Shown: in pieces, positions 1 to 64,000 of the stretch
Layout of the letters: every line of letters begins with the position of its first letter
Numbering within the stretch: position 1 is the stretch's first letter
IMG/VR virus record: IMGVR_UViG_3300032291_002123
Coordinates: 1 to 64,000 of that record
Length of the DNA: 64,000 nt
Origin: a virus
Direction: 5' to 3' (one strand)
Position numbers and translations under genes: made by a program
The notes under the pieces: generated by a model
The model's input: the letters and a program-made list of their open reading frames with translations, nothing else
Databases searched by the model: none
What the model was told of the DNA's origin: nothing

Positions 1-3000
1 ACTGAATCGACCTGCCAATCTGCTACTAGTTGTAAGTCAATCTGCTCTGGGAAGGCAGGGTTGTTTGGAACTTGAACTTTAATTGAGTCAATTTTACGAA
101 CAATAACGTCTTTACGTGGCTCAAGCACGCTGTTCAAACGAGTTTTCACAAAGTTGTCGTTAATGACAATAGAGCACCAATCACCAGGATTGTAAGACCC
201 GATAACAGGGTTCAATGAACCATTTACAGAAATCACAAAGTCTCCGACAGGCGGTCTAGATTCTTTTAAGAATCTTTCAGCATACTGATAGTAACCAGTT
301 TCGTCGTCATAGTTGTCTATCGGGTCAACAAACGCCGACTGAGCAGATTGAATGGGCCATTCTCTAGTTTCCTTTTTATCCAGCAAGGGCCAACCATCGG
401 CTAGCAACGACACTTCCGATGCACCAGAATAAGCAACTTCAGTCCCGCTGCCTACTCGGTTATCGTTGCCAACAACAAACATTCGTGTGGCAGAGTTTTC
501 AGCGTTTTCTGACATGCTTACGTTAGAGATGCTGCCTGGGTACTCAAATATCAACTTATCCGCACCGAACGCTTTAGGGTGTGCAACTTGACCTTTTGCT
601 AGTTTTTGGCTGGGCAGGGTTTTCAGGTATTCGGTTAGTGTAGGTGGATAGATTGGCGTAAGAACAAATTTCCTATTGAAAGTTTTAGTGCCATCCAAAT
701 TAGTAACTAGGCTTACATCGATTCGGTAGTCAAACCCCTCTAACGTGTTGCTATACCCCTCTAAAATTTCAGCAACAGTCAATAACTGGCTTCCAAAAAT
801 TGGGGTGGTAGTAGAATTTTTACTGCTATATTTATTGTCAGAAAAAGTCAATCCGCCTATAGAAGAGTTGGCAGGGTACTCGCCGTAAGTTCTATATAAC
901 AACTGAGGCTCTCTAATCGCCATAGGCGCTGGAATTACATACCCATCGGCTACCACGTTGACGGAAGCATAGGACGTTACCGATATCCTGCCAGTTTTTA
1001 TGGCTTTATTTCTAAAATCGCTGGTTTCTTCAGTGGACAATACGATTGAGCCAATATAAGAATCTAATACAGTTCTTTCTCCGTTAGCAAATGCAGAAAC
1101 TCCAGTAACATTTACTACGTCTCCAGATACTATGTTGTGGGCACCATCTCCTCCAAACGCCAACTCATTCAATCCACTGTTAATGTAAAACTGAGGCAGA
1201 GTAGGGGTTCCACTTAGACTTTTAATGACTCCGTTAACTTTTAGGTTGTAACTGAAAGTATTTTGAGTTACTGATGTAATTTTGATTCTTTGAAGGTTTT
1301 GGCTAAAAGCAGAGTATTTCAATCCAATTATTTGAATATATACTTCATCGTTTACTGAGAATCCATGATTTTCTGCAGTTACTGTTGCAACCGTGCCATT
1401 AGAAGACCTAGACAACCCAGTCAATCTAACTGAACCTGGATAATTAGCATTAGGAACTACAACAGCGGTGCCAGGCGTGCCCATAGCACCGCTGAGTAAG
1501 GCAGTGTCTGGCACATTAGCAGTTAAGTTTGGGGGCATAACTTTACGGCTATCAGTTCGATATCTATTGTCTATTAATATGAACGCAGCGTTGCTGCCAA
1601 AAGTTTCGTCGATAAAATAGTCTTTTACTGTCACATAAAAATCATTTAAAAAAGAATAATCTTCTTGCAAACCGCTAACAGTCATTTTGTCGCCAGGGCT
1701 TATAAACGGTCTATCTGACAAATTGTAAGTCTTCGCTGGGAAAAAAGCAGACGGCTTAGGAGATGGAAAAGTTATAGTGCCTGTGGACAAACTATCTGCT
1801 TCAGTGTCTATAAATAAAAAGTAGTTTTGGTCTACCTGTCTTACAGTTATTTCCTTATTGTATCGGGTTAAGTTGGGGACAGTCTGTACAAATCTTAGGT
1901 TGTAAGTCAAGAACCCACTCGCTGGAACGCTCTCATTAGTTACCACTCCCGTCAACGTCACAGAAGGAATTGGCACGTTATTTACGGTGCTTGTTTGACT
2001 CACTACTATTGATGCAGAAGCAGCGGCATCGCCATATATTGCTAAAGGAACGCTGTAGTTACTCTGAGCAACCACTAAGGTGCTAGAAGTACTTTCTAAC
2101 GGAAAGAGGGTCTTTGAACCAGGAATTACGGACGTGTTTACGCCGCCAACCCTAGAGGTGTCGTAAGGATAAAAAGCAAAAGATGACATCGAAGATATAG
2201 TTACCACCGTGTTTGAGTTAGGGGTGATTGGCAAAGGAGAAGATAAATTAATAGAAAGTTTTCCATTGCTACCAGCCCCAGGGGTTGGAGTGTAAGACAT
2301 GGAAGTTGCGGTTCTTGTGAAAGTAGTAGTGGTCGGGCCGCTCACGTTTCCAAAGTCATATATATTAATTGCCGACGAGTTTTTAGCGTTAGACAGCCCA
2401 CAGTAGAAAACTACGTTAGTGCTATTGGGGATACTGCTTACTTTCCAGTTACCATTTAGCCAAGAAGTATCTAAAGTGGCATTGGTGCTGTTATTACTGG
2501 CGCTAACAGTTGCAGCAAAACCAGAAATAGATAAACTAGCCCCGACGTCAATAAGGGGGTCTAAAGTATGAGCAGCAGCAAAAGACAGTCTTACATAGTA
2601 GTTAGAGTAACTAATTGCAGTCACCACTGGGTAAGAGGGTAGAGGTACTGGTGCCAAACTTAGTTTTTTAAGGTTACGGACAACAAAACTATCTCTGCCC
2701 AACTCCGGACATAACACAGAAAAACTATTGGCGTCTACAACAGTGTGGACTTTGTAGTTTCTGTAGATAGCACTAATGTTTTTGCCGCCTGGGACAGTAG
2801 TAAAGTCAGGGTAACTAGCAAAACTAGGACCGCCCTCTATGGCGAAAACCGCTCCTATATCTGACTGAAGTAGACCGTGTGGAGATTCACAAGTCACGAG
2901 CATTCCCTTAGCAGCGCCATTGTAAGATAATTCAGTAATAACAGGGCGAGTAAAATTAGGCGTTATAAATTCTCCAGAGCCAGAAGTAAATCCAGATAGT

Positions 3001-5735
3001 TTTACTGAAGAGCCAGAGCGTATGTTATTTCCTAATTGATTGTCGTCGCAAAAAACTTGCACTAGTTTTTCATTAGGATTCATCCCAAAAGATATATATT
3101 TAATGGAATTTACATTCACTGTGCGTGCTGGCTGGTTCACAATTTGGGGGGCAGATTCTATTTTATAAAAAATATTATTGGCATTGGTGGTCTGAGGTTC
3201 GTATGTTGATAAAATTGCAGATTTGCCAAACTCTACTGACTTAATTATGTATTCTTTTTCGTTTGCCATTTTTAACTCAGTCGTGTATGTAAAAGTATTT
3301 TCGTTCGGGACGTCATCAATTACAATAGTCTCACCACCATTTGACAGGCTCTTATAAGACTCATTATCAAACAAAATTTTAATAGAGTCACCAGGAAACA
3401 AATTATGATTAGGCGAATATATATAGGCTGTATAAGCACCTCCACTTCTAACAGTCGATGCAGATATAACCCTAGCCCTCACTAAAGAGTCTTGTATCTC
3501 TAGGCTGGTTCTAAACCTAGTTACGCTACCTTGCTTGGGTTGATTAACAGCGGCAGTAGGTAAGACAACCGTTTTATTGTCTTTCTTGGTTCTAAGAGAG
3601 TAGGAAAACTTATCTGCATCGTTTACCGCAGTTACTTTATATGTCCCGCCATAAGTTTCTTGGTCTTTGCTGTCAGTGCCAGCAGTAGATAATTCAATTT
3701 TTACAGAGTCACCAACGTTTAAAAGATGCCTACCGTTAGTAGTAATGGTGACAACGTTTGGAGTTTTTCCCTTAGCAGGAGTGTATCTAAGGTTAGTAAT
3801 GGGGAATATTGTCCCCGGTTCCTGAGTCAATGCCCCCCTTAACTCACTTGCTGCAGGGAAGTATTGAATCCAAGTAGTTCCGTTAACCGAAAAAGTAGGA
3901 TTTTCAGTCAAAGTAGTTAATGCTGTAACGTCTGATGGTCCGTCTGCGGTGACCACCCAAAAGTTGCCACTCACTTCTATATCTTTAATAGCCAAGTATG
4001 TGCCGTTTAGGTAATCCCTAGAATCACTCATCCCAGCAATTAAAAAGTTGTCGCCTTCTCTACAACTTACGTTTCTATCGATACCTAAAGTATTGGTTTT
4101 TACAACATAAAATTTTATTACAGTTCCGTATACAGAGTCGGAAACTACTTCATATTGTCTTACAGTGAACGGAGTTCCACCGTCTACTTCAAAAATTCTG
4201 TGATTGCCGTTGTATCTAGGGTAGTCCCAAGATATGTCATCGACACCTTCTACCCTAATTCGGTCATCAATATTAAATCCATGAGAATTTTTGCTAAAAA
4301 TTCTTAAAAATCCTCTTTCTTCTGAACCTTGAACAAAATTTTTGTTTAAGTCAAGAGGATTTAAATTAGTTAGCGGAATATTAAATCTGGGGTCAGTGTA
4401 TTTAGGGTCAGTGTAGGAAATAGTGTTGTCTGTGACCGCAGTAATAAGAAGCGTCTGATTGCCATTGTATTTAAAAGTATTAGTTGAAATATTTTTCTTT
4501 TTAGCAGAATCATAGACAGGCATCATTGCTGGCTTTTTGTCAGCCATAGTTACTTTAATCTTTGTGCCGTATTCAAACTGGTGTGGAGACGCCAACGTCA
4601 TAGTAACTACGCCGTTTATTCTTTGTACCTTGGTGACGTTTTCTCTTAAGAAACTTACCGATTGCCTCATGTATATAGGCGTTCTTTGAATTGTGCTGGC
4701 AACGTCAACAGGAGTAGCAAGACTATTGTCTAGGAAAATAGGGAAGTTTCTATCTCTAACTTGAGTTGGGTTACTTACCACAAACTTGACAGATTTGTTG
4801 GTAGGCAGTTCAGTAACAGTGTGAATTCCATCGAGCATTCGGTCAACGTTAGCCAACTCTATCCTCTGACCAACTACCAAACTGTGAGGCTCGGCGCATT
4901 GGATAGTGGCGACTCCATAAACGCTATTGGTAATAGAAAGTTGCTTAGTAGTAATATCTATCTGCTTAGTGATGCCCGGTTCAATAATTTCGTTTGGAAA
5001 ATCTAAATTAGTGAAGTCATTGAAAACGTTGTCTAGCAAGTCTCTTAGATATCCGTAGGTATCTACTCGAACGTTTACTGAAACGTTGTTGTATACGCCA
5101 GTGCTAGGCACTGGAAGTCTAGGGATATCTACATAAAAACTGTCAAGTTGAGGGTTAAAGTTTGCAGCAGGGGCGCTAGTTGTCTCAAGCACTGGATAAA
5201 AACCAGTGTATTTTCTTTCGTTGTTGGCAACAAAAGTAACTTCGACTTTGTTGGGGTTTCCGAATCCATCGCTAGCAGTGAGCGGAGCCTTTAAGTATGC
5301 GTTCTTTATGACCACCAGAACTGGCGAGGTAGGGGTGTCTTTAAATAAGTCGCAACTGTAGACGTTGCTGTAAGCCTTCCAAATAATTCTGTGGCTTAAG
5401 TAACTCGTAAACTCGGTAGCCGAGACAGAAAGACTTCTGCCAGTGAGGTCATAAGTGCGTCCCCAGATAATTCCGCCCCAAGTCGCCACGTTGTCACGAA
5501 CTACATACAAAGCAGTTCTACCTGGCATGGTTGAATTATATAAATCTAAGTTATTAGTTTGCTCCGAGATTGTGATTTTGCCCTCGAAGGCTCCGGGCTG
5601 CTTTAGTGAACGTTCGTAACTTACGTCTTCAAATGGGATTTCGCCGACAATTTTGTTTGACACGATATCAACCGTGTAGTACTTATACCTAGGTGCAGTA
5701 GCACTAGTTATAGGAACAATATTGCTGTCTGGCAT
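1..5735 (-). CDS. Baseplate/minor tail protein (Tal-like), 3' end outside window
   Basis: The reading frame is open from ATG 5735 to the left edge, at least 1911 aa; the stop lies outside the window. The start is preceded by a GAGGATGA ribosome site. The first ~130 residues (YKYYTVDIV.., ALYVVRDNVATWGGIIWGR, SATEFTSYLSHRIIWK) and the last ~330 visible residues (FDYRIDV, ENSATRMFVVGND, NPVIGSYNPGDWCSIVIND) resemble actinophage minor tail proteins of the Gp37/ReqiPepy6 type, which attach below the distal tail protein. Between them lie about 1300 residues of beta-rich repeats with a recurrent H-G/x-hydrophobic-x3-D-x-V/I-x-I motif, like phage FCCH-type repeats. It follows the tape measure and Dit genes, the expected position for a tail-tip protein. 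Role by position and weak similarity; host-receptor contact is inference. Confidence 0.8.
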   Translation of the reverse strand, partial: MPDSNIVPITSATAPRYKYYTVDIVSNKIVGEIPFEDVSYERSLKQPGAFEGKITISEQTNNLDLYNSTMPGRTALYVVRDNVATWGGIIWGRTYDLTGRSLSVSATEFTSYLSHRIIWKAYSNVYSCDLFKDTPTSPVLVVIKNAYLKAPLTASDGFGNPNKVEVTFVANNERKYTGFYPVLETTSAPAANFNPQLDSFYVDIPRLPVPSTGVYNNVSVNVRVDTYGYLRDLLDNVFNDFTNLDFPNEIIEPGITKQIDITTKQLSITNSVYGVATIQCAEPHSLVVGQRIELANVDRMLDGIHTVTELPTNKSVKFVVSNPTQVRDRNFPIFLDNSLATPVDVASTIQRTPIYMRQSVSFLRENVTKVQRINGVVTMTLASPHQFEYGTKIKVTMADKKPAMMPVYDSAKKKNISTNTFKYNGNQTLLITAVTDNTISYTDPKYTDPRFNIPLTNLNPLDLNKNFVQGSEERGFLRIFSKNSHGFNIDDRIRVEGVDDISWDYPRYNGNHRIFEVDGGTPFTVRQYEVVSDSVYGTVIKFYVVKTNTLGIDRNVSCREGDNFLIAGMSDSRDYLNGTYLAIKDIEVSGNFWVVTADGPSDVTALTTLTENPTFSVNGTTWIQYFPAASELRGALTQEPGTIFPITNLRYTPAKGKTPNVVTITTNGRHLLNVGDSVKIELSTAGTDSKDQETYGGTYKVTAVNDADKFSYSLRTKKDNKTVVLPTAAVNQPKQGSVTRFRTSLEIQDSLVRARVISASTVRSGGAYTAYIYSPNHNLFPGDSIKILFDNESYKSLSNGGETIVIDDVPNENTFTYTTELKMANEKEYIIKSVEFGKSAILSTYEPQTTNANNIFYKIESAPQIVNQPARTVNVNSIKYISFGMNPNEKLVQVFCDDNQLGNNIRSGSSVKLSGFTSGSGEFITPNFTRPVITELSYNGAAKGMLVTCESPHGLLQSDIGAVFAIEGGPSFASYPDFTTVPGGKNISAIYRNYKVHTVVDANSFSVLCPELGRDSFVVRNLKKLSLAPVPLPSYPVVTAISYSNYYVRLSFAAAHTLDPLIDVGASLSISGFAATVSASNNSTNATLDTSWLNGNWKVSSIPNSTNVVFYCGLSNAKNSSAINIYDFGNVSGPTTTTFTRTATSMSYTPTPGAGSNGKLSINLSSPLPITPNSNTVVTISSMSSFAFYPYDTSRVGGVNTSVIPGSKTLFPLESTSSTLVVAQSNYSVPLAIYGDAAASASIVVSQTSTVNNVPIPSVTLTGVVTNESVPASGFLTYNLRFVQTVPNLTRYNKEITVRQVDQNYFLFIDTEADSLSTGTITFPSPKPSAFFPAKTYNLSDRPFISPGDKMTVSGLQEDYSFLNDFYVTVKDYFIDETFGSNAAFILIDNRYRTDSRKVMPPNLTANVPDTALLSGAMGTPGTAVVVPNANYPGSVRLTGLSRSSNGTVATVTAENHGFSVNDEVYIQIIGLKYSAFSQNLQRIKITSVTQNTFSYNLKVNGVIKSLSGTPTLPQFYINSGLNELAFGGDGAHNIVSGDVVNVTGVSAFANGERTVLDSYIGSIVLSTEETSDFRNKAIKTGRISVTSYASVNVVADGYVIPAPMAIREPQLLYRTYGEYPANSSIGGLTFSDNKYSSKNSTTTPIFGSQLLTVAEILEGYSNTLEGFDYRIDVSLVTNLDGTKTFNRKFVLTPIYPPTLTEYLKTLPSQKLAKGQVAHPKAFGADKLIFEYPGSISNVSMSENAENSATRMFVVGNDNRVGSGTEVAYSGASEVSLLADGWPLLDKKETREWPIQSAQSAFVDPIDNYDDETGYYQYAERFLKESRPPVGDFVISVNGSLNPVIGSYNPGDWCSIVINDNFVKTRLNSVLEPRKDVIVRKIDSIKVQVPNNPAFPEQIDLQLVADWQVDS
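1100..4910 (-). repeat. Array of FCCH-like beta repeats inside the baseplate gene
   Basis: At least eight copies of a short H-x-(L/F)-x(3,4)-D-x-(V/I)-x-I motif are spaced through this part of the protein. They lie near nt 4890 (EPHSLVVGQRIEL), 4590 (SPHQFEYGTKIKV), 4295 (SHGFNIDDRIRV), 3735 (GRHLLNVGDSVKI), 3410 (NHNLFPGDSIKI), 2880 (SPHGLLQSDIGAV), 1370 (NHGFSVNDEVYI) and 1135 (AHNIVSGDVVNV). The same motif occurs twice in the neighbouring Dit-like gene. Repeat units are diverged, not DNA-level copies. Confidence 0.65.
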
Positions 5736-5771
5736 TTCATCCTCAGTCCGAGCGTCTTTATACTAACTATT

Positions 5772-7148
5772 CTAACCTATCCAGCCAGAGCGATATTTCA
5801 CCGTCACTGTTGGAGAGCCGCCACTGTTAGTGAAGTTTACGGCGTTGTTACCGGGGTTTAATTTCAACCAATCGACTGTAGTGTTTAGGGAGGCACGAGA
5901 ATTATCTGGAGTTCCTCTGTATAGGACAGTGCCGTTATACGTGTCAATGCTTAATGTGTCAGCGCCAACCAATGCGACGTTTCCAGTTGCTTGGGTAGCG
6001 GAGGAAACCTGCAATGAGACAGTTCCGCCAGCACCGATAGTGGCGTTTGGGTAGGTTTTGGTAAAAGTAAATCTACTGGTGTTTGCGCTTACGGTATTAG
6101 CAGTTACAGTGTAAGCGCCGTCAATCAATGGGTCAAAACAGTCTTTGATATAAATAGTTGCAGCATTAGCCAATCCGTGAGCAGTATTGGTAGTTACAGT
6201 CACAACGTTGCTTACTACCGTGATTCCAGTAATGCTTACTTTAGGGTTGGGGTAACTAAGAGTTGTGTTGGTAGCAGTGCTAATAACTACGTTAGTTTGG
6301 TTGAAACTGGTGACGTTAGTAATAGTTACAGTGTCTCCAGCAAAGAAACCGTGATTTCCAGAGAAGGTCAGGGTAGCAACTCCAGCAGAAGCCTCTCTAT
6401 TAGTGACAGTAGTAGAAGTGTTTGAGTTGCTAAACCCGTTTGCCCTAAGAGTTCTAGTTATCCTAAGAACTTGAGTGGCGTTGTTGGCGCTACTAAATTG
6501 GATAGCAGACGGTGCAGTAGACGCTCCGCTAATGGTAATAACCACGGGAACAGGCACATTACCAGAGTTTGTAACAGTGCTTGAGTAAGCAATGTTTGCA
6601 GTTTGATACCCGTCAACAGGGTCTACGCCATCGTTCCAATAATACTTAAGCGGGTCTCCAGCACGGAGTTGGATAGTGAAATCCATACGTCCACGAGCGT
6701 TGACGTTCTTAACAGAAGGTGAGCCAATTAGTCTCACGAAGGCAGCCTTCTTGTAGTCAGGCTCGTTCACAATTAGCCAGCCGCCAGTCTTTAATAACGG
6801 CGAAATGTATTCAAAAAAAGTATTTCTTGCGGTTGCAGCAACGCTTGCATCTGGAACCAAGATGCTACCGCTAAGAGTTAGAGAACGAGCAATCCAACGT
6901 CCACGAACGTCGTAAGAGCCGTCATCTAATCCACGCTGAATATCTGGAACGTCGGCGTTAGGTAAGTCCCACCAACCTTCAATGTCAGTGCAAACCCAAA
7001 CAACTCCAGTTGCTTCATCAGCAGTGTTAAGAGTTAAGCCGTTGATTTTGACATCAGCCAGCAACTTCATACCCGTTATGTGCGGATACGGCACCTTACG
7101 GAGAGTGTTATTGACAAGTCTGTTTTCTTGTGACTGATTGAGAGTCAT
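5772..7148 (-). CDS. Distal tail (Dit)-like protein
   Basis: 458 aa. Residues 1-180 match the N-terminal ring domain of actinophage distal tail/minor tail proteins (GVVWVCTDIEGWWDLP, RGRWIARSLTLSGSI, MDFTIQLRAGDPLKYYW). The C-terminus (LSIDTYNGTVLYRGTPDNSR, WLKLNPGNNAVNFTNSG) is the usual galectin-like tail domain. About residues 245-385 carry two inserted FCCH-like repeats (NHGFFAGDTVTI, AHGLANAATIYI), the same repeat type that fills the next gene. Its ATG overlaps the tape-measure stop by one base (TAATG), so translation is probably coupled. It would form the hexameric hub at the tail tip. Confidence 0.85.
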   Translation of the reverse strand: MTLNQSQENRLVNNTLRKVPYPHITGMKLLADVKINGLTLNTADEATGVVWVCTDIEGWWDLPNADVPDIQRGLDDGSYDVRGRWIARSLTLSGSILVPDASVAATARNTFFEYISPLLKTGGWLIVNEPDYKKAAFVRLIGSPSVKNVNARGRMDFTIQLRAGDPLKYYWNDGVDPVDGYQTANIAYSSTVTNSGNVPVPVVITISGASTAPSAIQFSSANNATQVLRITRTLRANGFSNSNTSTTVTNREASAGVATLTFSGNHGFFAGDTVTITNVTSFNQTNVVISTATNTTLSYPNPKVSITGITVVSNVVTVTTNTAHGLANAATIYIKDCFDPLIDGAYTVTANTVSANTSRFTFTKTYPNATIGAGGTVSLQVSSATQATGNVALVGADTLSIDTYNGTVLYRGTPDNSRASLNTTVDWLKLNPGNNAVNFTNSGGSPTVTVKYRSGWIG

Positions 7149-10100
7149 TAGATTCTTCCGCCCATGTTAAGTGCTGAGTTAAGTTTTTGAGCAACCATTG
7201 ACGCTACTTGTCCTTCGTCCATACCGGGAGCGGCGTTTACAGTAATGGAGACGTTGTTACCAGCAGCAGATTGCATGCTTGCGGTGTTTTGAAGTCTGTC
7301 AATAGAACCAGAGTTGATTGCGTCTAGAAGTGGTCGGTATCGGTAAGTAGACGCTGCGTTGATTACATACTCGCCAGCAGATAGCCAAGAGAGGATGTTG
7401 TCCGAGCGAGGTCCTTGCGCTCCAGCAACATTTCCGTTAGCAAACTTAGGTAGCCAACCGCCGTCTTTTTTCGGGGCGGCAAGTCTGTATTTACTCCCTC
7501 GCTTACCGTAGTTAATTTCCTGAAAGCCACCGTCTTTATTTGATTTAGTGGAAATATATAGAGGAAGTTTATTCATGTCATCCGCTAGTTTACTTTGAAG
7601 TTTTTCAGCAGTACCAGTTTGCCACTCAGCGGTAAGAGTTGTAGGCGTAGTCTGAAGTTGTACTGCCATCAAATCTTGGAAGCCAATCCCAAATCGTTCC
7701 ATCAAACTAGCAGGGTCTAGGGAGGCAATTAATGACTCCATGGCTCTTGACATATTAGGGTTTTGTTTTCTAATAGCAGCAATGATTATTTTTCTATCAA
7801 ACTGTGCAGCAACCTGACCAGCAAAATTTCCTCCTTGAAAATTTGCAATTTTTTCTAGGTCAGAACTTACTTCAGCAGCCTGTTCTTTAGTTGCAGATGC
7901 TATAGATGCTGCATACTTAGCGCCACCCTTACCCATACTAAGTAGTTGATTAAACGCCTTTTCACTTAACTTGCCTCTAGCAGCCATAAGATTTTTGGCA
8001 TAATCTGCAGCGGCGTCTGCCTGTTTATTTAGTGCGTCAAAGTAGTAACCGCTACTAAACCCGCTGGTGTCAAAGTCTTTGTAGTAATCTTTCCAAGAAT
8101 CTCCAGCGATGTCGTTATTCTTGGCAACGCTTATTGCCCACTTTTTGACATCTTCTTTGTTTTGTCTGAGAGGACCTTCAAAATCAAAGAAAGTGCCTAT
8201 AGTTTCAGTTAAAGTTTGATTAAATTGGTCTTGCTTAATCTTGGCAATAGCCATCCCCTCAATTGACTCTTTCACAATAAAGTCATATTCTTTTTGAGCG
8301 TTAGCAGAGCCATCTAAGTTGGTTACAGTTACGCCAAGAGATTTAGCGTATTCTTGAACACTCGCTCTTAGAGAATCCATTTCGGTATACGCAATTACAG
8401 TTTCCTCGCCAGTGAATTTTAAATTGTTGGTTAGGTAGTTCAATCCCTTACGAACTCCAGCCAAACCTTGAGTGCTAAATCTTTCGTTTAAGCCAGCGCC
8501 GAAACGTTCGAATGAGCCAGCCATATCTTGAGTTAAACTGCTGTAGGCGTTTAATGAGTTTACCCATCCAAAGCCATCAGCAGCCCTTTTCTGAGCACCA
8601 CCCAACTCTGCCATAGCAGTTTTTAAGTCTGTGACCTCTAATCTAAATGCTGTAAAGTGTTTTCCAGCCCCGCCGTTGCCAAGAATGCTGCTCCAGTTGG
8701 TTTTTTTGGCGTCATTGAATAGGGTTTTAAAAGAAGTTCGGGTATTTTTTGCTAAGCCAACAGTCTCTTTCATGTTTTGGTCAGCGACGCCAGCACTCCA
8801 GTTGGATAGAGCAACGCCGATTGCGGCAAACGCTGCAGCAAGACCCAACGCCCAGCCGATGCCTGGAATAGAAAGCAACGACGCTGTTATTCCTTTAGAA
8901 GCAACCGCAGTCGTAGCCTGAAGACCTGTTACAGCCGTACTTACTCCACCAACCGTAGTAGTAGTGGTAGCCATTGCAATTCCAGCAATCCTGCTTTGTA
9001 TACCTAGACCAACTAATGCCTTGCCAGCAAATCCAGCCGTCGCTGGTATAAATCTCAGCAGTATGAGGAATGGTGTTACGGCATTTTTAATCAACAAACC
9101 TACTATTGCGAATGCAAGAAATTGCACAGCCTTTTGCATTAGCCCAAGCGCAGCCACGAATCCAAAGATAGGTCCTACCGCATCAAGCAGAGGTTTTATA
9201 GTTTCTAAAGCCCTAGCAAATACTCTTAATGATTCGGCGACAGTGTCCAAAAACACAGAAGTTTGATTGTCATCAGCAACTACCTGAAGAATATTGACAA
9301 CTTGGTTTAGTACTCTTGCTAAGGCTGGTGCAGTTCTCACTGCCGCCTTAAGCAAAGAGTCGAAGTCGTTGTTTCCTTGTGCAAGGATATTCCAAAATTC
9401 TTTTACTTCAGGCATAGCACCTAGGTCAGTGAAAATATCAAATACGCCCTTAAAGGCGTTAAGTATTGCAATTGTGTTTTCGGCTGTCGACCTAAAATAA
9501 TTCTGAGCATTGAATGCTCTAATAGAGCCGTCCATTTTTTTGAACTCGCCAGTTGCTTTAACAAAGTAGTTAACAAGTAATTCTCCACCAGAGCCAGGAC
9601 CTGTTGTGTTAGAAATAAACTGCTTAATTCTCAGCCACAGATTGCCAAAAATTTCACCAAATTTAGATGCATATTCGCTAGACCTAGCGAAAAATCTTTG
9701 TATAGCACCGCCGTTATTTACCATGTCTGCGGCAAACTTGTCAGTTTTTCTGTTGAGGAAGTTGGTGAACTTAGTTAGAAGTGGGTCTGTAAGTTTTAGA
9801 TAAGTAAAGAAACCTCTAAGAGCGTTGCCAGCAGTAGTTCCGATGACGCCCAAGTTTTTAGCAATCGAGGAGAAAAACTCGCTCATTCCATTGATGGTGT
9901 CTTTAGTGAAAAAACTTTGACTAAAGTTTTTAGTAGCCTCACCCAAGCCTTTACCAACGTTGGCGATACCGTCTACTAAATTATCAAATGCTCCATTATT
10001 AAATAGAGTCTGCATTTGTTTTTGAAGAACTGGCAAGAAGCCTTTAGCGGCAGCCTCTCGCAACTGCTTCATTCGATATCGGTTTTCTACCAAGAACATG

Positions 10101-10834
10101 GCAAAAACTTTTTGAGACTTAGTTAAATCTGCGAACGGGTCTTTACCGCCAGCACCAGCCTTTTTCTTAGGATTGTTCAGTTCATCCTGAGCATCTTCGG
10201 CTTTATCCTTAGCCTTACGGTAATTAAGTTCTGCTTGCTTGTAGGCTAATTCAGCCTCACGGCGGGCACGGTTATCTGGCGGAAGATTTTGAACACGTGC
10301 AAGTGTTTCTCTTGCTTTTTCTAGTTTTAGGGCAGCACTTTCCTGTGCTAAAGCGGCGTCTTCGGCTGCAAAGGCTAACTCTTCCATCTCCTCACGGAGT
10401 TCTTTAATGCTTTTCTTAGCGCCACCTGCAGAGTTTGCAGCACTACTTACTGCAGCAGATATGCCATTGAAAGCCATTTTTCCAACGCTACTGGCAACTT
10501 TCATAGTCACCATCATGTTAGCCATGACTGTCATAGAAGATGCTGCAGAAGCAGTTACTCCAATAAGACCACCCAACCCACCGGCAAGTGCGCTAACGCT
10601 GCCTAGTAAGGCACCGATAGCCGCTTGAGCAAAGTAACCTTTTCGAGCCAAGGAAGTGAATTGATTGGCGTTAGCCATCATTTCTTGGGTTAATCCGCCA
10701 GAGAAGGCTTTACCTACAGATTTACCTTCGTCAGACGCAACTCCAGATAGACCTTTAAATCCGTCTCTAATATCCTTACGGACGTGAGTAGTTACAGCAC
10801 GAACGAGAATATGTGCTTCACCGACTACTGCCAT
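7148..10834 (-). CDS. Tape measure protein
   Basis: 1228 aa, the longest tail gene and directly downstream of the tail-assembly chaperone pair, as in most siphophages. N-terminal residues ~60-140 are Gly/Ala-rich and hydrophobic. A long charged coiled coil follows (about 145-225, EELREEMEELAFAAED). Around residues 545-690 there is a cluster of hydrophobic segments that could span a membrane during DNA ejection. The C-terminal part contains an SAGEYVINAAST motif common in actinophage tape measures. A strong AGGAGGTGAG ribosome site precedes ATG 10834. No lytic transglycosylase or peptidase motif was recognised. The product sets tail length and is ejected ahead of DNA. Confidence 0.93.
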   Translation of the reverse strand: MAVVGEAHILVRAVTTHVRKDIRDGFKGLSGVASDEGKSVGKAFSGGLTQEMMANANQFTSLARKGYFAQAAIGALLGSVSALAGGLGGLIGVTASAASSMTVMANMMVTMKVASSVGKMAFNGISAAVSSAANSAGGAKKSIKELREEMEELAFAAEDAALAQESAALKLEKARETLARVQNLPPDNRARREAELAYKQAELNYRKAKDKAEDAQDELNNPKKKAGAGGKDPFADLTKSQKVFAMFLVENRYRMKQLREAAAKGFLPVLQKQMQTLFNNGAFDNLVDGIANVGKGLGEATKNFSQSFFTKDTINGMSEFFSSIAKNLGVIGTTAGNALRGFFTYLKLTDPLLTKFTNFLNRKTDKFAADMVNNGGAIQRFFARSSEYASKFGEIFGNLWLRIKQFISNTTGPGSGGELLVNYFVKATGEFKKMDGSIRAFNAQNYFRSTAENTIAILNAFKGVFDIFTDLGAMPEVKEFWNILAQGNNDFDSLLKAAVRTAPALARVLNQVVNILQVVADDNQTSVFLDTVAESLRVFARALETIKPLLDAVGPIFGFVAALGLMQKAVQFLAFAIVGLLIKNAVTPFLILLRFIPATAGFAGKALVGLGIQSRIAGIAMATTTTTVGGVSTAVTGLQATTAVASKGITASLLSIPGIGWALGLAAAFAAIGVALSNWSAGVADQNMKETVGLAKNTRTSFKTLFNDAKKTNWSSILGNGGAGKHFTAFRLEVTDLKTAMAELGGAQKRAADGFGWVNSLNAYSSLTQDMAGSFERFGAGLNERFSTQGLAGVRKGLNYLTNNLKFTGEETVIAYTEMDSLRASVQEYAKSLGVTVTNLDGSANAQKEYDFIVKESIEGMAIAKIKQDQFNQTLTETIGTFFDFEGPLRQNKEDVKKWAISVAKNNDIAGDSWKDYYKDFDTSGFSSGYYFDALNKQADAAADYAKNLMAARGKLSEKAFNQLLSMGKGGAKYAASIASATKEQAAEVSSDLEKIANFQGGNFAGQVAAQFDRKIIIAAIRKQNPNMSRAMESLIASLDPASLMERFGIGFQDLMAVQLQTTPTTLTAEWQTGTAEKLQSKLADDMNKLPLYISTKSNKDGGFQEINYGKRGSKYRLAAPKKDGGWLPKFANGNVAGAQGPRSDNILSWLSAGEYVINAASTYRYRPLLDAINSGSIDRLQNTASMQSAAGNNVSITVNAAPGMDEGQVASMVAQKLNSALNMGGRI

Positions 10835-10848
10835 AACTACTCACCTCC

Positions 10849-11292
10849 TCAGGCTATTGGGGCGTCCAGAACTCCACCAAATGGGTCAGCAGAGTCTGCT
10901 TCCATTTTGGTAGGCGGAATGTATGACTTAGTCTCACTCTTCACAGAAGGATTAAACGTAACAATTTCTTCGTCTTCGTTGTACGAGCCAAATTCATTGT
11001 TGCTATTTCCATCTTCTGCAAATGATTTGTAGCGATATTCGGTTCCATACAAATCTTCAAAAATGCGCTCTCGTCTAGAGTCAGCCCATTTTCCTTGTTC
11101 AACGGTAGAGAAATTCATAGATTCGTCATAGAAGTAGTGAATGACATCTAACATGTCAGACACCTCCATTTCTCCTAATCTCAATCCGTTAAATAACGCT
11201 TTTCCGTTTACATAGTGCCAAAGGTCAACCGCCCAAATTAGGAGACCTTTGGCTCCTCTTCCGGGCGTCCTGCGTACTCCTCCAATAGCCAC
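10849..11292 (-). CDS. Tail assembly chaperone, frameshifted C-terminal ORF
   Basis: This ORF lies in the -1 frame relative to the upstream chaperone ORF and overlaps its end by 55 nt. The only in-frame start in the overlap is a GTG (11292) with no ribosome site, so it is probably made as a frameshift extension, as in lambda G/GT and most actinophages. The protein has the expected features of the T part: LLIWAVDLWHYVNGKALFN, then MEVSDMLDVIHYFYDES, then an acidic tail. It lies immediately upstream of the tape measure gene, whose product it would chaperone. As a free protein its real start is unknown. Confidence 0.8.
   Translation of the reverse strand: MAIGGVRRTPGRGAKGLLIWAVDLWHYVNGKALFNGLRLGEMEVSDMLDVIHYFYDESMNFSTVEQGKWADSRRERIFEDLYGTEYRYKSFAEDGNSNNEFGSYNEDEEIVTFNPSVKSETKSYIPPTKMEADSADPFGGVLDAPIA
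11238..11292 (-). promoter_or_regulatory. Probable -1 programmed frameshift window
   Basis: The two chaperone ORFs overlap here in a -1 relationship. The 0-frame reads CCA AAG GTC just before its stop and the -1 frame reads GCC AAA GGT. A classical X-XXY-YYZ heptamer is not present. The AAG to AAA re-pairing near 11243-11250, or a CCG to CCC slip a few codons earlier, are the best candidates. Confidence 0.5.
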
Positions 11293-11576
11293 GAAGCAAT
11301 TTGGCTTAGGCTTTCAACAGTGACAATTTTGTCTTTGCTGGTTATTAGAGCATCGAAACGCACTGCGCTTTCGTCCTCTAAAACCTTGCCAAAGAATGAA
11401 CTGATAACCTTTGCGGTTTCTGCTCCGTCTTCGCTGGCGCTGCGCTCAATAAACTCTAGGAAAACTTTTCCCTGAAGTCGTGGAAGGCACTTAAACTCCT
11501 CGCCGTGGAGTTTGAATGATAGTGGTTCTACTGCTGCTAAATCAGCACCAGAGCCAAAGTCCTTAAATCTAGGCAT
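11238..11576 (-). CDS. Tail assembly chaperone, upstream ORF (G-like)
   Basis: 112 aa, acidic. PLSFKLHGEEFKCLPRLQGK followed by helical residues is the typical start of actinophage G-type tail chaperones, which bind the tape measure and recruit the major tail protein. It ends PEEEPKVS inside the overlap with the -1 frame ORF. Start ATG 11576 has an AGAAAGA site 7-13 nt upstream. Confidence 0.85.
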   Translation of the reverse strand: MPRFKDFGSGADLAAVEPLSFKLHGEEFKCLPRLQGKVFLEFIERSASEDGAETAKVISSFFGKVLEDESAVRFDALITSKDKIVTVESLSQIASWLLEEYAGRPEEEPKVS

Positions 11577-11603
11577 CTTGTATTCTTTCTCTTATATGTC
11601 TTA

Positions 11604-11622
11604 GTTAGGCTAAATAGCCTTA
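11604..11622. other. Short hairpin upstream of chaperone genes
   Basis: AGGCTA-AA-TAGCCT inverted repeat in the 77-bp gap between the gp10-like gene and the chaperone ORF. No T-run follows, so it may be an RNA-processing or stability element rather than a terminator. Confidence 0.35.
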
Positions 11623-11653
11623 GTCAATTTTACTACAATAAAAATTAGACTAT

Positions 11654-12277
11654 TTACTGGACTCTGCCAACATTTCTAAAATGCTTGAGTTGAGTAGATA
11701 AGTAGTGGTTGGCTCTAGTGCCTGGGTGGTTAACCTTAGGGGTCATCACTTTTCGATAAGAGAACGTGTTTCTACCATATTTGTTAGATTTTACGTTCTT
11801 AAATTTGCCAGTAAAAACTAGCAAGCCGCCATCGTGGGCACGTATTGGGTGAGGTCTAGTTCCTTCGTGGTGGTAGAGTGCATAACTCCGCTGAGAGCCA
11901 ATCCAAATATATTGACCAGTGGCATTACCAGTGTGTCGAGCGTGGATTGACTTAGCCAACGCCCCTGTTCTCTTGCCAACCTTCATCTTTGCACCAGCAA
12001 CAGCCATTGCCGCAGCAGCGTCTAAATGCATCCACAACTCAGAAGGTTTACCTAAGGTAGTTTTACCATTTAGGAAGTTGTGCATCGCTGGCTCGTGGAA
12101 CTTTACATCGGTAACTTTCCAATTAAATTTAACCTTGGTGTGAGTAGTGGTCGTTCTGACCATGCCACCCAAGCCACCGCCGCCACCCCTGCGACCACCA
12201 CGACCACCTCGTCGTGCGCCTCTAGCAATACGTCCAGCACCCCAGACCACCCATGAGTCAGGTAAGCCATATGGCAT
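11654..12277 (-). CDS. HK97 gp10-like tail completion/neck protein
   Basis: 207 aa. The central region VGKRTGALAKSIHARH, then IWIGSQRSYALYHHEGTRPH, is the hallmark of the HK97-gp10/minor tail completion family. An unusual Arg/Gly-rich N-terminus (residues 15-40) could bind nucleic acid. It sits between the tail-terminator-like gene and the chaperones, as expected for the neck module. No clear Shine-Dalgarno; it follows the previous stop by one base, suggesting coupling. Confidence 0.75.
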   Translation of the reverse strand: MPYGLPDSWVVWGAGRIARGARRGGRGGRRGGGGGLGGMVRTTTTHTKVKFNWKVTDVKFHEPAMHNFLNGKTTLGKPSELWMHLDAAAAMAVAGAKMKVGKRTGALAKSIHARHTGNATGQYIWIGSQRSYALYHHEGTRPHPIRAHDGGLLVFTGKFKNVKSNKYGRNTFSYRKVMTPKVNHPGTRANHYLSTQLKHFRNVGRVQ

Positions 12278-12278
12278 T

Positions 12279-12785
12279 TTATGGAACCGCCATAGTGATG
12301 TTCATAACGGTTGTTTGAAATCCACCCTCGGGTGCAGAAACGTCTAGCGTGGCGATAACACCTAAGCCGTAGCCAGTGTCGTCCCACATATCAAACTCAC
12401 GAATGGTCTCCATAAGAACCCAAGAGTCAATAGCGCTCATGTGAGAACTCTGTTGGATTTTTTCTGCTGCTGGTGGGCGACCATTTTGACCCACCACAGG
12501 AACTTCTCTAGAAACACTGATTGCAACAGTTGCGCTTCTAGGCACGTTACAACGCTGCGGTTGCGTGGACTCATCGCCAGGCGAACCTAAATACATTTGC
12601 ATAAATGAAACTACAACTTGCTCGCAATCGACGGCAGGTTGCCCAACCATCCAATAACGGCGGTTTGGCAGTGGAACATTATAGGATTGATAAACTGACT
12701 CAATTCTTGACATAATTCCGTCAAGCATATTCTTCAGATGCAAAGCATCTGTAGACATTCCCGTAATGTCCACTGCCGTAGCCAT
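12279..12785 (-). CDS. Tail terminator-like protein
   Basis: 168 aa. DCEQVVVSFMQMYLG, then RSATVAISVSREVPVV, then IRE-D-WD fits the actinophage tail terminator family (lambda gpU role), which caps the growing tail tube. Position between connector and gp10-like genes supports this. The start is 3 nt after the previous stop, with GAGGAAG upstream. Confidence 0.65.
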   Translation of the reverse strand: MATAVDITGMSTDALHLKNMLDGIMSRIESVYQSYNVPLPNRRYWMVGQPAVDCEQVVVSFMQMYLGSPGDESTQPQRCNVPRSATVAISVSREVPVVGQNGRPPAAEKIQQSSHMSAIDSWVLMETIREFDMWDDTGYGLGVIATLDVSAPEGGFQTTVMNITMAVP

Positions 12786-12788
12786 TTA

Positions 12789-12992
12789 TTACTCTGCTTC
12801 CTCAGCAGGGGTCTCAACAACTGGGGCAGCCTCAACAACAGGCTCCACAACTGCCTCAACAACAGGCTCGACAACCTTCTCGACCTTTACAGGCTTTGGG
12901 GCTGCCTTTGGTGCAACTGGCTTTTTTGGTGCTGCTGGCTTAGCCGCACCAATCATGTCTGCTGCAGTGAAGTTGGTTTGTACTTTTGACAT
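12789..12992 (-). CDS. Small Ala/Pro/Val/Glu-rich protein
   Basis: 67 aa from ATG 12992, chosen over the upstream in-frame start because AAGAGGTGCGGT lies just before it. After a short ordered N-terminus (SKVQTNFTAADMIGAA) the protein is a Lys/Pro/Ala stretch and then repeated VVEPVVEA units, low complexity and probably extended. Short proteins like this occur in actinophage neck modules; function unknown. Confidence 0.7.
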   Translation of the reverse strand: MSKVQTNFTAADMIGAAKPAAPKKPVAPKAAPKPVKVEKVVEPVVEAVVEPVVEAAPVVETPAEEAE

Positions 12993-13011
12993 ACCGCACC
13001 TCTTCTTTCTT

Positions 13012-14118
13012 TTAGTTGTATAACTTGATTTGGAGGTTTCCAGATGCAAGTTCCGCTACGCTCTCAACACCATTTATGGTTTTGGTTGCGTATAGCGTCC
13101 AATATCCTGGGTCAATCATCCCAAGAGCATTATAAGCACTATTATACGGCACCGAGAAAGTTACCTTCTCGCTCGCTACGTTTACAGTAATGTCAGTAGA
13201 CGCTAAATCTACAGATTTCACTCCGTCGTAACCGCTTAGGGTTACTACTGGAGACCATCCAACTTCGTCAAAGAAAATGCTTACATCTTCATTAGCAGTT
13301 GAAGAGTCCCAAGCGGCTGGGGTGCTTTTAACTACAGATAAATCGTTTAAGGCACTTACCGTAAGAGGCAAAGCCTTAGGCGTGTATCGGCGAGCACGGG
13401 GCACATCTGGAGAGAATACCTTTGACTTACGACGAGCGCCGTCTGGGTTAGTTGTCTTAATGAACAAGTCAACTGCATACAAACCTGTGCGTAGTTCTTG
13501 AATAAAGTCTTGACTGTCCAAGATGGTATATGAAACACCTTGACGTGACACCGAAGTGATACGTTGTGGGAGAGCACAGTCATCGTCTCCAGCCCAGAGT
13601 TTTGCAAATTCAATGGCTAGAGTTCTGGCTGCCATTCTTCCAACTGCTGGAATAGGCGAGCCATAAGTGTAAGTAACTTCTACGTTACAAGGTGTCCAAG
13701 GGACACCAGCAGTTGCCTGCAAAGTCGAGTGGTCTACTAAGTAATAACTAGATTCTGGAAGCAAGTTTCCAGCACGGTTTCTGACAGCGTGAATCTTAGT
13801 TACGTTTTTGCCACGAAGTTTAATGCGAGACTCTGGGGATAATCCGTCTGCCACCAATTCGGCATAGTTGTCAAAGTCGTTGATTGGGATGTTGTACACC
13901 TCTCCACCAATCAACATACCGCCGTAGTTTCTAGAAGATGCACCTAAACGGTAAGCACGCTTAGCACAGACGTATCGCTCTGTAACAGTGGTGGTGCCTG
14001 TATATTTTCTGCCAGACATACCCCAAAGTAGGTAGGAGGCAGTTTCAGCCGCCTCCTGAGCAAACTCAGTCCCAGCGTAGTCACCTAAATCTGAAGGGTC
14101 TACCCACAAAACAGTCAT
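13012..14118 (-). CDS. Head-to-tail adaptor with extra C-terminal beta domain
   Basis: 368 aa. Residues 1-190 (DPSDLGDYAG, AAETASYLLWGMSGRKYTG, VPWTPCNVEVTYTYGSPIP, ARTLAIEFAKLWAGDDDC) match the HK97 gp6/SPP1 gp15-like adaptor proteins of actinophages, which seal the portal. Residues ~255-368 form an additional predicted beta-sandwich (DVSIFFDEVGWSPVVTLSGY ... YWTLYATKTING), which could decorate the neck. It is transcribed after the major tail gene, an order slightly different from the common connector-then-tail order. Confidence 0.7.
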   Translation of the reverse strand: MTVLWVDPSDLGDYAGTEFAQEAAETASYLLWGMSGRKYTGTTTVTERYVCAKRAYRLGASSRNYGGMLIGGEVYNIPINDFDNYAELVADGLSPESRIKLRGKNVTKIHAVRNRAGNLLPESSYYLVDHSTLQATAGVPWTPCNVEVTYTYGSPIPAVGRMAARTLAIEFAKLWAGDDDCALPQRITSVSRQGVSYTILDSQDFIQELRTGLYAVDLFIKTTNPDGARRKSKVFSPDVPRARRYTPKALPLTVSALNDLSVVKSTPAAWDSSTANEDVSIFFDEVGWSPVVTLSGYDGVKSVDLASTDITVNVASEKVTFSVPYNSAYNALGMIDPGYWTLYATKTINGVESVAELASGNLQIKLYN

Positions 14119-14140
14119 GTCCAGTCTCTCTTGTTAGTGA

Positions 14141-14185
14141 GACGGGCGACACGATTTGTATCACTACAAGCCGTGCCGCCCGTTT
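14141..14185. terminator. Long hairpin after major tail protein gene
   Basis: GACGGGCG/CGCCCGTT arms with a further CACG/CGTG and TTGTA/TACAA inner stem lie 12 bp after the major tail gene stop on the minus strand. There is no long T-run, so it may be a partial terminator or mRNA-stabilising hairpin that sets a high tail-protein level. Confidence 0.5.
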
Positions 14186-14196
14186 CTATTTGCTTA

Positions 14197-15324
14197 TTAA
14201 GCGGTTGGGTCTTCGTTCGAAGTGATAACACGGTCAACAGCAGTGTCTGCGTTGAAGTCGACGTTACCTGGAACGTTGTAACCAGTTGTGTTGGCGTTAG
14301 GCAACGTGGTTACAGCGGCGTAGGCTGGAGCCTCGGTGACCGAGTTGACAACAGTGATTCGAGCAGTGTTACCGACAGTTGCAGTAACGTTAGCCACAGG
14401 TGCAGTTCCAACGATGGTGTAGGTAGCAGTGTTAGACGATAGGTTAACCGCAGTAACAGTTGCGCTAGCAGCGTTGAAGTCAACACCTAGGTTCTCAACG
14501 CTAAGAACGTCACCAGCAGCAAGAACAGGTGCAGCGCTGAAGGTTACAACTGCGTTGCTTGTGTTAGCAGCAATCGTGGCACCAGAGATGGTGACGGTTG
14601 AAGCGTCAACAACACCAGACTTAGTGAAGTACATCTGGTTGGTGCTGTTGTCAGACCAAGTGTAGAAGCCCTTCAAGCCAGTAGGTGCCCAGTCAGTGCG
14701 TGCATATGAGTATGGACGCTCTGCGGCAGCAGGGAACTCCCAGCGACCATCGACACCTGACTCGAACTGGGTGTTGCCCAAGCCGTAGCCTTCGAAAGTG
14801 GTAGCGAGCATACCGTTCTCAATAACACGGTCACCCGACTGACGCAACTTAGCAAATGGGAATACCCAGTGGAAGTAAGGAAGGGTTGAAGACTTCTTAC
14901 CGTTAGCGATTGCGTGTGACCATGACTCGATGGCTACACCGTAACCAGCAGGGTCGTCGCCAACACCAGGTGATGCCCAACCAACAGACTTGACGTCTGG
15001 GTTAGCAAAGGTTCCTAGGTTCTTGCGAAGTAGCAAACCACCAGAAAGAAGTGCAGTTAGTTCTGGGTCTGGCTCACAGATTGCGAGTTCCATGGTGATA
15101 CGCTTCAAGGTGTCTGGAGACTTGTAGGTCACACAAACAACGCCGTTAGCGTTCTTCTCGGTGATTTCGTCGCCCTCTTCATATTCAGGGGTGAACGAAA
15201 CACGCATAAATGCAGACGTGGTGTATGAATCGCCAGGTCCGTTTAGTAGGTTGCCAGCGGCATCCAAACGGGTGACACGAATTGACACACCCTGGATGCT
15301 TGCAGCATATTCTTGAGTAGCCAT
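14197..15324 (-). CDS. Major tail protein
   Basis: 375 aa. The N-terminal half (SIQGVSIRVTRLDAAGN, FMRVSFTPEYEEGDEI, KRITMELAICEPDPELTALL) and WEFPAAAERPYSYARTDWAP are typical of actinophage tail-tube proteins. The C-terminal ~130 residues are Ala/Thr/Val-rich with an FCCH-like repeat (APVLAAGDVLSVENLGVDF), related to those of the tail-tip genes, and probably project from the tube. Strong AAGGAGAACAG site before ATG 15324. A hairpin follows the gene. Confidence 0.82.
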   Translation of the reverse strand: MATQEYAASIQGVSIRVTRLDAAGNLLNGPGDSYTTSAFMRVSFTPEYEEGDEITEKNANGVVCVTYKSPDTLKRITMELAICEPDPELTALLSGGLLLRKNLGTFANPDVKSVGWASPGVGDDPAGYGVAIESWSHAIANGKKSSTLPYFHWVFPFAKLRQSGDRVIENGMLATTFEGYGLGNTQFESGVDGRWEFPAAAERPYSYARTDWAPTGLKGFYTWSDNSTNQMYFTKSGVVDASTVTISGATIAANTSNAVVTFSAAPVLAAGDVLSVENLGVDFNAASATVTAVNLSSNTATYTIVGTAPVANVTATVGNTARITVVNSVTEAPAYAAVTTLPNANTTGYNVPGNVDFNADTAVDRVITSNEDPTA

Positions 15325-15342
15325 GTGGCTGTTCTCCTTAGG

Positions 15343-16218
15343 TTAGGCTGTGAGGTCTATTCTCACAGCAAGGTGGATTGATGTATCAAAGTAAACTGCC
15401 GCAGGGCGGATTGCTTTGAGACGCATGTCATTCGCATTACCCGACACATCATATGCTTGCGCTAGATTGTCGTTCACGACATCAACATCGCCCACATAAG
15501 TGCGAACGGTGCCAGTGGCGTAAATCCATTTGTTGGTGGCTGACGCAGTAGCGCCAGTCACGGTGTCTGGTCCATTACCAGAGTAGCCTGAACCAACAAC
15601 AATCGGAGTTCCACCGAATGTTTGTAGGTGGTCTTTTCCTTCGTCGTGGAGAAGCATGTTTGAGTTGCTAGCAAGAAGTGCCGCAACGTCACGGGTTATG
15701 TGGATAACTCCCTGCTCACCGCCGTCAGAAGCCTGACCGATTGAGTGCTCTAGAAGAGCAAGTGCACGACGTGCTGACAATGCAGTGCCGCTGTTTAGCA
15801 CAGTTGCGCTAGCGTCTGAAAGAGCGAGGTTAGAGTGGCTCTCTCCTTTACGGATAGCACCGTCCCAAAGTTCTAACTCTAGAGCGTGCTGGGTGACGCC
15901 TTCAAGTTGGCGCTTAAGACGAGCAATTCGGTCAATACCGTTGAAACCTAGAGTAGAACGATACTCTTCAGCCTCGATAAAGAAAGGCTTAATTTCTGTG
16001 TAATAAGTAGGAGTGCCAGCAACAACAACCTGACCATCAGTAGTGTCAGTGTCATCCCAGTTGGTGGCTGAATATAGAGTGGTCTCCCACTCTTGAGAAA
16101 AGCCACGAACCCACTGGTCTTCATCATTAGAGTTCTCAGGCTTGACTACAGCAAGTAGACCAAAAGCGGAGGGCACAATCTTTGGTGCCTCTACAACGCC
16201 ATTCTTTGGGAAAGCCAT
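15343..16218 (-). CDS. Second capsid-like protein (candidate pentamer/minor capsid)
   Basis: 291 aa, directly after the major capsid gene. The features EWETTLYSATNWDDTDT, ALELELWDGAIRKGE, GVIHITRDVAALLASNS, TFGGTPIVVGSGY and LKAIRPAAVYFDTSIHLAV fit a compact HK97-fold protein with P-domain-like spacing. Some actinophages encode separate hexamer and pentamer capsid proteins side by side, so this may form the vertices. It could also be an unrelated minor head protein. RBS ATAGGAAAAAA. Confidence 0.5.
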   Translation of the reverse strand: MAFPKNGVVEAPKIVPSAFGLLAVVKPENSNDEDQWVRGFSQEWETTLYSATNWDDTDTTDGQVVVAGTPTYYTEIKPFFIEAEEYRSTLGFNGIDRIARLKRQLEGVTQHALELELWDGAIRKGESHSNLALSDASATVLNSGTALSARRALALLEHSIGQASDGGEQGVIHITRDVAALLASNSNMLLHDEGKDHLQTFGGTPIVVGSGYSGNGPDTVTGATASATNKWIYATGTVRTYVGDVDVVNDNLAQAYDVSGNANDMRLKAIRPAAVYFDTSIHLAVRIDLTA

Positions 16219-16245
16219 TTTTTTCCTATCTAAAACTTAGGTGGA

Positions 16246-16273
16246 GGGTGAGGCTTCCGAAGAAGCCCCACCC
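16246..16273. terminator. Hairpin between the two capsid genes
   Basis: GGGTGAGGCTTC-CGAA-GAAGCCCCACCC, a 12-bp stem with one mismatch and a tetraloop, in the intergenic gap on the 3' side of the major capsid gene. No T-run follows; probably an attenuator or stability element. Confidence 0.5.
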
Positions 16274-16289
16274 AACCTGTGGGGAGTTT

Positions 16290-18290
16290 TTACTCCTCGA
16301 TTGCGGCAGCGGTAGCGCCACCAGTGGTGTCACGCAATGCTGCGGCTACACCGTTGATGCTTAGCGATGAAGTGATAGCGAGTGACTCGATACCAACCTT
16401 TGCAACGCTCTCGAAGGTTTCAATGAACATCTTGTAGTCGTTAGTACCAACGAGTGACGAGTCACGGATGATACCAAGGTCAAGAGTTCCACCATCGAGG
16501 AACAAGAAGGTTCCCTCTGAGAACAAGTACCAAGTGATTTGGTCAGGGAACTCTAGGAGTCTCGCTGCCGAACCACCCTGAGCACCAAACGAGTTAAGGT
16601 CAAGTGAAGCAACCATGTCTACGTTTGAGCCAGCAAGGTAGCCTTCGATTTCGCTGCGACCAGCACCTAGGTTTCCGTCGCCAGGCATGTTCAGAGCAAG
16701 GTCTGCTGCCATAGCGTCGTAAATCCAAGCAGGAACGATTGCCTTTAGGCGAGTTCCAGCGTCGATGCGGTGACGTGAACGGTAAGCAACTGATGCCTTA
16801 CGAACCTGTACCAAGAAGTCACGAGCAAAACCAACAAGGCTTGGAGCCTCAGTGGTAGCAACGTGTGCGTTCACAGCGGTTGAGCCAGCAGCAATCTTGC
16901 TGATTACGTTCAACTCTGCCTCACGAGCGTGCTGAACAAGAGCCAACTCGTTGTGACGAGCAATCAACTCTGGGTACGCACGGGTCATTAGGTTACCGAA
17001 CTGTAGTTGCAAAGTAACAGCGTCAGTTGCCACAGTGTTCTCCTGAGCAGCAGTAACAGTCAGGCTGTTCTTAGCGGCTGGAGAAGGAGTGGTTGCTGAG
17101 TCGTTTGCTGCAGTCCATAGACCAACGGCTGCGTCGTAGTCGTAGACAGTTCCGCTGTTGAATGACACCAAGGTAGGAGGAGTTACGAAGCGGATACCGC
17201 CACGGTCTGCCTGGAACTTTGGAAGTGCGTCACGAACTGGACGGTCAGTGGTTGAACCTAGACCGAAGATGTCGTACTTAACCTCGAAAGGCGCTGCGTG
17301 ACCACCAGAAGCAACAAGTGCCTCAGGGCCTGCAACAGCGTTAATCTTTAGTTGGTTCGACTCTGCGTCTGTGGTTAGGGTGCGCTCCTCTGGATACGCA
17401 ACGGTGAGGGATGCAACGATGTGCTGCTCTCCATCTCCTCCGTTTACACGGCGAAGCGAGTGGATACGCTTTTCCATAGCAATTGCTACGTCGCTCATGC
17501 TGTCAATGGTGCTGCCTGCGGTGTAACCTGGGATGTCTGCACCAGCGGTAATTGCTACCTTTGCTGCGGTTTCGACAACTTCAATTACAGGCTGGCGGTC
17601 TGCCGGGGCTTGGAAAGCCTCGTCTGCTGCGGCGGTCACGGGGGCCTGCTCTTCCTGCTCTTCTGGAGCAATAGTAGTTTCTGGTGTTGATTCCTCAACT
17701 GCGAACTCTTCGACAGTTTCGGTTGAGACTTCGTCAGTTGACTCGGTCTCGGCAGATGCTGTGACAACGGTCTCAGCCTCTAGGGTTTCTACTGGGGCTT
17801 CGACAGCCTCAGTCTCGGTTGAGAATTCAGAATTCTCTTCAGTAACAGCAGACGCATCGGTAGACTCGGCAGAATAGACGGTTGAGTCCTTCTTCTTTTC
17901 TTCGTCTTCCATGACCGGCATGGCACCAACTTCATCCATTGGGACATCAGGTGTCTCCATTGGTGACTCCGTTGGCTCATCAGTAGGAATTACTTCCTCT
18001 TCTGGAGCAACTTCGCCGTCGGTTCCCATTCCATCGCCCTCGCCCTTAACACGCATAGCGGCTTCAGCGGCTCGTGCTGCAAGTTCTTCTGCAGCAGCCG
18101 CACGACGCTTAGATTCACCCTTTGCGGTGTCTAACATGTCAGCAAGCGACGTCATAGCGTCAACTGTTTCTGGAGTAGCATCTTGTGCTTCAACCGATTC
18201 AAATTCACTGATGATAGCGGTCTGTAGTTCAGCGAGTTGTTCATCGCTCAACTCAGACAGGTTATCAACCTGAGTTTTAATCTGGTCCAC
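16290..18290 (-). CDS. Major capsid (hexamer) protein with fused acidic scaffold domain
   Basis: 666 aa from GTG 18290, chosen because TTAGGAGGAACA precedes it; a further upstream TTG (18347) lacks a ribosome site. Residues ~1-230 are helical then Glu/Thr/Ala-rich and very acidic, a delta-domain-like scaffold that the prohead protease would remove. From ~240 the HK97 capsid fold follows: RGGIRFVTPPTL, then FPDQITWYLFSEGTFLFLDG, LDLGIIRDSSLVGTNDYKMF and IETFESVAKVGIES, the conserved signature of actinophage major capsid hexamer proteins. Expressed after the protease gene. Confidence 0.93.
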   Translation of the reverse strand: MDQIKTQVDNLSELSDEQLAELQTAIISEFESVEAQDATPETVDAMTSLADMLDTAKGESKRRAAAAEELAARAAEAAMRVKGEGDGMGTDGEVAPEEEVIPTDEPTESPMETPDVPMDEVGAMPVMEDEEKKKDSTVYSAESTDASAVTEENSEFSTETEAVEAPVETLEAETVVTASAETESTDEVSTETVEEFAVEESTPETTIAPEEQEEQAPVTAAADEAFQAPADRQPVIEVVETAAKVAITAGADIPGYTAGSTIDSMSDVAIAMEKRIHSLRRVNGGDGEQHIVASLTVAYPEERTLTTDAESNQLKINAVAGPEALVASGGHAAPFEVKYDIFGLGSTTDRPVRDALPKFQADRGGIRFVTPPTLVSFNSGTVYDYDAAVGLWTAANDSATTPSPAAKNSLTVTAAQENTVATDAVTLQLQFGNLMTRAYPELIARHNELALVQHAREAELNVISKIAAGSTAVNAHVATTEAPSLVGFARDFLVQVRKASVAYRSRHRIDAGTRLKAIVPAWIYDAMAADLALNMPGDGNLGAGRSEIEGYLAGSNVDMVASLDLNSFGAQGGSAARLLEFPDQITWYLFSEGTFLFLDGGTLDLGIIRDSSLVGTNDYKMFIETFESVAKVGIESLAITSSLSINGVAAALRDTTGGATAAAIEE

Positions 18291-18402
18291 TGTTCCTCCT
18301 AAGGACAGTTGTATGAGAGTATTTCCCTCATTTGCTTTTCGGTACAAGGCAAAGGGACTGAACGCAACGTGGCGTAAAGGCGCTCCACCTGAACACTATT
18401 CT

Positions 18403-18420
18403 ACAATAGATTTCTATTGT
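18403..18420. terminator. Small hairpin after the protease polyprotein gene
   Basis: Perfect inverted repeat ACAATAGA-TT-TCTATTGT just downstream (minus strand) of the 1737-aa gene stop at 18428. It is AT-rich and short and lies before the capsid gene; weak terminator or processing site. Confidence 0.35.
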
Positions 18421-18427
18421 TTATTAT

Positions 18428-21400
18428 TTAGGTAAGCAGTCTTAGGAGTTTTGACATCTGTCCAGATATCTCTCCTTGACTGTAAACGTCGGAACCGTTC
18501 TTAAATGCCCTAAGGCTTTCAGTAGCGATATCGGCGTCTTTCTTACCAATTTTTGCCTCAACCCTAGTAATCATGTCGTCCATGAGACCTTGTAGGGCTG
18601 GGGGTAGGTCAGAGTATCTAACCTTCTCGTTCTGGTTATTGAAACCTAATGGTAGGTTCGAAATCACCTTTCCGAGTTCTCTCGCTGAAGAACGTACGTT
18701 CTCCAATGAAACCTTATTTAATGCACCTTCGTCAAGCCTGTCTAGAATGTCTAGCAAATTAACACCTGCACCAGCAGCCTCTGCGTAGTTACCTATTTCA
18801 TGCAGTCTGTCAACATACTTAGCGTCTTCGACGATGCGCTGTAAACCAGCGGTTCCGAGGTCTCGCTTTAGACGAGCCAAAACTTGTCTAAACTTTCCCT
18901 CTTCATCTCTAGGCTGAGTTTGTGCGGTGTATTTTCCACTAGCATCAGGGACACCACTTTCTACAGTTGTAGGAAGTGGTTCACCCTGCGCTGGCTCGTC
19001 AAGAACTGACGGAGCCTCTTCTTCGATTGGCTTTTCTTCTTTTTCTGGAGTAGCGACTGGTACCTGAACATCTTGCTGTCCGTCAACGAGAATAGGGTTA
19101 CCGTTCTCGTCTTCAGCGACAACTGCAGGTGACTCAGTCGCTAATGCTTTTCCCAGGCGCTCCTGAACTGCCATTGTGCGTGAACGCAGGTCATCTGCGC
19201 TAGCAACAACGGTCTCGGCGTCGAAATCTCCACGCCATTCTTCAGGAACCATGTGACGAACCTTAAGGGCAGAAGCACGCTTGATGATGTGCTTGCGAAC
19301 CTTTGCACGGTCACTTTCCTTCGAGCGACCATAAGACTTAATTGCGTTCTTAAGGTCGTCTACGTTACGGATTGGGTATGAGCCGTCTGGGAGAGCCTCG
19401 CCCTTCTTTGCCAACTCTTCACGAGTGTCTCGTGAGATGTAAGCAAAAGCGTCTACTTCTCCACCCTTTACACGAGCAGAAAGTTCTGCAGCCTTAACTG
19501 ACAACTCAGCCTTACGTTCTACCTTGATAGCAGCGAACTTAGACTTAGCCGAAACAATCTCGTCCATGCGGTCTGAGACTGCTAGGGTTTCTAGTTTCTT
19601 AATGCGTGTTGCTAGTTCGGTCATAGGGTCAGCCTTTAACTTAGCAAGGGTAGATGCACCTGCAGCAACAAGAGCCATGACAGCACCTGATGCAACACGA
19701 GCACGAGCGATTGGGAAGCCAGGAACGTTGACTTGGCAAACAGCAACTAACTCGAGGTTTCCACGGATTGGACGCCAGTCGCCAGAAGGAGCCGATGCAC
19801 GTAGTGCACGAATCTGCTCTGGCTGAGCACCTGGACGTAGCGAACCTGCTACCCAAATGCCGTATGCGTCTTCACCTGCGTGAACGTCTGCGATTGCTGA
19901 AGCGGTGTCGTCATAGTGCTTGACTGCCTCGAAAGCACTTGCCTCTAGAGAAGCGTGACCACCAGCAAGAGTAAGTTGACCAACTGGGACATCTTTACCA
20001 GCATCGGTGCGAACAACACCAGTGTGGAAGTATGAGTAGTTGCTCTTTGAGCGTGGTGGCTTAGTGCCATATGCCATGCCAATGTGGTCTACGTTCCAAG
20101 CAGCGATGTGACCAAAGACTCTACCGTTGTCATCAACAGTGAGAGGGGTAGCCTTACTCAACTTAGGGTTAGCAAACCACTCGGCAGGCGGTGATACAGG
20201 GATAGCGCCAGCGACGAATGCACAAGCCACTAGGCTCTCTGCATCACTAGAGTCGGCGTCATCCGCATAGATTCCGTTTGGAATCATGGTTTCCTCCTGT
20301 TGATTAGTTGGGGTTGCGAGGAAGATTTGACACTCTTGAAATGCTGGCTTAGGCACGATAGTAATTCCCATGATTCGGGCTTTATTAATCGTGATTCTGT
20401 CTTTGCCAACAGTTTTGTTTTCTAGAGAGTCTTCCTCTTCTTCTTTTTCTTTTTTATCTTCGGTAGCCTCAAATTTGTCCATGTCGGCTGAGATACCTCG
20501 AATAAATCCATTTTGAATTAAGCGTTGAACTTCCTTGGCATGCACCCCAGTGTCAAAGACACCAGTCGCATTTCCAATTCCATCCTCGATACGCTCCATT
20601 TGGTCTATGCGACCAACTACTACAGAACCTTGGTGACCGTCTGCAGTTTCAATCTGCCACATAAGCGGTAGTGGCAGTTCACGCATTTCAATAGCGCCTT
20701 TACGGAATTTACGTCCGTCTCCAGACTCGACTCCCTCAGGAATTACTAGTGGAATGCTGAACGTTGCGCCATACTCTCCGCCCATGCTGGCTACTAAGCC
20801 CATGCGCTCCTTGAGTGCATTAGCCTGCGCTCTGAGAGTTGCCATCTCGACAACTTTGCTTGATGAATTTACTACTTCATTGCTGAATACGTTTACGCCA
20901 GACTTGCCTCTTCGACCATAAAGTCTGATGTGCTCTTTGTCGCCAGTCCACAATCCAGTTACTTCCTTGTGGCGTAGAGCACAGTAGCCCTTTGAGCGAG
21001 CGCCAAGATACTTAGTTAAGTAACGAACACAGCGTGTCCAGTCTCCGCCAGTTCCCCAACGAATCTTTGCTGCACCCTTACCCTTAGTCCAGTAGCGACG
21101 GAGTTTCTCAGCGTTGCCACGGTTCTTGTCAATGTTGAAACCGCTAGGTGGGCGAGCACCTGCAACAAGAGCCTCGAACTCTTCGTCAGAGCATTTAGCA
21201 AGTTCCATACAAGCAGTAACGATTTCCTGCTCTGGCTGCCAGTCGCCGTCATAGATGTCATCCTGCTCGACCATAATGTCTTCGATAGGCATAAGCATGT
21301 CTTTGTCGGTGACAACGGTAGGCTTGCCGTAGTTTTCGGTGATTACTTCTTCCATAATGAAACTGTCATTAGAGGTTTCATTACCTGGATTTAGGCGTGA

Positions 21401-23641
21401 GCCAGTGTAAACGCCAGTGGCTTCCTTGTGACGAAGTTGGCAATAACCTTTGGCACGAACTCCCATGTATTTGCCTAAGTAACGGACACAACGCTTCCAG
21501 TCGCCCGGAGTTCCCCAGCGAATCTTGGCAGCGCCCTTGCCCTTAGTCCAATAACGGCGAAGTGACTCGGCATTGCCTCGATTGCGGTCTACACCACCTG
21601 CTGCCAAAAGTGATTCTAAATTGTCCTCAAAATACTGGTTTTCAGCGTATTCCATCAGTTCTTTGGAAGGACCGAACAGAACCATAAGTGCTTGGTCATA
21701 AGTAAATGCAGATGCCTGAATACCGTCTACCTGAAGCAATACTTCATTAAGAACCGACTCGTCTAGTGGCACTACTGGAGGAGGGGTGGCTGACTTAAGG
21801 TCAGCAAGAACCTTAGGCTCACGAATCCACTTCTTTTCCTTGCGAACGTAAGTCATAGGCTCAGGTGAAGTCTTGCTTTCTGGCACGATGCTCACCAATT
21901 CAAGAACTGCACGAGGGTCGTCTGGTGCAACAATTGCTAGATATAGAGGTGGAACATCGCTAGGCGCTGGAGAAGCGGCTTCTTCTTTTTTAGCCTCGGC
22001 TGCTGAAGTGATTGGCTTAGCCCAGTCGTTAGAGCCGTCATAGTCTTGCAACTTCTTATTCTGAGATGCAAGCCAGTCATACATCGGGTGGTTCTTTTTC
22101 TTAGAACCCGAGTCGCTTCCTGCTGACTGACCAGTTTTTCTTGCGTAATCTTTGACCTGCTCGTCAGTAAAATCTTTGAACTGGTTTCGCTGCTGTTGAA
22201 CCCAACCGCTCCAGTTAGAAAGCGCCTGATGTAAATCTTTTGTAGTGATTGCAGGTAAAGTGCCCGGCAACTGAGCGTATGGTCTGCTCACTGGAGTTCT
22301 AGGTTCGCCTAAAATGCCAGAAACATCTAGAGGCTTACCCTTGACAACGCCCGTGTTGTTAGTCATCTCTGACTTAGGGTCAATGCTTCTAGTTTTCTTA
22401 ACGTCTATTCTTCCAGTAGCGCCATTATCAAAATTGATATCTGCTGTTCCGTCAGGATTAATTTTTTGAATAGTTCCCTTGGCACCACCAGCAACTGACA
22501 CACGTCCACCAGCCTCGGCAAACTTTCCAGAAGCATCTCTTGCTTGATTCTCTACGTTTTCTGCACGCTCTGCAGAAGTATATACACCGTCATTAACAGT
22601 GGACTTTAGAGTGACTGAGTTGTCAGGCTGACCCATTGCAGCGGTGACTGCGTAATCAATAAACTCCCAGTCTTCCTCTGCGATTGCATACTCAGCGAGT
22701 TCCGCCTCTTCTGCATCTAGGTCATAGACAGAAACGTTATTGAACGGATTGCTCTGCATACGAGCACAAATAATTACAGCAGACTCAGGGTCAATCTGAA
22801 TGTGCTCTTTAGGAGTGGTGTCATTAGGGTCATCTAACGCCTTGTCATAAGTCCAAGCCGTAGACTCAATGTTTCCTAGGTCGTCCCAAACGCCATCGTC
22901 CCAAACGTAAACGTTGCCGTCTAAGTCAATCTTGTAGACACGGTCAATACCTGAACCATCTAGGCGAACACGAGCCAAGAACTCTGGAGTGGCGCTTTCG
23001 TCCATCTCAATTGACTTCTTAAAGTCACCTAGTTCTGCACCAAAGCCGTAAGAGTAATCTCCTCCAGCCTTTACAGGCTTCTTGTCCTCACGCTCAACGA
23101 TTGCCTTAGCCCAACGCCATCCAGCGTCTCCGCCCCAAAGCGCCCAAGCGATACGTCCGTTGCTAGGGAAGTTGTCTTCGCCTGGCGACCAACCCTTACC
23201 TTTTTTGTCTACCTCGTGGCGAGGGAAATACTTAGCAATGTGGCGAATCTTTTCGATGCCAATCTGACCGCCTTTGGCTAGAGTGCGAGCAGTGTTCAAA
23301 CCTACAGGGGTTCCGCCACGCTTTTCTTCTTTACGCCAGTTAAGTGCTTTTTTGGCTTCCGCTTGTACACCAGTTGGAATAGTGTATAAACGTGCAGAAG
23401 CAATTAAAGAAGATTCTTTTTTATTATTCAAAGCAAATTCAGCAAGGCTGACGATTTCAGGAGAAACTTCTGCTTCTGCCAAGTTCCATTCTTTATCTAG
23501 AACTAGGTCTTGATTACCAAACTCGACTACTAATCCTAGGTTTACGTCAACAACTACGGCGTGAGACTCGTCGGCAAAGACGGCAAGAGAGTCTTGCGAC
23601 CCGACGTATAGCGGTGCGTCGAAATTTAATTCGTTAGCCAT
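18428..23641 (-). CDS. Prohead (capsid maturation) protease polyprotein
   Basis: 1737 aa, several times larger than usual prohead proteases. In order: residues ~85-200 a phage module with TPVGLNTARTLAKGGQIG, YFPRHEVDKKGKGW, IAWALWGGDAGWRW; ~365-420 an RDASGKF motif and KOW-like barrel; ~680-750 and ~833-905 two copies of a Cys/His module (LRRYWTKGKGAAKIRWGT, GYC-LRHKE-TG); ~930-1105 the protease domain, with GHQGSVVVGRIDQME (His) and RGISADMDKF (Ser) as likely catalytic residues; ~1110-1350 a second conserved capsid-protease segment (GRVFGHIAAWN); ~1395-1490 a module SYPIRNVDDLKNAIKSYGR; then an acidic linker, RDEEGKF and a helical tail. It is immediately upstream of the capsid gene. Domain functions beyond the protease are unknown. 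Confidence 0.85.
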   Translation of the reverse strand: MANELNFDAPLYVGSQDSLAVFADESHAVVVDVNLGLVVEFGNQDLVLDKEWNLAEAEVSPEIVSLAEFALNNKKESSLIASARLYTIPTGVQAEAKKALNWRKEEKRGGTPVGLNTARTLAKGGQIGIEKIRHIAKYFPRHEVDKKGKGWSPGEDNFPSNGRIAWALWGGDAGWRWAKAIVEREDKKPVKAGGDYSYGFGAELGDFKKSIEMDESATPEFLARVRLDGSGIDRVYKIDLDGNVYVWDDGVWDDLGNIESTAWTYDKALDDPNDTTPKEHIQIDPESAVIICARMQSNPFNNVSVYDLDAEEAELAEYAIAEEDWEFIDYAVTAAMGQPDNSVTLKSTVNDGVYTSAERAENVENQARDASGKFAEAGGRVSVAGGAKGTIQKINPDGTADINFDNGATGRIDVKKTRSIDPKSEMTNNTGVVKGKPLDVSGILGEPRTPVSRPYAQLPGTLPAITTKDLHQALSNWSGWVQQQRNQFKDFTDEQVKDYARKTGQSAGSDSGSKKKNHPMYDWLASQNKKLQDYDGSNDWAKPITSAAEAKKEEAASPAPSDVPPLYLAIVAPDDPRAVLELVSIVPESKTSPEPMTYVRKEKKWIREPKVLADLKSATPPPVVPLDESVLNEVLLQVDGIQASAFTYDQALMVLFGPSKELMEYAENQYFEDNLESLLAAGGVDRNRGNAESLRRYWTKGKGAAKIRWGTPGDWKRCVRYLGKYMGVRAKGYCQLRHKEATGVYTGSRLNPGNETSNDSFIMEEVITENYGKPTVVTDKDMLMPIEDIMVEQDDIYDGDWQPEQEIVTACMELAKCSDEEFEALVAGARPPSGFNIDKNRGNAEKLRRYWTKGKGAAKIRWGTGGDWTRCVRYLTKYLGARSKGYCALRHKEVTGLWTGDKEHIRLYGRRGKSGVNVFSNEVVNSSSKVVEMATLRAQANALKERMGLVASMGGEYGATFSIPLVIPEGVESGDGRKFRKGAIEMRELPLPLMWQIETADGHQGSVVVGRIDQMERIEDGIGNATGVFDTGVHAKEVQRLIQNGFIRGISADMDKFEATEDKKEKEEEEDSLENKTVGKDRITINKARIMGITIVPKPAFQECQIFLATPTNQQEETMIPNGIYADDADSSDAESLVACAFVAGAIPVSPPAEWFANPKLSKATPLTVDDNGRVFGHIAAWNVDHIGMAYGTKPPRSKSNYSYFHTGVVRTDAGKDVPVGQLTLAGGHASLEASAFEAVKHYDDTASAIADVHAGEDAYGIWVAGSLRPGAQPEQIRALRASAPSGDWRPIRGNLELVAVCQVNVPGFPIARARVASGAVMALVAAGASTLAKLKADPMTELATRIKKLETLAVSDRMDEIVSAKSKFAAIKVERKAELSVKAAELSARVKGGEVDAFAYISRDTREELAKKGEALPDGSYPIRNVDDLKNAIKSYGRSKESDRAKVRKHIIKRASALKVRHMVPEEWRGDFDAETVVASADDLRSRTMAVQERLGKALATESPAVVAEDENGNPILVDGQQDVQVPVATPEKEEKPIEEEAPSVLDEPAQGEPLPTTVESGVPDASGKYTAQTQPRDEEGKFRQVLARLKRDLGTAGLQRIVEDAKYVDRLHEIGNYAEAAGAGVNLLDILDRLDEGALNKVSLENVRSSARELGKVISNLPLGFNNQNEKVRYSDLPPALQGLMDDMITRVEAKIGKKDADIATESLRAFKNGSDVYSQGEISGQMSKLLRLLT
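20930..21600 (-). repeat. Internal duplication of a Cys/His module in the protease polyprotein
   Basis: Two ~70-residue copies, each starting (D)RNRGNAE-LRRYWTKGKG and ending YC-LRHKE-TG, are about 75% identical by eye. They lie at 21390-21600 and 20930-21145, separated by an acidic linker. Each keeps two cysteines (RCVRYL and GYC) and the RHKE histidine. Confidence 0.85.
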
Positions 23642-23643
23642 CG

Positions 23644-24318
23644 TTACTCGACGCCTTCCTGCGTTGGTTCAGCGGCATATCTCTTAGCCTCTTCAACTGT
23701 CATAATTCCAGTGTTAGCATCCAAAGTTTGAATCAACTCGTCTGCACTGTTTGGGTCAATCTCAATGGTGTCTAGATTCTGGTAAGAATTAGTGGAGATG
23801 TCTGCCTCAATCCAGTTGGCTTCATCTCTAGCATAGATACCAAAATTACTCATATAAACCAATGAAGTTATACGCTCGTCACCCTCACGATAGTAAACAT
23901 ACATAGCCTCGAAGACGGGAGTGTCGTCTGGGAGTTCTACGCCAAGAATTTTTTCAATCGCTGGCTTAGACTGTTTAATTATAGTCTGATATAGAACAAC
24001 CAATGGGAGAGCAGTTTTGTATTCAGAGAGCCATTCGCCGTCAGACTCAGTTAAATCTCTAATCAGGTAGGCAGTTCCGTCTACAGAAAATTCCACGTCT
24101 CGAGTGAGACCTACGGGGATTAGTTCCTCGGGGTTTACTTCGTAGTAACTAACGCTTCCGCTAGGAAATAAGACATACAATCCAGCAAACTCTGGCTCTC
24201 TGTCATAGTAAGCGCCGATAACTGGCTGATATGTATTTGCAGTTTCAAGAATGCCGACAGTGCCAAAAACAGGGGCAACTGTCTCTGACTTCATGTCAAA
24301 ATCTGGGCGTTGTGGCAT
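23644..24318 (-). CDS. Hypothetical acidic protein, 224 aa
   Basis: Not recognised. Predicted beta-rich first half (GAYYDREPEFAGLYVLFPSG), then alternating strands and a helical end (NSADELIQTLDANTGIMTVE). The IEIDPNSADELIQ segment resembles IQIDPESAVIICARMQS in the first 300 residues of the adjacent 1737-aa polyprotein, so the two may be related by duplication. RBS TTGGAGATTAA; it ends 3 nt before the polyprotein start, so translation is coupled. Confidence 0.7.
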   Translation of the reverse strand: MPQRPDFDMKSETVAPVFGTVGILETANTYQPVIGAYYDREPEFAGLYVLFPSGSVSYYEVNPEELIPVGLTRDVEFSVDGTAYLIRDLTESDGEWLSEYKTALPLVVLYQTIIKQSKPAIEKILGVELPDDTPVFEAMYVYYREGDERITSLVYMSNFGIYARDEANWIEADISTNSYQNLDTIEIDPNSADELIQTLDANTGIMTVEEAKRYAAEPTQEGVE

Positions 24319-24382
24319 TTAATCTCCAACTACAAATATCTATAATCAATAATACAGTAAAAAGATAGTAGTTATAGAACTA

Positions 24383-24616
24383 CTAGACCCAGTCGGACGG
24401 GATATCTAGGTAGTCACCGTCTTGAACAGGGTTGTTCTGTAGTTCCTCGGTGACCTTGTCCCAGTATTCATCAAAAGCATCGCTCTGATTGTATGGAACT
24501 TTAATATATCTAGAGGTAGCCTCTTCTGCCGAGATACCTCGAGAAATCATCACCAACACCTGAGACATAATAGAAGCGTCTAGTGGTTGCTGCTCTGGTT
24601 CATCGTATAGTGCCAT
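24383..24616 (-). CDS. Hypothetical protein, 77 aa
   Basis: Acidic and helical, with AGGAAAGATAGG before ATG 24616. It lies in the small-gene cluster after giant protein 2. ILGVE-type motifs are absent and no family was recognised. Could be a regulator or partner of the neighbouring effector protein; this rests only on position. Confidence 0.65.
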   Translation of the reverse strand: MALYDEPEQQPLDASIMSQVLVMISRGISAEEATSRYIKVPYNQSDAFDEYWDKVTEELQNNPVQDGDYLDIPSDWV

Positions 24617-24644
24617 AATTACCTATCTTTCCTAAGGCTATTCA

Positions 24645-24869
24645 CTAATCCTCTAAAGCCTTAAATGCTTCAGGGAAAGCCTCTTTAGCGGTAGCCTCGT
24701 CGATTTCATCATCTAGCCAGTCTTCGCCAATTAAATATCTAAAAACCTTATCGGTTTTGTTCCATTTGATTTTGTACCAAGATTCTTCGATTCCCTTACT
24801 AGGGTCAAATCGATAAAGAACTAGCGGCTTTGTGCTGTTATCATTTTCGTAAAGAACAAAATATCTCAT
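24645..24869 (-). CDS. Small protein paired with giant protein 2 (MRYF family, copy B)
   Basis: 74 aa. It starts MRYFVLYE, with YRFDPSKGIEESWYKIKWN and ATAKEAFPEAFKALED. It is a clear paralog of the 71-aa protein at 36954-37169 (MRYFFSTN, YRFDLKSGIEQSWYKTRWS, TAKEAFPQAFKDSK). Both begin 9-14 nt after a giant gene whose product ends in a RelA/SpoT-like domain. Function unknown; the repeated pairing suggests a partner, inhibitor or folding factor for that domain. Confidence 0.75.
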   Translation of the reverse strand: MRYFVLYENDNSTKPLVLYRFDPSKGIEESWYKIKWNKTDKVFRYLIGEDWLDDEIDEATAKEAFPEAFKALED

Positions 24870-24883
24870 AACTTAATTCTATC

Positions 24884-27800
24884 CTATCCCGCCTCTAATC
24901 GGAATCTTTGTTCGGTAAGTTTTCCAAGTTTTAATAGTTTCCCGTAACCCTCGGGGTCTGGTATTTTTCCAGCAATACCAATCATTTGCTCATAAAGGAG
25001 TTCTTTCCTTTTAAGAAGGTTAGGGTCAATATTATTCTTGTCAATGTTAATTACTCTATATTGCTTCAAAATAGGGTGGAGTTCTGACTTAATCTTTAGA
25101 GATTCTGGGGTATGCATCTGGAACTCAACGGTTACTCCATTTTTAGTCAGTTTCATGTTGATACCTCGATAAGTATTTTTGTAAGAGTTTTTAGGCTCCC
25201 AGAAATTTTTAGGTATTACTTTGTAGCCCATATCTTCGAAACGGTTAATAAGAGCCGAAGTCGCCTCGGTGTACCTAGCATTGTCTACAACCATCGTATA
25301 TCTAATGGCATCAGAAAGTTTTTCTGCTGCCAAATCAAAATTACCATTATATTCATTGACAGCGTCGCCTTCAATTTTTCTAGCCAACGAGTCAGTAGTT
25401 TTTAGGCGGTTAGCCAGAGAAGTCAAGTCTCCCTTAAAGTAATTAGCCAACGTGACCATAGTATTGGTAATTTCTGGCTCTAGTTGCTCGGCTCTGCTAC
25501 GAACTTTTTTAGCAGCCTCTACTGCCTCAGGGCTGTAAGTTTTTTTGATAGGCTCCTCTTTTACTAAAGGTGGAATCTCAATTTTCTTGAAAACATCTTG
25601 ATTAGAGCCATTTGTTCTTCCATTTCTTATTTCATTTGCACGAGCATTAATCTCAGAAATAGGAGCATTGTCTAAAATCATTGACAACAGTTCTCTGTTT
25701 TGAGCAATTGCTTGAGTGGTTAGCCCAGTCTGAGTAGATAGGGTGGCAATTGCGCTTCTAATTTCTAGGACTCTAGGGTCAGAATCTTCCAAGTCAGAGG
25801 CTTCAATTTTATTCTTGCCAGCCTCTCTCAGCCTGATTCTTTCTTCCCTCTGACGCTCTGCTTTCTTTTCTCTGTAGAATTCTTCACCCTTAGCGACTAC
25901 ACCTTCAATTTCTTCTTTGCTGAGTTTAGACAATCCCATAAATGAAGACCATAGAGCAGGTTGGTCATACTTGAGTTCACCGCTCTCATTGGTGTGAGCC
26001 ACGTCAATATATGCGTCTGGCTTAATGACATCGCCAGTTGCCTTATCTACTTCTTTAGGCTGTCTGTAGATTAAGTTCCAAGAATCGAATAGCGAGGCTA
26101 CGTTACCGTCAGGGTTATCTGGGTTCAGTAGGTTAGACAGAGTAAAGTAAATATCGTTCTGAGTAGTGCCTGGAACGTGTCTACCAGTTCGGTCTTTTCT
26201 TAGTTTGGCGCTTCCAATTGCTACTGGCAAGTCAGTAGTCATATACAACCCAACGGTGTCGTAATCTTTCTTCTTAGCCTCTACTAATTTTTTCTCTATA
26301 CTTTTACGTTTACCGTCACCAGTTCCGTCATAGACAATATCCAACCCACGCTGAAGCGCCGCTTGCTGCAACATTTTTGCAAGCATAGAAGACTCTTCGT
26401 GCGAGTTTTCAGCCCACTTCCCATCTTCTTCGCCAGTTCTAAAGATGGCACGTAGCCCTAGAGATTTCTCTACTCGTCTCATCATTTGGCGAGCGTGCAT
26501 TTCCCTTACCTCTGGCAAAAGAATCTTGATAGTATCAGGGTCAATTACTACTGCGCCCGGAGTCAATCCAGCAGGCATAGCCGCTTCTTCTCCAGTAACA
26601 TCGTCAATTTCTCTGACAGGAGGAATGCCATATTTTTTAGCGAGTTCTCCAGGTTTTCCAGTTTTTTTGTCGTATTTGGTAAATCCGCCCTTGCCCGAGG
26701 CAGGTCCTCCACCCAAGAAGAACATCTTCGGCTTTCTACCCTTAGGAGGCTCGATTCCAGCGAGTAGTTTCTCTATAATCTTTTTTTGAGCCTTTACTCT
26801 GTCTTCATCAAATACTAGGTTTCCCTTACCATCTCTCACCATGTGTCCACCAGTAACGGTAGAGGAGAACATAGAGTTGTAAGCCTCATAGTCAAGTTCA
26901 TCTTCTAGAACAGTGCCGTCATCTAAAGTCAGCCTGTAAGTGTTCTTCCCATTTTCTGTTTCTGATGCAAAAAGAAGCCTGTCTTCAGCGTTCTTTAGAA
27001 TTATCTGTTTGATTTCTTCGTCAGAGGCAGTTCTAGGAACTTTAATGTAAGTAGCCTTTTCTTTATCCCCTAAGTCTTTAGGGTCTAACCAATAGGCAAT
27101 TTTTTTACTCTTAAGTATCTTGGTTTTAGATACGTGATAGATAGGTAGAGTTCCATCTGGAACTCCATCTATTGAATTAAACGAGATATTGAAAGAGCCA
27201 TCCTCGAGGACGTTATTTTCTTCAATCATGTTGTCCTGAGCAAGTTGCATAAATTTAGAGGCTGGAGGCTGGTCAACTACCACCCTAGAAACAGAGTCTC
27301 CCAAATCTTCATCCTCTGGATTTTGAGCAGACCGAGGGAATTCAAAATCAGGTTCAGGCTTTGTAGGGTCATCTGAAAGCCAGTTCAGAACCGCAGCCTG
27401 AGCGATATTTCTATCTGAAAATATCTGAGTTGAGTAAGCAGGTAAGTAACTTTGACCTTCTCCGCTCATCCATAGTTGCGTAGAGTATGAGTCGTCTTGA
27501 GAAGCGTATGCCCTAGGCATTTTGGTGATTCTACCGCTTCTGCCAGTGGATGCAGATTTGTAGACCCTAACATTGTTATCTACATCTTCTACTGTAACCC
27601 CTGCGTCCAACACGCTCTGAGGCAGTGGCAAGAACGGCGGTTCGGTAATTACTTCTGGCTGCTCGCCACTGATTGATGCAGGAGAGCCGTCTGCTCGTCT
27701 GAGAATCTCTAGGTGCTTAGCAACGATAGGAGTTCCCTGAGCACGACCATCGAACTTAACAACTAGAACGTCAGAGTATGAGTAAGTTCCACCAGGCTTT

Positions 27801-30800
27801 TGGTTGACTGATAGAGGTCTACGCTTTCTAACGATACCTTCCTTGATAGTTCCGTCTGCGGCATAGTGACGAACACGGTCACCAACACGAACAATGTTCT
27901 CGCCATCTCTAGACATGTAAGGAATTTGGTTCACACCAGGGAAGGCACGGTTAGCCTGAATTCTTTCGATAATGTCATTAATCTGAGAACGGCTAACAAT
28001 GTTCTGGCTTGATAAACGTAGCAACAACGAGCCAGTATCAACCTTGCGGTCAACTAGGTCTGCAACGTAACCAATCAAAGCATCTTTAGTAGCATCTCCA
28101 GTTGCTTTAATTCCAGTGTTACCAATGTATTTGGTGTCCAGTTGTTCTGGTGCAAGACTACGAGGAATTGGTAATCCAGTTCCAGGGTGGATTACCTCAG
28201 CCTGACGATTGTTTCCTTGGTTGAACCAGTTTCTTGGGTTACGACCAAACACACCTTTACCTGAGGTATTTCCCCTAATAAGCGGAGCAATCTGGTTCTT
28301 CAAGTGAGTTGAAGAGTGGGTAGAAACGCTAATCTTGTTTACAGTAGTAGTGCCAATTACTTCTCCAGCGGCATTAATTGGAGTCTCACGAACGTAAGTA
28401 ACAAAGTCTTCATTTGGCTTGCGGTGGACAACAATTTCATACTTGTATGTATCTCCACCAGCAGTGGTGAAATCACGAGAAGAAACTATTAAGTCACCGT
28501 TTTCTAACTCCACATGCTTAGGGTAGGTGTTCTTAATGTCCTGAAGAATTGCAGTGCTTCTAGCAACGTGTTGGTTCTGATAGTCGTTTCTTGCTTCTCT
28601 GTTTTGAGCACCCTCTTCAATATCAGACTGCATTGGACGTGCTTCTTTGCCGTAAGCATAGGTAAGTTCCAAGGTTGTGGTGTCATCACCAGCGTATGTT
28701 CTAAATTTGACTTTTTTAGTTGCATCTACATATGCAACTGTTCTTCTACCATCGCTGCCTACGGAGTTGAATACTACACGACCCTCTTCCCTGAGTCTTC
28801 CATCTTCATTGGTTCCAACTAAAATGTCACCAAACTTCAGGTCTGCAACTAACTTAGAAATAGGATTTGAATCCTCAGGGTGTGCTCCGTAAATAGTGGT
28901 GTCCACGCCATTTTGAATTGCATTGTTTCGTGCATCTTCAATTTCGTTGACAGCATCTGCTGCAGAAGTAGCAGGCTGCGTTCTTTCGGCAAGCATGGCT
29001 TGCATTTCGGAAATCTTATTCCTAATCCAAGGTCCGCTTCTAACGTCCATAGGTCTTCTTGCGAACCCGTCGAGAATTGCATCCCGCTTTTCTCGGTCTT
29101 CTGGGTACAAAGCGTAAGCCAACTCAACAAACTTATTTGTCTCTTCTGTAGTTGCATCTAGGGCAGTGCTTACAGGTTCTTTCTCTAGAGTTTGAAGAGC
29201 CGCAATTCTATTGTCTAACTCTGCAGCGGTTATTTTTCCTGCTTGCTGCTGATTGTAGAATTCTGCAAGATAGGCTTCCTTCATTTTGTCGTCAGTTATC
29301 TTGGCATTTACTAGGTCAAAGAATCTACTTACCTGCTCTTGGCTAGGTCTACTAACCTCATCTGCACGAGAATAGTCGTCTTCAATGCCATAACGGTCAA
29401 GAATAGCCTTACGGCGAGCAATTAGAGCAGTAGCAATACGGCTACGGTCATTAGGGTCTCGAATAATCTCAGAAATAGCATTGATTTTATCTGGAGTCAG
29501 AGGAAGCACGGTTGCTCTGGTGTATTGCTTCATCTGGTCATCAGTTAAGCCTTCAAGAATACGCTTACGTCCGTTGTAACCAGGTAGCCAGTGCCAACCA
29601 TTTGGGTTAAGGAAGAAGTCGAGCGAAAAGTTGACACCTTCTCCTTCAAATGAGCCGTCACGAATAGCAGCATCCATCAAAGCCTTTTGCTCTGGGGTGG
29701 CGGTGCGTAGCCACTTATCACGCCCGCCTGCGAGACGGCGTTCACGCCCGTCAGGGCCTTTAGGACCTTGGTCTGGGATTGGGTCCCACATCAGGGCACC
29801 GCCACCGTCAATACGAACGATGTTGCCGTTCTCGTCGATTACGGTGTTGGTTGAGTTGAACGGCCCGTCAATGTGGTCAAGCAAGATGTCAGCAGGTAAT
29901 CCGTGACGAACAGCCTCAAGAATCGGGTTCTTAGGGTCGCTATCCCAGTGGAGTGCTCGGTCATAAGTGGTTCCATCAGTTGCTGCAGGGATAAACTCTG
30001 TGACAACAAATTCTTGTCTGAGACCAGCAAAGCCAAGGTCTCTGGTTCCACGCTGAGGCTTAGACGCTCTAACGCCCATTGCACGGTAGAAGGCTTGGGC
30101 AGCAATTTCTTGGTCTTTTGCTCTCCAACCCCAACTATCGTCTTCGCTAATATCAAAACTCTTAACTACATACTTCTTACCAGTAGCAGGGTCTTGCATC
30201 AAAAATGGTGCATTAACTCCACCGCTAATTTCGCCAGGCAATGAAATAAAAGAGTCCAAGTCAATCTCGGTGTTTGCGTGAGCAATAATAGATGACACTG
30301 ATTCTGGAGTCATCAATCCAACTTGGTTTAGAGCGGCTTCGTCAACTGGTTGACGTAGGCTGGTAACACGCTTCTTCACTAACTCGTTAGTGTCTACACC
30401 TTGGTACTGTAGAGCATCACGGATTGCAAGAATATCTGTGGTTTGCACATAACTTGTGTCGTTGAACCTAAGTTGAACTGAAAGTCTACGGTTGTTCAAA
30501 GCATCAACAAATCCGTCTTCTAGAGCCTTGCCGTCAAAGTTATTTGCAATATATGCAGCACTGCTTGCTCCGCCATCTAAACGTTTTTGTGTAGCATCAA
30601 CGGAGTTGGGGTTATAAGTTCCGCCTAATACGTTGTCTTGTCCGTCATCTAAGTCGAACACTTCATTGTTAGACAGAAGCGGGAATCTTGGTATCCCGTT
30701 ATTATTTCTAAATTGATTAGGTTTTCTAACGCTATTTACTACTTGTGCTACTGTGTCGTAACTGCTATCTTCCATGCCACGAAGTTCTGCTTCAGGCAAT

Positions 30801-33800
30801 CCTCGAGTTACCCTATTAGAAGTCAATCCCTCTTGAGCAAGTAGTTTGTCCATCTCAGCAATTAAGTCTGCTTTAGGGTTAGGCATTGCCTTTACTGCGT
30901 CAGCATTTGCCGTTCCACCGTTAATACCGTCTACGGTTGGAACAATCCACTTATTGTATTCTTTTGTTCCAATTTGACTGATAAGCGCTTGAACAATGGT
31001 TTTAGGCGCAAGGTATCCGATTTCTGGCTTGCCGTATTTTCTACCAAAATTCAGTTCAGCAAAATTTTCAGTCACAGGTTGCTTGTTGCTGCTAAGCGCA
31101 TTAACAAGAGAGTTTTTAAGTTCGTCTTCGCTAAACCTACGAGCCAAAATTTGGGAATCGTACTGCCAGCCATCAGGCTCGTCTTTGCCAAACAATTCTT
31201 TATAGTTAGTGAATTTAACAATAGGGACATTAAATTCAGTGTCGTCATTAATTAGTTCGGTGTTTTTACCAATAAGATTTAGCGGCTTTTCAGGCAGAGA
31301 AGTGTCACCGTAAGGGCTTCTCTTAACGGTCTTAAAAGAATCCTTAGCAAAAGGCTTAGGACGCTCTATACGATTGTCTACGTTATCTAGTTGTTCCTTG
31401 TTATTTTCTAACAAAGTAATAAGTTCGTCCCTAAAACTAATAACGTTTTCGTAAGTCTCGATGTTCCTTCTGCGGAAATAATCACCGATGTTAGGGTTTG
31501 CAGTTACCTGAGCGTCATACTTATCTTTAAAATCAGCAAGTTGACTTCTCTGCTCTTTAATAGCATTGATTACATCATCCGCTGACCTGCCGTCTTTGTA
31601 TGACATGTCAGTAATCATTCTTCTAAGAGAGTGAGAGTCTATTTCTCCCGCTTTTTTCTCAACGAAGTTTTTCATAAATGCAGGGTAATCTTCGCCAGCA
31701 ACAGGATTGTCGCCTCTTGTATAGTCGTTTCTGACTCTTTCCATTAATCCGTTAAAACCTTCGTCTACGGTGTAAAGAGGTCCTGTCATATCGCCAGAGC
31801 CAGTTCTATACCCAGTAGGGTCTAGTGGCAAGTCAAATCTCTCCAAACTTCTTTGGGTGCCGCCAAGTTTAAAAATTCTGTCTGATTTGAACCAGCCGTT
31901 ATCACGCATGACATCATAGATTGGAGCCTTCATCATCCAAAGAACTTTTTCCGCTTGACTTTTGTTGTGACGGTCAGGGTCTGCTGGGTCAATTCCCTTA
32001 GAGTTATTAGCGCCCATACCAGTTAAGGTACCGCTGTGGGCAAAGTGGCGACCAGACTTTTCTACAGCCAAACGTGCAAACGTAATGCTTGCTCCACCGA
32101 TACCGTCTTGTTGGTAACGAGGGTAGGTTTTCAACATGCCTGGAGTTACTGAATACTTAAAGTCAGCACCTCGGGCTGCTTCACCAGTCCAGTTAACGGA
32201 TACGTAACCTGCGTTAGCACCGATGCTTCCGTCTTTTTTAATAGTTTTTGTATAAGCAGTGCTGCCATCCCATTTCATAAAGTAGACTTTTCCACTCTTA
32301 GAAACGTATAAGCCTTCCATACTGACAACTTTTTCTTCGCCATTTTCGGCATCTCTGTTGTTAGCCGATGTGAGGATAGAATCCTCAAAAACTACAAAGT
32401 TACTAATGCGGTCTGCTTCTCCAGAGCCAAACCTATAGTCTTCTCCCCTAGCCTCTGAGTTGGCTACTAATTTTTGGATAGTTTTAGTGGTAGCAAAAGC
32501 CATGTTGTAGTTGAACTCGTAAGCACTAGTGTTGCCACCTTGCGCTGCAGACTTCAAGTTTTTCAGTGCGTTATTTCTAGCGGTTACTAGGCTTCTCAGA
32601 ATCGTTTTCTGAGAGTCGCTCAACTTACTGCGGTCAATAGTTCTGGTGTTTAGTTGGATATCTGCTAGTCGGTCACCAGCAATTGTTGCCGACATGTCTG
32701 GTTGGTTTTGCTCCAACTTTTCAAAGTTCATTGGTGCAGTTCTGACTAGTTCGCCTAGTCTGCTATTAAACGGGAACAGTGGATTCTCGTTAATTTCTAC
32801 TTCATGCCACTCTTCGTCTCTAGCCATTTGCGCCCAGATGTTGTCATACAAGGTTTTAAGAGCGGTTGTGTATTCTTCTGGAGTCTGAGCAAGTTCTGCT
32901 CTGTTATAGAAATAATCTATTTTGTCTGCGGTGAAAAACTCGGTAATGTCTTCGTCAGCGAGCATCTCATCGACCAGTTGCCTAAATTTCTGCAGGTGGG
33001 TGTCTTGGCTTGGGTTGTCGCCTAAGTCTTCGTCTCCGCCTTCAGGAGTAGAATCCATACGCTGAACTGACTCTGACTCTAAAGCGCTCGGCGCTGTTTT
33101 CTTAGCCTTGTTCTTCTTTACAACGTTGGCGATAGAGTCAACAAGTTGTGCAATGTCCCCGACCTCAAACTTGAGGTTTTCGTTCTTTAGGTAGCCGTTG
33201 ATTAGAGAGTTGGCAACCTGCTGCAAAGTGTCTACAGTCTGAGCAGTGCTGGTTGAGTTGGTTAGGTTAGAAATTACTTGGCTAACGTTAATTACGTTGT
33301 CTTTGTCTTTAGACAAAGTAGGAGACTTAAGCATGGCATCGCCTAGGTCGTCAACGTCTAGAGCAAAACTCTCTGTGCTTTCAATGCGAGGAGTGCCAGA
33401 ATCTGGATTAACGTTAGTGCTTAATGACTTACCAGCAGTTCTTCCATACCAATAAAGGTCTATGGCTGCTTCACTAGCCTCACTGCTTGAAGCAATTCCA
33501 AACACTCTATCCCTGCCACCAGAGTGATAGAAGTCGCTGTAGTCCATTCCTAGGTTAGAAAGTTTTTCTAGAGCAGAAGAAGTCTCTCCCTGAGCGAGAA
33601 GCCTATCGATTTCTGCGAAACGTTTTGCAAACTTACGTTGCTGCTTAGGGACACCATTAGCGCCGTTTATCAATAGTTCACGAGATGCTCTTACAAAATT
33701 CTTAGCGTCTTGATTTACATCCCCTGTTGCTGGAACGTTAATTAGTGCGTCAGAACTAGGAAGGATTTGTCCTAATTCTTTACCTCTATCCATTCGCTCA

Positions 33801-36484
33801 GAATAGACAGATGAAGGAATGACGCCATCGACTTTTAGTCGGTCTGCTGACCACTCATCTGGGATATTAGAGATTCCCTCAGTTCTGCGACCAACTCGGC
33901 TTTCTCCGCCAAGGTCTTCGTCTCCCAGTCGTCCGACAGAATCAACTCTGTCACGACTCTGTCTTGCGAGTTCACGTTGTTTTCTTGCTCTGCCACGGTC
34001 TCCAGTACCTCCTGTGTCGATGTATTGCTTGTTGCTTAGTTTAAATATACCTTGCTGGTTACGGTCTTGTCCAGCGGTTTCTGCTTCGGCTTGGTTAGCC
34101 TCAGGGAAAAGTTCGATAACGTCGAGAGTTACCTCGTTGTTGTCCTTGTCGTGCCAAGTGCCGAGTTTAAAGCCGTCACGGAACTTAGCCTTGTTGTCGT
34201 CTAGATACTTAGCAAGCGCCAAGTTACCTAGTTTTTCGTCAAAGAAAACTGTGTCTATAACTTCTTCGTTGTCTCCCTGTAAGGCTACAGAGATACCCTT
34301 ACGAGGCTGCTTCAAGGTCATAGGGTCTAGAGTTGCACCGCTTTTACGACCTGTAATCTTCTGAATGCTGTCTGCTTTACCAACTACTTTAGGTTTAGCA
34401 GCCTTGCCTTCGCCTTTATTTTTGAAGTGCTCTAGAAGAGAGTTAGCAAGGCGGTCATAAAGGTCAGCCTTGTCTACTTCACCGTTAGCGCCAGCCTCTT
34501 CAATGAGGTCAGACATATACATAGCGGTGTCACGTGCTTGCAGAATGTTTTCGTCTTCAGAGCCAGCGTTGTTGATGTCAATGCCAGAGTCTTCTAGTTT
34601 CTTAAGAACGCCATCTAAACCAGACTGCTCTGCCTCTAGACGAGCCTTTTCTGCTGGCTTCTTCTTGTTTACTTTGTCTATGTTACGCAGTGCAGTTGCA
34701 GCAGAAGTAATTCTGTTAGAAGCACCACGCTCTTCTGGGGATAGGAAGTTTTTGCGCTGTGACTCTTCGGCAAGAATCTTGTCTTGAGAATACTTAGGAG
34801 ACTTGTCTAGAAGAGGCTGAATGTCTGCGCTAGAAGCACCAGAATCAATTGCCTTTGCAATCTCGCCATCGGTGTCATAAACAGCCAAGTTTGACTTGGC
34901 GCTATCAATCAGACGCTCATTGTTATCAGCAATAATGTTCGGTGCTATTTCCTCGAACTGCTCTAGGCTATCTACTTGGTTGTTTGCGCCGTTGCCAATA
35001 ACAATTAGCCCTCTGCCTTGCGGCTTTGCGTAGAAAGAGTTTCCGTCAAGGATACCGATGGTTTCGTTTTCTTTGCCAACGACTGGATACCAAGCCATCT
35101 TGTCGTCGCTGCTAGGTGTGAACGTGCCCTCTAGAAGCGATTGAGCGACTGACTCATAAGCGGCAAACTTAGTGCTGAAGTTGTCAACTTCGTCAATCTT
35201 TGCCAACTCAGCGTCGACGTTCTTCTTAAGTTCAGCATCAGGGTTATCTCCGAATAGCGACTCTGCTAGTTCTGGATTTGCTTCGGTAATGGTGTCTTGG
35301 AAATTTTTACGGCGACGGTCATAGAAGTCGTCTTTAGGTGCTGGAGAACCTAGGTCTTCGTCAGCAGGTGTTTCTGAAGATTTCTTAGTTAATGAGTCTA
35401 GGTTGCGCTTGTATTGTTCGTAAGCGGCATTACCCTCTTTGCTTAAGTCGTTGCCGCCATTAATGCTTTCTTGGACGTCAATTCCGACTGGAGTTTCGAA
35501 GTCCCTTACGATTTCTTCGTACTCTTCTTCGCCTCTTTGAGTAATTTTCTTGTCAATCGTAATCATCACTGTGCCGAGGTCTGGCTCGTGAGTTACTGCA
35601 ACTACCTTGCCACCATTGTGCGCCAAATCTGGGTCTGACTCAGTGTCTCTGTTGTCTATTAAAACATCTCCGACAACTACATCTTTTGCTAATTTCTGTG
35701 CGGCATAGGCTACCTGAGGCTCTCTAGGTGCAGGTGCTTCTTCGGCTTCCTGCTCCTGAGGGAAAAACCTTTCTCTAAGTTTCTTAATTGACTCACTTTC
35801 CTTAGCCATATCCTCCGGTGTTGGACGACCACGTCCATCGATGTACCTAGGGTTGTTCGTCCACCAGTCATCTCGTATGTATTTAGACAAGTCAACATTT
35901 TGCTTTTGCATCTCTTCTAGGTCAGCCTCGTCAATCTGGGCAATGACTTTTTTGCTTTCGTAAGCAGGTGCATCTAGACGAGCCTTAACCTGAACGTCTT
36001 TTTCTTCGGCAGTTACAGGGTTGTCAATGACGTCTTGGTCTTCAGGAGTTAGGTCAGTTCGAACAAGGTCAGCAAACTTAGGGATGCCGTCGCTAGGAAC
36101 TAATCCCTTAACCTTGTTTCCGTTGACGTCGATGTTCTTAGAAACTAGGTAGTTCTCGTCTAGGGTGGCAGCAACCTGCTCGATTGACTCGCTAGGGAAT
36201 TCGTAGACGCCAGTACCTAGGATTGGGTCGTTGTTGACGTAAAAACGTCCATAACCCTCACGGTCAGAGTTTCCAAGGAACTTACCAACAGTAGAAGCAA
36301 TTTGACCTAGTTTGTCTAAGAAACTGAGTTTAGAGTCTCTACCCATCTCGACCCAGCGACCAAGACGGTCACGCAACTGACTCTTAACACGGAGGCTACG
36401 AGCGAGAGAAGAGTTGCCGCCAACGGCTACTAGAGACTTTAGTGGTGGAAGGTTGGAGTCTTTGCCCTGAGGGTCAACAGCCAT
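24884..36484 (-). CDS. Giant polyvalent effector-like protein 2 (kinases, RelA/SpoT-like)
   Basis: 3866 aa; AGGAG before ATG 36484. Visible modules: residues 38-44 RDRLGRW with a following segment homologous to giant 1 (DPILGTGVYEFP); ~1355-1500 a GNAT-like region (RYQQDGIGGASITFARL, HSGTLTGMGANNSKG); ~2065-2310 a HipA/PI4K-like kinase, with KYVVKSF (Lys), DILLDHIDGPFNSTNTVID (catalytic loop) and IVRIDGGGAL (metal Asp); ~2550-2620 and 2865-2930 small beta barrels; ~3236-3510 a zeta-toxin kinase with Walker A GGGPASGKG and HEESS, YDGTG, GRHVPG; ~3640-3862 a RelA/SpoT-like domain (DSLARKI, AIRYTMVV, YRGINMKL, VEFQMHTPES). Four EDLG linkers separate modules. By position it is probably a virion-borne ejected protein. 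Confidence 0.85.
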   Translation of the reverse strand: MAVDPQGKDSNLPPLKSLVAVGGNSSLARSLRVKSQLRDRLGRWVEMGRDSKLSFLDKLGQIASTVGKFLGNSDREGYGRFYVNNDPILGTGVYEFPSESIEQVAATLDENYLVSKNIDVNGNKVKGLVPSDGIPKFADLVRTDLTPEDQDVIDNPVTAEEKDVQVKARLDAPAYESKKVIAQIDEADLEEMQKQNVDLSKYIRDDWWTNNPRYIDGRGRPTPEDMAKESESIKKLRERFFPQEQEAEEAPAPREPQVAYAAQKLAKDVVVGDVLIDNRDTESDPDLAHNGGKVVAVTHEPDLGTVMITIDKKITQRGEEEYEEIVRDFETPVGIDVQESINGGNDLSKEGNAAYEQYKRNLDSLTKKSSETPADEDLGSPAPKDDFYDRRRKNFQDTITEANPELAESLFGDNPDAELKKNVDAELAKIDEVDNFSTKFAAYESVAQSLLEGTFTPSSDDKMAWYPVVGKENETIGILDGNSFYAKPQGRGLIVIGNGANNQVDSLEQFEEIAPNIIADNNERLIDSAKSNLAVYDTDGEIAKAIDSGASSADIQPLLDKSPKYSQDKILAEESQRKNFLSPEERGASNRITSAATALRNIDKVNKKKPAEKARLEAEQSGLDGVLKKLEDSGIDINNAGSEDENILQARDTAMYMSDLIEEAGANGEVDKADLYDRLANSLLEHFKNKGEGKAAKPKVVGKADSIQKITGRKSGATLDPMTLKQPRKGISVALQGDNEEVIDTVFFDEKLGNLALAKYLDDNKAKFRDGFKLGTWHDKDNNEVTLDVIELFPEANQAEAETAGQDRNQQGIFKLSNKQYIDTGGTGDRGRARKQRELARQSRDRVDSVGRLGDEDLGGESRVGRRTEGISNIPDEWSADRLKVDGVIPSSVYSERMDRGKELGQILPSSDALINVPATGDVNQDAKNFVRASRELLINGANGVPKQQRKFAKRFAEIDRLLAQGETSSALEKLSNLGMDYSDFYHSGGRDRVFGIASSSEASEAAIDLYWYGRTAGKSLSTNVNPDSGTPRIESTESFALDVDDLGDAMLKSPTLSKDKDNVINVSQVISNLTNSTSTAQTVDTLQQVANSLINGYLKNENLKFEVGDIAQLVDSIANVVKKNKAKKTAPSALESESVQRMDSTPEGGDEDLGDNPSQDTHLQKFRQLVDEMLADEDITEFFTADKIDYFYNRAELAQTPEEYTTALKTLYDNIWAQMARDEEWHEVEINENPLFPFNSRLGELVRTAPMNFEKLEQNQPDMSATIAGDRLADIQLNTRTIDRSKLSDSQKTILRSLVTARNNALKNLKSAAQGGNTSAYEFNYNMAFATTKTIQKLVANSEARGEDYRFGSGEADRISNFVVFEDSILTSANNRDAENGEEKVVSMEGLYVSKSGKVYFMKWDGSTAYTKTIKKDGSIGANAGYVSVNWTGEAARGADFKYSVTPGMLKTYPRYQQDGIGGASITFARLAVEKSGRHFAHSGTLTGMGANNSKGIDPADPDRHNKSQAEKVLWMMKAPIYDVMRDNGWFKSDRIFKLGGTQRSLERFDLPLDPTGYRTGSGDMTGPLYTVDEGFNGLMERVRNDYTRGDNPVAGEDYPAFMKNFVEKKAGEIDSHSLRRMITDMSYKDGRSADDVINAIKEQRSQLADFKDKYDAQVTANPNIGDYFRRRNIETYENVISFRDELITLLENNKEQLDNVDNRIERPKPFAKDSFKTVKRSPYGDTSLPEKPLNLIGKNTELINDDTEFNVPIVKFTNYKELFGKDEPDGWQYDSQILARRFSEDELKNSLVNALSSNKQPVTENFAELNFGRKYGKPEIGYLAPKTIVQALISQIGTKEYNKWIVPTVDGINGGTANADAVKAMPNPKADLIAEMDKLLAQEGLTSNRVTRGLPEAELRGMEDSSYDTVAQVVNSVRKPNQFRNNNGIPRFPLLSNNEVFDLDDGQDNVLGGTYNPNSVDATQKRLDGGASSAAYIANNFDGKALEDGFVDALNNRRLSVQLRFNDTSYVQTTDILAIRDALQYQGVDTNELVKKRVTSLRQPVDEAALNQVGLMTPESVSSIIAHANTEIDLDSFISLPGEISGGVNAPFLMQDPATGKKYVVKSFDISEDDSWGWRAKDQEIAAQAFYRAMGVRASKPQRGTRDLGFAGLRQEFVVTEFIPAATDGTTYDRALHWDSDPKNPILEAVRHGLPADILLDHIDGPFNSTNTVIDENGNIVRIDGGGALMWDPIPDQGPKGPDGRERRLAGGRDKWLRTATPEQKALMDAAIRDGSFEGEGVNFSLDFFLNPNGWHWLPGYNGRKRILEGLTDDQMKQYTRATVLPLTPDKINAISEIIRDPNDRSRIATALIARRKAILDRYGIEDDYSRADEVSRPSQEQVSRFFDLVNAKITDDKMKEAYLAEFYNQQQAGKITAAELDNRIAALQTLEKEPVSTALDATTEETNKFVELAYALYPEDREKRDAILDGFARRPMDVRSGPWIRNKISEMQAMLAERTQPATSAADAVNEIEDARNNAIQNGVDTTIYGAHPEDSNPISKLVADLKFGDILVGTNEDGRLREEGRVVFNSVGSDGRRTVAYVDATKKVKFRTYAGDDTTTLELTYAYGKEARPMQSDIEEGAQNREARNDYQNQHVARSTAILQDIKNTYPKHVELENGDLIVSSRDFTTAGGDTYKYEIVVHRKPNEDFVTYVRETPINAAGEVIGTTTVNKISVSTHSSTHLKNQIAPLIRGNTSGKGVFGRNPRNWFNQGNNRQAEVIHPGTGLPIPRSLAPEQLDTKYIGNTGIKATGDATKDALIGYVADLVDRKVDTGSLLLRLSSQNIVSRSQINDIIERIQANRAFPGVNQIPYMSRDGENIVRVGDRVRHYAADGTIKEGIVRKRRPLSVNQKPGGTYSYSDVLVVKFDGRAQGTPIVAKHLEILRRADGSPASISGEQPEVITEPPFLPLPQSVLDAGVTVEDVDNNVRVYKSASTGRSGRITKMPRAYASQDDSYSTQLWMSGEGQSYLPAYSTQIFSDRNIAQAAVLNWLSDDPTKPEPDFEFPRSAQNPEDEDLGDSVSRVVVDQPPASKFMQLAQDNMIEENNVLEDGSFNISFNSIDGVPDGTLPIYHVSKTKILKSKKIAYWLDPKDLGDKEKATYIKVPRTASDEEIKQIILKNAEDRLLFASETENGKNTYRLTLDDGTVLEDELDYEAYNSMFSSTVTGGHMVRDGKGNLVFDEDRVKAQKKIIEKLLAGIEPPKGRKPKMFFLGGGPASGKGGFTKYDKKTGKPGELAKKYGIPPVREIDDVTGEEAAMPAGLTPGAVVIDPDTIKILLPEVREMHARQMMRRVEKSLGLRAIFRTGEEDGKWAENSHEESSMLAKMLQQAALQRGLDIVYDGTGDGKRKSIEKKLVEAKKKDYDTVGLYMTTDLPVAIGSAKLRKDRTGRHVPGTTQNDIYFTLSNLLNPDNPDGNVASLFDSWNLIYRQPKEVDKATGDVIKPDAYIDVAHTNESGELKYDQPALWSSFMGLSKLSKEEIEGVVAKGEEFYREKKAERQREERIRLREAGKNKIEASDLEDSDPRVLEIRSAIATLSTQTGLTTQAIAQNRELLSMILDNAPISEINARANEIRNGRTNGSNQDVFKKIEIPPLVKEEPIKKTYSPEAVEAAKKVRSRAEQLEPEITNTMVTLANYFKGDLTSLANRLKTTDSLARKIEGDAVNEYNGNFDLAAEKLSDAIRYTMVVDNARYTEATSALINRFEDMGYKVIPKNFWEPKNSYKNTYRGINMKLTKNGVTVEFQMHTPESLKIKSELHPILKQYRVINIDKNNIDPNLLKRKELLYEQMIGIAGKIPDPEGYGKLLKLGKLTEQRFRLEAG
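24900..25560 (-). other. RelA/SpoT-like C-terminal domain, copy B
   Basis: Residues ~3642-3862 of giant protein 2. YRGIN and EFQMHT correspond to the GYRG(L/I)H and EVQIRT motifs of (p)ppGpp synthetases, and DAIRYTMVV to the DLIGIR segment. It is nearly identical in layout to the C-terminus of giant protein 1. Confidence 0.7.
25960..26780 (-). other. Zeta-toxin kinase domain within giant protein 2
   Basis: MFFLGGGPASGKGGF gives a P-loop. It is followed by VVIDPDTIKILLPE, HEESSMLAKMLQQAALQRG, LDIVYDGTG, and an arginine segment LRKDRTGRHVP, the order found in the zeta toxin/UDP-GlcNAc kinase family. Substrate is not predictable from sequence. Confidence 0.85.
29560..30290 (-). other. HipA/PI4K-like kinase domain within giant protein 2
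   Basis: About residues 2065-2310. It keeps a nucleotide-binding Lys strand (KKYVVKSFDI), the catalytic D-x-x-x-x-N (DGPFNSTN) and the D-G metal motif (RIDGGGAL). The arrangement fits HipA/phosphatidylinositol-kinase-like protein kinases. Confidence 0.75.
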
Positions 36485-36555
36485 GAAATTAACTCCTGGT
36501 TAGTTAAACTGCGTAGTTGTATAACCTAAAGTATAGCAATCAAATAGTGTGCTTA

Positions 36556-36954
36556 TTATTCAACAGCGCCATCCGGCAAAGTTGTGTAGCGACTAATGTC
36601 AGGGTAATTGCCTTCATACTTAAAAGGTGCATAATTATTATACACCTCTCCGATGGCTAGCATTACAGACACAGGGTCATTAATGTCTTTTGGATAGCGA
36701 CCAAAGTGCGAGAACTGAATGTATTTATCTTCTTCTGGCACTCCGTCGCCCAAGTCATTAACGTTTGGGTTTAAGAACCACCTGACATTGAAGTCATTAA
36801 TTTTTCCTTCACCGTCAATCTGGTAATACTCAATCACCTGTGAGTTATTTAAGGTGACAGTCCATCGGCTTTTTTCTAGGCTGCCGTCTTTAACTGCGGC
36901 ATCGTATTTCTTTTGGTCATCTCGAAGTTTCTTTTCAAATTCTTTGTCGTCCAT
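36556..36954 (-). CDS. Hypothetical protein, 132 aa
   Basis: Not recognised. Highly charged N-terminus (EFEKKLRDDQKKYD), then a beta-rich body (SRWTVTLNNSQVIEYYQIDG). Its ATG overlaps the stop of the 71-aa gene by one base (TAATG), so the two are translationally coupled between the two giant genes. Confidence 0.7.
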   Translation of the reverse strand: MDDKEFEKKLRDDQKKYDAAVKDGSLEKSRWTVTLNNSQVIEYYQIDGEGKINDFNVRWFLNPNVNDLGDGVPEEDKYIQFSHFGRYPKDINDPVSVMLAIGEVYNNYAPFKYEGNYPDISRYTTLPDGAVE

Positions 36955-37169
36955 TATTTTGAATCCTTAAATGCTTGGGGAAACGCTTCTTTGGCGGTTT
37001 TCTCGTCTACTTCCTCAAGCCAGCCGTCACCTAGGACTAAAAACTTAGATACGGTGTCGGTATCACTCCAGCGAGTTTTATACCAAGACTGCTCTATACC
37101 AGATTTTAGGTCAAAACGGTAGACATTGATTGGAATGCCGCCCGAATTGGTCGAAAAGAAATATCTCAT
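36954..37169 (-). CDS. Small protein paired with giant protein 1 (MRYF family, copy A)
   Basis: 71 aa, paralog of the gene at 24645-24869. Shared features are MRYF at the start, YRFD-K/S-GIE-SWYK--W in the middle and TAKEAFP-AFK at the end. It starts 10 nt after the giant protein 1 stop. The pairing of this gene with a RelA/SpoT-terminated giant protein is repeated twice in the window. Confidence 0.75.
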   Translation of the reverse strand: MRYFFSTNSGGIPINVYRFDLKSGIEQSWYKTRWSDTDTVSKFLVLGDGWLEEVDEKTAKEAFPQAFKDSK

Positions 37170-37178
37170 GTTTTTATC

Positions 37179-40100
37179 CTACAACTCAAACTGTTGTTGC
37201 ACAAGGGTTCCGATGTTCAATAATTCATCATAGTTATCTGGGTTTGGAATCTGAGAGGCAATACCAATCATTTTTTCCCAAAAAAGCATTTTTGCGTCTA
37301 ATTTATCTAGGTCTTGACCTTTTTCGGTGTCAATTTTTCTATATTCTTCGTAGATTTCGTGTAGTTGGTCTACCTTAATTTGTAGTGATTCAGGGGTATG
37401 CATTTGGAACTCAACGGTTACGCCATTCTTGGTGAGTTTCATGTTGATGCCTTGATAGGGGTCTCCACCCTCCCAGAAGTTCTTAACCCTAACTTCATAG
37501 CCCATCTGCTCAAATCGAGCAATTACTCTACGAACTGAGTCTGTGTACCTAGAGCCATCTACCGTCATGGTATAGCGAATGGAGTCAGACACCTTTTCTG
37601 CTGACTGGTCTATGTCGCCTTCGAAATCTTTGTTAGCGTCATCCTTGATTTTACGAGCCAACGAGTCTGTGCTCTTTAGACGCTGGTCTAACTGGTCTAA
37701 GTCACCGTCAAGAGTTTCAGCCAAAGTGGTCATAATCTTGGTAACTTCAGGTTCCATCTGCTCGGCAAGTTTTCTTACCTTCTTAGCAGCCTCTACTGCT
37801 TTGGGGTCACGGTCTTTTTCAAGCGGTGGCTCTTCAGCAAGAGGCGGAATTTCAATCTTCTTTTTAGTGGCAGTTCTATAAGTTCCTAGGTCTTCATCTT
37901 TATTTTCGCCTTGAGACTGAACTCTATCGGTTTCTGTTGAAGGGTCGACTACAATTATAGCCGAGGTATTGTAGATAACGTAATCTCCAGAAAATCTACT
38001 CCATCCTTCACCTGAAACAGCCCCGTTGCCGTCTGCTGCAAAAACTACAAATGGGGCGTCTGAGTCATACATATACTTATCCCCGTATCTATCAGCAACT
38101 TCCCTTCTCAAGGCGGTTCTATCTTTGTAACTTCTTAGTAGTTCATTAGGGACGAGCATTTCCATAACTGAATAACCTTCCGAACTTGCAAACTGAGATG
38201 CTCTGCTATAGTTTGTAGAAACGTAAGTTCCAGGACCGATAACGCCATTTCCAATAAACGGCTTACCGTCAACTAACTCTTGAGAAGCATTATTGGGAGC
38301 ACCCCTAAAAATTCTTGTCAGCCCCAGTTGAGCAGCGCTATTCCAAAGTTCTCTAAATTCATCTTTTGTTACGCCTATTGCTGGTTTATCCCACCCTTGA
38401 GCCTCGATAACTTCTTTCATTTTTCTAAAATCTGTCTTATATCCATTGTTTTTTGGATTGTCTTCTTCTTGCCCCCTATTCATAGGATATGAACCTAAGT
38501 CAATCTTCTTTCCGATTTTTGCTCTTTGGACGGCTTCATCAGCAACGGCATTTAAATCTTTAGGAGTAGGTGAGCCTAAGTCCTCGTCAGTGGGGGTCTG
38601 TGAAGATTGAACCTTGCCAGCAAATTTTTCTCCGTCATCAGTTAGGTTCGAACTGTGGTAAATAGGCATTCCAGCATTTGTTCTAGCAAACTCTAGAATC
38701 GCTGTAGCGAGACCCCTACGTTGGAAATCTTCGTCAACTTCAATCATGTTAATAGTAGAGAAAGGCTTGAATTCATCAAAATTAGGGTCGTCTAAAGAAC
38801 TACCGCCTATGGCATCGGGCCACCAGCGTCTTGAACCGTCAGGTAGGGTCTCTGAGGGAGGCTCTGCATAAGTGACTAATGCTACAGGATTTATGTCTAC
38901 TTCTCCATTAGGTTCATACGGGTACGCTAGCACTTTGCCATATCGTAGTTCTTCTCCACGCTGATTAATACTCCATCTATCGTCTCTAACTAACTGGAAT
39001 CGATTACCGTCGGCGTCAGTGTATTCGCCAGTTTCGGTGATATTTTTGCGTTTACCTTCTTCCGAGATTTCAGTTTCTAGGTTGTTATCAGACTTAACAC
39101 GCTTTCTAATTCTTTTTTGGGGAGTTAGGTCTGCGTCCTTGTCTTGGAATACAAGAGTAAATTCTTCGCCTAGGTCTTCTTCCATAACTTGGCTAGAAGA
39201 TTGGACAGCGTCTGCGAAGCGAGACCCAGATGGAGTTCTGGTTGCGTCGTGATAGATAGGCATGCCAGCGTTGGTTCGGGCAAACTCCATCATTGCAGTA
39301 GCAATACCTTCACGCTGTAGGGAGTCGTCTACTTCAACCCAGTCGACGGTAGTGAACGGCTTGGTGTTATCAATTCTCACATTTTCTGAAGAGCCACCGA
39401 CCTCGGTTTCATCCCACCTTAGTTTTTCTCTAGAGTTATCGTCGACTATGTAATAAGACTTTGCTTCAGAGTAGTAGAACGAGCCAATGGGCCAAGGGTC
39501 AACTTCCGTTGGCTCGATGAAAGAACCTGCGCCTGTGTCGTAAGCACCTTCGGCAGGTAGATATGCCTCTACGCTTCCTCTGCTTAAATACTCTCTGCCT
39601 TCATTGTCGATGTCCCACTGGTCATGGCGAGACAGGATAATCTTTTTGCCATCCTTGGTAACGTATTCACCAGTCTCGGTGACGGTTCTAACCTTAGGGA
39701 ACTCTTTGTTGGCAAACTGACCGCTTAGGTCTAGTTCTCTAACGCTGCTTTTTAGGTCATTGTTAGATTTAATGCGACTCTTAATTTCTTCTTGAGCGAG
39801 TCTTTTTTCCTCAGGTATCTTGCTTGTCACCCTTTCGAACAGAGCCTGAGAAGGAGAGACTCTGTCACGGACATCGCCGAGGTCTTCATCGAGAACTTGA
39901 GCAGGAGATTGGACTCCTGCAGCAAACTCCCTACCATCTTCGCTTAAGTGCTTGCTGTGGTAGATAGGGAAGTCAGTGTCGCTGCGAGCCGCTTCTAGCA
40001 TTGCAGTTGCTAGCCCACGGCGTCTGAACTCATATCTTACTAAAATGCCAGAAATTGTGTAGTAAGGCTTGTCTTCATCCACTTGGCTTATGTTGACGTC

Positions 40101-43100
40101 TGCAACTGCGTTCCAAGCACCGTAGCCAACTGGATACATGCTGTAGTCCATGTCACCAACAAGTAAGAGAGTCTCTTTGCCCCTAGCCATGACGTTGTGC
40201 TCTGCCACCATATAGATATTTTTCTCTATTGCCTCTGCTTGTCTCATTGCTGGGCGTGTGTGACTTATGATGTACTCGTTGCCTTGGGGGTCTGTATAAT
40301 CAAAATCTTGTCGTATATGTTCTACGCCATCAATGACTAATTTTCTAGGCTCTGCGGCAGACTTAGTTAGGCGTTGCTTAACGCTTCTGTATTCCGCTGG
40401 AACGTCACTTCTAGAAGGTGCGCCTAGGTCTTCCTCTACTACCTGAGCACTAGATTGGACGGAGTTAGCAAACTGTCTACCGTCATCGCTTAGTATCGGG
40501 CTGTGATAAACAGGTGCGTCTAGTGATTCTCTGGCAGCCTCAAGCATTGCGGTTGCTAAACCTTTGCGCCGCTGTGCTGCATTTACGTAAATTGATGAAA
40601 TACTATTAAAGGGCTTGTTTTTGTCAAACGGGGCGTAGTTCCCAGCCTCGTCTGGCGGAATGTATACAATTCCTCTTGGGTCAGTTCCTGCATCCCACTG
40701 GCTAAGCAGCATGCCGCCCACGTAATTTCCCTCAGAATCTTGTATATTGACAAGCGGGTCGAAATAATACTCTGCTAAATCAGGTGAAACTGGCTCTTTT
40801 TCTGTAACTTTGGTTTGAGACACTATAACAGTAAACTTTTCTCCATCTTCTGAAGTGTAATCAAAAGTCTTAAGAGTCTCGCTTTGAGTGCTAGTTGGGT
40901 AATTTGTTTTAGTAGTCTTCTCATCGGCTTTTTTAAGTCTAGAAAGAACACTTCTAGATTTCTCGGAGTCTGGAATTCTAGAACTAGTGCCTAAGTCTTC
41001 ATCCACGGTAGCGGCAGTAGATTGAACCGCTTCAGCAAATCCTCTACCCCTGTCGGTTATGACGGCGCTGTGGTAGATGGGGTAAGGTGCAGTTTGACGT
41101 GCAGCCTCAAGCATGGCGGTGGCTATACCCTGCCTTCTAAATTCTTCACCGACGTTAACTCCAGTGATGGTGTAGAAAGGCTTATCTAAATCGGCTTGTT
41201 CTAGGTTTATATCCGATATAAGCGAGAGAAGTTGAGACCTAGATTCTCCAGAGACATTTCGTAGCCTGTAGGTCATAGTGGCAACGCCACCATTTTCATT
41301 TTTTGCCGTTACTGACTGAGCGCCAGTGTACTCATTGGCATCGCCAAAGTTTGAGATGTTGCTAGTTACAGTGTATTTTTGTCCTTCAGGAGCCTCGTAA
41401 TCAAAATTGTATTGACTGCGAGAAGGCACGCCCTTAGGTGCGACAATTTTATTTTCAGATGTTCTCTTTAGCCTGCTTCTAACTTCAGCAGATTTTGCGG
41501 AAACGTTAGTGTCGGCTGATACTCCCAAGTCTTCTTCTAATACTTGACTACTAGATTGAACGGCGTTAGCAAACGCTTCACCGACGCCATCGTTACCTAA
41601 GTACTTGCTGTGGTAGACAGGTATGTTAGTAGATTGTCTAACAGCCTCTAGCGCCGCTGTAGCCAAGCCTTTACGTCTTTTGTCTGGAGCAACAAATACT
41701 GAAGATATAACGTAAAAAGGTTTTTTGGTGTTTACACTGTCAGCATCTGAATCTCTCACAAAAACCCTAGGGTCTGTCGCCCCAGCAGGGATTATCGACA
41801 TTTGCATTCCACCAGCACGTTCGCCATTTGAATCATAGATTTTGATATGAGGCGGAATGTACATTGTGTTGCCAAATCTAACTTTTGCTCGATTAAGGCT
41901 AAATTTAATTTGGAACTTTTCCCCGTCTTCTGCCTCGTACTCAAACTCGTGGCTTACACCAATGTGGGTAGTCCCAAACCTTGCTTTCCAATACCTAGCG
42001 CCGCTACTACGACTTTTAGAGATATCTATTCTTTTTAGTCGTTTAAGAACTTCTTCATTCTTGGTGATGGCTTCTTTGTCAGATTTAGCATTTAGGTCAG
42101 ACTTAAAGAAAGCGTCAATAGGTTTGATTTTGTCCAACAATCCAGACAATCTGTAGCGCAGCGCATCTACTTGACGTCTGGCAGCCTCGGCAACCTGAGG
42201 GTTTTTAATTCCGTTAGCAATCTCGGCTGCTCTGTTTACAGAGTCTGCTGCTTTTTTCAGCGTATCGTCGTCTAGTTTTTGTTGCTCTAGGTCAGCCTCG
42301 GCTGCGTCTACATATGTTCCTAGGTCTTCTTGCAGAATCGGCGGTGGAGATAAGAATTCTTCTGTGGTGCCAGTGGATGCAGAGTCAGTCTTGTCTTTGT
42401 CCTTAGCAGCCTTAACCAGCATTCCCATAGTGAAGGCATCGCTGTTAGCACCGATGAGCATATCTTCGGCTGATAGTTCACCATTTTCATAAGCCTCTAC
42501 AACTTTTGAATTGTTGATGTATAGAACATCGTGGCGAGCCGACAAAATACGCTCTGTTCCAACAGTAAATACTTCATAGGCAGAGTCTGAATTTAGTTCT
42601 AAGTTCAAGCCGTCTTGACGGTCATAGAAATATACTCTTCCCGTGTATCTCTCCCTAAACATGTCATAAAAAGCGACTTCATCGCTGTTCGGGTGAGTGT
42701 TTCTGCCAAGCGTGGAATATGACTCTAGAGAAATAGCGTTTCGGTCTTGACTGTCGTCCATGGCGTTAGGTCTAGAGCCGTCAGGGTTTTTAGGGAGAAT
42801 CTGAGAGAACAAGAATCCCCACTCCATACTCTTTAGTTCTGGGTAAGCCTGCTCAAATAGGTGACCTAATTCGTGCACGCCAACTGAACCGCCGAGTGGA
42901 ATATCTGAATCGTGTGCATGCGTGCTTAGTGTTAGTTCGGTGCCGTCTCTATAGCCACCTCTGCCGTCAGGAGACCAGTCAACAGGCAGCATGCCACCCC
43001 AGAATTTTCCAGAATTCTTTACGTAGTCAGCCATTTTTTCTACTACTGCAGCAGGATAACTTCTCAAAGCCCACTTAATTGATTCTTTGGCTAAATCTAC

Positions 43101-46100
43101 GGAGTCAGACATTTTAGGGTCTGGCATAGTCCTTCTTCTAATGCCATCAAACGAGATGAACTCGCTGCCGTCACCCTCGTACATAGGAATATCTAGGTCT
43201 TTAAAGAGTTGCTGGTATTCTTCCCTTGAAACTACACCTAATCTGTCAGATGCCTTAACGTAATTCTTTTTAATGTTTCTCAGTTCGATGCGACGTTTAT
43301 ACATGTCGACAACTTCTTGAACGTTGTTTTCGAGAGCGTACCACTCTAACGCCTGTTTTTTGTCGCCATTTGGTTTCTCAACGATTTTGACCCACTCGCT
43401 GTCAATTTTTCCTTGAATCCAATCTTCTTTACTGCGTTCTAATGCTTTTTGAAGAGCGAGGTTTTTTTGTTTAGGGTCTACAATATCCCTAATATCCTTA
43501 CCTTCTGAGGCAACACGTATAAACATGGATTCCAGAAAGTCTTTTCTTTCTTCATACTGTTTCTCAGCCAAGGTGCGAGCGTAATCCCTAGTCTTTTGCT
43601 GTAGACGTTTTTCTTCTTCATTTCCAGAAACAACGCTAGCAAGTTTCTCAAAAATGTCGTCGCCAAACTCGTTTCTCATACGCTGAGAGATTCTTGCTCT
43701 GGCAGCAGCAGTTAGCGCCTGAGAGTTCTCGATAAAGGCGTCCATCTCGTCTAGAACTTGGTCGTCTGGACGCTGCTTCAATTTGAATGAGTCTGGGCTA
43801 TTTGGAAGGAACTCGGCAAGACGCTTCATCTTTACCATGATGCGAGTGCCTAAACTCTGTTCGTTGGCATCTTTGTTTACAACTTCTGGAGAAAATAGGA
43901 AACTCGGAACAGAAGCATCCATCTCTAGAGCCATCTGCGCTAGAGTCTTATCCTCTTCTGTGGTTTGTAGGTCGATGCCAACCTTGGCAAGAGTCTCTTT
44001 TACTTCTGGAGAGTTAGGAGTGCCTAGGTCTTCTGGAAGAGTAGCCTTAGGGTCTCCACTGTAGAGCATCTGACCTTGACGCTCTTCACGCAGTTCTAAT
44101 TCAGTCTTAGGGCGGTCAGAGCGAGAGTCGTTTTCTTCGGTCATCCACTCTGCAGCATTTTCAATTGCTTGCTCTGGGTTGTCGTAAGTTCTACGGCTTG
44201 CAGGGTCGAACGAGTCTTGAGATTTCTTGTCGTTGTAAACCTCGCTGACCCATCTGCCTTGAGCGTTCTGTATAACCGTGCTGCGTAACGCTTCGTCAGA
44301 ACTTGGCTCAGTGGCGTAAGAGCCGTCTTCTTGCTTAATGAAATCTTCAGGAGTAATTACATCGTCGTCGTGGACGTGCTCTAAACCTAATCTGTTCTTA
44401 AAGTCTCTAGCCTTTTTGTCTCTAGGGTTAGGCTGACGTGGAGAAGTGGTTTCGTTGTTCTCGGCAATAGCCTGAACGTCTTCCCAGTCTTGTGCGTAGC
44501 CGATAACTTCAGGCTTAATGTTCTTGTCTTCCCAAGGTGCAACTTGGCGAGTAATTTCAAAGATTGGCTGGTCGTCTTCAATTTCGGTTGAGCCACTGCG
44601 GAAGCCGTTAACTATAGCGCCGTTCTTAACGTTTGCTTCCATGCGCTGCTGCACTTCCTTGTGCTGCGCTGGCTGATAGCGTCTTACAGTGAAGCCGCCC
44701 AAATCCTTAGCGTTGTTCTTTGTCCTATAAGTCGAGTAAGGCAATCCCTTCTCGGGGTCTGCAGGAGTAACTGCGTCAAATGTGTTCTTAGGGAATTCTC
44801 CTTGAGGAACGTCTCCCCACATACGTCTCTGAACGCTTCCAGCACGCTTCTGGTCGTTCTTTCGGTCATAGCGTGATACGCCTGCCTGAACATCTCCCCA
44901 AGACTGGTAGTAGCCGATTGACTCATTTCCACTCTCGGTGAATCTACCTCGAGGTTGGCTTAGAGGATTAGTCATAACCTCATAAACAGGATACTTAGGG
45001 TCGAGAGCGCCGTTCTCACCTAAGCCTTTTACTTCTGCGCCATACTGCTCTTTGTGACGTTCTAAATCTGGCAACGCTGCGCCAGCCTCGTGCTTAATCG
45101 CATAGTAGCCGTCAGCAGAAACGAATCCGTTTCCACCAGCAACCCAGCCAGATGGTGCGTCAATTTTTTGTAGCGTGTTTACATCTAATGCGTAGTCTCT
45201 TGCATAATCTGCTGAAGCCTTACCCTTGAGAGAAAGCATCTTTCCAAGTTTGCCGCCGATGTATGCCTTAACGCCTTCAACATTTGTGGCAGGAATTCTG
45301 AAGATTCCAGTTCCTAGAGTTGGGTGGTCAAATACTTCAACGTCAAAGGTATTAGTTTTAGGGTCTGAGCCGACAAACTTACCAACAACAGAATCGATGA
45401 AGCCTTTTAGTCCTCTGGTAAAGAACCTTGCTCCACCACCCATCCAAGCGAAGCGACCTCTACGGTCTCTACGCTGGAGTTTCGCCCGTGCCGAACGTGC
45501 TAAAAAAGAGTTCTCTCCTGAAAACGGGTTACTTGCAGCGATAATCGCAAGCACCACTTCTCTAGGCACGTCCTGTGCATCAGCAGACTCTAAGCGAGCG
45601 ATAGAAAACTGACGCTCTACGGTATCTGGCACGGTTAGATACGCTGAAGCGACGACAGGTCTATACTCCTCACTAATTCTTGAGTCTGCTGCAAACCACT
45701 CACTTCTCTTCTCAATCTTCTCGAGTAGAGATGCATACTCGGTAGAAGTTGATAGAGGGTGACCGATAGGTAGTAGGTCGGTGTTGTTTTGAGAAATCTT
45801 AGATGGAGTTCCAGTGGTAGCCATGTTTATGTAATCTGAAACTTCACGCAAGGCGGTGAACGCTCTTGCTTGAGCATCTTGTGACATGATGCTTCTACTT
45901 AGTGAACGCTGTGCAACCGTCATAGCCTCGATTGGCATAACCTTACGAGCGTCTAGGACGTTCTCGTTGGCAGATGCAACCATAGCCTTGATGGTCTCCG
46001 AAAAACTTAACTCGCTTGACGGTTCGTCAGAAGGGAGTTCGTTAACGGCAGCAACGTCCAGAGCGTCAATCAACTGATTGACTGGGTTCTCTTCGTTACT

Positions 46101-46109
46101 AGGGTACAT
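37179..46109 (-). CDS. Giant polyvalent effector-like protein 1 (six GNATs, protease, RelA/SpoT-like)
   Basis: 2976 aa; GAAGGATACAAA before ATG 46109. Residues ~212-300 carry RDRRGRF and a segment homologous to giant 2 (HPTLGTGIFRIP). ~350-560 holds repeats of a GYxQxWxDVQA motif. The zinc-metallopeptidase motif VHELGHLFE is at 1079-1083, with AYEVFTVGTERI as a possible third ligand region. ~1260-2508 are six tandem GNAT-like domains, each with a (R/Q)R-x-G-(I/L)-A-T-A motif and a P-(I/V)-Y-H strand. ~2597-2725 is ADP-ribosyltransferase-like (RIFRGA, GPGTYVSTNYSRASQFA). ~2770-2973 is a RelA/SpoT-like domain (YQGINMKL, VEFQMHTPES). Nine EDLG linkers mark module borders. The gene follows portal and Dps, a position that suggests a packaged, ejected protein. 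Confidence 0.85.
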   Translation of the reverse strand: MYPSNEENPVNQLIDALDVAAVNELPSDEPSSELSFSETIKAMVASANENVLDARKVMPIEAMTVAQRSLSRSIMSQDAQARAFTALREVSDYINMATTGTPSKISQNNTDLLPIGHPLSTSTEYASLLEKIEKRSEWFAADSRISEEYRPVVASAYLTVPDTVERQFSIARLESADAQDVPREVVLAIIAASNPFSGENSFLARSARAKLQRRDRRGRFAWMGGGARFFTRGLKGFIDSVVGKFVGSDPKTNTFDVEVFDHPTLGTGIFRIPATNVEGVKAYIGGKLGKMLSLKGKASADYARDYALDVNTLQKIDAPSGWVAGGNGFVSADGYYAIKHEAGAALPDLERHKEQYGAEVKGLGENGALDPKYPVYEVMTNPLSQPRGRFTESGNESIGYYQSWGDVQAGVSRYDRKNDQKRAGSVQRRMWGDVPQGEFPKNTFDAVTPADPEKGLPYSTYRTKNNAKDLGGFTVRRYQPAQHKEVQQRMEANVKNGAIVNGFRSGSTEIEDDQPIFEITRQVAPWEDKNIKPEVIGYAQDWEDVQAIAENNETTSPRQPNPRDKKARDFKNRLGLEHVHDDDVITPEDFIKQEDGSYATEPSSDEALRSTVIQNAQGRWVSEVYNDKKSQDSFDPASRRTYDNPEQAIENAAEWMTEENDSRSDRPKTELELREERQGQMLYSGDPKATLPEDLGTPNSPEVKETLAKVGIDLQTTEEDKTLAQMALEMDASVPSFLFSPEVVNKDANEQSLGTRIMVKMKRLAEFLPNSPDSFKLKQRPDDQVLDEMDAFIENSQALTAAARARISQRMRNEFGDDIFEKLASVVSGNEEEKRLQQKTRDYARTLAEKQYEERKDFLESMFIRVASEGKDIRDIVDPKQKNLALQKALERSKEDWIQGKIDSEWVKIVEKPNGDKKQALEWYALENNVQEVVDMYKRRIELRNIKKNYVKASDRLGVVSREEYQQLFKDLDIPMYEGDGSEFISFDGIRRRTMPDPKMSDSVDLAKESIKWALRSYPAAVVEKMADYVKNSGKFWGGMLPVDWSPDGRGGYRDGTELTLSTHAHDSDIPLGGSVGVHELGHLFEQAYPELKSMEWGFLFSQILPKNPDGSRPNAMDDSQDRNAISLESYSTLGRNTHPNSDEVAFYDMFRERYTGRVYFYDRQDGLNLELNSDSAYEVFTVGTERILSARHDVLYINNSKVVEAYENGELSAEDMLIGANSDAFTMGMLVKAAKDKDKTDSASTGTTEEFLSPPPILQEDLGTYVDAAEADLEQQKLDDDTLKKAADSVNRAAEIANGIKNPQVAEAARRQVDALRYRLSGLLDKIKPIDAFFKSDLNAKSDKEAITKNEEVLKRLKRIDISKSRSSGARYWKARFGTTHIGVSHEFEYEAEDGEKFQIKFSLNRAKVRFGNTMYIPPHIKIYDSNGERAGGMQMSIIPAGATDPRVFVRDSDADSVNTKKPFYVISSVFVAPDKRRKGLATAALEAVRQSTNIPVYHSKYLGNDGVGEAFANAVQSSSQVLEEDLGVSADTNVSAKSAEVRSRLKRTSENKIVAPKGVPSRSQYNFDYEAPEGQKYTVTSNISNFGDANEYTGAQSVTAKNENGGVATMTYRLRNVSGESRSQLLSLISDINLEQADLDKPFYTITGVNVGEEFRRQGIATAMLEAARQTAPYPIYHSAVITDRGRGFAEAVQSTAATVDEDLGTSSRIPDSEKSRSVLSRLKKADEKTTKTNYPTSTQSETLKTFDYTSEDGEKFTVIVSQTKVTEKEPVSPDLAEYYFDPLVNIQDSEGNYVGGMLLSQWDAGTDPRGIVYIPPDEAGNYAPFDKNKPFNSISSIYVNAAQRRKGLATAMLEAARESLDAPVYHSPILSDDGRQFANSVQSSAQVVEEDLGAPSRSDVPAEYRSVKQRLTKSAAEPRKLVIDGVEHIRQDFDYTDPQGNEYIISHTRPAMRQAEAIEKNIYMVAEHNVMARGKETLLLVGDMDYSMYPVGYGAWNAVADVNISQVDEDKPYYTISGILVRYEFRRRGLATAMLEAARSDTDFPIYHSKHLSEDGREFAAGVQSPAQVLDEDLGDVRDRVSPSQALFERVTSKIPEEKRLAQEEIKSRIKSNNDLKSSVRELDLSGQFANKEFPKVRTVTETGEYVTKDGKKIILSRHDQWDIDNEGREYLSRGSVEAYLPAEGAYDTGAGSFIEPTEVDPWPIGSFYYSEAKSYYIVDDNSREKLRWDETEVGGSSENVRIDNTKPFTTVDWVEVDDSLQREGIATAMMEFARTNAGMPIYHDATRTPSGSRFADAVQSSSQVMEEDLGEEFTLVFQDKDADLTPQKRIRKRVKSDNNLETEISEEGKRKNITETGEYTDADGNRFQLVRDDRWSINQRGEELRYGKVLAYPYEPNGEVDINPVALVTYAEPPSETLPDGSRRWWPDAIGGSSLDDPNFDEFKPFSTINMIEVDEDFQRRGLATAILEFARTNAGMPIYHSSNLTDDGEKFAGKVQSSQTPTDEDLGSPTPKDLNAVADEAVQRAKIGKKIDLGSYPMNRGQEEDNPKNNGYKTDFRKMKEVIEAQGWDKPAIGVTKDEFRELWNSAAQLGLTRIFRGAPNNASQELVDGKPFIGNGVIGPGTYVSTNYSRASQFASSEGYSVMEMLVPNELLRSYKDRTALRREVADRYGDKYMYDSDAPFVVFAADGNGAVSGEGWSRFSGDYVIYNTSAIIVVDPSTETDRVQSQGENKDEDLGTYRTATKKKIEIPPLAEEPPLEKDRDPKAVEAAKKVRKLAEQMEPEVTKIMTTLAETLDGDLDQLDQRLKSTDSLARKIKDDANKDFEGDIDQSAEKVSDSIRYTMTVDGSRYTDSVRRVIARFEQMGYEVRVKNFWEGGDPYQGINMKLTKNGVTVEFQMHTPESLQIKVDQLHEIYEEYRKIDTEKGQDLDKLDAKMLFWEKMIGIASQIPNPDNYDELLNIGTLVQQQFEL
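37190..37800 (-). other. RelA/SpoT-like C-terminal domain, copy A
   Basis: Residues ~2770-2973 of giant protein 1, with KSTDSLARKI, DSIRYTMTV, YQGINMKLTKNG and VEFQMHTPES in the order of (p)ppGpp synthetase motifs. Copy B is in giant protein 2. Confidence 0.7.
38574..42332 (-). repeat. Six tandem GNAT-EDLG units in giant protein 1
   Basis: Each unit runs from one EDLG linker to the next (nt 42332, 41537, 41003, 40436, 39890, 39183, 38587). Each contains K-P-(F/Y)-x-(T/S)-I, (R/Q)(R/E)-x-G-(L/I)-ATA, EAAR or EFAR, (P)-(I/V)-YH and a FA-x-x-VQS end. The units are clearly homologous but diverged, with 180 to 265 residues each. DNA identity is low, so the array is old. Confidence 0.88.
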
Positions 46110-46127
46110 TTTGTATCCTTCTGATTT

Positions 46128-46634
46128 CTAGAATTGAATAACTTGAACTTGTGTTGCGTCTGCACCAACGATGGTGCCAAGTTGCCATAGCCACTTGTCA
46201 TGCATGTCGATGCGCTCTGCAAGGAAGTTTATGATTCCCTGCTGGTTTAGAGCATTTGCGATTTCAAACGCCTCGAGCAGTGAGTCACGAAGAGTTTGGT
46301 TAATTCCGTGAAGAACTAAGGACATGGCAACAGGGTCGCCACCAGTTGGGCGAACCTCGATGCAAGAAAGACTTACGAAGTCTTGCAAGGTGAAAGGTGC
46401 GTCGTATCCGAGTTTACGAATGTGCTCAGCAAGTGGGTCAACTGCACTGTCTGCATCTTCGTAAAGTTTTTGGAAGAACTTGTGATACTGACTAAATTCA
46501 ATGCCACGAACGTTCCAATGAAAACCTTGAGCGGTGAACTTGTAGGCAGTGGTGTCTGCAAGAAGGCAAGACAACTTATGGACTAGTTCTTGCTTGCCAA
46601 CGCTAGCGCTGAGTTCGATTTCGATGTTTTCCAT
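46128..46634 (-). CDS. dps: Dps/ferritin-like protein
   Basis: 168 aa, the normal Dps length. FHWNVRGIEFSQYHKFFQ and VDPLAEHIRKLG are the Dps signature. All four ferroxidase ligands of the family are present at the right spacing: H39, H51, D66 and E70 (+12, +27, +31). Dps forms dodecamers that oxidise iron with peroxide and can bind DNA. AGGAGATATAA precedes the start. It sits between portal and giant protein 1 in the late operon, so it is made with structural proteins. Whether it is packaged or protects DNA in the cell is open. Confidence 0.9.
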   Translation of the reverse strand: MENIEIELSASVGKQELVHKLSCLLADTTAYKFTAQGFHWNVRGIEFSQYHKFFQKLYEDADSAVDPLAEHIRKLGYDAPFTLQDFVSLSCIEVRPTGGDPVAMSLVLHGINQTLRDSLLEAFEIANALNQQGIINFLAERIDMHDKWLWQLGTIVGADATQVQVIQF

Positions 46635-46643
46635 TTATATCTC

Positions 46644-48458
46644 CTAGATTTCTATCTTCGGTTCAGCAAGCAATCCTGCTGGTGCTTCGTCGCCTGTAGG
46701 TGCTGCAGGTTGCGGTGCTTCTGCTGGTGCAGGAGTAGGCGCTGCTTCTGGGGTAGGTGCAGGTTCGGCTGGCGGTGCTTGTTCTGGTGCAGCAGGTGGT
46801 GCTTCACCCTGAAGCATTTGCTCCATACCTGGCGGCATAGGTGCAGGGTTACCAGCCTGTGATGCCTCACGAACCTTGTCCATAACGTCTGGTGCAACAA
46901 CACCAAGCATTGCCTCTGTAAGTTCAGGTGTGATGACACCCTTGTTGATTAGAAGACGTAATGCAACTTCAGTTGGAGACGGAGCCTCTGCCTCTGAGAA
47001 ACCGTGGGTTCTACGCCAAGTCTCGAGGCTAACTGCCATCTTGTCGAAACCAGAGTCTGCATCTTGAGCACGGTCATTGCGAGTAGCAACAGCAGTAGGG
47101 TCAAACCAAACAACGATGCGGTTGACGTCGTTCTCTGAGAAACCGTTAGCAAGTAGATACGGACGTAGATACATAACAGTAAGAGCGTCAGCAATAAGCA
47201 ACATCAGTGGTTCAATGTGTGCTTTGTAAAGGCTCTCGTCGATTTGTAGAGCATTTGAATACTTAACGTTAGCCAAACCAGTAACGATGTCCTTAGGGAC
47301 GTCTAAGCCTTGGAGGATGCGCTCAAGCACACGGTCAGAACGCTCGGCAAGCATTGGGTCGAATGAACGCTCGAACTTAAACTGCTTAATCTTGTCGCCC
47401 AGTTCAGCAGGACCTCTAATGATAAGTGGGACTACGGCTGAGGCGCTGTCCTCGTCCTTAATCGGCGTGGTCATAGCGTCGATGAGTTGGTCTTCGAACT
47501 CGTCTTCGACTTCCTCTGGAGTTGGGTCGGTGTAGATGCCGTCTTGGTCATCGTAAGGGTAGTCAGGGTCTGGAGAAGCAGAAACGCTAAGTCCATCTGG
47601 CAAGTAAAGAGCACCTGCGTTTAGACGACTCTTAGCGGTGGCACGGAAAGTGCGGTTAAGCAAAAGAAGTTCAGAGCAAAGGTCAAGGATTCCACGTAGT
47701 GATGAATCCGCCTCTTCAGAGAAACGTGGGTGTGCTTTCCAAATACGTCCAACGAACGCACCCTTAGGAATTGGGATAACGCCTGGCTTACCTGCTGATG
47801 CTGCAGCAACCTTCAACTCTCGACGTGGAGTGATTAGGTAGTTGCCCTTACCATCTGTGGTCAACTCGTCAATAGAACGGATATCCCAAGACTCAGGCGC
47901 ACCCGTTCCCGGACGTGCAGGAATCTGGCTTAGGTAGCACTCGCCAGCAACCTGCAAGTTAAGTGCAGCATCTCGTAGCAAACCAGCCTGACCGCCGTAT
48001 GCGCTGTCGAGACGTGCGAGTGCACGCTCTGAAGCAGAAACCAAACGCTCGTCATAGTTTTCGACGTTGCGAATAGGTGACGGAGTTTCAGATGGGTTTT
48101 CAACTACTGCTGCATAAAGACGCACTCTTGAGACAACGGCAGCAACAAGGTTGAAAGCGTATTTGATTTCACCAATTGCGTCGTAATACTCCCACGCTTC
48201 CGTCTGCCACATGCTAGAGCCAGCACTACGACGTTGCCTAAACATATCTGCTTCATTGCGGTCACCAAGTTTGATTTGGGTAGCAGCAGCAGTAAGTGGA
48301 CGTGGTGTCGAGTAAACCGCTGGCTGTGCAGAGTTTGGGTTCTGATTTAGGAATACGGGTGGAATGTATTGTGTCTGAGGTGCGACAGGAGCCGACGCTC
48401 TTATACCCTGTTGTGGTCTTTTAGGGTTAGAGGCAGGTTCTTTACTAAAGATGCCCAA
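46644..48458 (-). CDS. Portal protein
   Basis: 604 aa. The core (WEYYDAIGEIKYAFNLVAAV, LNLQVAGECYLSQIPARP, FVGRIWKAHPRFSEEADSS, LLLNRTFRATAKSRLNAG, ERILQGLDVPKDIVTGLANV, YSNALQIDESLYKAHIEPL) is a portal of the actinophage type that forms the dodecameric DNA channel. The C-terminal ~90 residues are a Pro/Ala-rich tail. The start appears to be TTG 48458 with GGAACGGAGAG upstream. No MuF gene follows; Dps and the giant protein take that place. Confidence 0.93.
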   Translation of the reverse strand: MGIFSKEPASNPKRPQQGIRASAPVAPQTQYIPPVFLNQNPNSAQPAVYSTPRPLTAAATQIKLGDRNEADMFRQRRSAGSSMWQTEAWEYYDAIGEIKYAFNLVAAVVSRVRLYAAVVENPSETPSPIRNVENYDERLVSASERALARLDSAYGGQAGLLRDAALNLQVAGECYLSQIPARPGTGAPESWDIRSIDELTTDGKGNYLITPRRELKVAAASAGKPGVIPIPKGAFVGRIWKAHPRFSEEADSSLRGILDLCSELLLLNRTFRATAKSRLNAGALYLPDGLSVSASPDPDYPYDDQDGIYTDPTPEEVEDEFEDQLIDAMTTPIKDEDSASAVVPLIIRGPAELGDKIKQFKFERSFDPMLAERSDRVLERILQGLDVPKDIVTGLANVKYSNALQIDESLYKAHIEPLMLLIADALTVMYLRPYLLANGFSENDVNRIVVWFDPTAVATRNDRAQDADSGFDKMAVSLETWRRTHGFSEAEAPSPTEVALRLLINKGVITPELTEAMLGVVAPDVMDKVREASQAGNPAPMPPGMEQMLQGEAPPAAPEQAPPAEPAPTPEAAPTPAPAEAPQPAAPTGDEAPAGLLAEPKIEI

Positions 48459-48487
48459 AATGGCTCTCCGTTCCTGTCGAATTATCG

Positions 48488-48781
48488 CTAGTGGTCATAG
48501 CGAGACGTAATTATGCCAGCAACTGCGGATAATGCGAAAGGTAGGGCAACGACCACAGTTGCTGTTGGAACTATTGTATAGCAAATCGTGAGTAGTGATG
48601 CTACCCAAACGCTCATGCACCAGTTGCAAGTGAACAAATAACCTAATTTTGTGAGCGGAGAATAGCGCTTCCAAAGTCGTTGACGTAGGTCGTCAAAGAT
48701 AACGTCGGTGGTAAGCAAACGTGAAAATCTGAACGTTGCTAAGGAGAGAATAATTAGTTGAATGAAGGGTTCGTTAAGCAC
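48488..48781 (-). CDS. DUF1360-like membrane protein
   Basis: 97 aa from GTG 48781, which overlaps the upstream stop (GTGCTTAA) and so is translationally coupled; a longer in-frame ATG at 48841 would overlap the previous gene by 68 nt. Two or three membrane segments surround LGYLFTCNWCMSVWVASLL, the conserved TC-WC-S-W motif of DUF1360. Such genes are common near actinophage terminases and portals; function unknown. Confidence 0.8.
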   Translation of the reverse strand: MLNEPFIQLIILSLATFRFSRLLTTDVIFDDLRQRLWKRYSPLTKLGYLFTCNWCMSVWVASLLTICYTIVPTATVVVALPFALSAVAGIITSRYDH

Positions 48782-49160
48782 TTGGGTCTTTCGTAGAGGA
48801 TAGAGTGCGGTATGGATTCCAACTTCTGAGGCGAGAGCCACATCCGCAGTTGGTGTCTTTCTTGAAGGCTAGCATCTTTCCAGAAGAGGTCTTCACCTTG
48901 GAGTCTTCTTCCTGCTTTGGGTTCTTAATGAACTCTTGGATGCTCTCTTGGAAAACTATCTGTGCGCCATCAGGAGAGTCGGTGGCAATTACAACCATAG
49001 GAACGTCGACGTCATTGGTTATAACGATAACTCGAGCCGTTTGGATGTAGAAAGCGCCGTCTTGCTGAGGGTGGGATTGTAAGAGTTCGAGATTGCCGTC
49101 TTTGAAGGATGCAGGGGCGACGGAAACGTGGCAAGGAAAGATGTCGGATTGGATTTTCAT
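48774..49160 (-). CDS. Hypothetical protein with GCGSR motif, 128 aa
   Basis: Beta-rich N-terminus (DIFPCHVSVAPASFKDGNLE, VIVITNDVDVPMVVIAT), then a C-terminal NCGCGSRLRSWNPY motif that recurs in small proteins of actinophage head modules. RBS AGGAAAATAAAC. Function unknown; the Cys pair could bind metal. Confidence 0.7.
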   Translation of the reverse strand: MKIQSDIFPCHVSVAPASFKDGNLELLQSHPQQDGAFYIQTARVIVITNDVDVPMVVIATDSPDGAQIVFQESIQEFIKNPKQEEDSKVKTSSGKMLAFKKDTNCGCGSRLRSWNPYRTLSSTKDPSA

Positions 49161-49162
49161 GT

Positions 49163-49666
49163 TTATTTTCCTAGACGTCGAGCGATTGCACGGTTAGTAA
49201 CGTTTGACGCTCTAGCAATCTCCGAAATGGTTACGTTTTCATTATACAGGCTTTGAATTAGGAGGTTGAACTCGACGTTGGCTAATGCAGGTAGGGACGT
49301 CGACGCCATCCCACTACGGAATAGACGTGCTTCTTGGCTTAGAGTGGCTAGTTTCTTCTGGACGTCGACGGGAATGCCTGGCGAAAGCGGAGTCTTGCGC
49401 TGGTAACCCTTAGGCGGTGGAGTGTCGTCACCCCAAGGAGTTGGAACTGGATTTTGAGTGACGTTCGTCTGAGAAGCCGTTTTCACCCAATACTGAATGG
49501 TTGAACGTCCGAAAGGCGGTGAGAACGCTGCTCCGATTGCTTGTAAAGTCCAACCGACGTCGTAAAGTTGCTTCGCACGATACTTGAGTTGGCGTTGCGT
49601 AAGGGTGCCGAGCAACTCAACTTCCTGCGGGGGGAGTTTCTGGTCACGGGCATACTGTCTGGACAT
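49163..49666 (-). CDS. Double helix-turn-helix protein (terminase small-subunit candidate)
   Basis: 167 aa. N-terminal HTH-like segment VGWTLQAIGAAFSPPFGRST, a Pro-rich linker, then a C-terminal HTH (NVTISEIARASNVTNRAIAR). The same architecture occurs in the gene at 52707-53255 on the other side of the large terminase. Proteins like these recognise phage DNA ends in many systems, but the assignment is by position and HTH content only. No strong ribosome site before ATG 49666. Confidence 0.55.
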   Translation of the reverse strand: MSRQYARDQKLPPQEVELLGTLTQRQLKYRAKQLYDVGWTLQAIGAAFSPPFGRSTIQYWVKTASQTNVTQNPVPTPWGDDTPPPKGYQRKTPLSPGIPVDVQKKLATLSQEARLFRSGMASTSLPALANVEFNLLIQSLYNENVTISEIARASNVTNRAIARRLGK

Positions 49667-50221
49667 AATGTATTACTTTAGCACGAAAGTTCGAATGGTA
49701 TTTCTTTGGAAAAATTTTTGGGGGATTCTTATGCTACAGAGGGCGTTACGGTTTCGTTATAATAACTTTTTACTGACGGCAAAAATGATACATTAACGTA
49801 TTTTGGATTTGTTGCGTGAGAGGGCAGCGGTTATATTTCGACGCTCCCAGAAACGTTTCCGGAAACCATTTGATTGGTCAAAGGTCGAATTGTTTGGATG
49901 CGAATGACATTTGATTGATGTCGAGTTGCGATGGTGAAGTCAGGTTGTCAATGTTGCTATGTCATAAAAATGGATGACAACCTGTTCAGGTCGGGAATCG
50001 GCAATCGGCTACTTTCGCTTTGATTGTATCAATCAACAATCATTAGGAAGCAAACGATTATTTGTATTCTTGATGAGAGTGAATCTATGACATAAGAATT
50101 GACATAACTAATAAGCACTAAACAAAAGCAAAAGCAATTCGGCAATCAGAGAGATTTACTTTGATGCTAGTGAATTACAAAAGCCATAGGGGTCTTAGAT
50201 GATTGGCATCACTAACAAAGT

Positions 50222-50251
50222 TGATGAGTGTGATGAGTGATGAGTGATGAG
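50222..50251. repeat. TGATGAG short tandem repeats
   Basis: Four copies of TGATGAG; the first is separated by TG and the last three are head to tail. They lie in the gene-free region between the double-HTH gene and the phosphatase. Confidence 0.8.
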
Positions 50252-50358
50252 TAGAACTATTACATAAGGATAGAGATAGGTCATCCGCATCTGAGGTCAT
50301 CAATCACATAATGATTTTTATTTGTTAGGTGATAGAAGTCGGGTAAGGTAATCCTTAC

Positions 50359-50387
50359 TTGACATCAAACATAGATGCCCATAACCT
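50359..50387 (+). promoter_or_regulatory. Promoter of the phosphatase gene
   Basis: TTGACA, 17-bp spacer, TAACCT on the plus strand, 43 bp before ATG 50430. The same hexamer pair drives several minus-strand early genes. Confidence 0.75.
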
Positions 50388-50429
50388 TGATACTGACACC
50401 ATAAACAAAATCAAAAGGATGAAGCACTA

Positions 50430-50966
50430 ATGAATGACAATGACGGCGCACAATCGGCAAGCGATACCAGAGAATCATTTGCGGCAATAGACCGCAGAAC
50501 TTATCCGAAGTATACGCCCGTATGGTCAGAGATTCTGCCAGGCTTATGGCAAGGCGGCACATTAGATTCTGATAAGCACAATCAATACGCCGTACCGCTA
50601 ATCTCAAAGAGAGAGTTCGATTCGGTATTTACTTTGTATGCTCACGCCAATCCTGTTGATTGGTTTGTGAAAGAGTTTCGATTTGGGTTTATGGATAGCG
50701 ATGATACTGAGTTTGACACGGCACTACTAAAAAGAGTTGTTGCTCTTGCTCACGGCGATTGGAAGCGTGGCGAGAAAGTTCTCATTAGATGTCAAGCAGG
50801 TCTCAACCGCTCAGGCATAATCACCGCACTAGTTCTTATTCGTGATGGTCATTCTCCGAGCGAAGCAATTACTCTAATGAGAGCGAAGCGGAACGATTGG
50901 GTTCTATTCAATCCACACTTTGAGAAGTGGATTCTCAAACAATCACCGCAAGAGTGGCAAGACTAG
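50430..50966 (+). CDS. Dual-specificity protein phosphatase-like
   Basis: 178 aa, the only plus-strand gene. The P-loop C121-x5-R127 (RCQAGLNRSG) follows the CX5R(S/T) signature of cysteine phosphatases, with Arg instead of the usual His before the Cys. Candidate general acids are D89-D92 (FMDSDD). EILPGLWQGG and NPHFEKWI fit the DSP fold. It has its own promoter and an AAAAGGATG site. It converges on the terminase gene and overlaps its end by 4 nt. It could dephosphorylate host or phage proteins; the substrate is unknown. Confidence 0.82.
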   Translation: MNDNDGAQSASDTRESFAAIDRRTYPKYTPVWSEILPGLWQGGTLDSDKHNQYAVPLISKREFDSVFTLYAHANPVDWFVKEFRFGFMDSDDTEFDTALLKRVVALAHGDWKRGEKVLIRCQAGLNRSGIITALVLIRDGHSPSEAITLMRAKRNDWVLFNPHFEKWILKQSPQEWQD

Positions 50967-52351
50967 CGAAGTCTAAACAAACTCGAACGAGGGTCAGCAA
51001 GTTTCTTACTACCCATCGAGCGAGCAGTAATCTTTCCGCCAACGAACCCGGCAGGTGGCTTGATTAGTAAAGCCGTAAGAGCGTGAACAAGCGCATCAAC
51101 TCGGTCAGGTGATTTGCCCTCACCCGGAATCCAAGAATACATTTGTGATTCGAGGTCTACGAGGTAGCCAACGTGATGAACACGCCCTTGCTCATAAGCA
51201 AGAGTTACGGGTTCGGCTCTCAGCGCTTTGCCGTATTTGCTATGAACCTCTAACACTTTGATGGTCGGGTCAATCGCATTGATGGCATTGCGAACTAGCG
51301 CACCTCCTTGGTTCACCTCGGCGATAACCGGGCAACCCCATTTGCGAGCCATAGCCACAACTTTGTTAGCCCAGACCTCAGGCGAACCTAACACCGAAGC
51401 ATCCTCCAACACCCAAGCATTACGCTTATACAAGTCTCGCTCACCCGTCGATGAAACAACTACGATGCCACATTCATCACGAGGGTTCTCCGCAACTGAT
51501 GGGTCTACACCGATACAACGAAGTGGGGTGTTAGGTGGGTAAGTAGATTGTCTGTGCTTCTCGATGAGTTCCTCTGTCCATAGCGCACCCTCGACAGCAT
51601 CAAGCATCTCTCCATAAAGTTCTTGCTGTGCCAATCGAGTTCCAGCATAGACACCTGTAATCGCATCAATGTATGAGTTCGAGAGGTTGCCCGAGTTATC
51701 CATAGTCGAGCCACGAGTAATCACTACTCTGCCAGACTTAGCCTCCTCGATAAGTTTGTAAAGCAACGGCACACGCTTAGGTGTGGTGGTCACTAAGATT
51801 TGTGGGTTAGAGCCTAGACGAGTTCCAACTCGCAAGTTGTCGAACGCTGTCATACCGGCAGCATCAGGTGTCTGTCTCCAAGCAGCAATCTCATCGCCCC
51901 AAGCGTGAGTGAACTGAGGACCACGAAGTGAGTCAGGTTCATCCGCAGTAAAGCAAGTTGCTGTATTGCCATTGGGCCAAGTCAATCGTCGCTTAGATGG
52001 TTCGTAGAGTGGTCGCTCACTAGGTGGCGAGACATTCATAATCCCAGACTCACCCTCGACGATAACATCTCGCACATCCGCCGCAGTTCTAGCAACAAGA
52101 GCGAAACGCCTTTGCCCCGTGGTCGTGTATTTCGCTTGGTCTCGCACCCATTCGGCTGCCAGCCTAGTCTTACCGAATCCACGCCCAGCCATTACTAGCC
52201 AGATGTTCCAATCGCCCTCGGGTGTTTGCTGTTCAGGTCTACCCCAGACACTCCAATCCCATAGCAACGAGTCGGCATCCATACCAGATAAAGCCAACGC
52301 TCTTTCGTCGTCAGGCAGTTCAGCGAGAAGTTCCATAATACTTTTAGACAT
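50963..52351 (-). CDS. Terminase large subunit
   Basis: 462 aa. ATPase part: Walker A AGRGFGKT (55-62), Walker B-like HAWGDEIA, coupling segment LVTTTPKR. Nuclease part: CIGVDPSVAENPRDECGIVV, PVIAEVNQGG and KSPDRVDALVHAL give the acidic RNase H-like cluster. It packages DNA into the prohead through the portal. Weak ribosome site; it follows the 86-aa gene by 12 nt. Confidence 0.95.
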   Translation of the reverse strand: MSKSIMELLAELPDDERALALSGMDADSLLWDWSVWGRPEQQTPEGDWNIWLVMAGRGFGKTRLAAEWVRDQAKYTTTGQRRFALVARTAADVRDVIVEGESGIMNVSPPSERPLYEPSKRRLTWPNGNTATCFTADEPDSLRGPQFTHAWGDEIAAWRQTPDAAGMTAFDNLRVGTRLGSNPQILVTTTPKRVPLLYKLIEEAKSGRVVITRGSTMDNSGNLSNSYIDAITGVYAGTRLAQQELYGEMLDAVEGALWTEELIEKHRQSTYPPNTPLRCIGVDPSVAENPRDECGIVVVSSTGERDLYKRNAWVLEDASVLGSPEVWANKVVAMARKWGCPVIAEVNQGGALVRNAINAIDPTIKVLEVHSKYGKALRAEPVTLAYEQGRVHHVGYLVDLESQMYSWIPGEGKSPDRVDALVHALTALLIKPPAGFVGGKITARSMGSKKLADPRSSLFRLR

Positions 52352-52363
52352 AGGTCTATTGTA

Positions 52364-52624
52364 TTACTGATTCTCCCTAAGCATTAGAGTCAAACCGAGC
52401 GCAGTTAGTTCAACGCTCACCGCAATCAACGCCTCAATCCGAGCGTTCATCCTCGCTATGTATGGCGGTGGTTTTGGGTGTCCATCATTTAGCGAGTCTT
52501 GGGTTTGGCTTATCAACTTACTGAACAGCGCACAATACATCTCGCAATGAACCGAGTGGGTAATCTCACCCCATTCGATTTCGCTGTTGTATTTTTCGTA
52601 TAGGTCTTTTGTCATTTTATTCAT
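52364..52624 (-). CDS. Hypothetical protein, possibly leaderless mRNA
   Basis: 86 aa from ATG 52624. Helical (EWGEITHSVHCEMYCALFSK, IEALIAVSVELTALGLTLM); no family recognised. No Shine-Dalgarno is seen. A promoter-like element (ATGTCAG plus TACATT at 52631-52636) would start transcription at about this ATG, as in actinobacterial leaderless mRNAs. Confidence 0.65.
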   Translation of the reverse strand: MNKMTKDLYEKYNSEIEWGEITHSVHCEMYCALFSKLISQTQDSLNDGHPKPPPYIARMNARIEALIAVSVELTALGLTLMLRENQ

Positions 52625-52630
52625 AATCAA

Positions 52631-52660
52631 AATGTATCACGCACCTCTGACATTCTGAGA
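52631..52660 (-). promoter_or_regulatory. Class I-type promoter element (half site)
   Basis: TACATT -10 with ATGTCAG at the fixed class I distance; the -35 (TCTCAG) is poor. See the promoter class finding. Confidence 0.45.
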
Positions 52661-52661
52661 T

Positions 52662-52697
52662 AAAGAAAGACCCCAACCGAAGTCGAGGTCTTTCTTG
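52662..52697 (-). terminator. Intrinsic terminator after the HTH gene
   Basis: AAGAAAGACC/GGTCTTTCTT arms around a 14-nt loop, directly after the gene at 52707-53255; the 3' arm itself is T-rich. Confidence 0.7.
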
Positions 52698-52706
52698 GTT
52701 GTCCGA

Positions 52707-53255
52707 TTAGGCAACTCGGTTCTTGCTGTTGATTGGTTTGTATACCTTAGAGGTAGCGTTAGGCGCAGGTTTGTATCCATAGCGAGCAAGTCGGAATCGA
52801 ATTGCCCCGTGAGATACGCCTAGTCGCTTTGCCAATCGGTAGAGCGTAACTCCATCTATGCTGTGCGCTTGGTTCAGCAAGCGAGTGTATTCCTCTGCCT
52901 CAGCACGATACCTAGGCGAGTGAGAGCGAACCTGTTGCGCTAGCGGTTGTAGTTCGAGCAGACGAGTTAGAATCTCGTCAGACGGCTCAACATACTCACG
53001 CTTGATTTTCTCAGGGTGGAATGGTGGTGTCGGAATGATGTAGTCGTCTCCTAGTTCAAGACCGGGAGATTTCATTTCGATAATCTGTCGGATACGCTCA
53101 CGAGAGATACCGCAAGCATTTGCGATTGATTGAAGTGTCCAACCCATCGCTCTCAACTTGCGAACATACTCGTTGCGCTCGTCTCCGTCTTTGATTGTAA
53201 GAATCTTTGCTCTTACCTCAGGCGGTAGAGTGATTTGTCTTTTCATTTGGTTCAT
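52707..53255 (-). CDS. Double helix-turn-helix DNA-binding protein
   Basis: 182 aa. First HTH about residues 36-58 (GWTLQSIANACGISRERIRQ), linker with PTPPFHPEKIKREY, second HTH about 140-162 (VTLYRLAKRLGVSHGAIRFR). Architecture matches the 49163-49666 protein, suggesting paralogs on both sides of the large terminase. RBS AAGGACAGACAA. It has its own promoter and terminator, so it may be a regulator rather than a packaging protein. Confidence 0.75.
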   Translation of the reverse strand: MNQMKRQITLPPEVRAKILTIKDGDERNEYVRKLRAMGWTLQSIANACGISRERIRQIIEMKSPGLELGDDYIIPTPPFHPEKIKREYVEPSDEILTRLLELQPLAQQVRSHSPRYRAEAEEYTRLLNQAHSIDGVTLYRLAKRLGVSHGAIRFRLARYGYKPAPNATSKVYKPINSKNRVA

Positions 53256-53281
53256 TTGTCTGTCCTTATGTTGTTGTTTCT

Positions 53282-53309
53282 AGTTTAGATGGTTTGTTCA
53301 GTTCGTCAA
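53282..53309 (-). promoter_or_regulatory. Promoter of the double-HTH gene
   Basis: TTGACG, 16-bp spacer, TAAACT. A small CAAGAG/CTCTTG stem (53307-53325) overlaps the -35. Confidence 0.6.
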
Positions 53310-53331
53310 GAGTTGTATGCTCTTGGCTAAC

Positions 53332-53700
53332 TTAGTCAATAATCAATTTCACCTTGTCATCTCCATCAAAGACGGCAAGTAAGGTTGCTTCATCAACCAC
53401 GCCCGTGATTTGTAATCCGTTTTTCTCTTGGAATAACATAATGTCGCTCTTAGTAGCATCACCGAACCAGCCCTCTTTGTCTTTGAGAGCAAGTGTGAAG
53501 CCCAACTCGGCAAGTCTCTGCTGTAAGTAGTAGACACTCACCGAACGCTTAGAGATTGGGTTCTTGAATACAATCGCAGATAGGCGAACCTCAGCGATGT
53601 CGTCAAGTTTTATCCCAGCCTCAACCAATTTCCGCTCTTGGTGAGCATAAACTTGGTCTAAGGATACGGGAATAGGCACTTTGTATCGCTTTTCGGTCAT
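53332..53700 (-). CDS. Peptidoglycan-binding-domain protein
   Basis: 122 aa. Residues ~55-112 form a PG_binding_1-type domain (VYYLQQRLAELGF, GWFGDATKSDIMLFQEKNG, TGVVDEATLLAVFDG). The N-terminal half shows no catalytic motif. It overlaps the upstream 57-aa membrane protein stop (ATGA), so both are coupled. In this context it may be a cell-wall-binding part of the lysis apparatus. Confidence 0.75.
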   Translation of the reverse strand: MTEKRYKVPIPVSLDQVYAHQERKLVEAGIKLDDIAEVRLSAIVFKNPISKRSVSVYYLQQRLAELGFTLALKDKEGWFGDATKSDIMLFQEKNGLQITGVVDEATLLAVFDGDDKVKLIID

Positions 53701-53870
53701 TCAGACCTCTGTGCGAGGATTGATGCCACGATAGCCCCAGAAGCAAGGGAAATCACTAAATTAGTGGCTCCGGGAGCCAAAATAGCCACAAAAATAGCCA
53801 AAATCGTCAAAAATACAGCAAAAATGGCACTCCAAACCACATTTTTCAGCAAAAATCGCAGTTTATTCAT
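53697..53870 (-). CDS. Small two-TM membrane protein (holin candidate)
   Basis: 57 aa. MNKLRFLLKNVVWSAIFAVF leads into two hydrophobic segments (about 11-32 and 36-53) with a PGATN turn and a charged end (AQRSE). Size, topology and coupling to a peptidoglycan-binding gene suggest a holin or spanin-like role. GGAGAAAAAAG precedes ATG 53870. Confidence 0.65.
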   Translation of the reverse strand: MNKLRFLLKNVVWSAIFAVFLTILAIFVAILAPGATNLVISLASGAIVASILAQRSE

Positions 53871-54030
53871 CTTTTTTCTCCTTTTTAGAGGTCGGCAGCA
53901 CTACCCCAAGCAAAGGGCCGCTGTTTTTCCACGCATTTTGTTTCTTTATTATGATTTTCTGTATAACATAATACAAACCTCCATAAATAGCAAGCAATCC
54001 GAGCAGAGATAGCACGATAATTAGTTCCAT
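53863..54030 (-). CDS. Small one-TM membrane protein
   Basis: 55 aa: one N-terminal membrane segment (ELIIVLSLLGLLAIYGGLYY) and a basic tail ending KKEKKDE. It overlaps the next gene by 8 nt. One copy of the 25-bp element lies inside its coding sequence (53911-53935, encoding NAWKNSGP). Possibly a second lysis-related protein. Confidence 0.6.
   Translation of the reverse strand: MELIIVLSLLGLLAIYGGLYYVIQKIIIKKQNAWKNSGPLLGVVLPTSKKEKKDE
53911..53935 (-). repeat. 25-bp bipartite element, copy a (in coding sequence)
   Basis: TGCGTGGAAAA-ACAGCG-GCCCTTTG within the 55-aa membrane-protein gene. Confidence 0.75.
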
Positions 54031-54038
54031 TTGAGTTC

Positions 54039-55034
54039 CTAACTCCTAACCAATGTATTCGAGTAGATGTCTTTGACAACATTTGCCCAGATTCTAGGCG
54101 TGTGGGTCTCGGCTTGGTATCCGCCAGCCCCGCCAATCAACACTCGCCCCTTACAATGCTTGTTAGCAAGGTCAGCGACAACACTTGAAGCATAGCGGTA
54201 GCCATCGTAGGTGTATTTCAAGCCCCAGCCCTCGCCCTCGTGTCCATCTGCCCCTGTTGCGAGCAGAATTACATCAGGCTCATACTCGTCAATCTTTTCG
54301 GCAATCAGGTCAATAGCCCAAGCCAACGCCTCGTCGCCCTCTCCTCGCTGTAAGTTGAAGTTATACCAATGCTTGTCAGGGTCAGAGTATTCGTAGTTGC
54401 CTAGGTCATCCATCCCTCGCAACCAAGTGTCTGAGTGAACAGGGTAGACTCCGTGTCCGTGAATCGAGAAGGTGGGTATGTCCGTATCCTCTAAGAGATT
54501 CTGAACGCCGTCGCCAGCGTTTACATCCCAATCGATGTAGGCAACTTTCAAGCCAGCCTTACGAAACTCTTTCGCAGCCCAAGCGAAGTCATTGAATACA
54601 CAGAAGCCCTCAGACCAGCCGTATTGTGCGTGGTGTTTAGCACCCTGTGGATTGAAGCCAACCTGAGTTTCGCCAGCAATCATTTTCTCAACAAGGCGAG
54701 CAGTTCCAGCGAACATCTGAAAGGCGGTGTTGCCCATCTCTGTGCGCTTTCCATCCCAATCGTGAGACACTCCCTTATCAATTACCTCGCTCACGAACTT
54801 AGGGTCGTGGATAGTCTCCAACGCCTCCCTATCGCCATCACGGATTTCGGGTTCGATAATCTCCACATTATCCGCACCAAGTTCCTCGGTAATGTATTGG
54901 GTAGCCAACTTAGCCCTAATCGGTTTCGTAGGGTGCGAGCCATCGCCAGAGCCTAACTGCCATTTGAGGTAGTCGTCGCTGTAAGCGATTGTTAGTTTAT
55001 TTGGGTATGTCAATCTGTCCTTTTTTTCTTTCAT
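54039..55034 (-). CDS. Histone-deacetylase-like amidohydrolase, altered zinc ligand
   Basis: 331 aa, full length for the arginase/deacetylase superfamily. GAKHHAQYGWSEGFCVFND carries the catalytic His pair (134, 135). VAYIDWDVNAGDGVQ keeps the zinc Asp170, but the usual His at 172 is Asn (codon AAC at 54519-54521). TGADGHEGEG keeps Asp264 and GGAGGY the transition-state Tyr307. It therefore resembles AcuC/HDAC-type enzymes that remove acetyl groups from lysine or polyamines, but activity is uncertain. A TTG seven codons downstream has a better ribosome site (AAAGGACAG) and may be the true start. Promoter at 55044-55072. Confidence 0.85.
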   Translation of the reverse strand: MKEKKDRLTYPNKLTIAYSDDYLKWQLGSGDGSHPTKPIRAKLATQYITEELGADNVEIIEPEIRDGDREALETIHDPKFVSEVIDKGVSHDWDGKRTEMGNTAFQMFAGTARLVEKMIAGETQVGFNPQGAKHHAQYGWSEGFCVFNDFAWAAKEFRKAGLKVAYIDWDVNAGDGVQNLLEDTDIPTFSIHGHGVYPVHSDTWLRGMDDLGNYEYSDPDKHWYNFNLQRGEGDEALAWAIDLIAEKIDEYEPDVILLATGADGHEGEGWGLKYTYDGYRYASSVVADLANKHCKGRVLIGGAGGYQAETHTPRIWANVVKDIYSNTLVRS

Positions 55035-55043
55035 CGTGTTTCT

Positions 55044-55072
55044 AAGTTATCAAATAAACTAGAAAAAGTCAA
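55044..55072 (-). promoter_or_regulatory. Promoter of the deacetylase-like gene
   Basis: TTGACT, 17-bp spacer, TAACTT. The -10 is only 10 bp before ATG 55034, leaving almost no leader. A 25-bp element (55077-55101) abuts the -35. Confidence 0.7.
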
Positions 55073-55076
55073 GTTT

Positions 55077-55101
55077 TGCGTGGAAAATCCTTGACCCTTT
55101 G
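55077..55101 (+). repeat. 25-bp bipartite element, copy b
   Basis: TGCGTGGAAAA-TCCTTG-ACCCTTTG, 5 bp upstream of the deacetylase-gene -35, in inverted orientation relative to copies d-f. Confidence 0.8.
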
Positions 55102-55122
55102 TAATAAGCCTTATGTAATAAC

Positions 55123-55248
55123 TTAGTCTCCGAGGTGTTCGTGCCTATCGTGCTTGTTCAGCCAATCGGTAAGCCAGAATAAGCCAGCCAGCATTATGAC
55201 GATAGAGCCAATAACAGCACCAAAAATTAGTAGAGTTTCCATAGCCAT
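55123..55248 (-). CDS. Tiny membrane protein, 41 aa
   Basis: MAMETLLIFGAVIGSIVIML forms one membrane helix, followed by a His/Asp-rich tail (NKHDRHEHLGD). No Shine-Dalgarno; a class I promoter element would start transcription at about the ATG. Coding status rests on the clean membrane helix and position. Confidence 0.5.
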   Translation of the reverse strand: MAMETLLIFGAVIGSIVIMLAGLFWLTDWLNKHDRHEHLGD

Positions 55249-55258
55249 AATCTAGCAT

Positions 55259-55289
55259 AAAAGAAACCCCCTGACATAAGTCAAGGGGT
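55259..55289 (-). terminator. Terminator overlapping a class I promoter element
   Basis: CCCC(T)TGAC-TTAT-GTCAGGGG stem followed by TTTCTTTT, just after the gene at 55306-55551. The same bases form a TTGACT...ATGTCAGGGG class I promoter unit (55255-55284), so the site may do both. Confidence 0.6.
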
Positions 55290-55305
55290 CGTGTCTTTTT
55301 AGGGT

Positions 55306-55551
55306 CTAGCCCTCCACAGAAGCCTCATAGAAAGGCGGAAGTGGTTGAGTTGATGCCAGAGCCTTGCCGAACTTTTCTATCGCCAAGCAGGTGTCAGCAA
55401 TCCAAGTGTCGTAAAGCACCTTGTCCACACCTGAGTGGGCTTCGTTCTTTTTTGCTTTCAACTCGGTAAGCGAGAACAAAAGAACGCTTTTCATAAATTG
55501 TAGTTCTTGGGTCTCGAACTCTACTGAGGTTGAGGTTTTTGTTTCTGTCAT
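55306..55551 (-). CDS. Hypothetical protein, 81 aa
   Basis: Helical (TQELQFMKSVLLFSLTELK, TWIADTCLAIEKFGKALAS); no family recognised. GGAGAAAGAA before the ATG; 14 nt after the zinc-ribbon gene. Confidence 0.75.
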   Translation of the reverse strand: MTETKTSTSVEFETQELQFMKSVLLFSLTELKAKKNEAHSGVDKVLYDTWIADTCLAIEKFGKALASTQPLPPFYEASVEG

Positions 55552-55565
55552 TTCTTTCTCCGTTT

Positions 55566-55994
55566 CTAGTTGTTTTTGTTGTTTAGGTAGTTGATGTAGC
55601 CGTCGCTGTTGATTTCTGCCTGATACTCGTCGGCATACACCCTCGGGTTAGTTTCTACTCTTGGGTAAGCACAGGTAGAGCAAAGGTCGTAGTCGATGTC
55701 AATCCCAACTCCGCAAACGCACTTGCGCTCCTCCAACTCCTCGGGTTCGGGTTCGATGTCTCGGGTATCGCCCTCGTCGATAATCGGGTTAGCCAATCGC
55801 TCTCGCTCATACTCCTCACCCTGAGCAACTCCAACCTCGTAGCCCGTGTCATAGGCGAGGTCGAAAATCATACGGGTGTTGTAGAGGTGTAGGTATGGTT
55901 CGGTCTTGTTATACCAATCCCAGAACGCAGCCTCTCGCACTCGTGCTTTTCGGGTGCTTACATCTAGGAAAGCGTTTACTTCGTCTTGTGTCAT
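55566..55994 (-). CDS. Zinc-ribbon protein, 142 aa
   Basis: Helical N-terminal half (REAAFWDWYNKTEPYLHLYN), an acidic linker, then a four-cysteine ribbon (KCVCGVGIDIDYDLCSTC). No catalytic motif. It could bind nucleic acid or protein. Promoter at 56016-56044 and AGAAAGGAC ribosome site. Confidence 0.75.
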   Translation of the reverse strand: MTQDEVNAFLDVSTRKARVREAAFWDWYNKTEPYLHLYNTRMIFDLAYDTGYEVGVAQGEEYERERLANPIIDEGDTRDIEPEPEELEERKCVCGVGIDIDYDLCSTCAYPRVETNPRVYADEYQAEINSDGYINYLNNKNN

Positions 55995-56015
55995 TTTTGT
56001 CCTTTCTACAATACT

Positions 56016-56044
56016 AGGTTAGTCCGTGTCGAAGTGTTTGTCAA
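56016..56044 (-). promoter_or_regulatory. Promoter of the 142-aa zinc-ribbon gene
   Basis: TTGACA, 17-bp spacer, TAACCT, inside the last codons of the upstream membrane-protein gene. Confidence 0.75.
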
Positions 56045-56207
56045 GTTCACTCGCCAAATAATTTACGGCAATCGCAAGAATTAGGAAACACCCACCGATT
56101 AGCAGATTTGAGAATACAAGAGCATAACCAAAAGTTCCGCTAAACAGGATTGCCAGAGCAACTCCTCGAAGTAGGATTACCAATCCCTCCCGATTGTTCT
56201 TGCTCAC
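56019..56207 (-). CDS. Two-TM membrane protein, 62 aa
   Basis: GTG 56207 is preferred: GAGGAACAA precedes it and it overlaps the upstream stop (GTGA). The longer frame from 56252 starts with TTG and no ribosome site. Two hydrophobic segments (LVILLRGVALAILFSGTFGY, LLIGGCFLILAIAVNYL). Confidence 0.7.
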   Translation of the reverse strand: MSKNNREGLVILLRGVALAILFSGTFGYALVFSNLLIGGCFLILAIAVNYLASELDKHFDTD

Positions 56208-56314
56208 TTGTTCCTCTGCGGTCTGCTCTTGGCGATTTGATTTATAGCCCAAGCAAAAGCCAACGCCCCAGATACAATCAGCCCAATAGCAGCCACTAAA
56301 AGTAGTTCTCTCAT
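56204..56314 (-). CDS. Tiny membrane protein, 36 aa
   Basis: MRELLLVAAIGLIVSGALAF is one membrane helix, with a basic tail (KSRPQRNK). Strong GAAAGGAC site, promoter at 56335-56363, and GTGA overlap with the next membrane gene. Confidence 0.65.
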   Translation of the reverse strand: MRELLLVAAIGLIVSGALAFAWAINQIAKSRPQRNK

Positions 56315-56334
56315 TTTGTCCTTTCGTCGTTTCT

Positions 56335-56363
56335 ATGTTAGCACATTATCACAGATAAGGCAA
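56335..56363 (-). promoter_or_regulatory. Promoter of the membrane-protein pair
   Basis: TTGCCT, 17-bp spacer, TAACAT; the -35 lies in the 3' end of the upstream gene. Confidence 0.65.
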
Positions 56364-56615
56364 CATACCAAGCCGTCTCGACAATTCTGCCTCACATTGC
56401 GTTGAGAGGTCGCCAAAGACCTCCTCAGCGTTCGGGATAGTTCCTGACCTGTCTAGGTAAGTAATCCCAGCGATAAGGCTCACGAGAGTGTTTACCGAGA
56501 ACTCAATCTCATTGTCAAAGTCTAAAAATCCAGCGGTGAAGTTGTCGTTCACTCGATTGACAAAGGCGACGATTTCGTCGTCTGTCATTTCGGTAATGCT
56601 TTTTTCGGCAGCCAT
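56349..56615 (-). CDS. Hypothetical protein, 88 aa
   Basis: Acidic, helical (SITEMTDDEIVAFVNRVND, AELSRRLGMLPYL). No family recognised. AAAGGC site before the ATG; TAAAAT at 56636-56641 is a possible -10, with a 25-bp element just upstream. Confidence 0.7.
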   Translation of the reverse strand: MAAEKSITEMTDDEIVAFVNRVNDNFTAGFLDFDNEIEFSVNTLVSLIAGITYLDRSGTIPNAEEVFGDLSTQCEAELSRRLGMLPYL

Positions 56616-56654
56616 AGTAAGCCTTTCTTTGTTTATTATTTTAGCAGATTATTC

Positions 56655-56679
56655 TGCGTGGAAAATCCCCTACCCTTTA
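56655..56679 (+). repeat. 25-bp bipartite element, copy c
   Basis: TGCGTGGAAAA-TCCCCT-ACCCTTTA in the gap before the 88-aa gene. See finding for all copies. Confidence 0.8.
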
Positions 56680-56726
56680 CGACAGAGCCGAACTCTCGCT
56701 CGGCTTGTCGGTGGGTGGGTGTATCC

Positions 56727-56945
56727 TTACCCGAAAAGATTTTTCCAGCAGGGTGGGCAATACCCTGATTGGAAACGCTCACGCTGGTCGGCGGTGAGAT
56801 TAGGGAAAGCGTTTTGTATCAACGCCCCCTGATTGTAATCGAACAGGTTCTTGGAACTGACCTCAACCTGAATAGTTCCCTCACACTTAGGGCAAGGCTT
56901 AGAGGTTGCGAGATACTCGCCCTCTTTGATTTTCTCGAACTTCAT
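56727..56945 (-). CDS. Zinc-ribbon protein, 72 aa
   Basis: CPKCEGTIQVEV and SGYCPPCWKNLFG supply two CxxC knuckles about 40 residues apart. Small treble-clef or ribbon proteins of this type are common in phage early regions; partner unknown. AAGGAGAGCAAA ribosome site. Confidence 0.75.
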   Translation of the reverse strand: MKFEKIKEGEYLATSKPCPKCEGTIQVEVSSKNLFDYNQGALIQNAFPNLTADQRERFQSGYCPPCWKNLFG

Positions 56946-56969
56946 TTTGCTCTCCTTTTTATTTTCTAA

Positions 56970-57107
56970 CTAAACACGAACTCGGTAAACTCGCCAAGCG
57001 AGATTTCGCCACGGATAAGTTGCCATAGCAAAAGTGTCTGCCTCTTTTTTCGTAGCGAACTGATAAGGCTGAACACCTTGACCACGAACCTCAATAACCC
57101 AAATCAT
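56970..57107 (-). CDS. Tiny protein, 45 aa
   Basis: MIWVIEVRGQGVQPYQFATK then a basic C-terminus. It abuts the upstream stop (TAAATG) with AGGAGTTGG as ribosome site. The pattern V-x-V-x-G--x-(F)-AT-KEAD resembles small phage proteins with a swapped hairpin; function unknown. Confidence 0.65.
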   Translation of the reverse strand: MIWVIEVRGQGVQPYQFATKKEADTFAMATYPWRNLAWRVYRVRV

Positions 57108-57596
57108 TTACACCAACTCCTGTTCATCTTGTAAAACCACAAGCGAGACCACGCCTCGCTCTTTGATTGGGTAGAACCCATACTGACCACGAGCAAAGTG
57201 GTAGTAGACATTAGCCAACTTGTAGCCCTTGCTCTCGTAGAACTTTTGCTGTTTGCCGTAAGAATTAGCAACCGAAACATTGACCCACGATACAGAACCA
57301 TCTGGGTTGTTTACTCGCCACACCTTGCCATACTTGCCGTCTACAATTTTTGCGTCTACGACATTACCCTCCAAGTCGAGCAAAGCGTTTTCGTAATCAA
57401 CGCCGTGATTGCGAGCCAAGCGAGCCTCACGGATGTGTTCACGATACATACCCTCGTGATAAAAAGCGTAGCCGTCGTTATCCAAAATACGCTGTTTGTC
57501 TAACTCAACAGCGTGAGCGTTCTGCTCACACTCGACAGCGTGAGCCTCCCACTCTTGTGGCGAAACTCCCTCACGATACCAAATCGAAACTGACAT
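57108..57596 (-). CDS. Hypothetical protein, 162 aa
   Basis: Helical, His/Glu-rich N-terminal half (EWEAHAVECEQNAHAVELDK), then a beta-rich half (GKVWRVNNPDGSVSWVNV). Not recognised. GAAAGGAG site; class I promoter at 57617-57646. Confidence 0.75.
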   Translation of the reverse strand: MSVSIWYREGVSPQEWEAHAVECEQNAHAVELDKQRILDNDGYAFYHEGMYREHIREARLARNHGVDYENALLDLEGNVVDAKIVDGKYGKVWRVNNPDGSVSWVNVSVANSYGKQQKFYESKGYKLANVYYHFARGQYGFYPIKERGVVSLVVLQDEQELV

Positions 57597-57616
57597 TTGT
57601 ATCTCCTTTCACTAAA

Positions 57617-57646
57617 ATAGTATCAAAGACTACTGACATTTGTCAA
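57617..57646 (-). promoter_or_regulatory. Class I promoter with inverted repeat
   Basis: TTGACAAATGTCAG, 18-bp spacer, TACTAT. The TGACA-AA-TGTCA inverted repeat covers the -35. Confidence 0.75.
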
Positions 57647-57648
57647 GT

Positions 57649-58098
57649 CTAAAAGCCATTGTTTTTCGCACAGACAGGGCCGATACCCTCGGCAACGCTC
57701 TTAGGGTCTGTCAGGAAAATACCGCAGACACAGCACATACCTGTTTCCATACCAAAAGCCTTAGCCTGTTCCAGCGACATTTTGTGTTCTGGTTTTAGGC
57801 GATAGATAGCCCCAGCCTCATACTCGAAACCGCCCTCTAATGCGTTCAGTTTCTTAGCGTAAAGACGGCTACTCATTTTGCTCGGGTGAACTCGGTAGAT
57901 GTCGCCGTTCGGCATACGATACATACCAACCTCGCCGACAATTCCAGCAGCCCGAGGTGCTTTTAGTAGCGAACCGATTAGGTCGCTAGCGTCTTTCGAG
58001 GTGAGAACCTCAAAGTTGATTTCCTCGCCATTGTAGACACGCTCGGTTAGGAGTTTCTCGATGAACTCCACCTGTCGAACTGATACCTTGTTAGCCAT
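57649..58098 (-). CDS. Cys-rich GIGPvCa-type protein, 149 aa
   Basis: The C-terminal CCVCGIFLTDPKSVAEGIGPVC motif, given as CCVCG and GIGPVCAK, is the conserved zinc-binding end of a protein family common in actinobacteria and their phages (CxxCGR-LTdp-S-GIGP-C). The N-terminus (SVRQVEFIEKLLTERVY) is helical and also typical. Probably nucleic-acid associated; exact role unknown. Confidence 0.8.
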   Translation of the reverse strand: MANKVSVRQVEFIEKLLTERVYNGEEINFEVLTSKDASDLIGSLLKAPRAAGIVGEVGMYRMPNGDIYRVHPSKMSSRLYAKKLNALEGGFEYEAGAIYRLKPEHKMSLEQAKAFGMETGMCCVCGIFLTDPKSVAEGIGPVCAKNNGF

Positions 58099-58125
58099 TT
58101 GCTATCCTCTCTCTCTTACAACTAA

Positions 58126-58155
58126 AAGATAGCACACCCCCCTGACATTTGTCAA
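58126..58155 (-). promoter_or_regulatory. Class I promoter with inverted repeat
   Basis: TTGACAAATGTCAGGGG, 18-bp spacer, TATCTT, 28 bp before ATG 58098. Confidence 0.8.
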
Positions 58156-58216
58156 TTCCTATTAGGCGTGTCGCTTATGTAATTATTTTGCCAGGCGGTT
58201 GCTAGGCTGCCTCGCT

Positions 58217-58241
58217 CAAAGGGTGGGGCTTTTTCCACGCA
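58217..58241 (-). repeat. 25-bp bipartite element, copy d
   Basis: TGCGTGGAAAA-AGCCCC-ACCCTTTG on the minus strand, between terminator 58281-58315 and the class I promoter. Confidence 0.8.
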
Positions 58242-58280
58242 AAACCAGCCAAAAATAAAAGATAGTTAGCGTAAGTAATA

Positions 58281-58315
58281 AAAAAAGAACCTTGCCTCTC
58301 GGCAAAGTTCTTTTT
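58281..58315 (-). terminator. Intrinsic terminator
   Basis: AAAAAGAAC-TTGCC / GGCAA-GTTCTTTTT hairpin with flanking A and T runs, after the gene at 58329. It could work on both strands. Confidence 0.75.
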
Positions 58316-58328
58316 CGTGTGGTTCGGT

Positions 58329-58562
58329 TTACTCCTGCGAAAGTCGCTCGTTCATTAGAGCCAAGACCTGTCGGCTGTGAGCCAGCACTTCGGTAAGCCT
58401 CTCGACCTCGCTGTGTATTTTTAGGTCAATCACCTTTTGGGATAACTTGACCAATCCCTCCATAATTTTTATCTGCTCTGCCATAGCCCATACGATAGCC
58501 TCTCGTGGTGCGTTGGCGATTGTGGTTTCCCACTCCTCAATCGAGGTTAGTTGTTTTGACAT
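58329..58562 (-). CDS. Coiled-coil protein, 77 aa
   Basis: ATG 58562 is chosen over 58616 because AAAGGAAGTT precedes it. Mostly helical (EQIKIMEGLVKLSQKVIDL, EVERLTEVLAHSRQVLALM). Function unknown. Confidence 0.7.
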   Translation of the reverse strand: MSKQLTSIEEWETTIANAPREAIVWAMAEQIKIMEGLVKLSQKVIDLKIHSEVERLTEVLAHSRQVLALMNERLSQE

Positions 58563-58622
58563 AACTTCCTTTGGTTGTTTCGGCAAGGGGGAGATGTTCT
58601 CAATCCCCCGAGCCAAGTTTTT

Positions 58623-58832
58623 TTATTTAGCGTTTGCCCAAGCAATCGCTTTGTTGATTAGAGGTAGGCAAGCCATAAAGACCAGCCAAGAGAAATACAT
58701 CACGAGCAGGTTATCCCACACGCCAGCACTTCCCGGTTCCGCACCCAGAGCCATTAGCAATAGGTTTAGAACGACATAAGCCAGAAAAATTACAGGAAAG
58801 AAAATCGTTCCTCGAACTAATCGCTTTATCAT
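58623..58832 (-). CDS. Two-TM membrane protein, 69 aa
   Basis: Two hydrophobic helices (FFPVIFLAYVVLNLLLMALG, LLVMYFSWLVFMACLPLI) with basic ends. GAAAGGAC ribosome site; promoter at 58854-58882. Confidence 0.75.
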   Translation of the reverse strand: MIKRLVRGTIFFPVIFLAYVVLNLLLMALGAEPGSAGVWDNLLVMYFSWLVFMACLPLINKAIAWANAK

Positions 58833-58853
58833 TTTTGTCCTTTCGACATTTCT

Positions 58854-58882
58854 AAGGTATCAAACCACTCGGCTTTTGTCAA
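58854..58882 (-). promoter_or_regulatory. Promoter of the 69-aa membrane gene
   Basis: TTGACA, 17-bp spacer, TACCTT, no inverted repeat; overlaps the end of the 91-aa zinc-ribbon gene. Confidence 0.7.
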
Positions 58883-59154
58883 GCGTTGTAGTAAGACCAA
58901 TTTCGGTGGATTTCCTCTTGCTCGTATTCACGAATACATCTCGCACAATGTTGCTCGTCGTCTTTCGTGCTGAAAGCAATTTCCTCACCGCAGTTCGCAC
59001 AGCCCATTTCGGTAGGCGTAGGTTCGTGAGGTGCGTTTCCGTCTGCCTCCTCACAGATTGTTTCGTCGCCCCACACCTTGTCGCTAATCCAAATGCTCGG
59101 CGATACTTCTGTGATTACCTCTCCACAATGTAGGCACTCGTTTTTCTTGGTCAT
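58879..59154 (-). CDS. Double zinc-ribbon protein, 91 aa
   Basis: ATG 59154 is preferred since the ATG at 59163 directly touches the AGGAG site. CLHCGEVI, GCANCGEEI and HCARCIREYE give CxxC pairs for one or two ribbons. Similar to small phage zinc proteins; function unknown. Confidence 0.75.
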   Translation of the reverse strand: MTKKNECLHCGEVITEVSPSIWISDKVWGDETICEEADGNAPHEPTPTEMGCANCGEEIAFSTKDDEQHCARCIREYEQEEIHRNWSYYNA

Positions 59155-59175
59155 AGTTATCATCTCCTAATTTCT

Positions 59176-59205
59176 AAGGTAGCACTACCTACTGACATAC
59201 TCGGT
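59176..59205 (-). promoter_or_regulatory. Class I promoter element (half site)
   Basis: ATGTCAG at the class I distance from TACCTT; the -35 itself (ACCGAG) is poor. Confidence 0.45.
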
Positions 59206-59463
59206 TTCCAATACTTCTGTTAGTAGTCGGTCATAGTCGTATTCACCCAAACGGAAACCAGCCTCGACAATAATCTCTGCCAACTTCACGCCCAAGCCAT
59301 CTGCGACAGATTGGATTACTTCGCTCGACATCTCTTTTACGCCACGCTCTACTTCGCTTAGGTAGCCGATAGAGACATTTGATTTGGCGGATAGTTGTCT
59401 TAGTGTCCAGCCTCTCTGCGTTCGTAGGTCTCGAACTACATCACCTACGGCAACTCGCAACAT
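59185..59463 (-). CDS. XRE-family regulator, ClgR-like
   Basis: 92 aa from ATG 59463, which overlaps the upstream stop (TGATG). VGDVVRDLRTQRGWTLRQLS, NVSIGYLSEVERGVKEMSSE and VADGLGVKLAEI match the actinobacterial ClgR regulator of Clp proteases closely over the HTH. The acquired or phage-adapted copy could control host proteolysis genes or phage promoters. It is a candidate for the class I operator-binding protein. Confidence 0.85.
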   Translation of the reverse strand: MLRVAVGDVVRDLRTQRGWTLRQLSAKSNVSIGYLSEVERGVKEMSSEVIQSVADGLGVKLAEIIVEAGFRLGEYDYDRLLTEVLETEYVSR

Positions 59464-59870
59464 CACGACCAAACACCAGCCAAATACTTTTCGGCGGCTA
59501 GGTTTGCCTTTTCAGCAAAATCGATTGCCACATCTAGTTCGTGAAAAGGTTCGCTGAACCACTCGGTATCTGTTTCGTGTAGAACTACGAACCAAGAATT
59601 ATTTACCCAACAAAAAACTTCCTCGTCTTTGCCAGACCAATCGCTAAGTTCCTTGTCGGTCTTGATACCGAACTCCTCTAACTTATCGGTGTAGCGGATT
59701 ACTTCGTCGTGTCCATTTTTATTCACAGCGTTGATACGCATTTCACCCTCACGATAAACCGCAAAAGGATTGTCCTCGCTTGACCACACCAATTCAGTTC
59801 CAACTTCGTTGGTGTAGAACGCACTATCCTGTCGCTTTGGGTCAGTTCCGTATTTCGTCAGTTTTGTCAT
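59463..59870 (-). CDS. Hypothetical protein, 135 aa
   Basis: Acidic, with paired Trp segments (ELVWSSEDNPFAVYREG, EVFCWVNNSWFVVLHET). Not recognised. AGGAGAAAAAAC site; translationally coupled to the ClgR-like gene, so they may work together. Confidence 0.75.
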   Translation of the reverse strand: MTKLTKYGTDPKRQDSAFYTNEVGTELVWSSEDNPFAVYREGEMRINAVNKNGHDEVIRYTDKLEEFGIKTDKELSDWSGKDEEVFCWVNNSWFVVLHETDTEWFSEPFHELDVAIDFAEKANLAAEKYLAGVWS

Positions 59871-59884
59871 TTTGTTTTTTCTCC

Positions 59885-60064
59885 TTATAGATAGAACTTG
59901 TCGTCAAACTTTTGCGAGGATAAAAGTCGAAACTCCACTAACTTTTTTCCATTTAGTTTTGACCGAACGATTTTTTTCTCTGCGTGTTTCTGCGTGTTGG
60001 CGATAAGCGATACTTGTCGTATTCGTGGAACGCCGATGATTTCGTAGGTGTAGAGGTTAGCCAC
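59885..60064 (-). CDS. Small basic protein, 59 aa
   Basis: GTG 60064 overlaps the end of the upstream gene and has GAGAGGGG upstream. Beta-strand then basic helix (TQKHAEKKIVRSKLNGKKL). Function unknown. Confidence 0.65.
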   Translation of the reverse strand: MANLYTYEIIGVPRIRQVSLIANTQKHAEKKIVRSKLNGKKLVEFRLLSSQKFDDKFYL

Positions 60065-60335
60065 TATTGATACCCCTCTCGGTGAAAATCTCCAAGTGAT
60101 AGTTCTCCAAGAGGATTGACGCAGGGGCTTGGTTAGAGCCAGCAACGCTGTATCCACTCGGCAACTCAATCAACGCCTCTGGGTTGCCAGCGATAGTTTC
60201 CTCAACTGCTTTTAGGCAAGCAGGGTAGAGAACCTCGTTGATTGGCTCATAGAAATTGGTTGATAGGTGTAGCGAGATTTTCTTGTCTAATGGCAAATCG
60301 CTAGTTGCTATGCCTATGGCATTTATCAATCCCAT
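60057..60335 (-). CDS. Hypothetical protein, 92 aa
   Basis: No family recognised; helical centre (EVLYPACLKAVEETIAG). AAAGGACAATT site; promoter at 60372-60400. First of a small unit with the 59-aa gene. Confidence 0.7.
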   Translation of the reverse strand: MGLINAIGIATSDLPLDKKISLHLSTNFYEPINEVLYPACLKAVEETIAGNPEALIELPSGYSVAGSNQAPASILLENYHLEIFTERGINSG

Positions 60336-60371
60336 AATTGTCCTTTCGTCTTTTTCATCTCTTACCTAATT

Positions 60372-60400
60372 AGGTTATCAGGTTTATTGCTCTGTGTCAA
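60372..60400 (-). promoter_or_regulatory. Promoter of the 92-aa gene
   Basis: TTGACA, 17-bp spacer, TAACCT, overlapping the last codons of the 72-aa gene. Confidence 0.75.
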
Positions 60401-60602
60401 TCTCGGTAGAGTTCGGCACTTGTCCTACAAAGGTCAGCATAGGACCTGCGTAGGTTGGGTCGTTCACGAGGTTCGAGAAATACGACACGAGTTCCTTAGA
60501 ACTCTCTGCCACAAACTTGACGGCACTCGCCTCGTCTGTGATTGTGCCAGACTTCTCGACCTCGAATACGAACTCGACATTTACTTTGTAAGTTTCAGCC
60601 AT
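60384..60602 (-). CDS. Hypothetical acidic protein, 72 aa
   Basis: Beta-strand first (YKVNVEFVFEVEKSGTI) then helix (AVKFVAESSKELVSYFSNL), a small alpha/beta fold. GCAGGAAAT site. Function unknown. Confidence 0.7.
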   Translation of the reverse strand: MAETYKVNVEFVFEVEKSGTITDEASAVKFVAESSKELVSYFSNLVNDPTYAGPMLTFVGQVPNSTEIDTEQ

Positions 60603-60645
60603 TTTATTTCCTGCTTTCAGTTGGTTCTATTTTACACCAACTGCC

Positions 60646-61128
60646 TTATGTGATTAGTGAGTTTAGGTGAATACGAGCATCAAGGTAGATGTCCTCGTTT
60701 TCTCCTTCTCCAACGCTCTCCCACTCCTCGCTTTCCTTGTTCCAAACATCAGCACTACCAAACAAAGCCTCTGCTCTGTCGTCGTCTAGGAAAGTAATAG
60801 TTGGCTTGCCGTTGTTCATCTCTACCGCAACCACGAAATAAACCTGCTTGGTGTCTGGGAAATCCATACCAAACAGACTTTCGAGGCTGTCGTATTGGTC
60901 AAGATTTTCATCAAGCCACTCCTCGAACTCCTTGGTGTATTCGGTATCGGTGATTAGCCAATTACCATCATTGTAAGAATTATCCTTGCTCAATTCCAGC
61001 CATTGTTTAGTTCCTCGCCAGAGGAACGCAACACTTCGCTTTTGATTGTCGGCGTAGTCCTCAACGCTTTTGATTTCTACATCTGGGATAAATGCGTTGT
61101 TGGGTGTTGCGTAAATGTCGTATGTCAT
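60646..61128 (-). CDS. Hypothetical acidic protein, 160 aa
   Basis: Very acidic with Trp clusters (VAFLWRGTKQWLELSKDNS, EFEEWLDENLDQYDSLESL). It could be a DNA mimic, but no family was recognised. ATG overlaps the upstream stop (TGATG). Confidence 0.7.
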   Translation of the reverse strand: MTYDIYATPNNAFIPDVEIKSVEDYADNQKRSVAFLWRGTKQWLELSKDNSYNDGNWLITDTEYTKEFEEWLDENLDQYDSLESLFGMDFPDTKQVYFVVAVEMNNGKPTITFLDDDRAEALFGSADVWNKESEEWESVGEGENEDIYLDARIHLNSLIT

Positions 61129-61322
61129 CAGTACTCCTTCTGTTCGATTGTTTCCGTGCCACCAAGAAACTCGAAGTCGTCTTGGTCGTGTTTTAGTAGA
61201 ACCATACCGAAATCGGCTAGGTCAGCATTTCCAAAGAAAATGTGGAAGTGATTGAGAGCAACTCGTGGGTCGTCTGCCTCAACTTCATACTGCTCTGTTT
61301 TTGTAATTACAAATGTCGCCAT
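61128..61322 (-). CDS. Hypothetical protein, 64 aa
   Basis: Small alpha/beta protein (ATFVITKTEQYEVEADDP); coupled to the 160-aa acidic protein. GAAAGGACACG site, promoter at 61352-61380. Confidence 0.7.
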   Translation of the reverse strand: MATFVITKTEQYEVEADDPRVALNHFHIFFGNADLADFGMVLLKHDQDDFEFLGGTETIEQKEY

Positions 61323-61351
61323 TGTTATCGTGTCCTTTCCTTGACATTTCT

Positions 61352-61380
61352 AGGTTAGCAAATTATGTGCGATAAGTCAA
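61352..61380 (-). promoter_or_regulatory. Promoter of the 64/160-aa gene pair
   Basis: TTGACT, 17-bp spacer, TAACCT. Confidence 0.75.
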
Positions 61381-61382
61381 TC

Positions 61383-61655
61383 TTATTTACGGCGTGGTCT
61401 GCCACGACCAGCCTTGATGTTTCGGCAGATTATCTCGGCTCGTGGTGCGAACCACTTGTCGAGTTCCTCTGGGTCAAAGAGAATAACATTGTTAGTAGTT
61501 CGAGCGACTTCCTTTGGTCTGGTAGTCGAGTTCTCGTCATAGTTCACAAAGTAGAGAACTCTCGCAGCACTAATGTCGTATTTCTTGGCGAGGTCTTTGT
61601 AAGACCAGAGTTGCTTTCCATCTAGGAAATAAGTAATTCGTTTTTCGAGTTTCAT
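61383..61655 (-). CDS. Small DNA-binding protein with AT-hook-like tail
   Basis: 90 aa from ATG 61655 (AAAGGATAC site). Winged or helix-turn-helix region WSYKDLAKKYDISAARVLYF, an excisionase-like VILFDPEELDKWFAPR, and a GRGRPRRK tail with the AT-hook RGRP core. Likely an early regulator. Confidence 0.75.
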   Translation of the reverse strand: MKLEKRITYFLDGKQLWSYKDLAKKYDISAARVLYFVNYDENSTTRPKEVARTTNNVILFDPEELDKWFAPRAEIICRNIKAGRGRPRRK

Positions 61656-61677
61656 TTGTATCCTTTCTACATTACAG

Positions 61678-61707
61678 AGTATGCCACACACCCCTGACAT
61701 TTGTCAA
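61678..61707 (-). promoter_or_regulatory. Class I promoter with inverted repeat
   Basis: TTGACAAATGTCAGGGG, 18-bp spacer, CATACT, 23 bp before ATG 61655. Confidence 0.8.
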
Positions 61708-61710
61708 ACT

Positions 61711-61735
61711 CAAAGGGTAGCGAGTTTTCCACGCA
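61711..61735 (-). repeat. 25-bp bipartite element, copy e
   Basis: TGCGTGGAAAA-CTCGCT-ACCCTTTG, four bp from the class I -35. A partial second TTTTGCGTGG follows at 61737-61746. Confidence 0.85.
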
Positions 61736-61760
61736 AATCCACGCAAAAAAAATAAAGCAT

Positions 61761-61789
61761 AAAAAAGCACCCCGACTTTCGTCGGGGTG
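61761..61789 (-). terminator. Intrinsic terminator
   Basis: CACCCCGAC-GAAA-GTCGGGGTG followed by CTTTTTT, after the gene at 61804. Confidence 0.9.
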
Positions 61790-61803
61790 GGAAGCGACTT
61801 ATC

Positions 61804-62127
61804 TCACTTTACGAGAGAAATAAAGTCGTAAGGGTTCTCATACGAAGCGGCTTCAAACGCTTCTGGGAACGCACTTTTCAGCACATCACGCTTCAAATCG
61901 ACACGGCTTCTGCGCTCAATCTTGAACGCTGGAACACCGCCGACATTAGCGAACTCCGCTTTTCCAATCGCAGAACGGAGAACCTGTTCAGCAACAGCCT
62001 TGCGAGCCTTTGCTTCCTTTTCCGCATTTGCGGCTTCGGCAAAGTCAGCAATCGCCTTGCGAACTTCGGGGTTGAACCCAACTTCAACCGAACTTCCTGG
62101 AACAAAAGCAACTAATACTTTCGACAT
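61804..62127 (-). CDS. Hypothetical protein, 107 aa
   Basis: ATG 62127 (GGAAAGGAGTTG) is chosen over 62187. A helical segment (VRKAIADFAEAANAEKEAKA) leads to GGVPAFKIERRSRVDLKRD and FPEAFEAASYENPYDF, a phage protein type with no known role. Confidence 0.75.
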   Translation of the reverse strand: MSKVLVAFVPGSSVEVGFNPEVRKAIADFAEAANAEKEAKARKAVAEQVLRSAIGKAEFANVGGVPAFKIERRSRVDLKRDVLKSAFPEAFEAASYENPYDFISLVK

Positions 62128-62164
62128 CTTTATCAACTCCTTTCCGTGGGACCCCCACATTTTT

Positions 62165-62194
62165 ATTATGTCATAGACCCCTGACATTAGTCAA
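62165..62194 (-). promoter_or_regulatory. Class I promoter with inverted repeat
   Basis: TTGACTAATGTCAGGGG, 18-bp spacer, CATAAT. Confidence 0.8.
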
Positions 62195-62196
62195 GT

Positions 62197-62319
62197 CTAT
62201 CGCTCGTTGTCTTTTGCGACAGCGATTTGGATTTCGATTAGGGCTTCCTCGGCGTTTATCTCTCGTGCTTCAAATCGGTCAAGGATTGCCACAAACTCGG
62301 CAGCAAGTAGTTCGTTCAT
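62197..62319 (-). CDS. Tiny acidic protein, 40 aa
   Basis: MNELLAAEFVAILDRFEARE and onward is one amphipathic helical pair. Good GAGGTGATG ribosome site and class I-type promoter upstream. Function unknown. Confidence 0.6.
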   Translation of the reverse strand: MNELLAAEFVAILDRFEAREINAEEALIEIQIAVAKDNER

Positions 62320-62346
62320 TTTTCATCACCTCTCTTACAAAGAAAG

Positions 62347-62376
62347 TATCGCACCACCCCCTGACATAAACAATTT
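62347..62376 (-). promoter_or_regulatory. Class I promoter element (half site)
   Basis: ATGTCAGGGG with GATACT at the class I distance; -35 reads TTGTTT or ATTGTT. Confidence 0.6.
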
Positions 62377-62380
62377 TTAG

Positions 62381-62405
62381 AAGGGTAAGGGATTTTCCAC
62401 GCAAA
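62381..62405 (-). repeat. 25-bp bipartite element, copy f
   Basis: TGCGTGGAAAA-TCCCTT-ACCCTTCT, followed by a partial TTTTGCCTGG repeat at 62407-62416, the same layout as copy e. Confidence 0.8.
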
Positions 62406-62414
62406 TCCAGGCAA

Positions 62415-62447
62415 AAAAGAAACCCCGTGCTTTCACACGGGGCTTCC
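62415..62447 (-). terminator. Intrinsic terminator
   Basis: CCCCGTG-TGAAAG-CACGGGG then TTTCTTTTTT, after the NlpC/P60 gene. Confidence 0.9.
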
Positions 62448-62455
62448 TTTTGTGG

Positions 62456-63061
62456 CTAGTTCGTCTGTTCTATCAGCCGAACAAATGTTGCGGTGCTGTG
62501 TCGAAACGACGGGTCATCGAGCGAGATTATGGAAGTGCTTGTGCCTTTCCTAAATCCTGCGTGTATGACCTTGTTATCTCCAATGTAGATAGACGAGTGA
62601 TAGTAGGACTTCGACCCTTTGTAGCCGAATACCACTATGTCGCCAATCGCCGGGGTTCTCACCTTTGTTCCCGAATTGCCTTGCTTATTGGCTGAGTGTT
62701 CCACAGGAACTCCCAACTGCCCATAAGCCCAATAGACCATACCCGAGCAATCCCAGCCCTGCGGTGTGTGTCCTGAAAATACATACCAAGTCTTTCCAAC
62801 TCGGCTTTTCAGTTGTTTCACCACAGACAGAACTCTTTCGGTATTGTCTGCTAGTCGCTCTGCTCTCCGCACTTCCAACTCCAACAATGTCTGTGGGTGT
62901 TTTGGTTTGTCAAACAGATTGGCTAGATTTACTTGCTTATGAGCAACAGGAGTTTCCATACTCCTTGTCGCTCTGTCGCTTGCGCTCGCATTTTCTCCAT
63001 ACGGAAAACTTCCCGTAGTCATAGAGATAATGACAAGTCCTATTGCTAGCAACCATTTCAT
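62456..63061 (-). CDS. Secreted NlpC/P60 peptidoglycan hydrolase
   Basis: 201 aa. Signal peptide MKWLLAIGLVIISMTTGSFP with a likely cleavage after ASA27. Residues ~80-190 are an NlpC/P60 domain: GWDCSGMVYWAYG (C105), SYYHSSIYIGDNKVIHAG (H155, H167). It cleaves stem peptides of peptidoglycan. An exported enzyme in the early region, away from the holin-like genes, could be a signal-secreted endolysin, or act on the wall of the infected cell. GAAAGGTAG site; possible promoter at 63142-63171. Confidence 0.9.
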   Translation of the reverse strand: MKWLLAIGLVIISMTTGSFPYGENASASDRATRSMETPVAHKQVNLANLFDKPKHPQTLLELEVRRAERLADNTERVLSVVKQLKSRVGKTWYVFSGHTPQGWDCSGMVYWAYGQLGVPVEHSANKQGNSGTKVRTPAIGDIVVFGYKGSKSYYHSSIYIGDNKVIHAGFRKGTSTSIISLDDPSFRHSTATFVRLIEQTN

Positions 63062-63141
63062 AGTCAGCCTACCTTTCCTTGCGTTAGTACTTGGCTGTGT
63101 TTTGTCTTGGTTCTCCCAAATCGGTATTCAGTTGTGTTCCA

Positions 63142-63171
63142 ATTCTACACCCAAAACGACTTGACAAACAA
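63142..63171 (-). promoter_or_regulatory. Possible promoter of the NlpC/P60 gene
   Basis: TTGTTT, 18-bp spacer, TAGAAT preceded by GTG; 81 bp before the start codon. Confidence 0.4.
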
Positions 63172-63213
63172 GATAGTATGTGAAAGATTGTCGTCCTGGA
63201 ACATTGGCTAAAT

Positions 63214-63238
63214 TGCGTGGAAAATAAAGCACCCTTGT
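63214..63238 (+). repeat. 25-bp bipartite element, copy g
   Basis: TGCGTGGAAAA-TAAAGC-ACCCTTGT, touching terminator 63236-63270. Confidence 0.75.
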
Positions 63239-63270
63239 AAAAATCACCCCCGAGCGTGTGTCGGGGGTTG
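63236..63270 (-). terminator. Intrinsic terminator
   Basis: CCCCCGA-CACACGC-TCGGGGG then TGATTTTT, after the gene at 63274. Confidence 0.8.
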
Positions 63271-63273
63271 GGG

Positions 63274-63441
63274 TTATACTTCTTTTTCTTTTTTGATTTT
63301 TTCGATTGTCTTTTCCAATCCGTGTTTCTCAATCTCACGGAGAACATAATCAACTCCGTCGTTCCAACCCTGACAAAACATTTCATAGTTCTTTTGTCGT
63401 ACTGGGTCTGCGTATAGCGGTATGGTTTTCTTTTCGCTCAC
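63274..63441 (-). CDS. Hypothetical protein, 55 aa
   Basis: GTG 63441 overlaps the upstream stop (GTGA) with AAAGGAATAG before it. Helical with a basic end (GVDYVLREIEKHGLEKTIEK). Function unknown. Confidence 0.65.
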   Translation of the reverse strand: MSEKKTIPLYADPVRQKNYEMFCQGWNDGVDYVLREIEKHGLEKTIEKIKKEKEV

Positions 63442-63659
63442 TTGTCTATTCCTTTCACTTTTAGTATCCAATCAAGCACTTCGCCAAAGAAATACCTTTG
63501 GGGGCTTGGTATCGGTAATGGCTTTGGAAAGCCGGGGTCGTCTTTGTATTTCAGTAGAAAACTCGGCGACACTTTTACGGCGTAGAACTTCCTTGTGTAA
63601 TGAGCAATCAAGTTCAGGCTCATAAGAGTTCCACGCCACTCGTCGTTTGGTTTTTCCAT
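63438..63659 (-). CDS. Small AlpA/excisionase-like DNA-binding protein
   Basis: 73 aa. VKVSPSFLLKYKDDPGFPKP, then RYFFGEVLDWI, follows the HTH_17/AlpA pattern of short phage regulators and excisionases. AGGAGTTGG ribosome site. Confidence 0.65.
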   Translation of the reverse strand: MEKPNDEWRGTLMSLNLIAHYTRKFYAVKVSPSFLLKYKDDPGFPKPLPIPSPQRYFFGEVLDWILKVKGIDK

Positions 63660-63680
63660 TGGAAACCAACTCCTAACTAA

Positions 63681-63842
63681 CTACTGAAAACGAACTTTAT
63701 TTACGAACTGCTTTGCGAAAGCAACGAACTTCTTGACCAACTTCTCGCCGAACTCGTAAACCTTGTCGCCGGGAGATTTGTAGAAACCAACTTCTGCTTG
63801 TTCAGCAGCCAAGAACTCAGCACCAGAGCGATAAACACCCAT
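63681..63842 (-). CDS. Small basic protein, 53 aa
   Basis: MGVYRSGAEFLAAEQAEVGF then a Lys/Phe-rich helix (EKLVKKFVAFAKQFVNK). Amphipathic; function unknown. GGAAAGGTGG site and class I promoter. Confidence 0.6.
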   Translation of the reverse strand: MGVYRSGAEFLAAEQAEVGFYKSPGDKVYEFGEKLVKKFVAFAKQFVNKVRFQ

Positions 63843-63872
63843 AACCAATCACCACCTTTCCCTTACATACAA

Positions 63873-63902
63873 AGTATGACATAGACCTACGACATTTGTC
63901 AA
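63873..63902 (-). promoter_or_regulatory. Class I promoter with near inverted repeat
   Basis: TTGACAAATGTCGTAGG, 18-bp spacer, CATACT, 31 bp before ATG 63842. Confidence 0.75.
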
Positions 63903-63942
63903 GTCCTGAGCAAACTATTTTTCCGTGTCGTTTCGGCGCTCG

Positions 63943-63972
63943 CTTATACCACCACCCCCTGACATCAACTAA
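63943..63972 (-). promoter_or_regulatory. Class I promoter element (half site), tandem
   Basis: ATGTCAGGGG and TATAAG at the class I distance, -35 TTAGTT. It lies upstream of the other class I promoter. Confidence 0.45.
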
Positions 63973-64000
63973 TCTGTCGCATAAGAAATAACCCCACTAA

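Follow-up and report, generated by a model that had tools for sequence, protein, structure and literature searches.

Related barrel-like repeats in the major tail, Dit and Tal hub proteins of a viral contig

Most promiscuous surface domains known from phage virions have Ig-like folds. Many phages carry such domains in their tube, baseplate and fibre proteins (PMC9022992, citing Fraser et al. 2006), and the Ig-like domains of the capsid and tube of phage Douge label mycobacterial cells (PMC13033339). A preprint (PMC12632334) counts the barrel of the phage K1F endosialidase among three sites that bind polysialic acid and calls it a hotspot of host discrimination. The barrel domain and the promiscuous virion habit are thus each already known. 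The repeat described here parallels the Ig-like virion domains, which are small beta domains located outside the core of major tail, baseplate and fibre proteins and found in some relatives but not in others (PMC9022992, PMC13033339). Unlike them, it appears to be an endosialidase/FCCH-type barrel, of which the hub protein contains 2-13 copies. Our best reading is that these barrels may work like the Ig-like virion domains without being classed as Ig-like. They would then add a second class of fold to such domains, one that is related to a domain known to bind capsules, circulates among the genes for tube, Dit and hub, and is multiplied in the hub. In the literature we found no report that connects barrels of FCCH-like or endosialidase type with tube, Dit and hub proteins and, judging by titles and the opening of abstracts among the papers listed, none of FCCH in phage tails; both are weak negatives, with subscription journals thinly covered. 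In one paper where FCCH turned up, it is an unrelated abbreviation.

Tail genes of the window and the repeats within them

The window, a 64-kb stretch of DNA, is the first part of a 102,065-base viral record, and the relatives of its contig are Microbacterium phages and the Actinomycetia phage DSL-LC01. All features given below lie on the minus strand. The major tail protein (MTP; 14197..15324, 375 aa) was assigned by PHROG 792 (E 2.4e-23) and by alignment, and is accompanied by a head-tail adaptor (13012-14118) and a tape measure (7148-10834). The Dit-like distal tail protein (5772..7148, 458 aa) scored 35.5 bits against Pfam SPP1_Dit (PF22768), above the cut-off of 25, and matched PHROG 5577 and PHROG 202. 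Directly after it lies the open reading frame (ORF) of the Tal-like tail hub/tip protein (3..5735, 1911 aa seen), which was assigned by PHROG 1885, minor tail protein (E 9.4e-19), and by the homology of its N- and C-parts to annotated minor tail/hub proteins. The order MTP, adaptor, tape measure, Dit-position gene and Tal is common to six relative loci, where annotated and covered.

When the window Tal was searched by tblastn against 50,697 phage records, 56 gave a match, and both ends were matched in 8 records from seven differently named phages, namely Microbacterium phages and DSL-LC01. When the window Tal was used as a single protein to scan viral contigs, no relative was found; scans with alignments of the Tal C-part and of MTP succeeded. 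The relative loci used below are the best 80 of the 153 loci that the Tal C-part retrieved and the best 80 of the 507 retrieved with MTP, and fractions derived from them are not population values.

Across seven Tals, those of the window and of six annotated homologues, the N- and C-parts could be aligned while the middle varies. The N-part of the window Tal (residues 1-255, 4971..5735) comprises a hub N-domain and a degenerate first barrel, as judged from the alignment to the six homologues and the L021 model described below. The C-part (residues 1606-1911, 3..920) belongs to the hub and is 42-48% identical to the six homologues; it is truncated by the contig end, about 4 residues short of its relatives. 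The Tals of Cece, Pumpernickel, Zooman, A3Wally, Big4 and DSL-LC01 share with the window the gene order, the N- and C-parts and repeats in the same gap, but have 659-1450 residues (DSL-LC01 659, the others 1241-1247 and 1450) against the 1911 of the window.

The repeats were located with a profile HMM whose training loci excluded the window and six close loci; this leave-window-out profile was used only for the window search with shuffles and for the HHalign runs. It recognised eight copies in Tal, one of them weak, two in Dit and one in MTP. In Tal, five copies lie in the first half of the gap, at residues 274-322 (4770..4916; 39.0 bits), 374-444 (4404..4616; 24.5 bits), 483-526 (4158..4289; 20.3 bits), 659-714 (3594..3761; 38.5 bits) and 770-819 (3279..3428; 22.9 bits). 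Two more, at residues 1447-1498 (1242..1397; 33.4 bits) and, as a partial copy, 1531-1558 (1062..1145; 17.8 bits), precede the C-part. The Dit copies occupy residues 255-302 (6243..6386; 44.9 bits) and 312-368 (6045..6215; 27.7 bits), and the MTP copy residues 257-307 (14404..14556; 26.8 bits). By alignment, the MTP of DSL-LC01 is without the repeat. No repeat was recognised in the remaining 97 of the 100 window ORFs of at least 80 aa, nor in the 156 ORFs of the other 38 kb of the contig.

Two hundred shuffles per protein gave one stray match each for Tal and MTP and none for Dit or the tape measure, and the best shuffled score was 9.9 bits, compared with true scores of 26.8 in MTP and 44.9 for the best copy in Dit. 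In HHalign, the four best Tal copies reached probabilities of 95.9, 94.8, 85.7 and 75.4%, as opposed to at most 2.0% for the controls (three shuffles and the tape measure). Profile alignment therefore found the repeats related, above shuffled controls, and the claim of a preliminary description of this DNA that Dit and MTP hold one or two of the same repeats held good. Among PHROGs, the repeats further hit families annotated as major tail protein, tail fibre and virion structural protein.

The same description had placed ~1300 residues of repeats between the two family parts of Tal. The separation itself was borne out, at ~1350 residues, but repeats were recognised only at 274-819 and 1447-1558, so that about half of the claimed array is demonstrated. 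In the middle of Tal (residues 831-1440, 1416..3245), about 610 of the ~1350 inserted residues, neither HMM, HHalign nor phmmer detected a repeat save for two weak sub-threshold stretches; HHalign probabilities there were 3.6% and 1.6%, and the single weak HMM match, at residues 1083-1110, reached 7.3 bits (E 0.029). Segments wholly inside 831-1440 had no relative by phmmer at 1e-4. In addition, the window DNA contains no long direct repeats, only short, chance-like families, which argues that the expansion is old. A middle stretch with no relative, in a gene at the contig end, might point to an assembly or reading-frame artefact of this metagenome contig that inflated Tal. We give this hardly any credence, as the frame is open across 1911 codons, Tals of 1630-1732 aa occur on independent contigs, and one further locus (L088) supports Tal residues 1-348 at 89% identity.

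Fold of the repeat and its nearest families

The fold is clearest on a relative. The Tal of locus L021 (655 residues), modelled by AlphaFold2 with 55 sequences, reached a mean pLDDT of 80.5, and its repeat region is mostly above 85. The model resembles the hubs of Douge (8zdo; Z 10.4, 193 residues aligned, 3.6 A), T5 (9ioz; Z 10.0, 176 residues, 3.1 A) and Bxb1 (Z 9.0). Its residues 118-195 match the FCCH domain of E1 (6o82_C; Z 8.6, 2.1 A) and residues 292-381 that of UBA1 (Z 7.5). The Tal of this relative is thus predicted to be a gp27-like hub with inserted FCCH-like barrels, and the match at 118-195 suggests that the conserved N-part, too, holds a barrel of this type.

For the window itself, the model of Tal residues 1-840 is weak (9 sequences, pLDDT 59.4). 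Within it, residues 633-745, which include the copy at 659-714, resemble the endosialidase beta-barrels of phi92 (4hiz; Z 8.2, 84 residues at 2.4 A and 21% identity) and K1F (1v0e; Z 7.5), and residues 519-621 resemble UBA1 (Z 7.4). The endosialidase values of 7-8 tie with those of the unrelated barrels Sen1 and LumP, and a barrel fold held in common does not by itself reveal a function. The structural matches listed for the repeat stretches of the L021 and window models, which were checked for an immunoglobulin-type fold, are barrels.

At the sequence level, a profile built from 68 repeats, of which the window contributed 8, matched the phi92 endosialidase 4hiz in one stretch (E 7.7e-6), and E1 enzymes were absent from its 21 PDB matches up to E 10. 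The nearest solved structure by sequence profile is therefore the phi92 endosialidase and not E1. The top PDB match, 3ugm (a TAL effector), was dismissed as the sum of many weak short matches with no single stretch passing. A phmmer search of Tal residues 625-830 against the PDB gave 0 matches. Pfam found no endosialidase family in the window Tal, Dit or MTP: against End_beta_barrel (PF12195) the window scored 12.4 bits with a cut-off of 35, and against E1_FCCH (PF16190) Tal and Dit scored 19.6 and 17.1 bits with a cut-off of 29.5. Among relatives, the L014 Tal passed the E1_FCCH cut-off (33.1 bits), and the L018 and L014 Tals scored 32.5 and 22 bits against End_beta_barrel. Taken singly, 5 of 68 repeats matched End_beta_barrel and 3 of 68 E1_FCCH at E 0.01. 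Whole short Tals matched E1_FCCH in 10 of 55 cases (E 0.01), and whole long Tals matched E1_FCCH in 7 and End_beta_barrel in 2 of 20 (E 0.001).

The nearest solved structure by sequence profile is thus an endosialidase with this beta-barrel, which for the weak window model also ranks with the best barrels, tied with others; the window-type barrels differ in being repeated and in residing in tube, Dit and hub proteins. With E1_FCCH the repeat shares the barrel fold, as seen with 6o82 and UBA1 on the L021 model, but no E1 appears in the PDB matches of the profile and the window stays under the Pfam cut-off. The earlier label 'FCCH-like' therefore applies to the fold, in two places of the L021 model, whereas the sequence profile points to the phi92 endosialidase, and the FCCH name should be taken with caution rather than as a ubiquitin link.

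Copy number among relatives and a possible role in host attachment

Within the relative loci defined above, the named phages and the window, both Tal ends were found in 108 ORFs, 84 of them distinct; of these 84, 5 run off a contig end. Among these 84 distinct Tals, the gap between the N- and C-parts ranges from 260 to 1486 residues (median 284.5), and the window has the largest. Every one of them contains recognised repeats, 2-13 per Tal; these counts are lower bounds, made with a profile trained on the same loci, window included. All 343 of the 343 recognised repeats lie inside the gap, and gap length correlates with repeat count (Spearman 0.64). The preliminary description had suggested variable side fibres, and the variability is borne out in this set. 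The usual state thus appears to be two to three barrels, and the window an extreme expansion. In the other genes of the relative loci, one repeat was found in 74 of 79 complete distinct MTP-profile ORFs; the five without include the DSL-LC01 MTP and three that immediately follow another MTP as a second ORF. Among 90 complete distinct Dit-position genes, 57 hold at least one repeat and the maximum is 7.

That the window gap is the longest among the 84 Tals would also fit the array forming side fibres, that is, three long extended rods that bind receptors with a reach set by copy number; a trimeric hub, as reported for the baseplate hub proteins of Douge (PMC13033339), would bear three arrays. 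We consider this improbable, since the weak window model gave no readable extended shape. In relatives, separate large genes annotated as minor tail protein follow Tal and may be the fibres.

Instead, we propose with moderate confidence that the repeat is a promiscuous glycan-binding decoration, a small barrel in outward loops that becomes multivalent in the Tal hub. Tailed phages of the window's family would put this small beta-barrel surface module, related to the phage endosialidase beta-barrel domain and sharing the E1 FCCH fold, into outward-facing loops of virion proteins. In the window, this would place one barrel per major tail protein on the tail tube, two on the Dit ring, and an array between the two halves of the gp27-like fold in Tal. 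The hub itself would function as in relatives with two to three copies, and the extra copies would provide multivalent, low-affinity contacts with host surface glycans.

That the barrels face outwards and bind glycans weakly and multivalently is inferred from the K1F barrel, from the Ig-like domains of Douge and other phages, and from carbohydrate-binding modules in the same proteins. CBM_4_9 was detected in 16 of 36 Dits scanned and fn3 in 5 of 36, the set consisting of 35 of 59 listed Dits, picked among those above 400 aa, plus that of the window. In a single case, the Tal of locus L037, CBM_4_9 lies in the N-C gap itself (residues 273-404; 27.2 bits, cut-off 25.9).

The main rival of a glycan-binding decoration is a structural spacer: barrels without any binding partner, arrayed so as to determine how large, stiff or widely spaced the tail tip is or to shield it, with a copy number under near-neutral drift. 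Wide copy-number variation and a middle of 610 Tal residues diverged beyond recognition would suit such a spacer, as would the finding, detailed below, that cross-gene similarity within a phage does not exceed that to sister phages. So would barrel conservation, which is below that of the hub: in Tals of the L021 group, mean pairwise identity is 0.33-0.34 for barrels versus 0.51-0.62 for the hub parts. This lower conservation would also agree with a glycan-binding decoration, but it may mean weak constraint and not adaptation. We nevertheless regard a spacer as rather unlikely, because carbohydrate-binding modules occur in the same proteins and once in the same gap, and because the nearest solved sequence match is an endosialidase, a class in which the K1F barrel binds sugar (PMC12632334). 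If the barrels do bind glycans, as we favour, their number in Tal would become a trait from which host attachment can be read in phages that are mostly uncultured.

Movement of repeats between tail genes

The repeat had also been said to spread between tail genes. Repeat identities were compared after 206 of 962 repeats had been removed as duplicates. Within a locus, the best identity between repeats of different genes is on average 0.372, whereas shuffled labels gave 0.337 (sd 0.007) and reached the true value in 0 of 500 shuffles. When own-phage and sister-phage identities across genes were compared, however, the own value was higher in 1015 and lower in 969 of 2082 comparisons. This erases the excess over shuffled labels, which is therefore attributed to clade-level history or composition. 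Ten distinct within-locus pairs reach 60% identity, 9 of them cross-gene, and the 14 best same-locus pairs are 62-72% identical in DNA. Recent within-phage copying was therefore rejected as a general claim.

One case of gain could nevertheless be traced. The L014 Tal carries an extra repeat at about residues 181-262, where its sisters L016 and L018 have none; the hub ends of the L014 and L016 Tals are 83-86% identical. The best matches of the extra repeat are in the gene that precedes Tal in locus L016 (E 5e-20), in its own Dit (1e-17) and in the L018 Dit (9e-14), followed by an extra repeat elsewhere in the L018 Tal (2e-11); the next unrelated locus follows at 2.5e-6. Protein identity to these matches is 43-52%, and DNA identity to the copies in its own Dit and in L016 is 60-61%, indicating that the gain was not recent. 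The repeat gained by the L014 Tal is thus closest to repeats of Dit, so that repeats do move. Spread between tail genes is hence supported by this case and by presence and absence, as in the DSL-LC01 MTP, but is weakened as a general process. As a whole, the earlier observation was confirmed in part and its interpretation is supported in part.

Under the glycan-binding proposal, copy number would change through old duplications, through losses and, occasionally, through transfer from one tail gene to another. In a bolder extension, which we consider doubtful, the hub would be a landing site for glycan-binding modules, with the number and type of barrels acting as an evolutionary dial for host attachment; CBM_4_9 and endosialidase-type barrel arrays would replace one another in the same proteins, single barrels would pass from Dit to Tal, and copy number would predict the glycan coat of the actinobacterial host. 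Beyond Tal, Dit and MTP, repeats are present in 95 further ORFs of the relative loci.

Possible exchange of the tail-tip module

When the window region 7148-15324 was compared with the related loci L090 and L091, the major tail protein (MTP) and the adaptor displayed 86% and 78% identity, respectively, whereas the tape measure, distal tail protein (Dit) and tail hub protein (Tal) of both loci shared just 28-37% identity with their window counterparts. This disparity in sequence identity suggests that the tail-tip module has been swapped.

Content of the Tal gap

Within the window Tal (3-5735, minus strand), residues 831-1440 form a stretch of ∼610 residues that has a higher content of Ser and a lower content of Lys, Arg and Glu than the repeats on either side, and for which no relatives were found among the related loci compared. 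In the related locus L037, the Tal gap, which holds barrels in other Tals, contains a carbohydrate-binding module (CBM_4_9; Tal residues 273-404).

Additional genes near the tail module

In the Microbacterium phage loci L002 (9828-12614), L004 (8967-12659) and their kin, an additional gene with 8-10 of these barrel repeats lies between the tape measure and the Dit-position gene. Upstream of the window tail genes are three giant ORFs of 3866, 2976 and 1737 residues (24884-36484, 37179-46109 and 18428-23641, respectively; minus strand). Furthermore, in the related loci L150 (1498-2835), L156 (2139-3476) and L154 (5939-7498), an additional ORF matching the MTP profile immediately follows the MTP gene and is longer than it.
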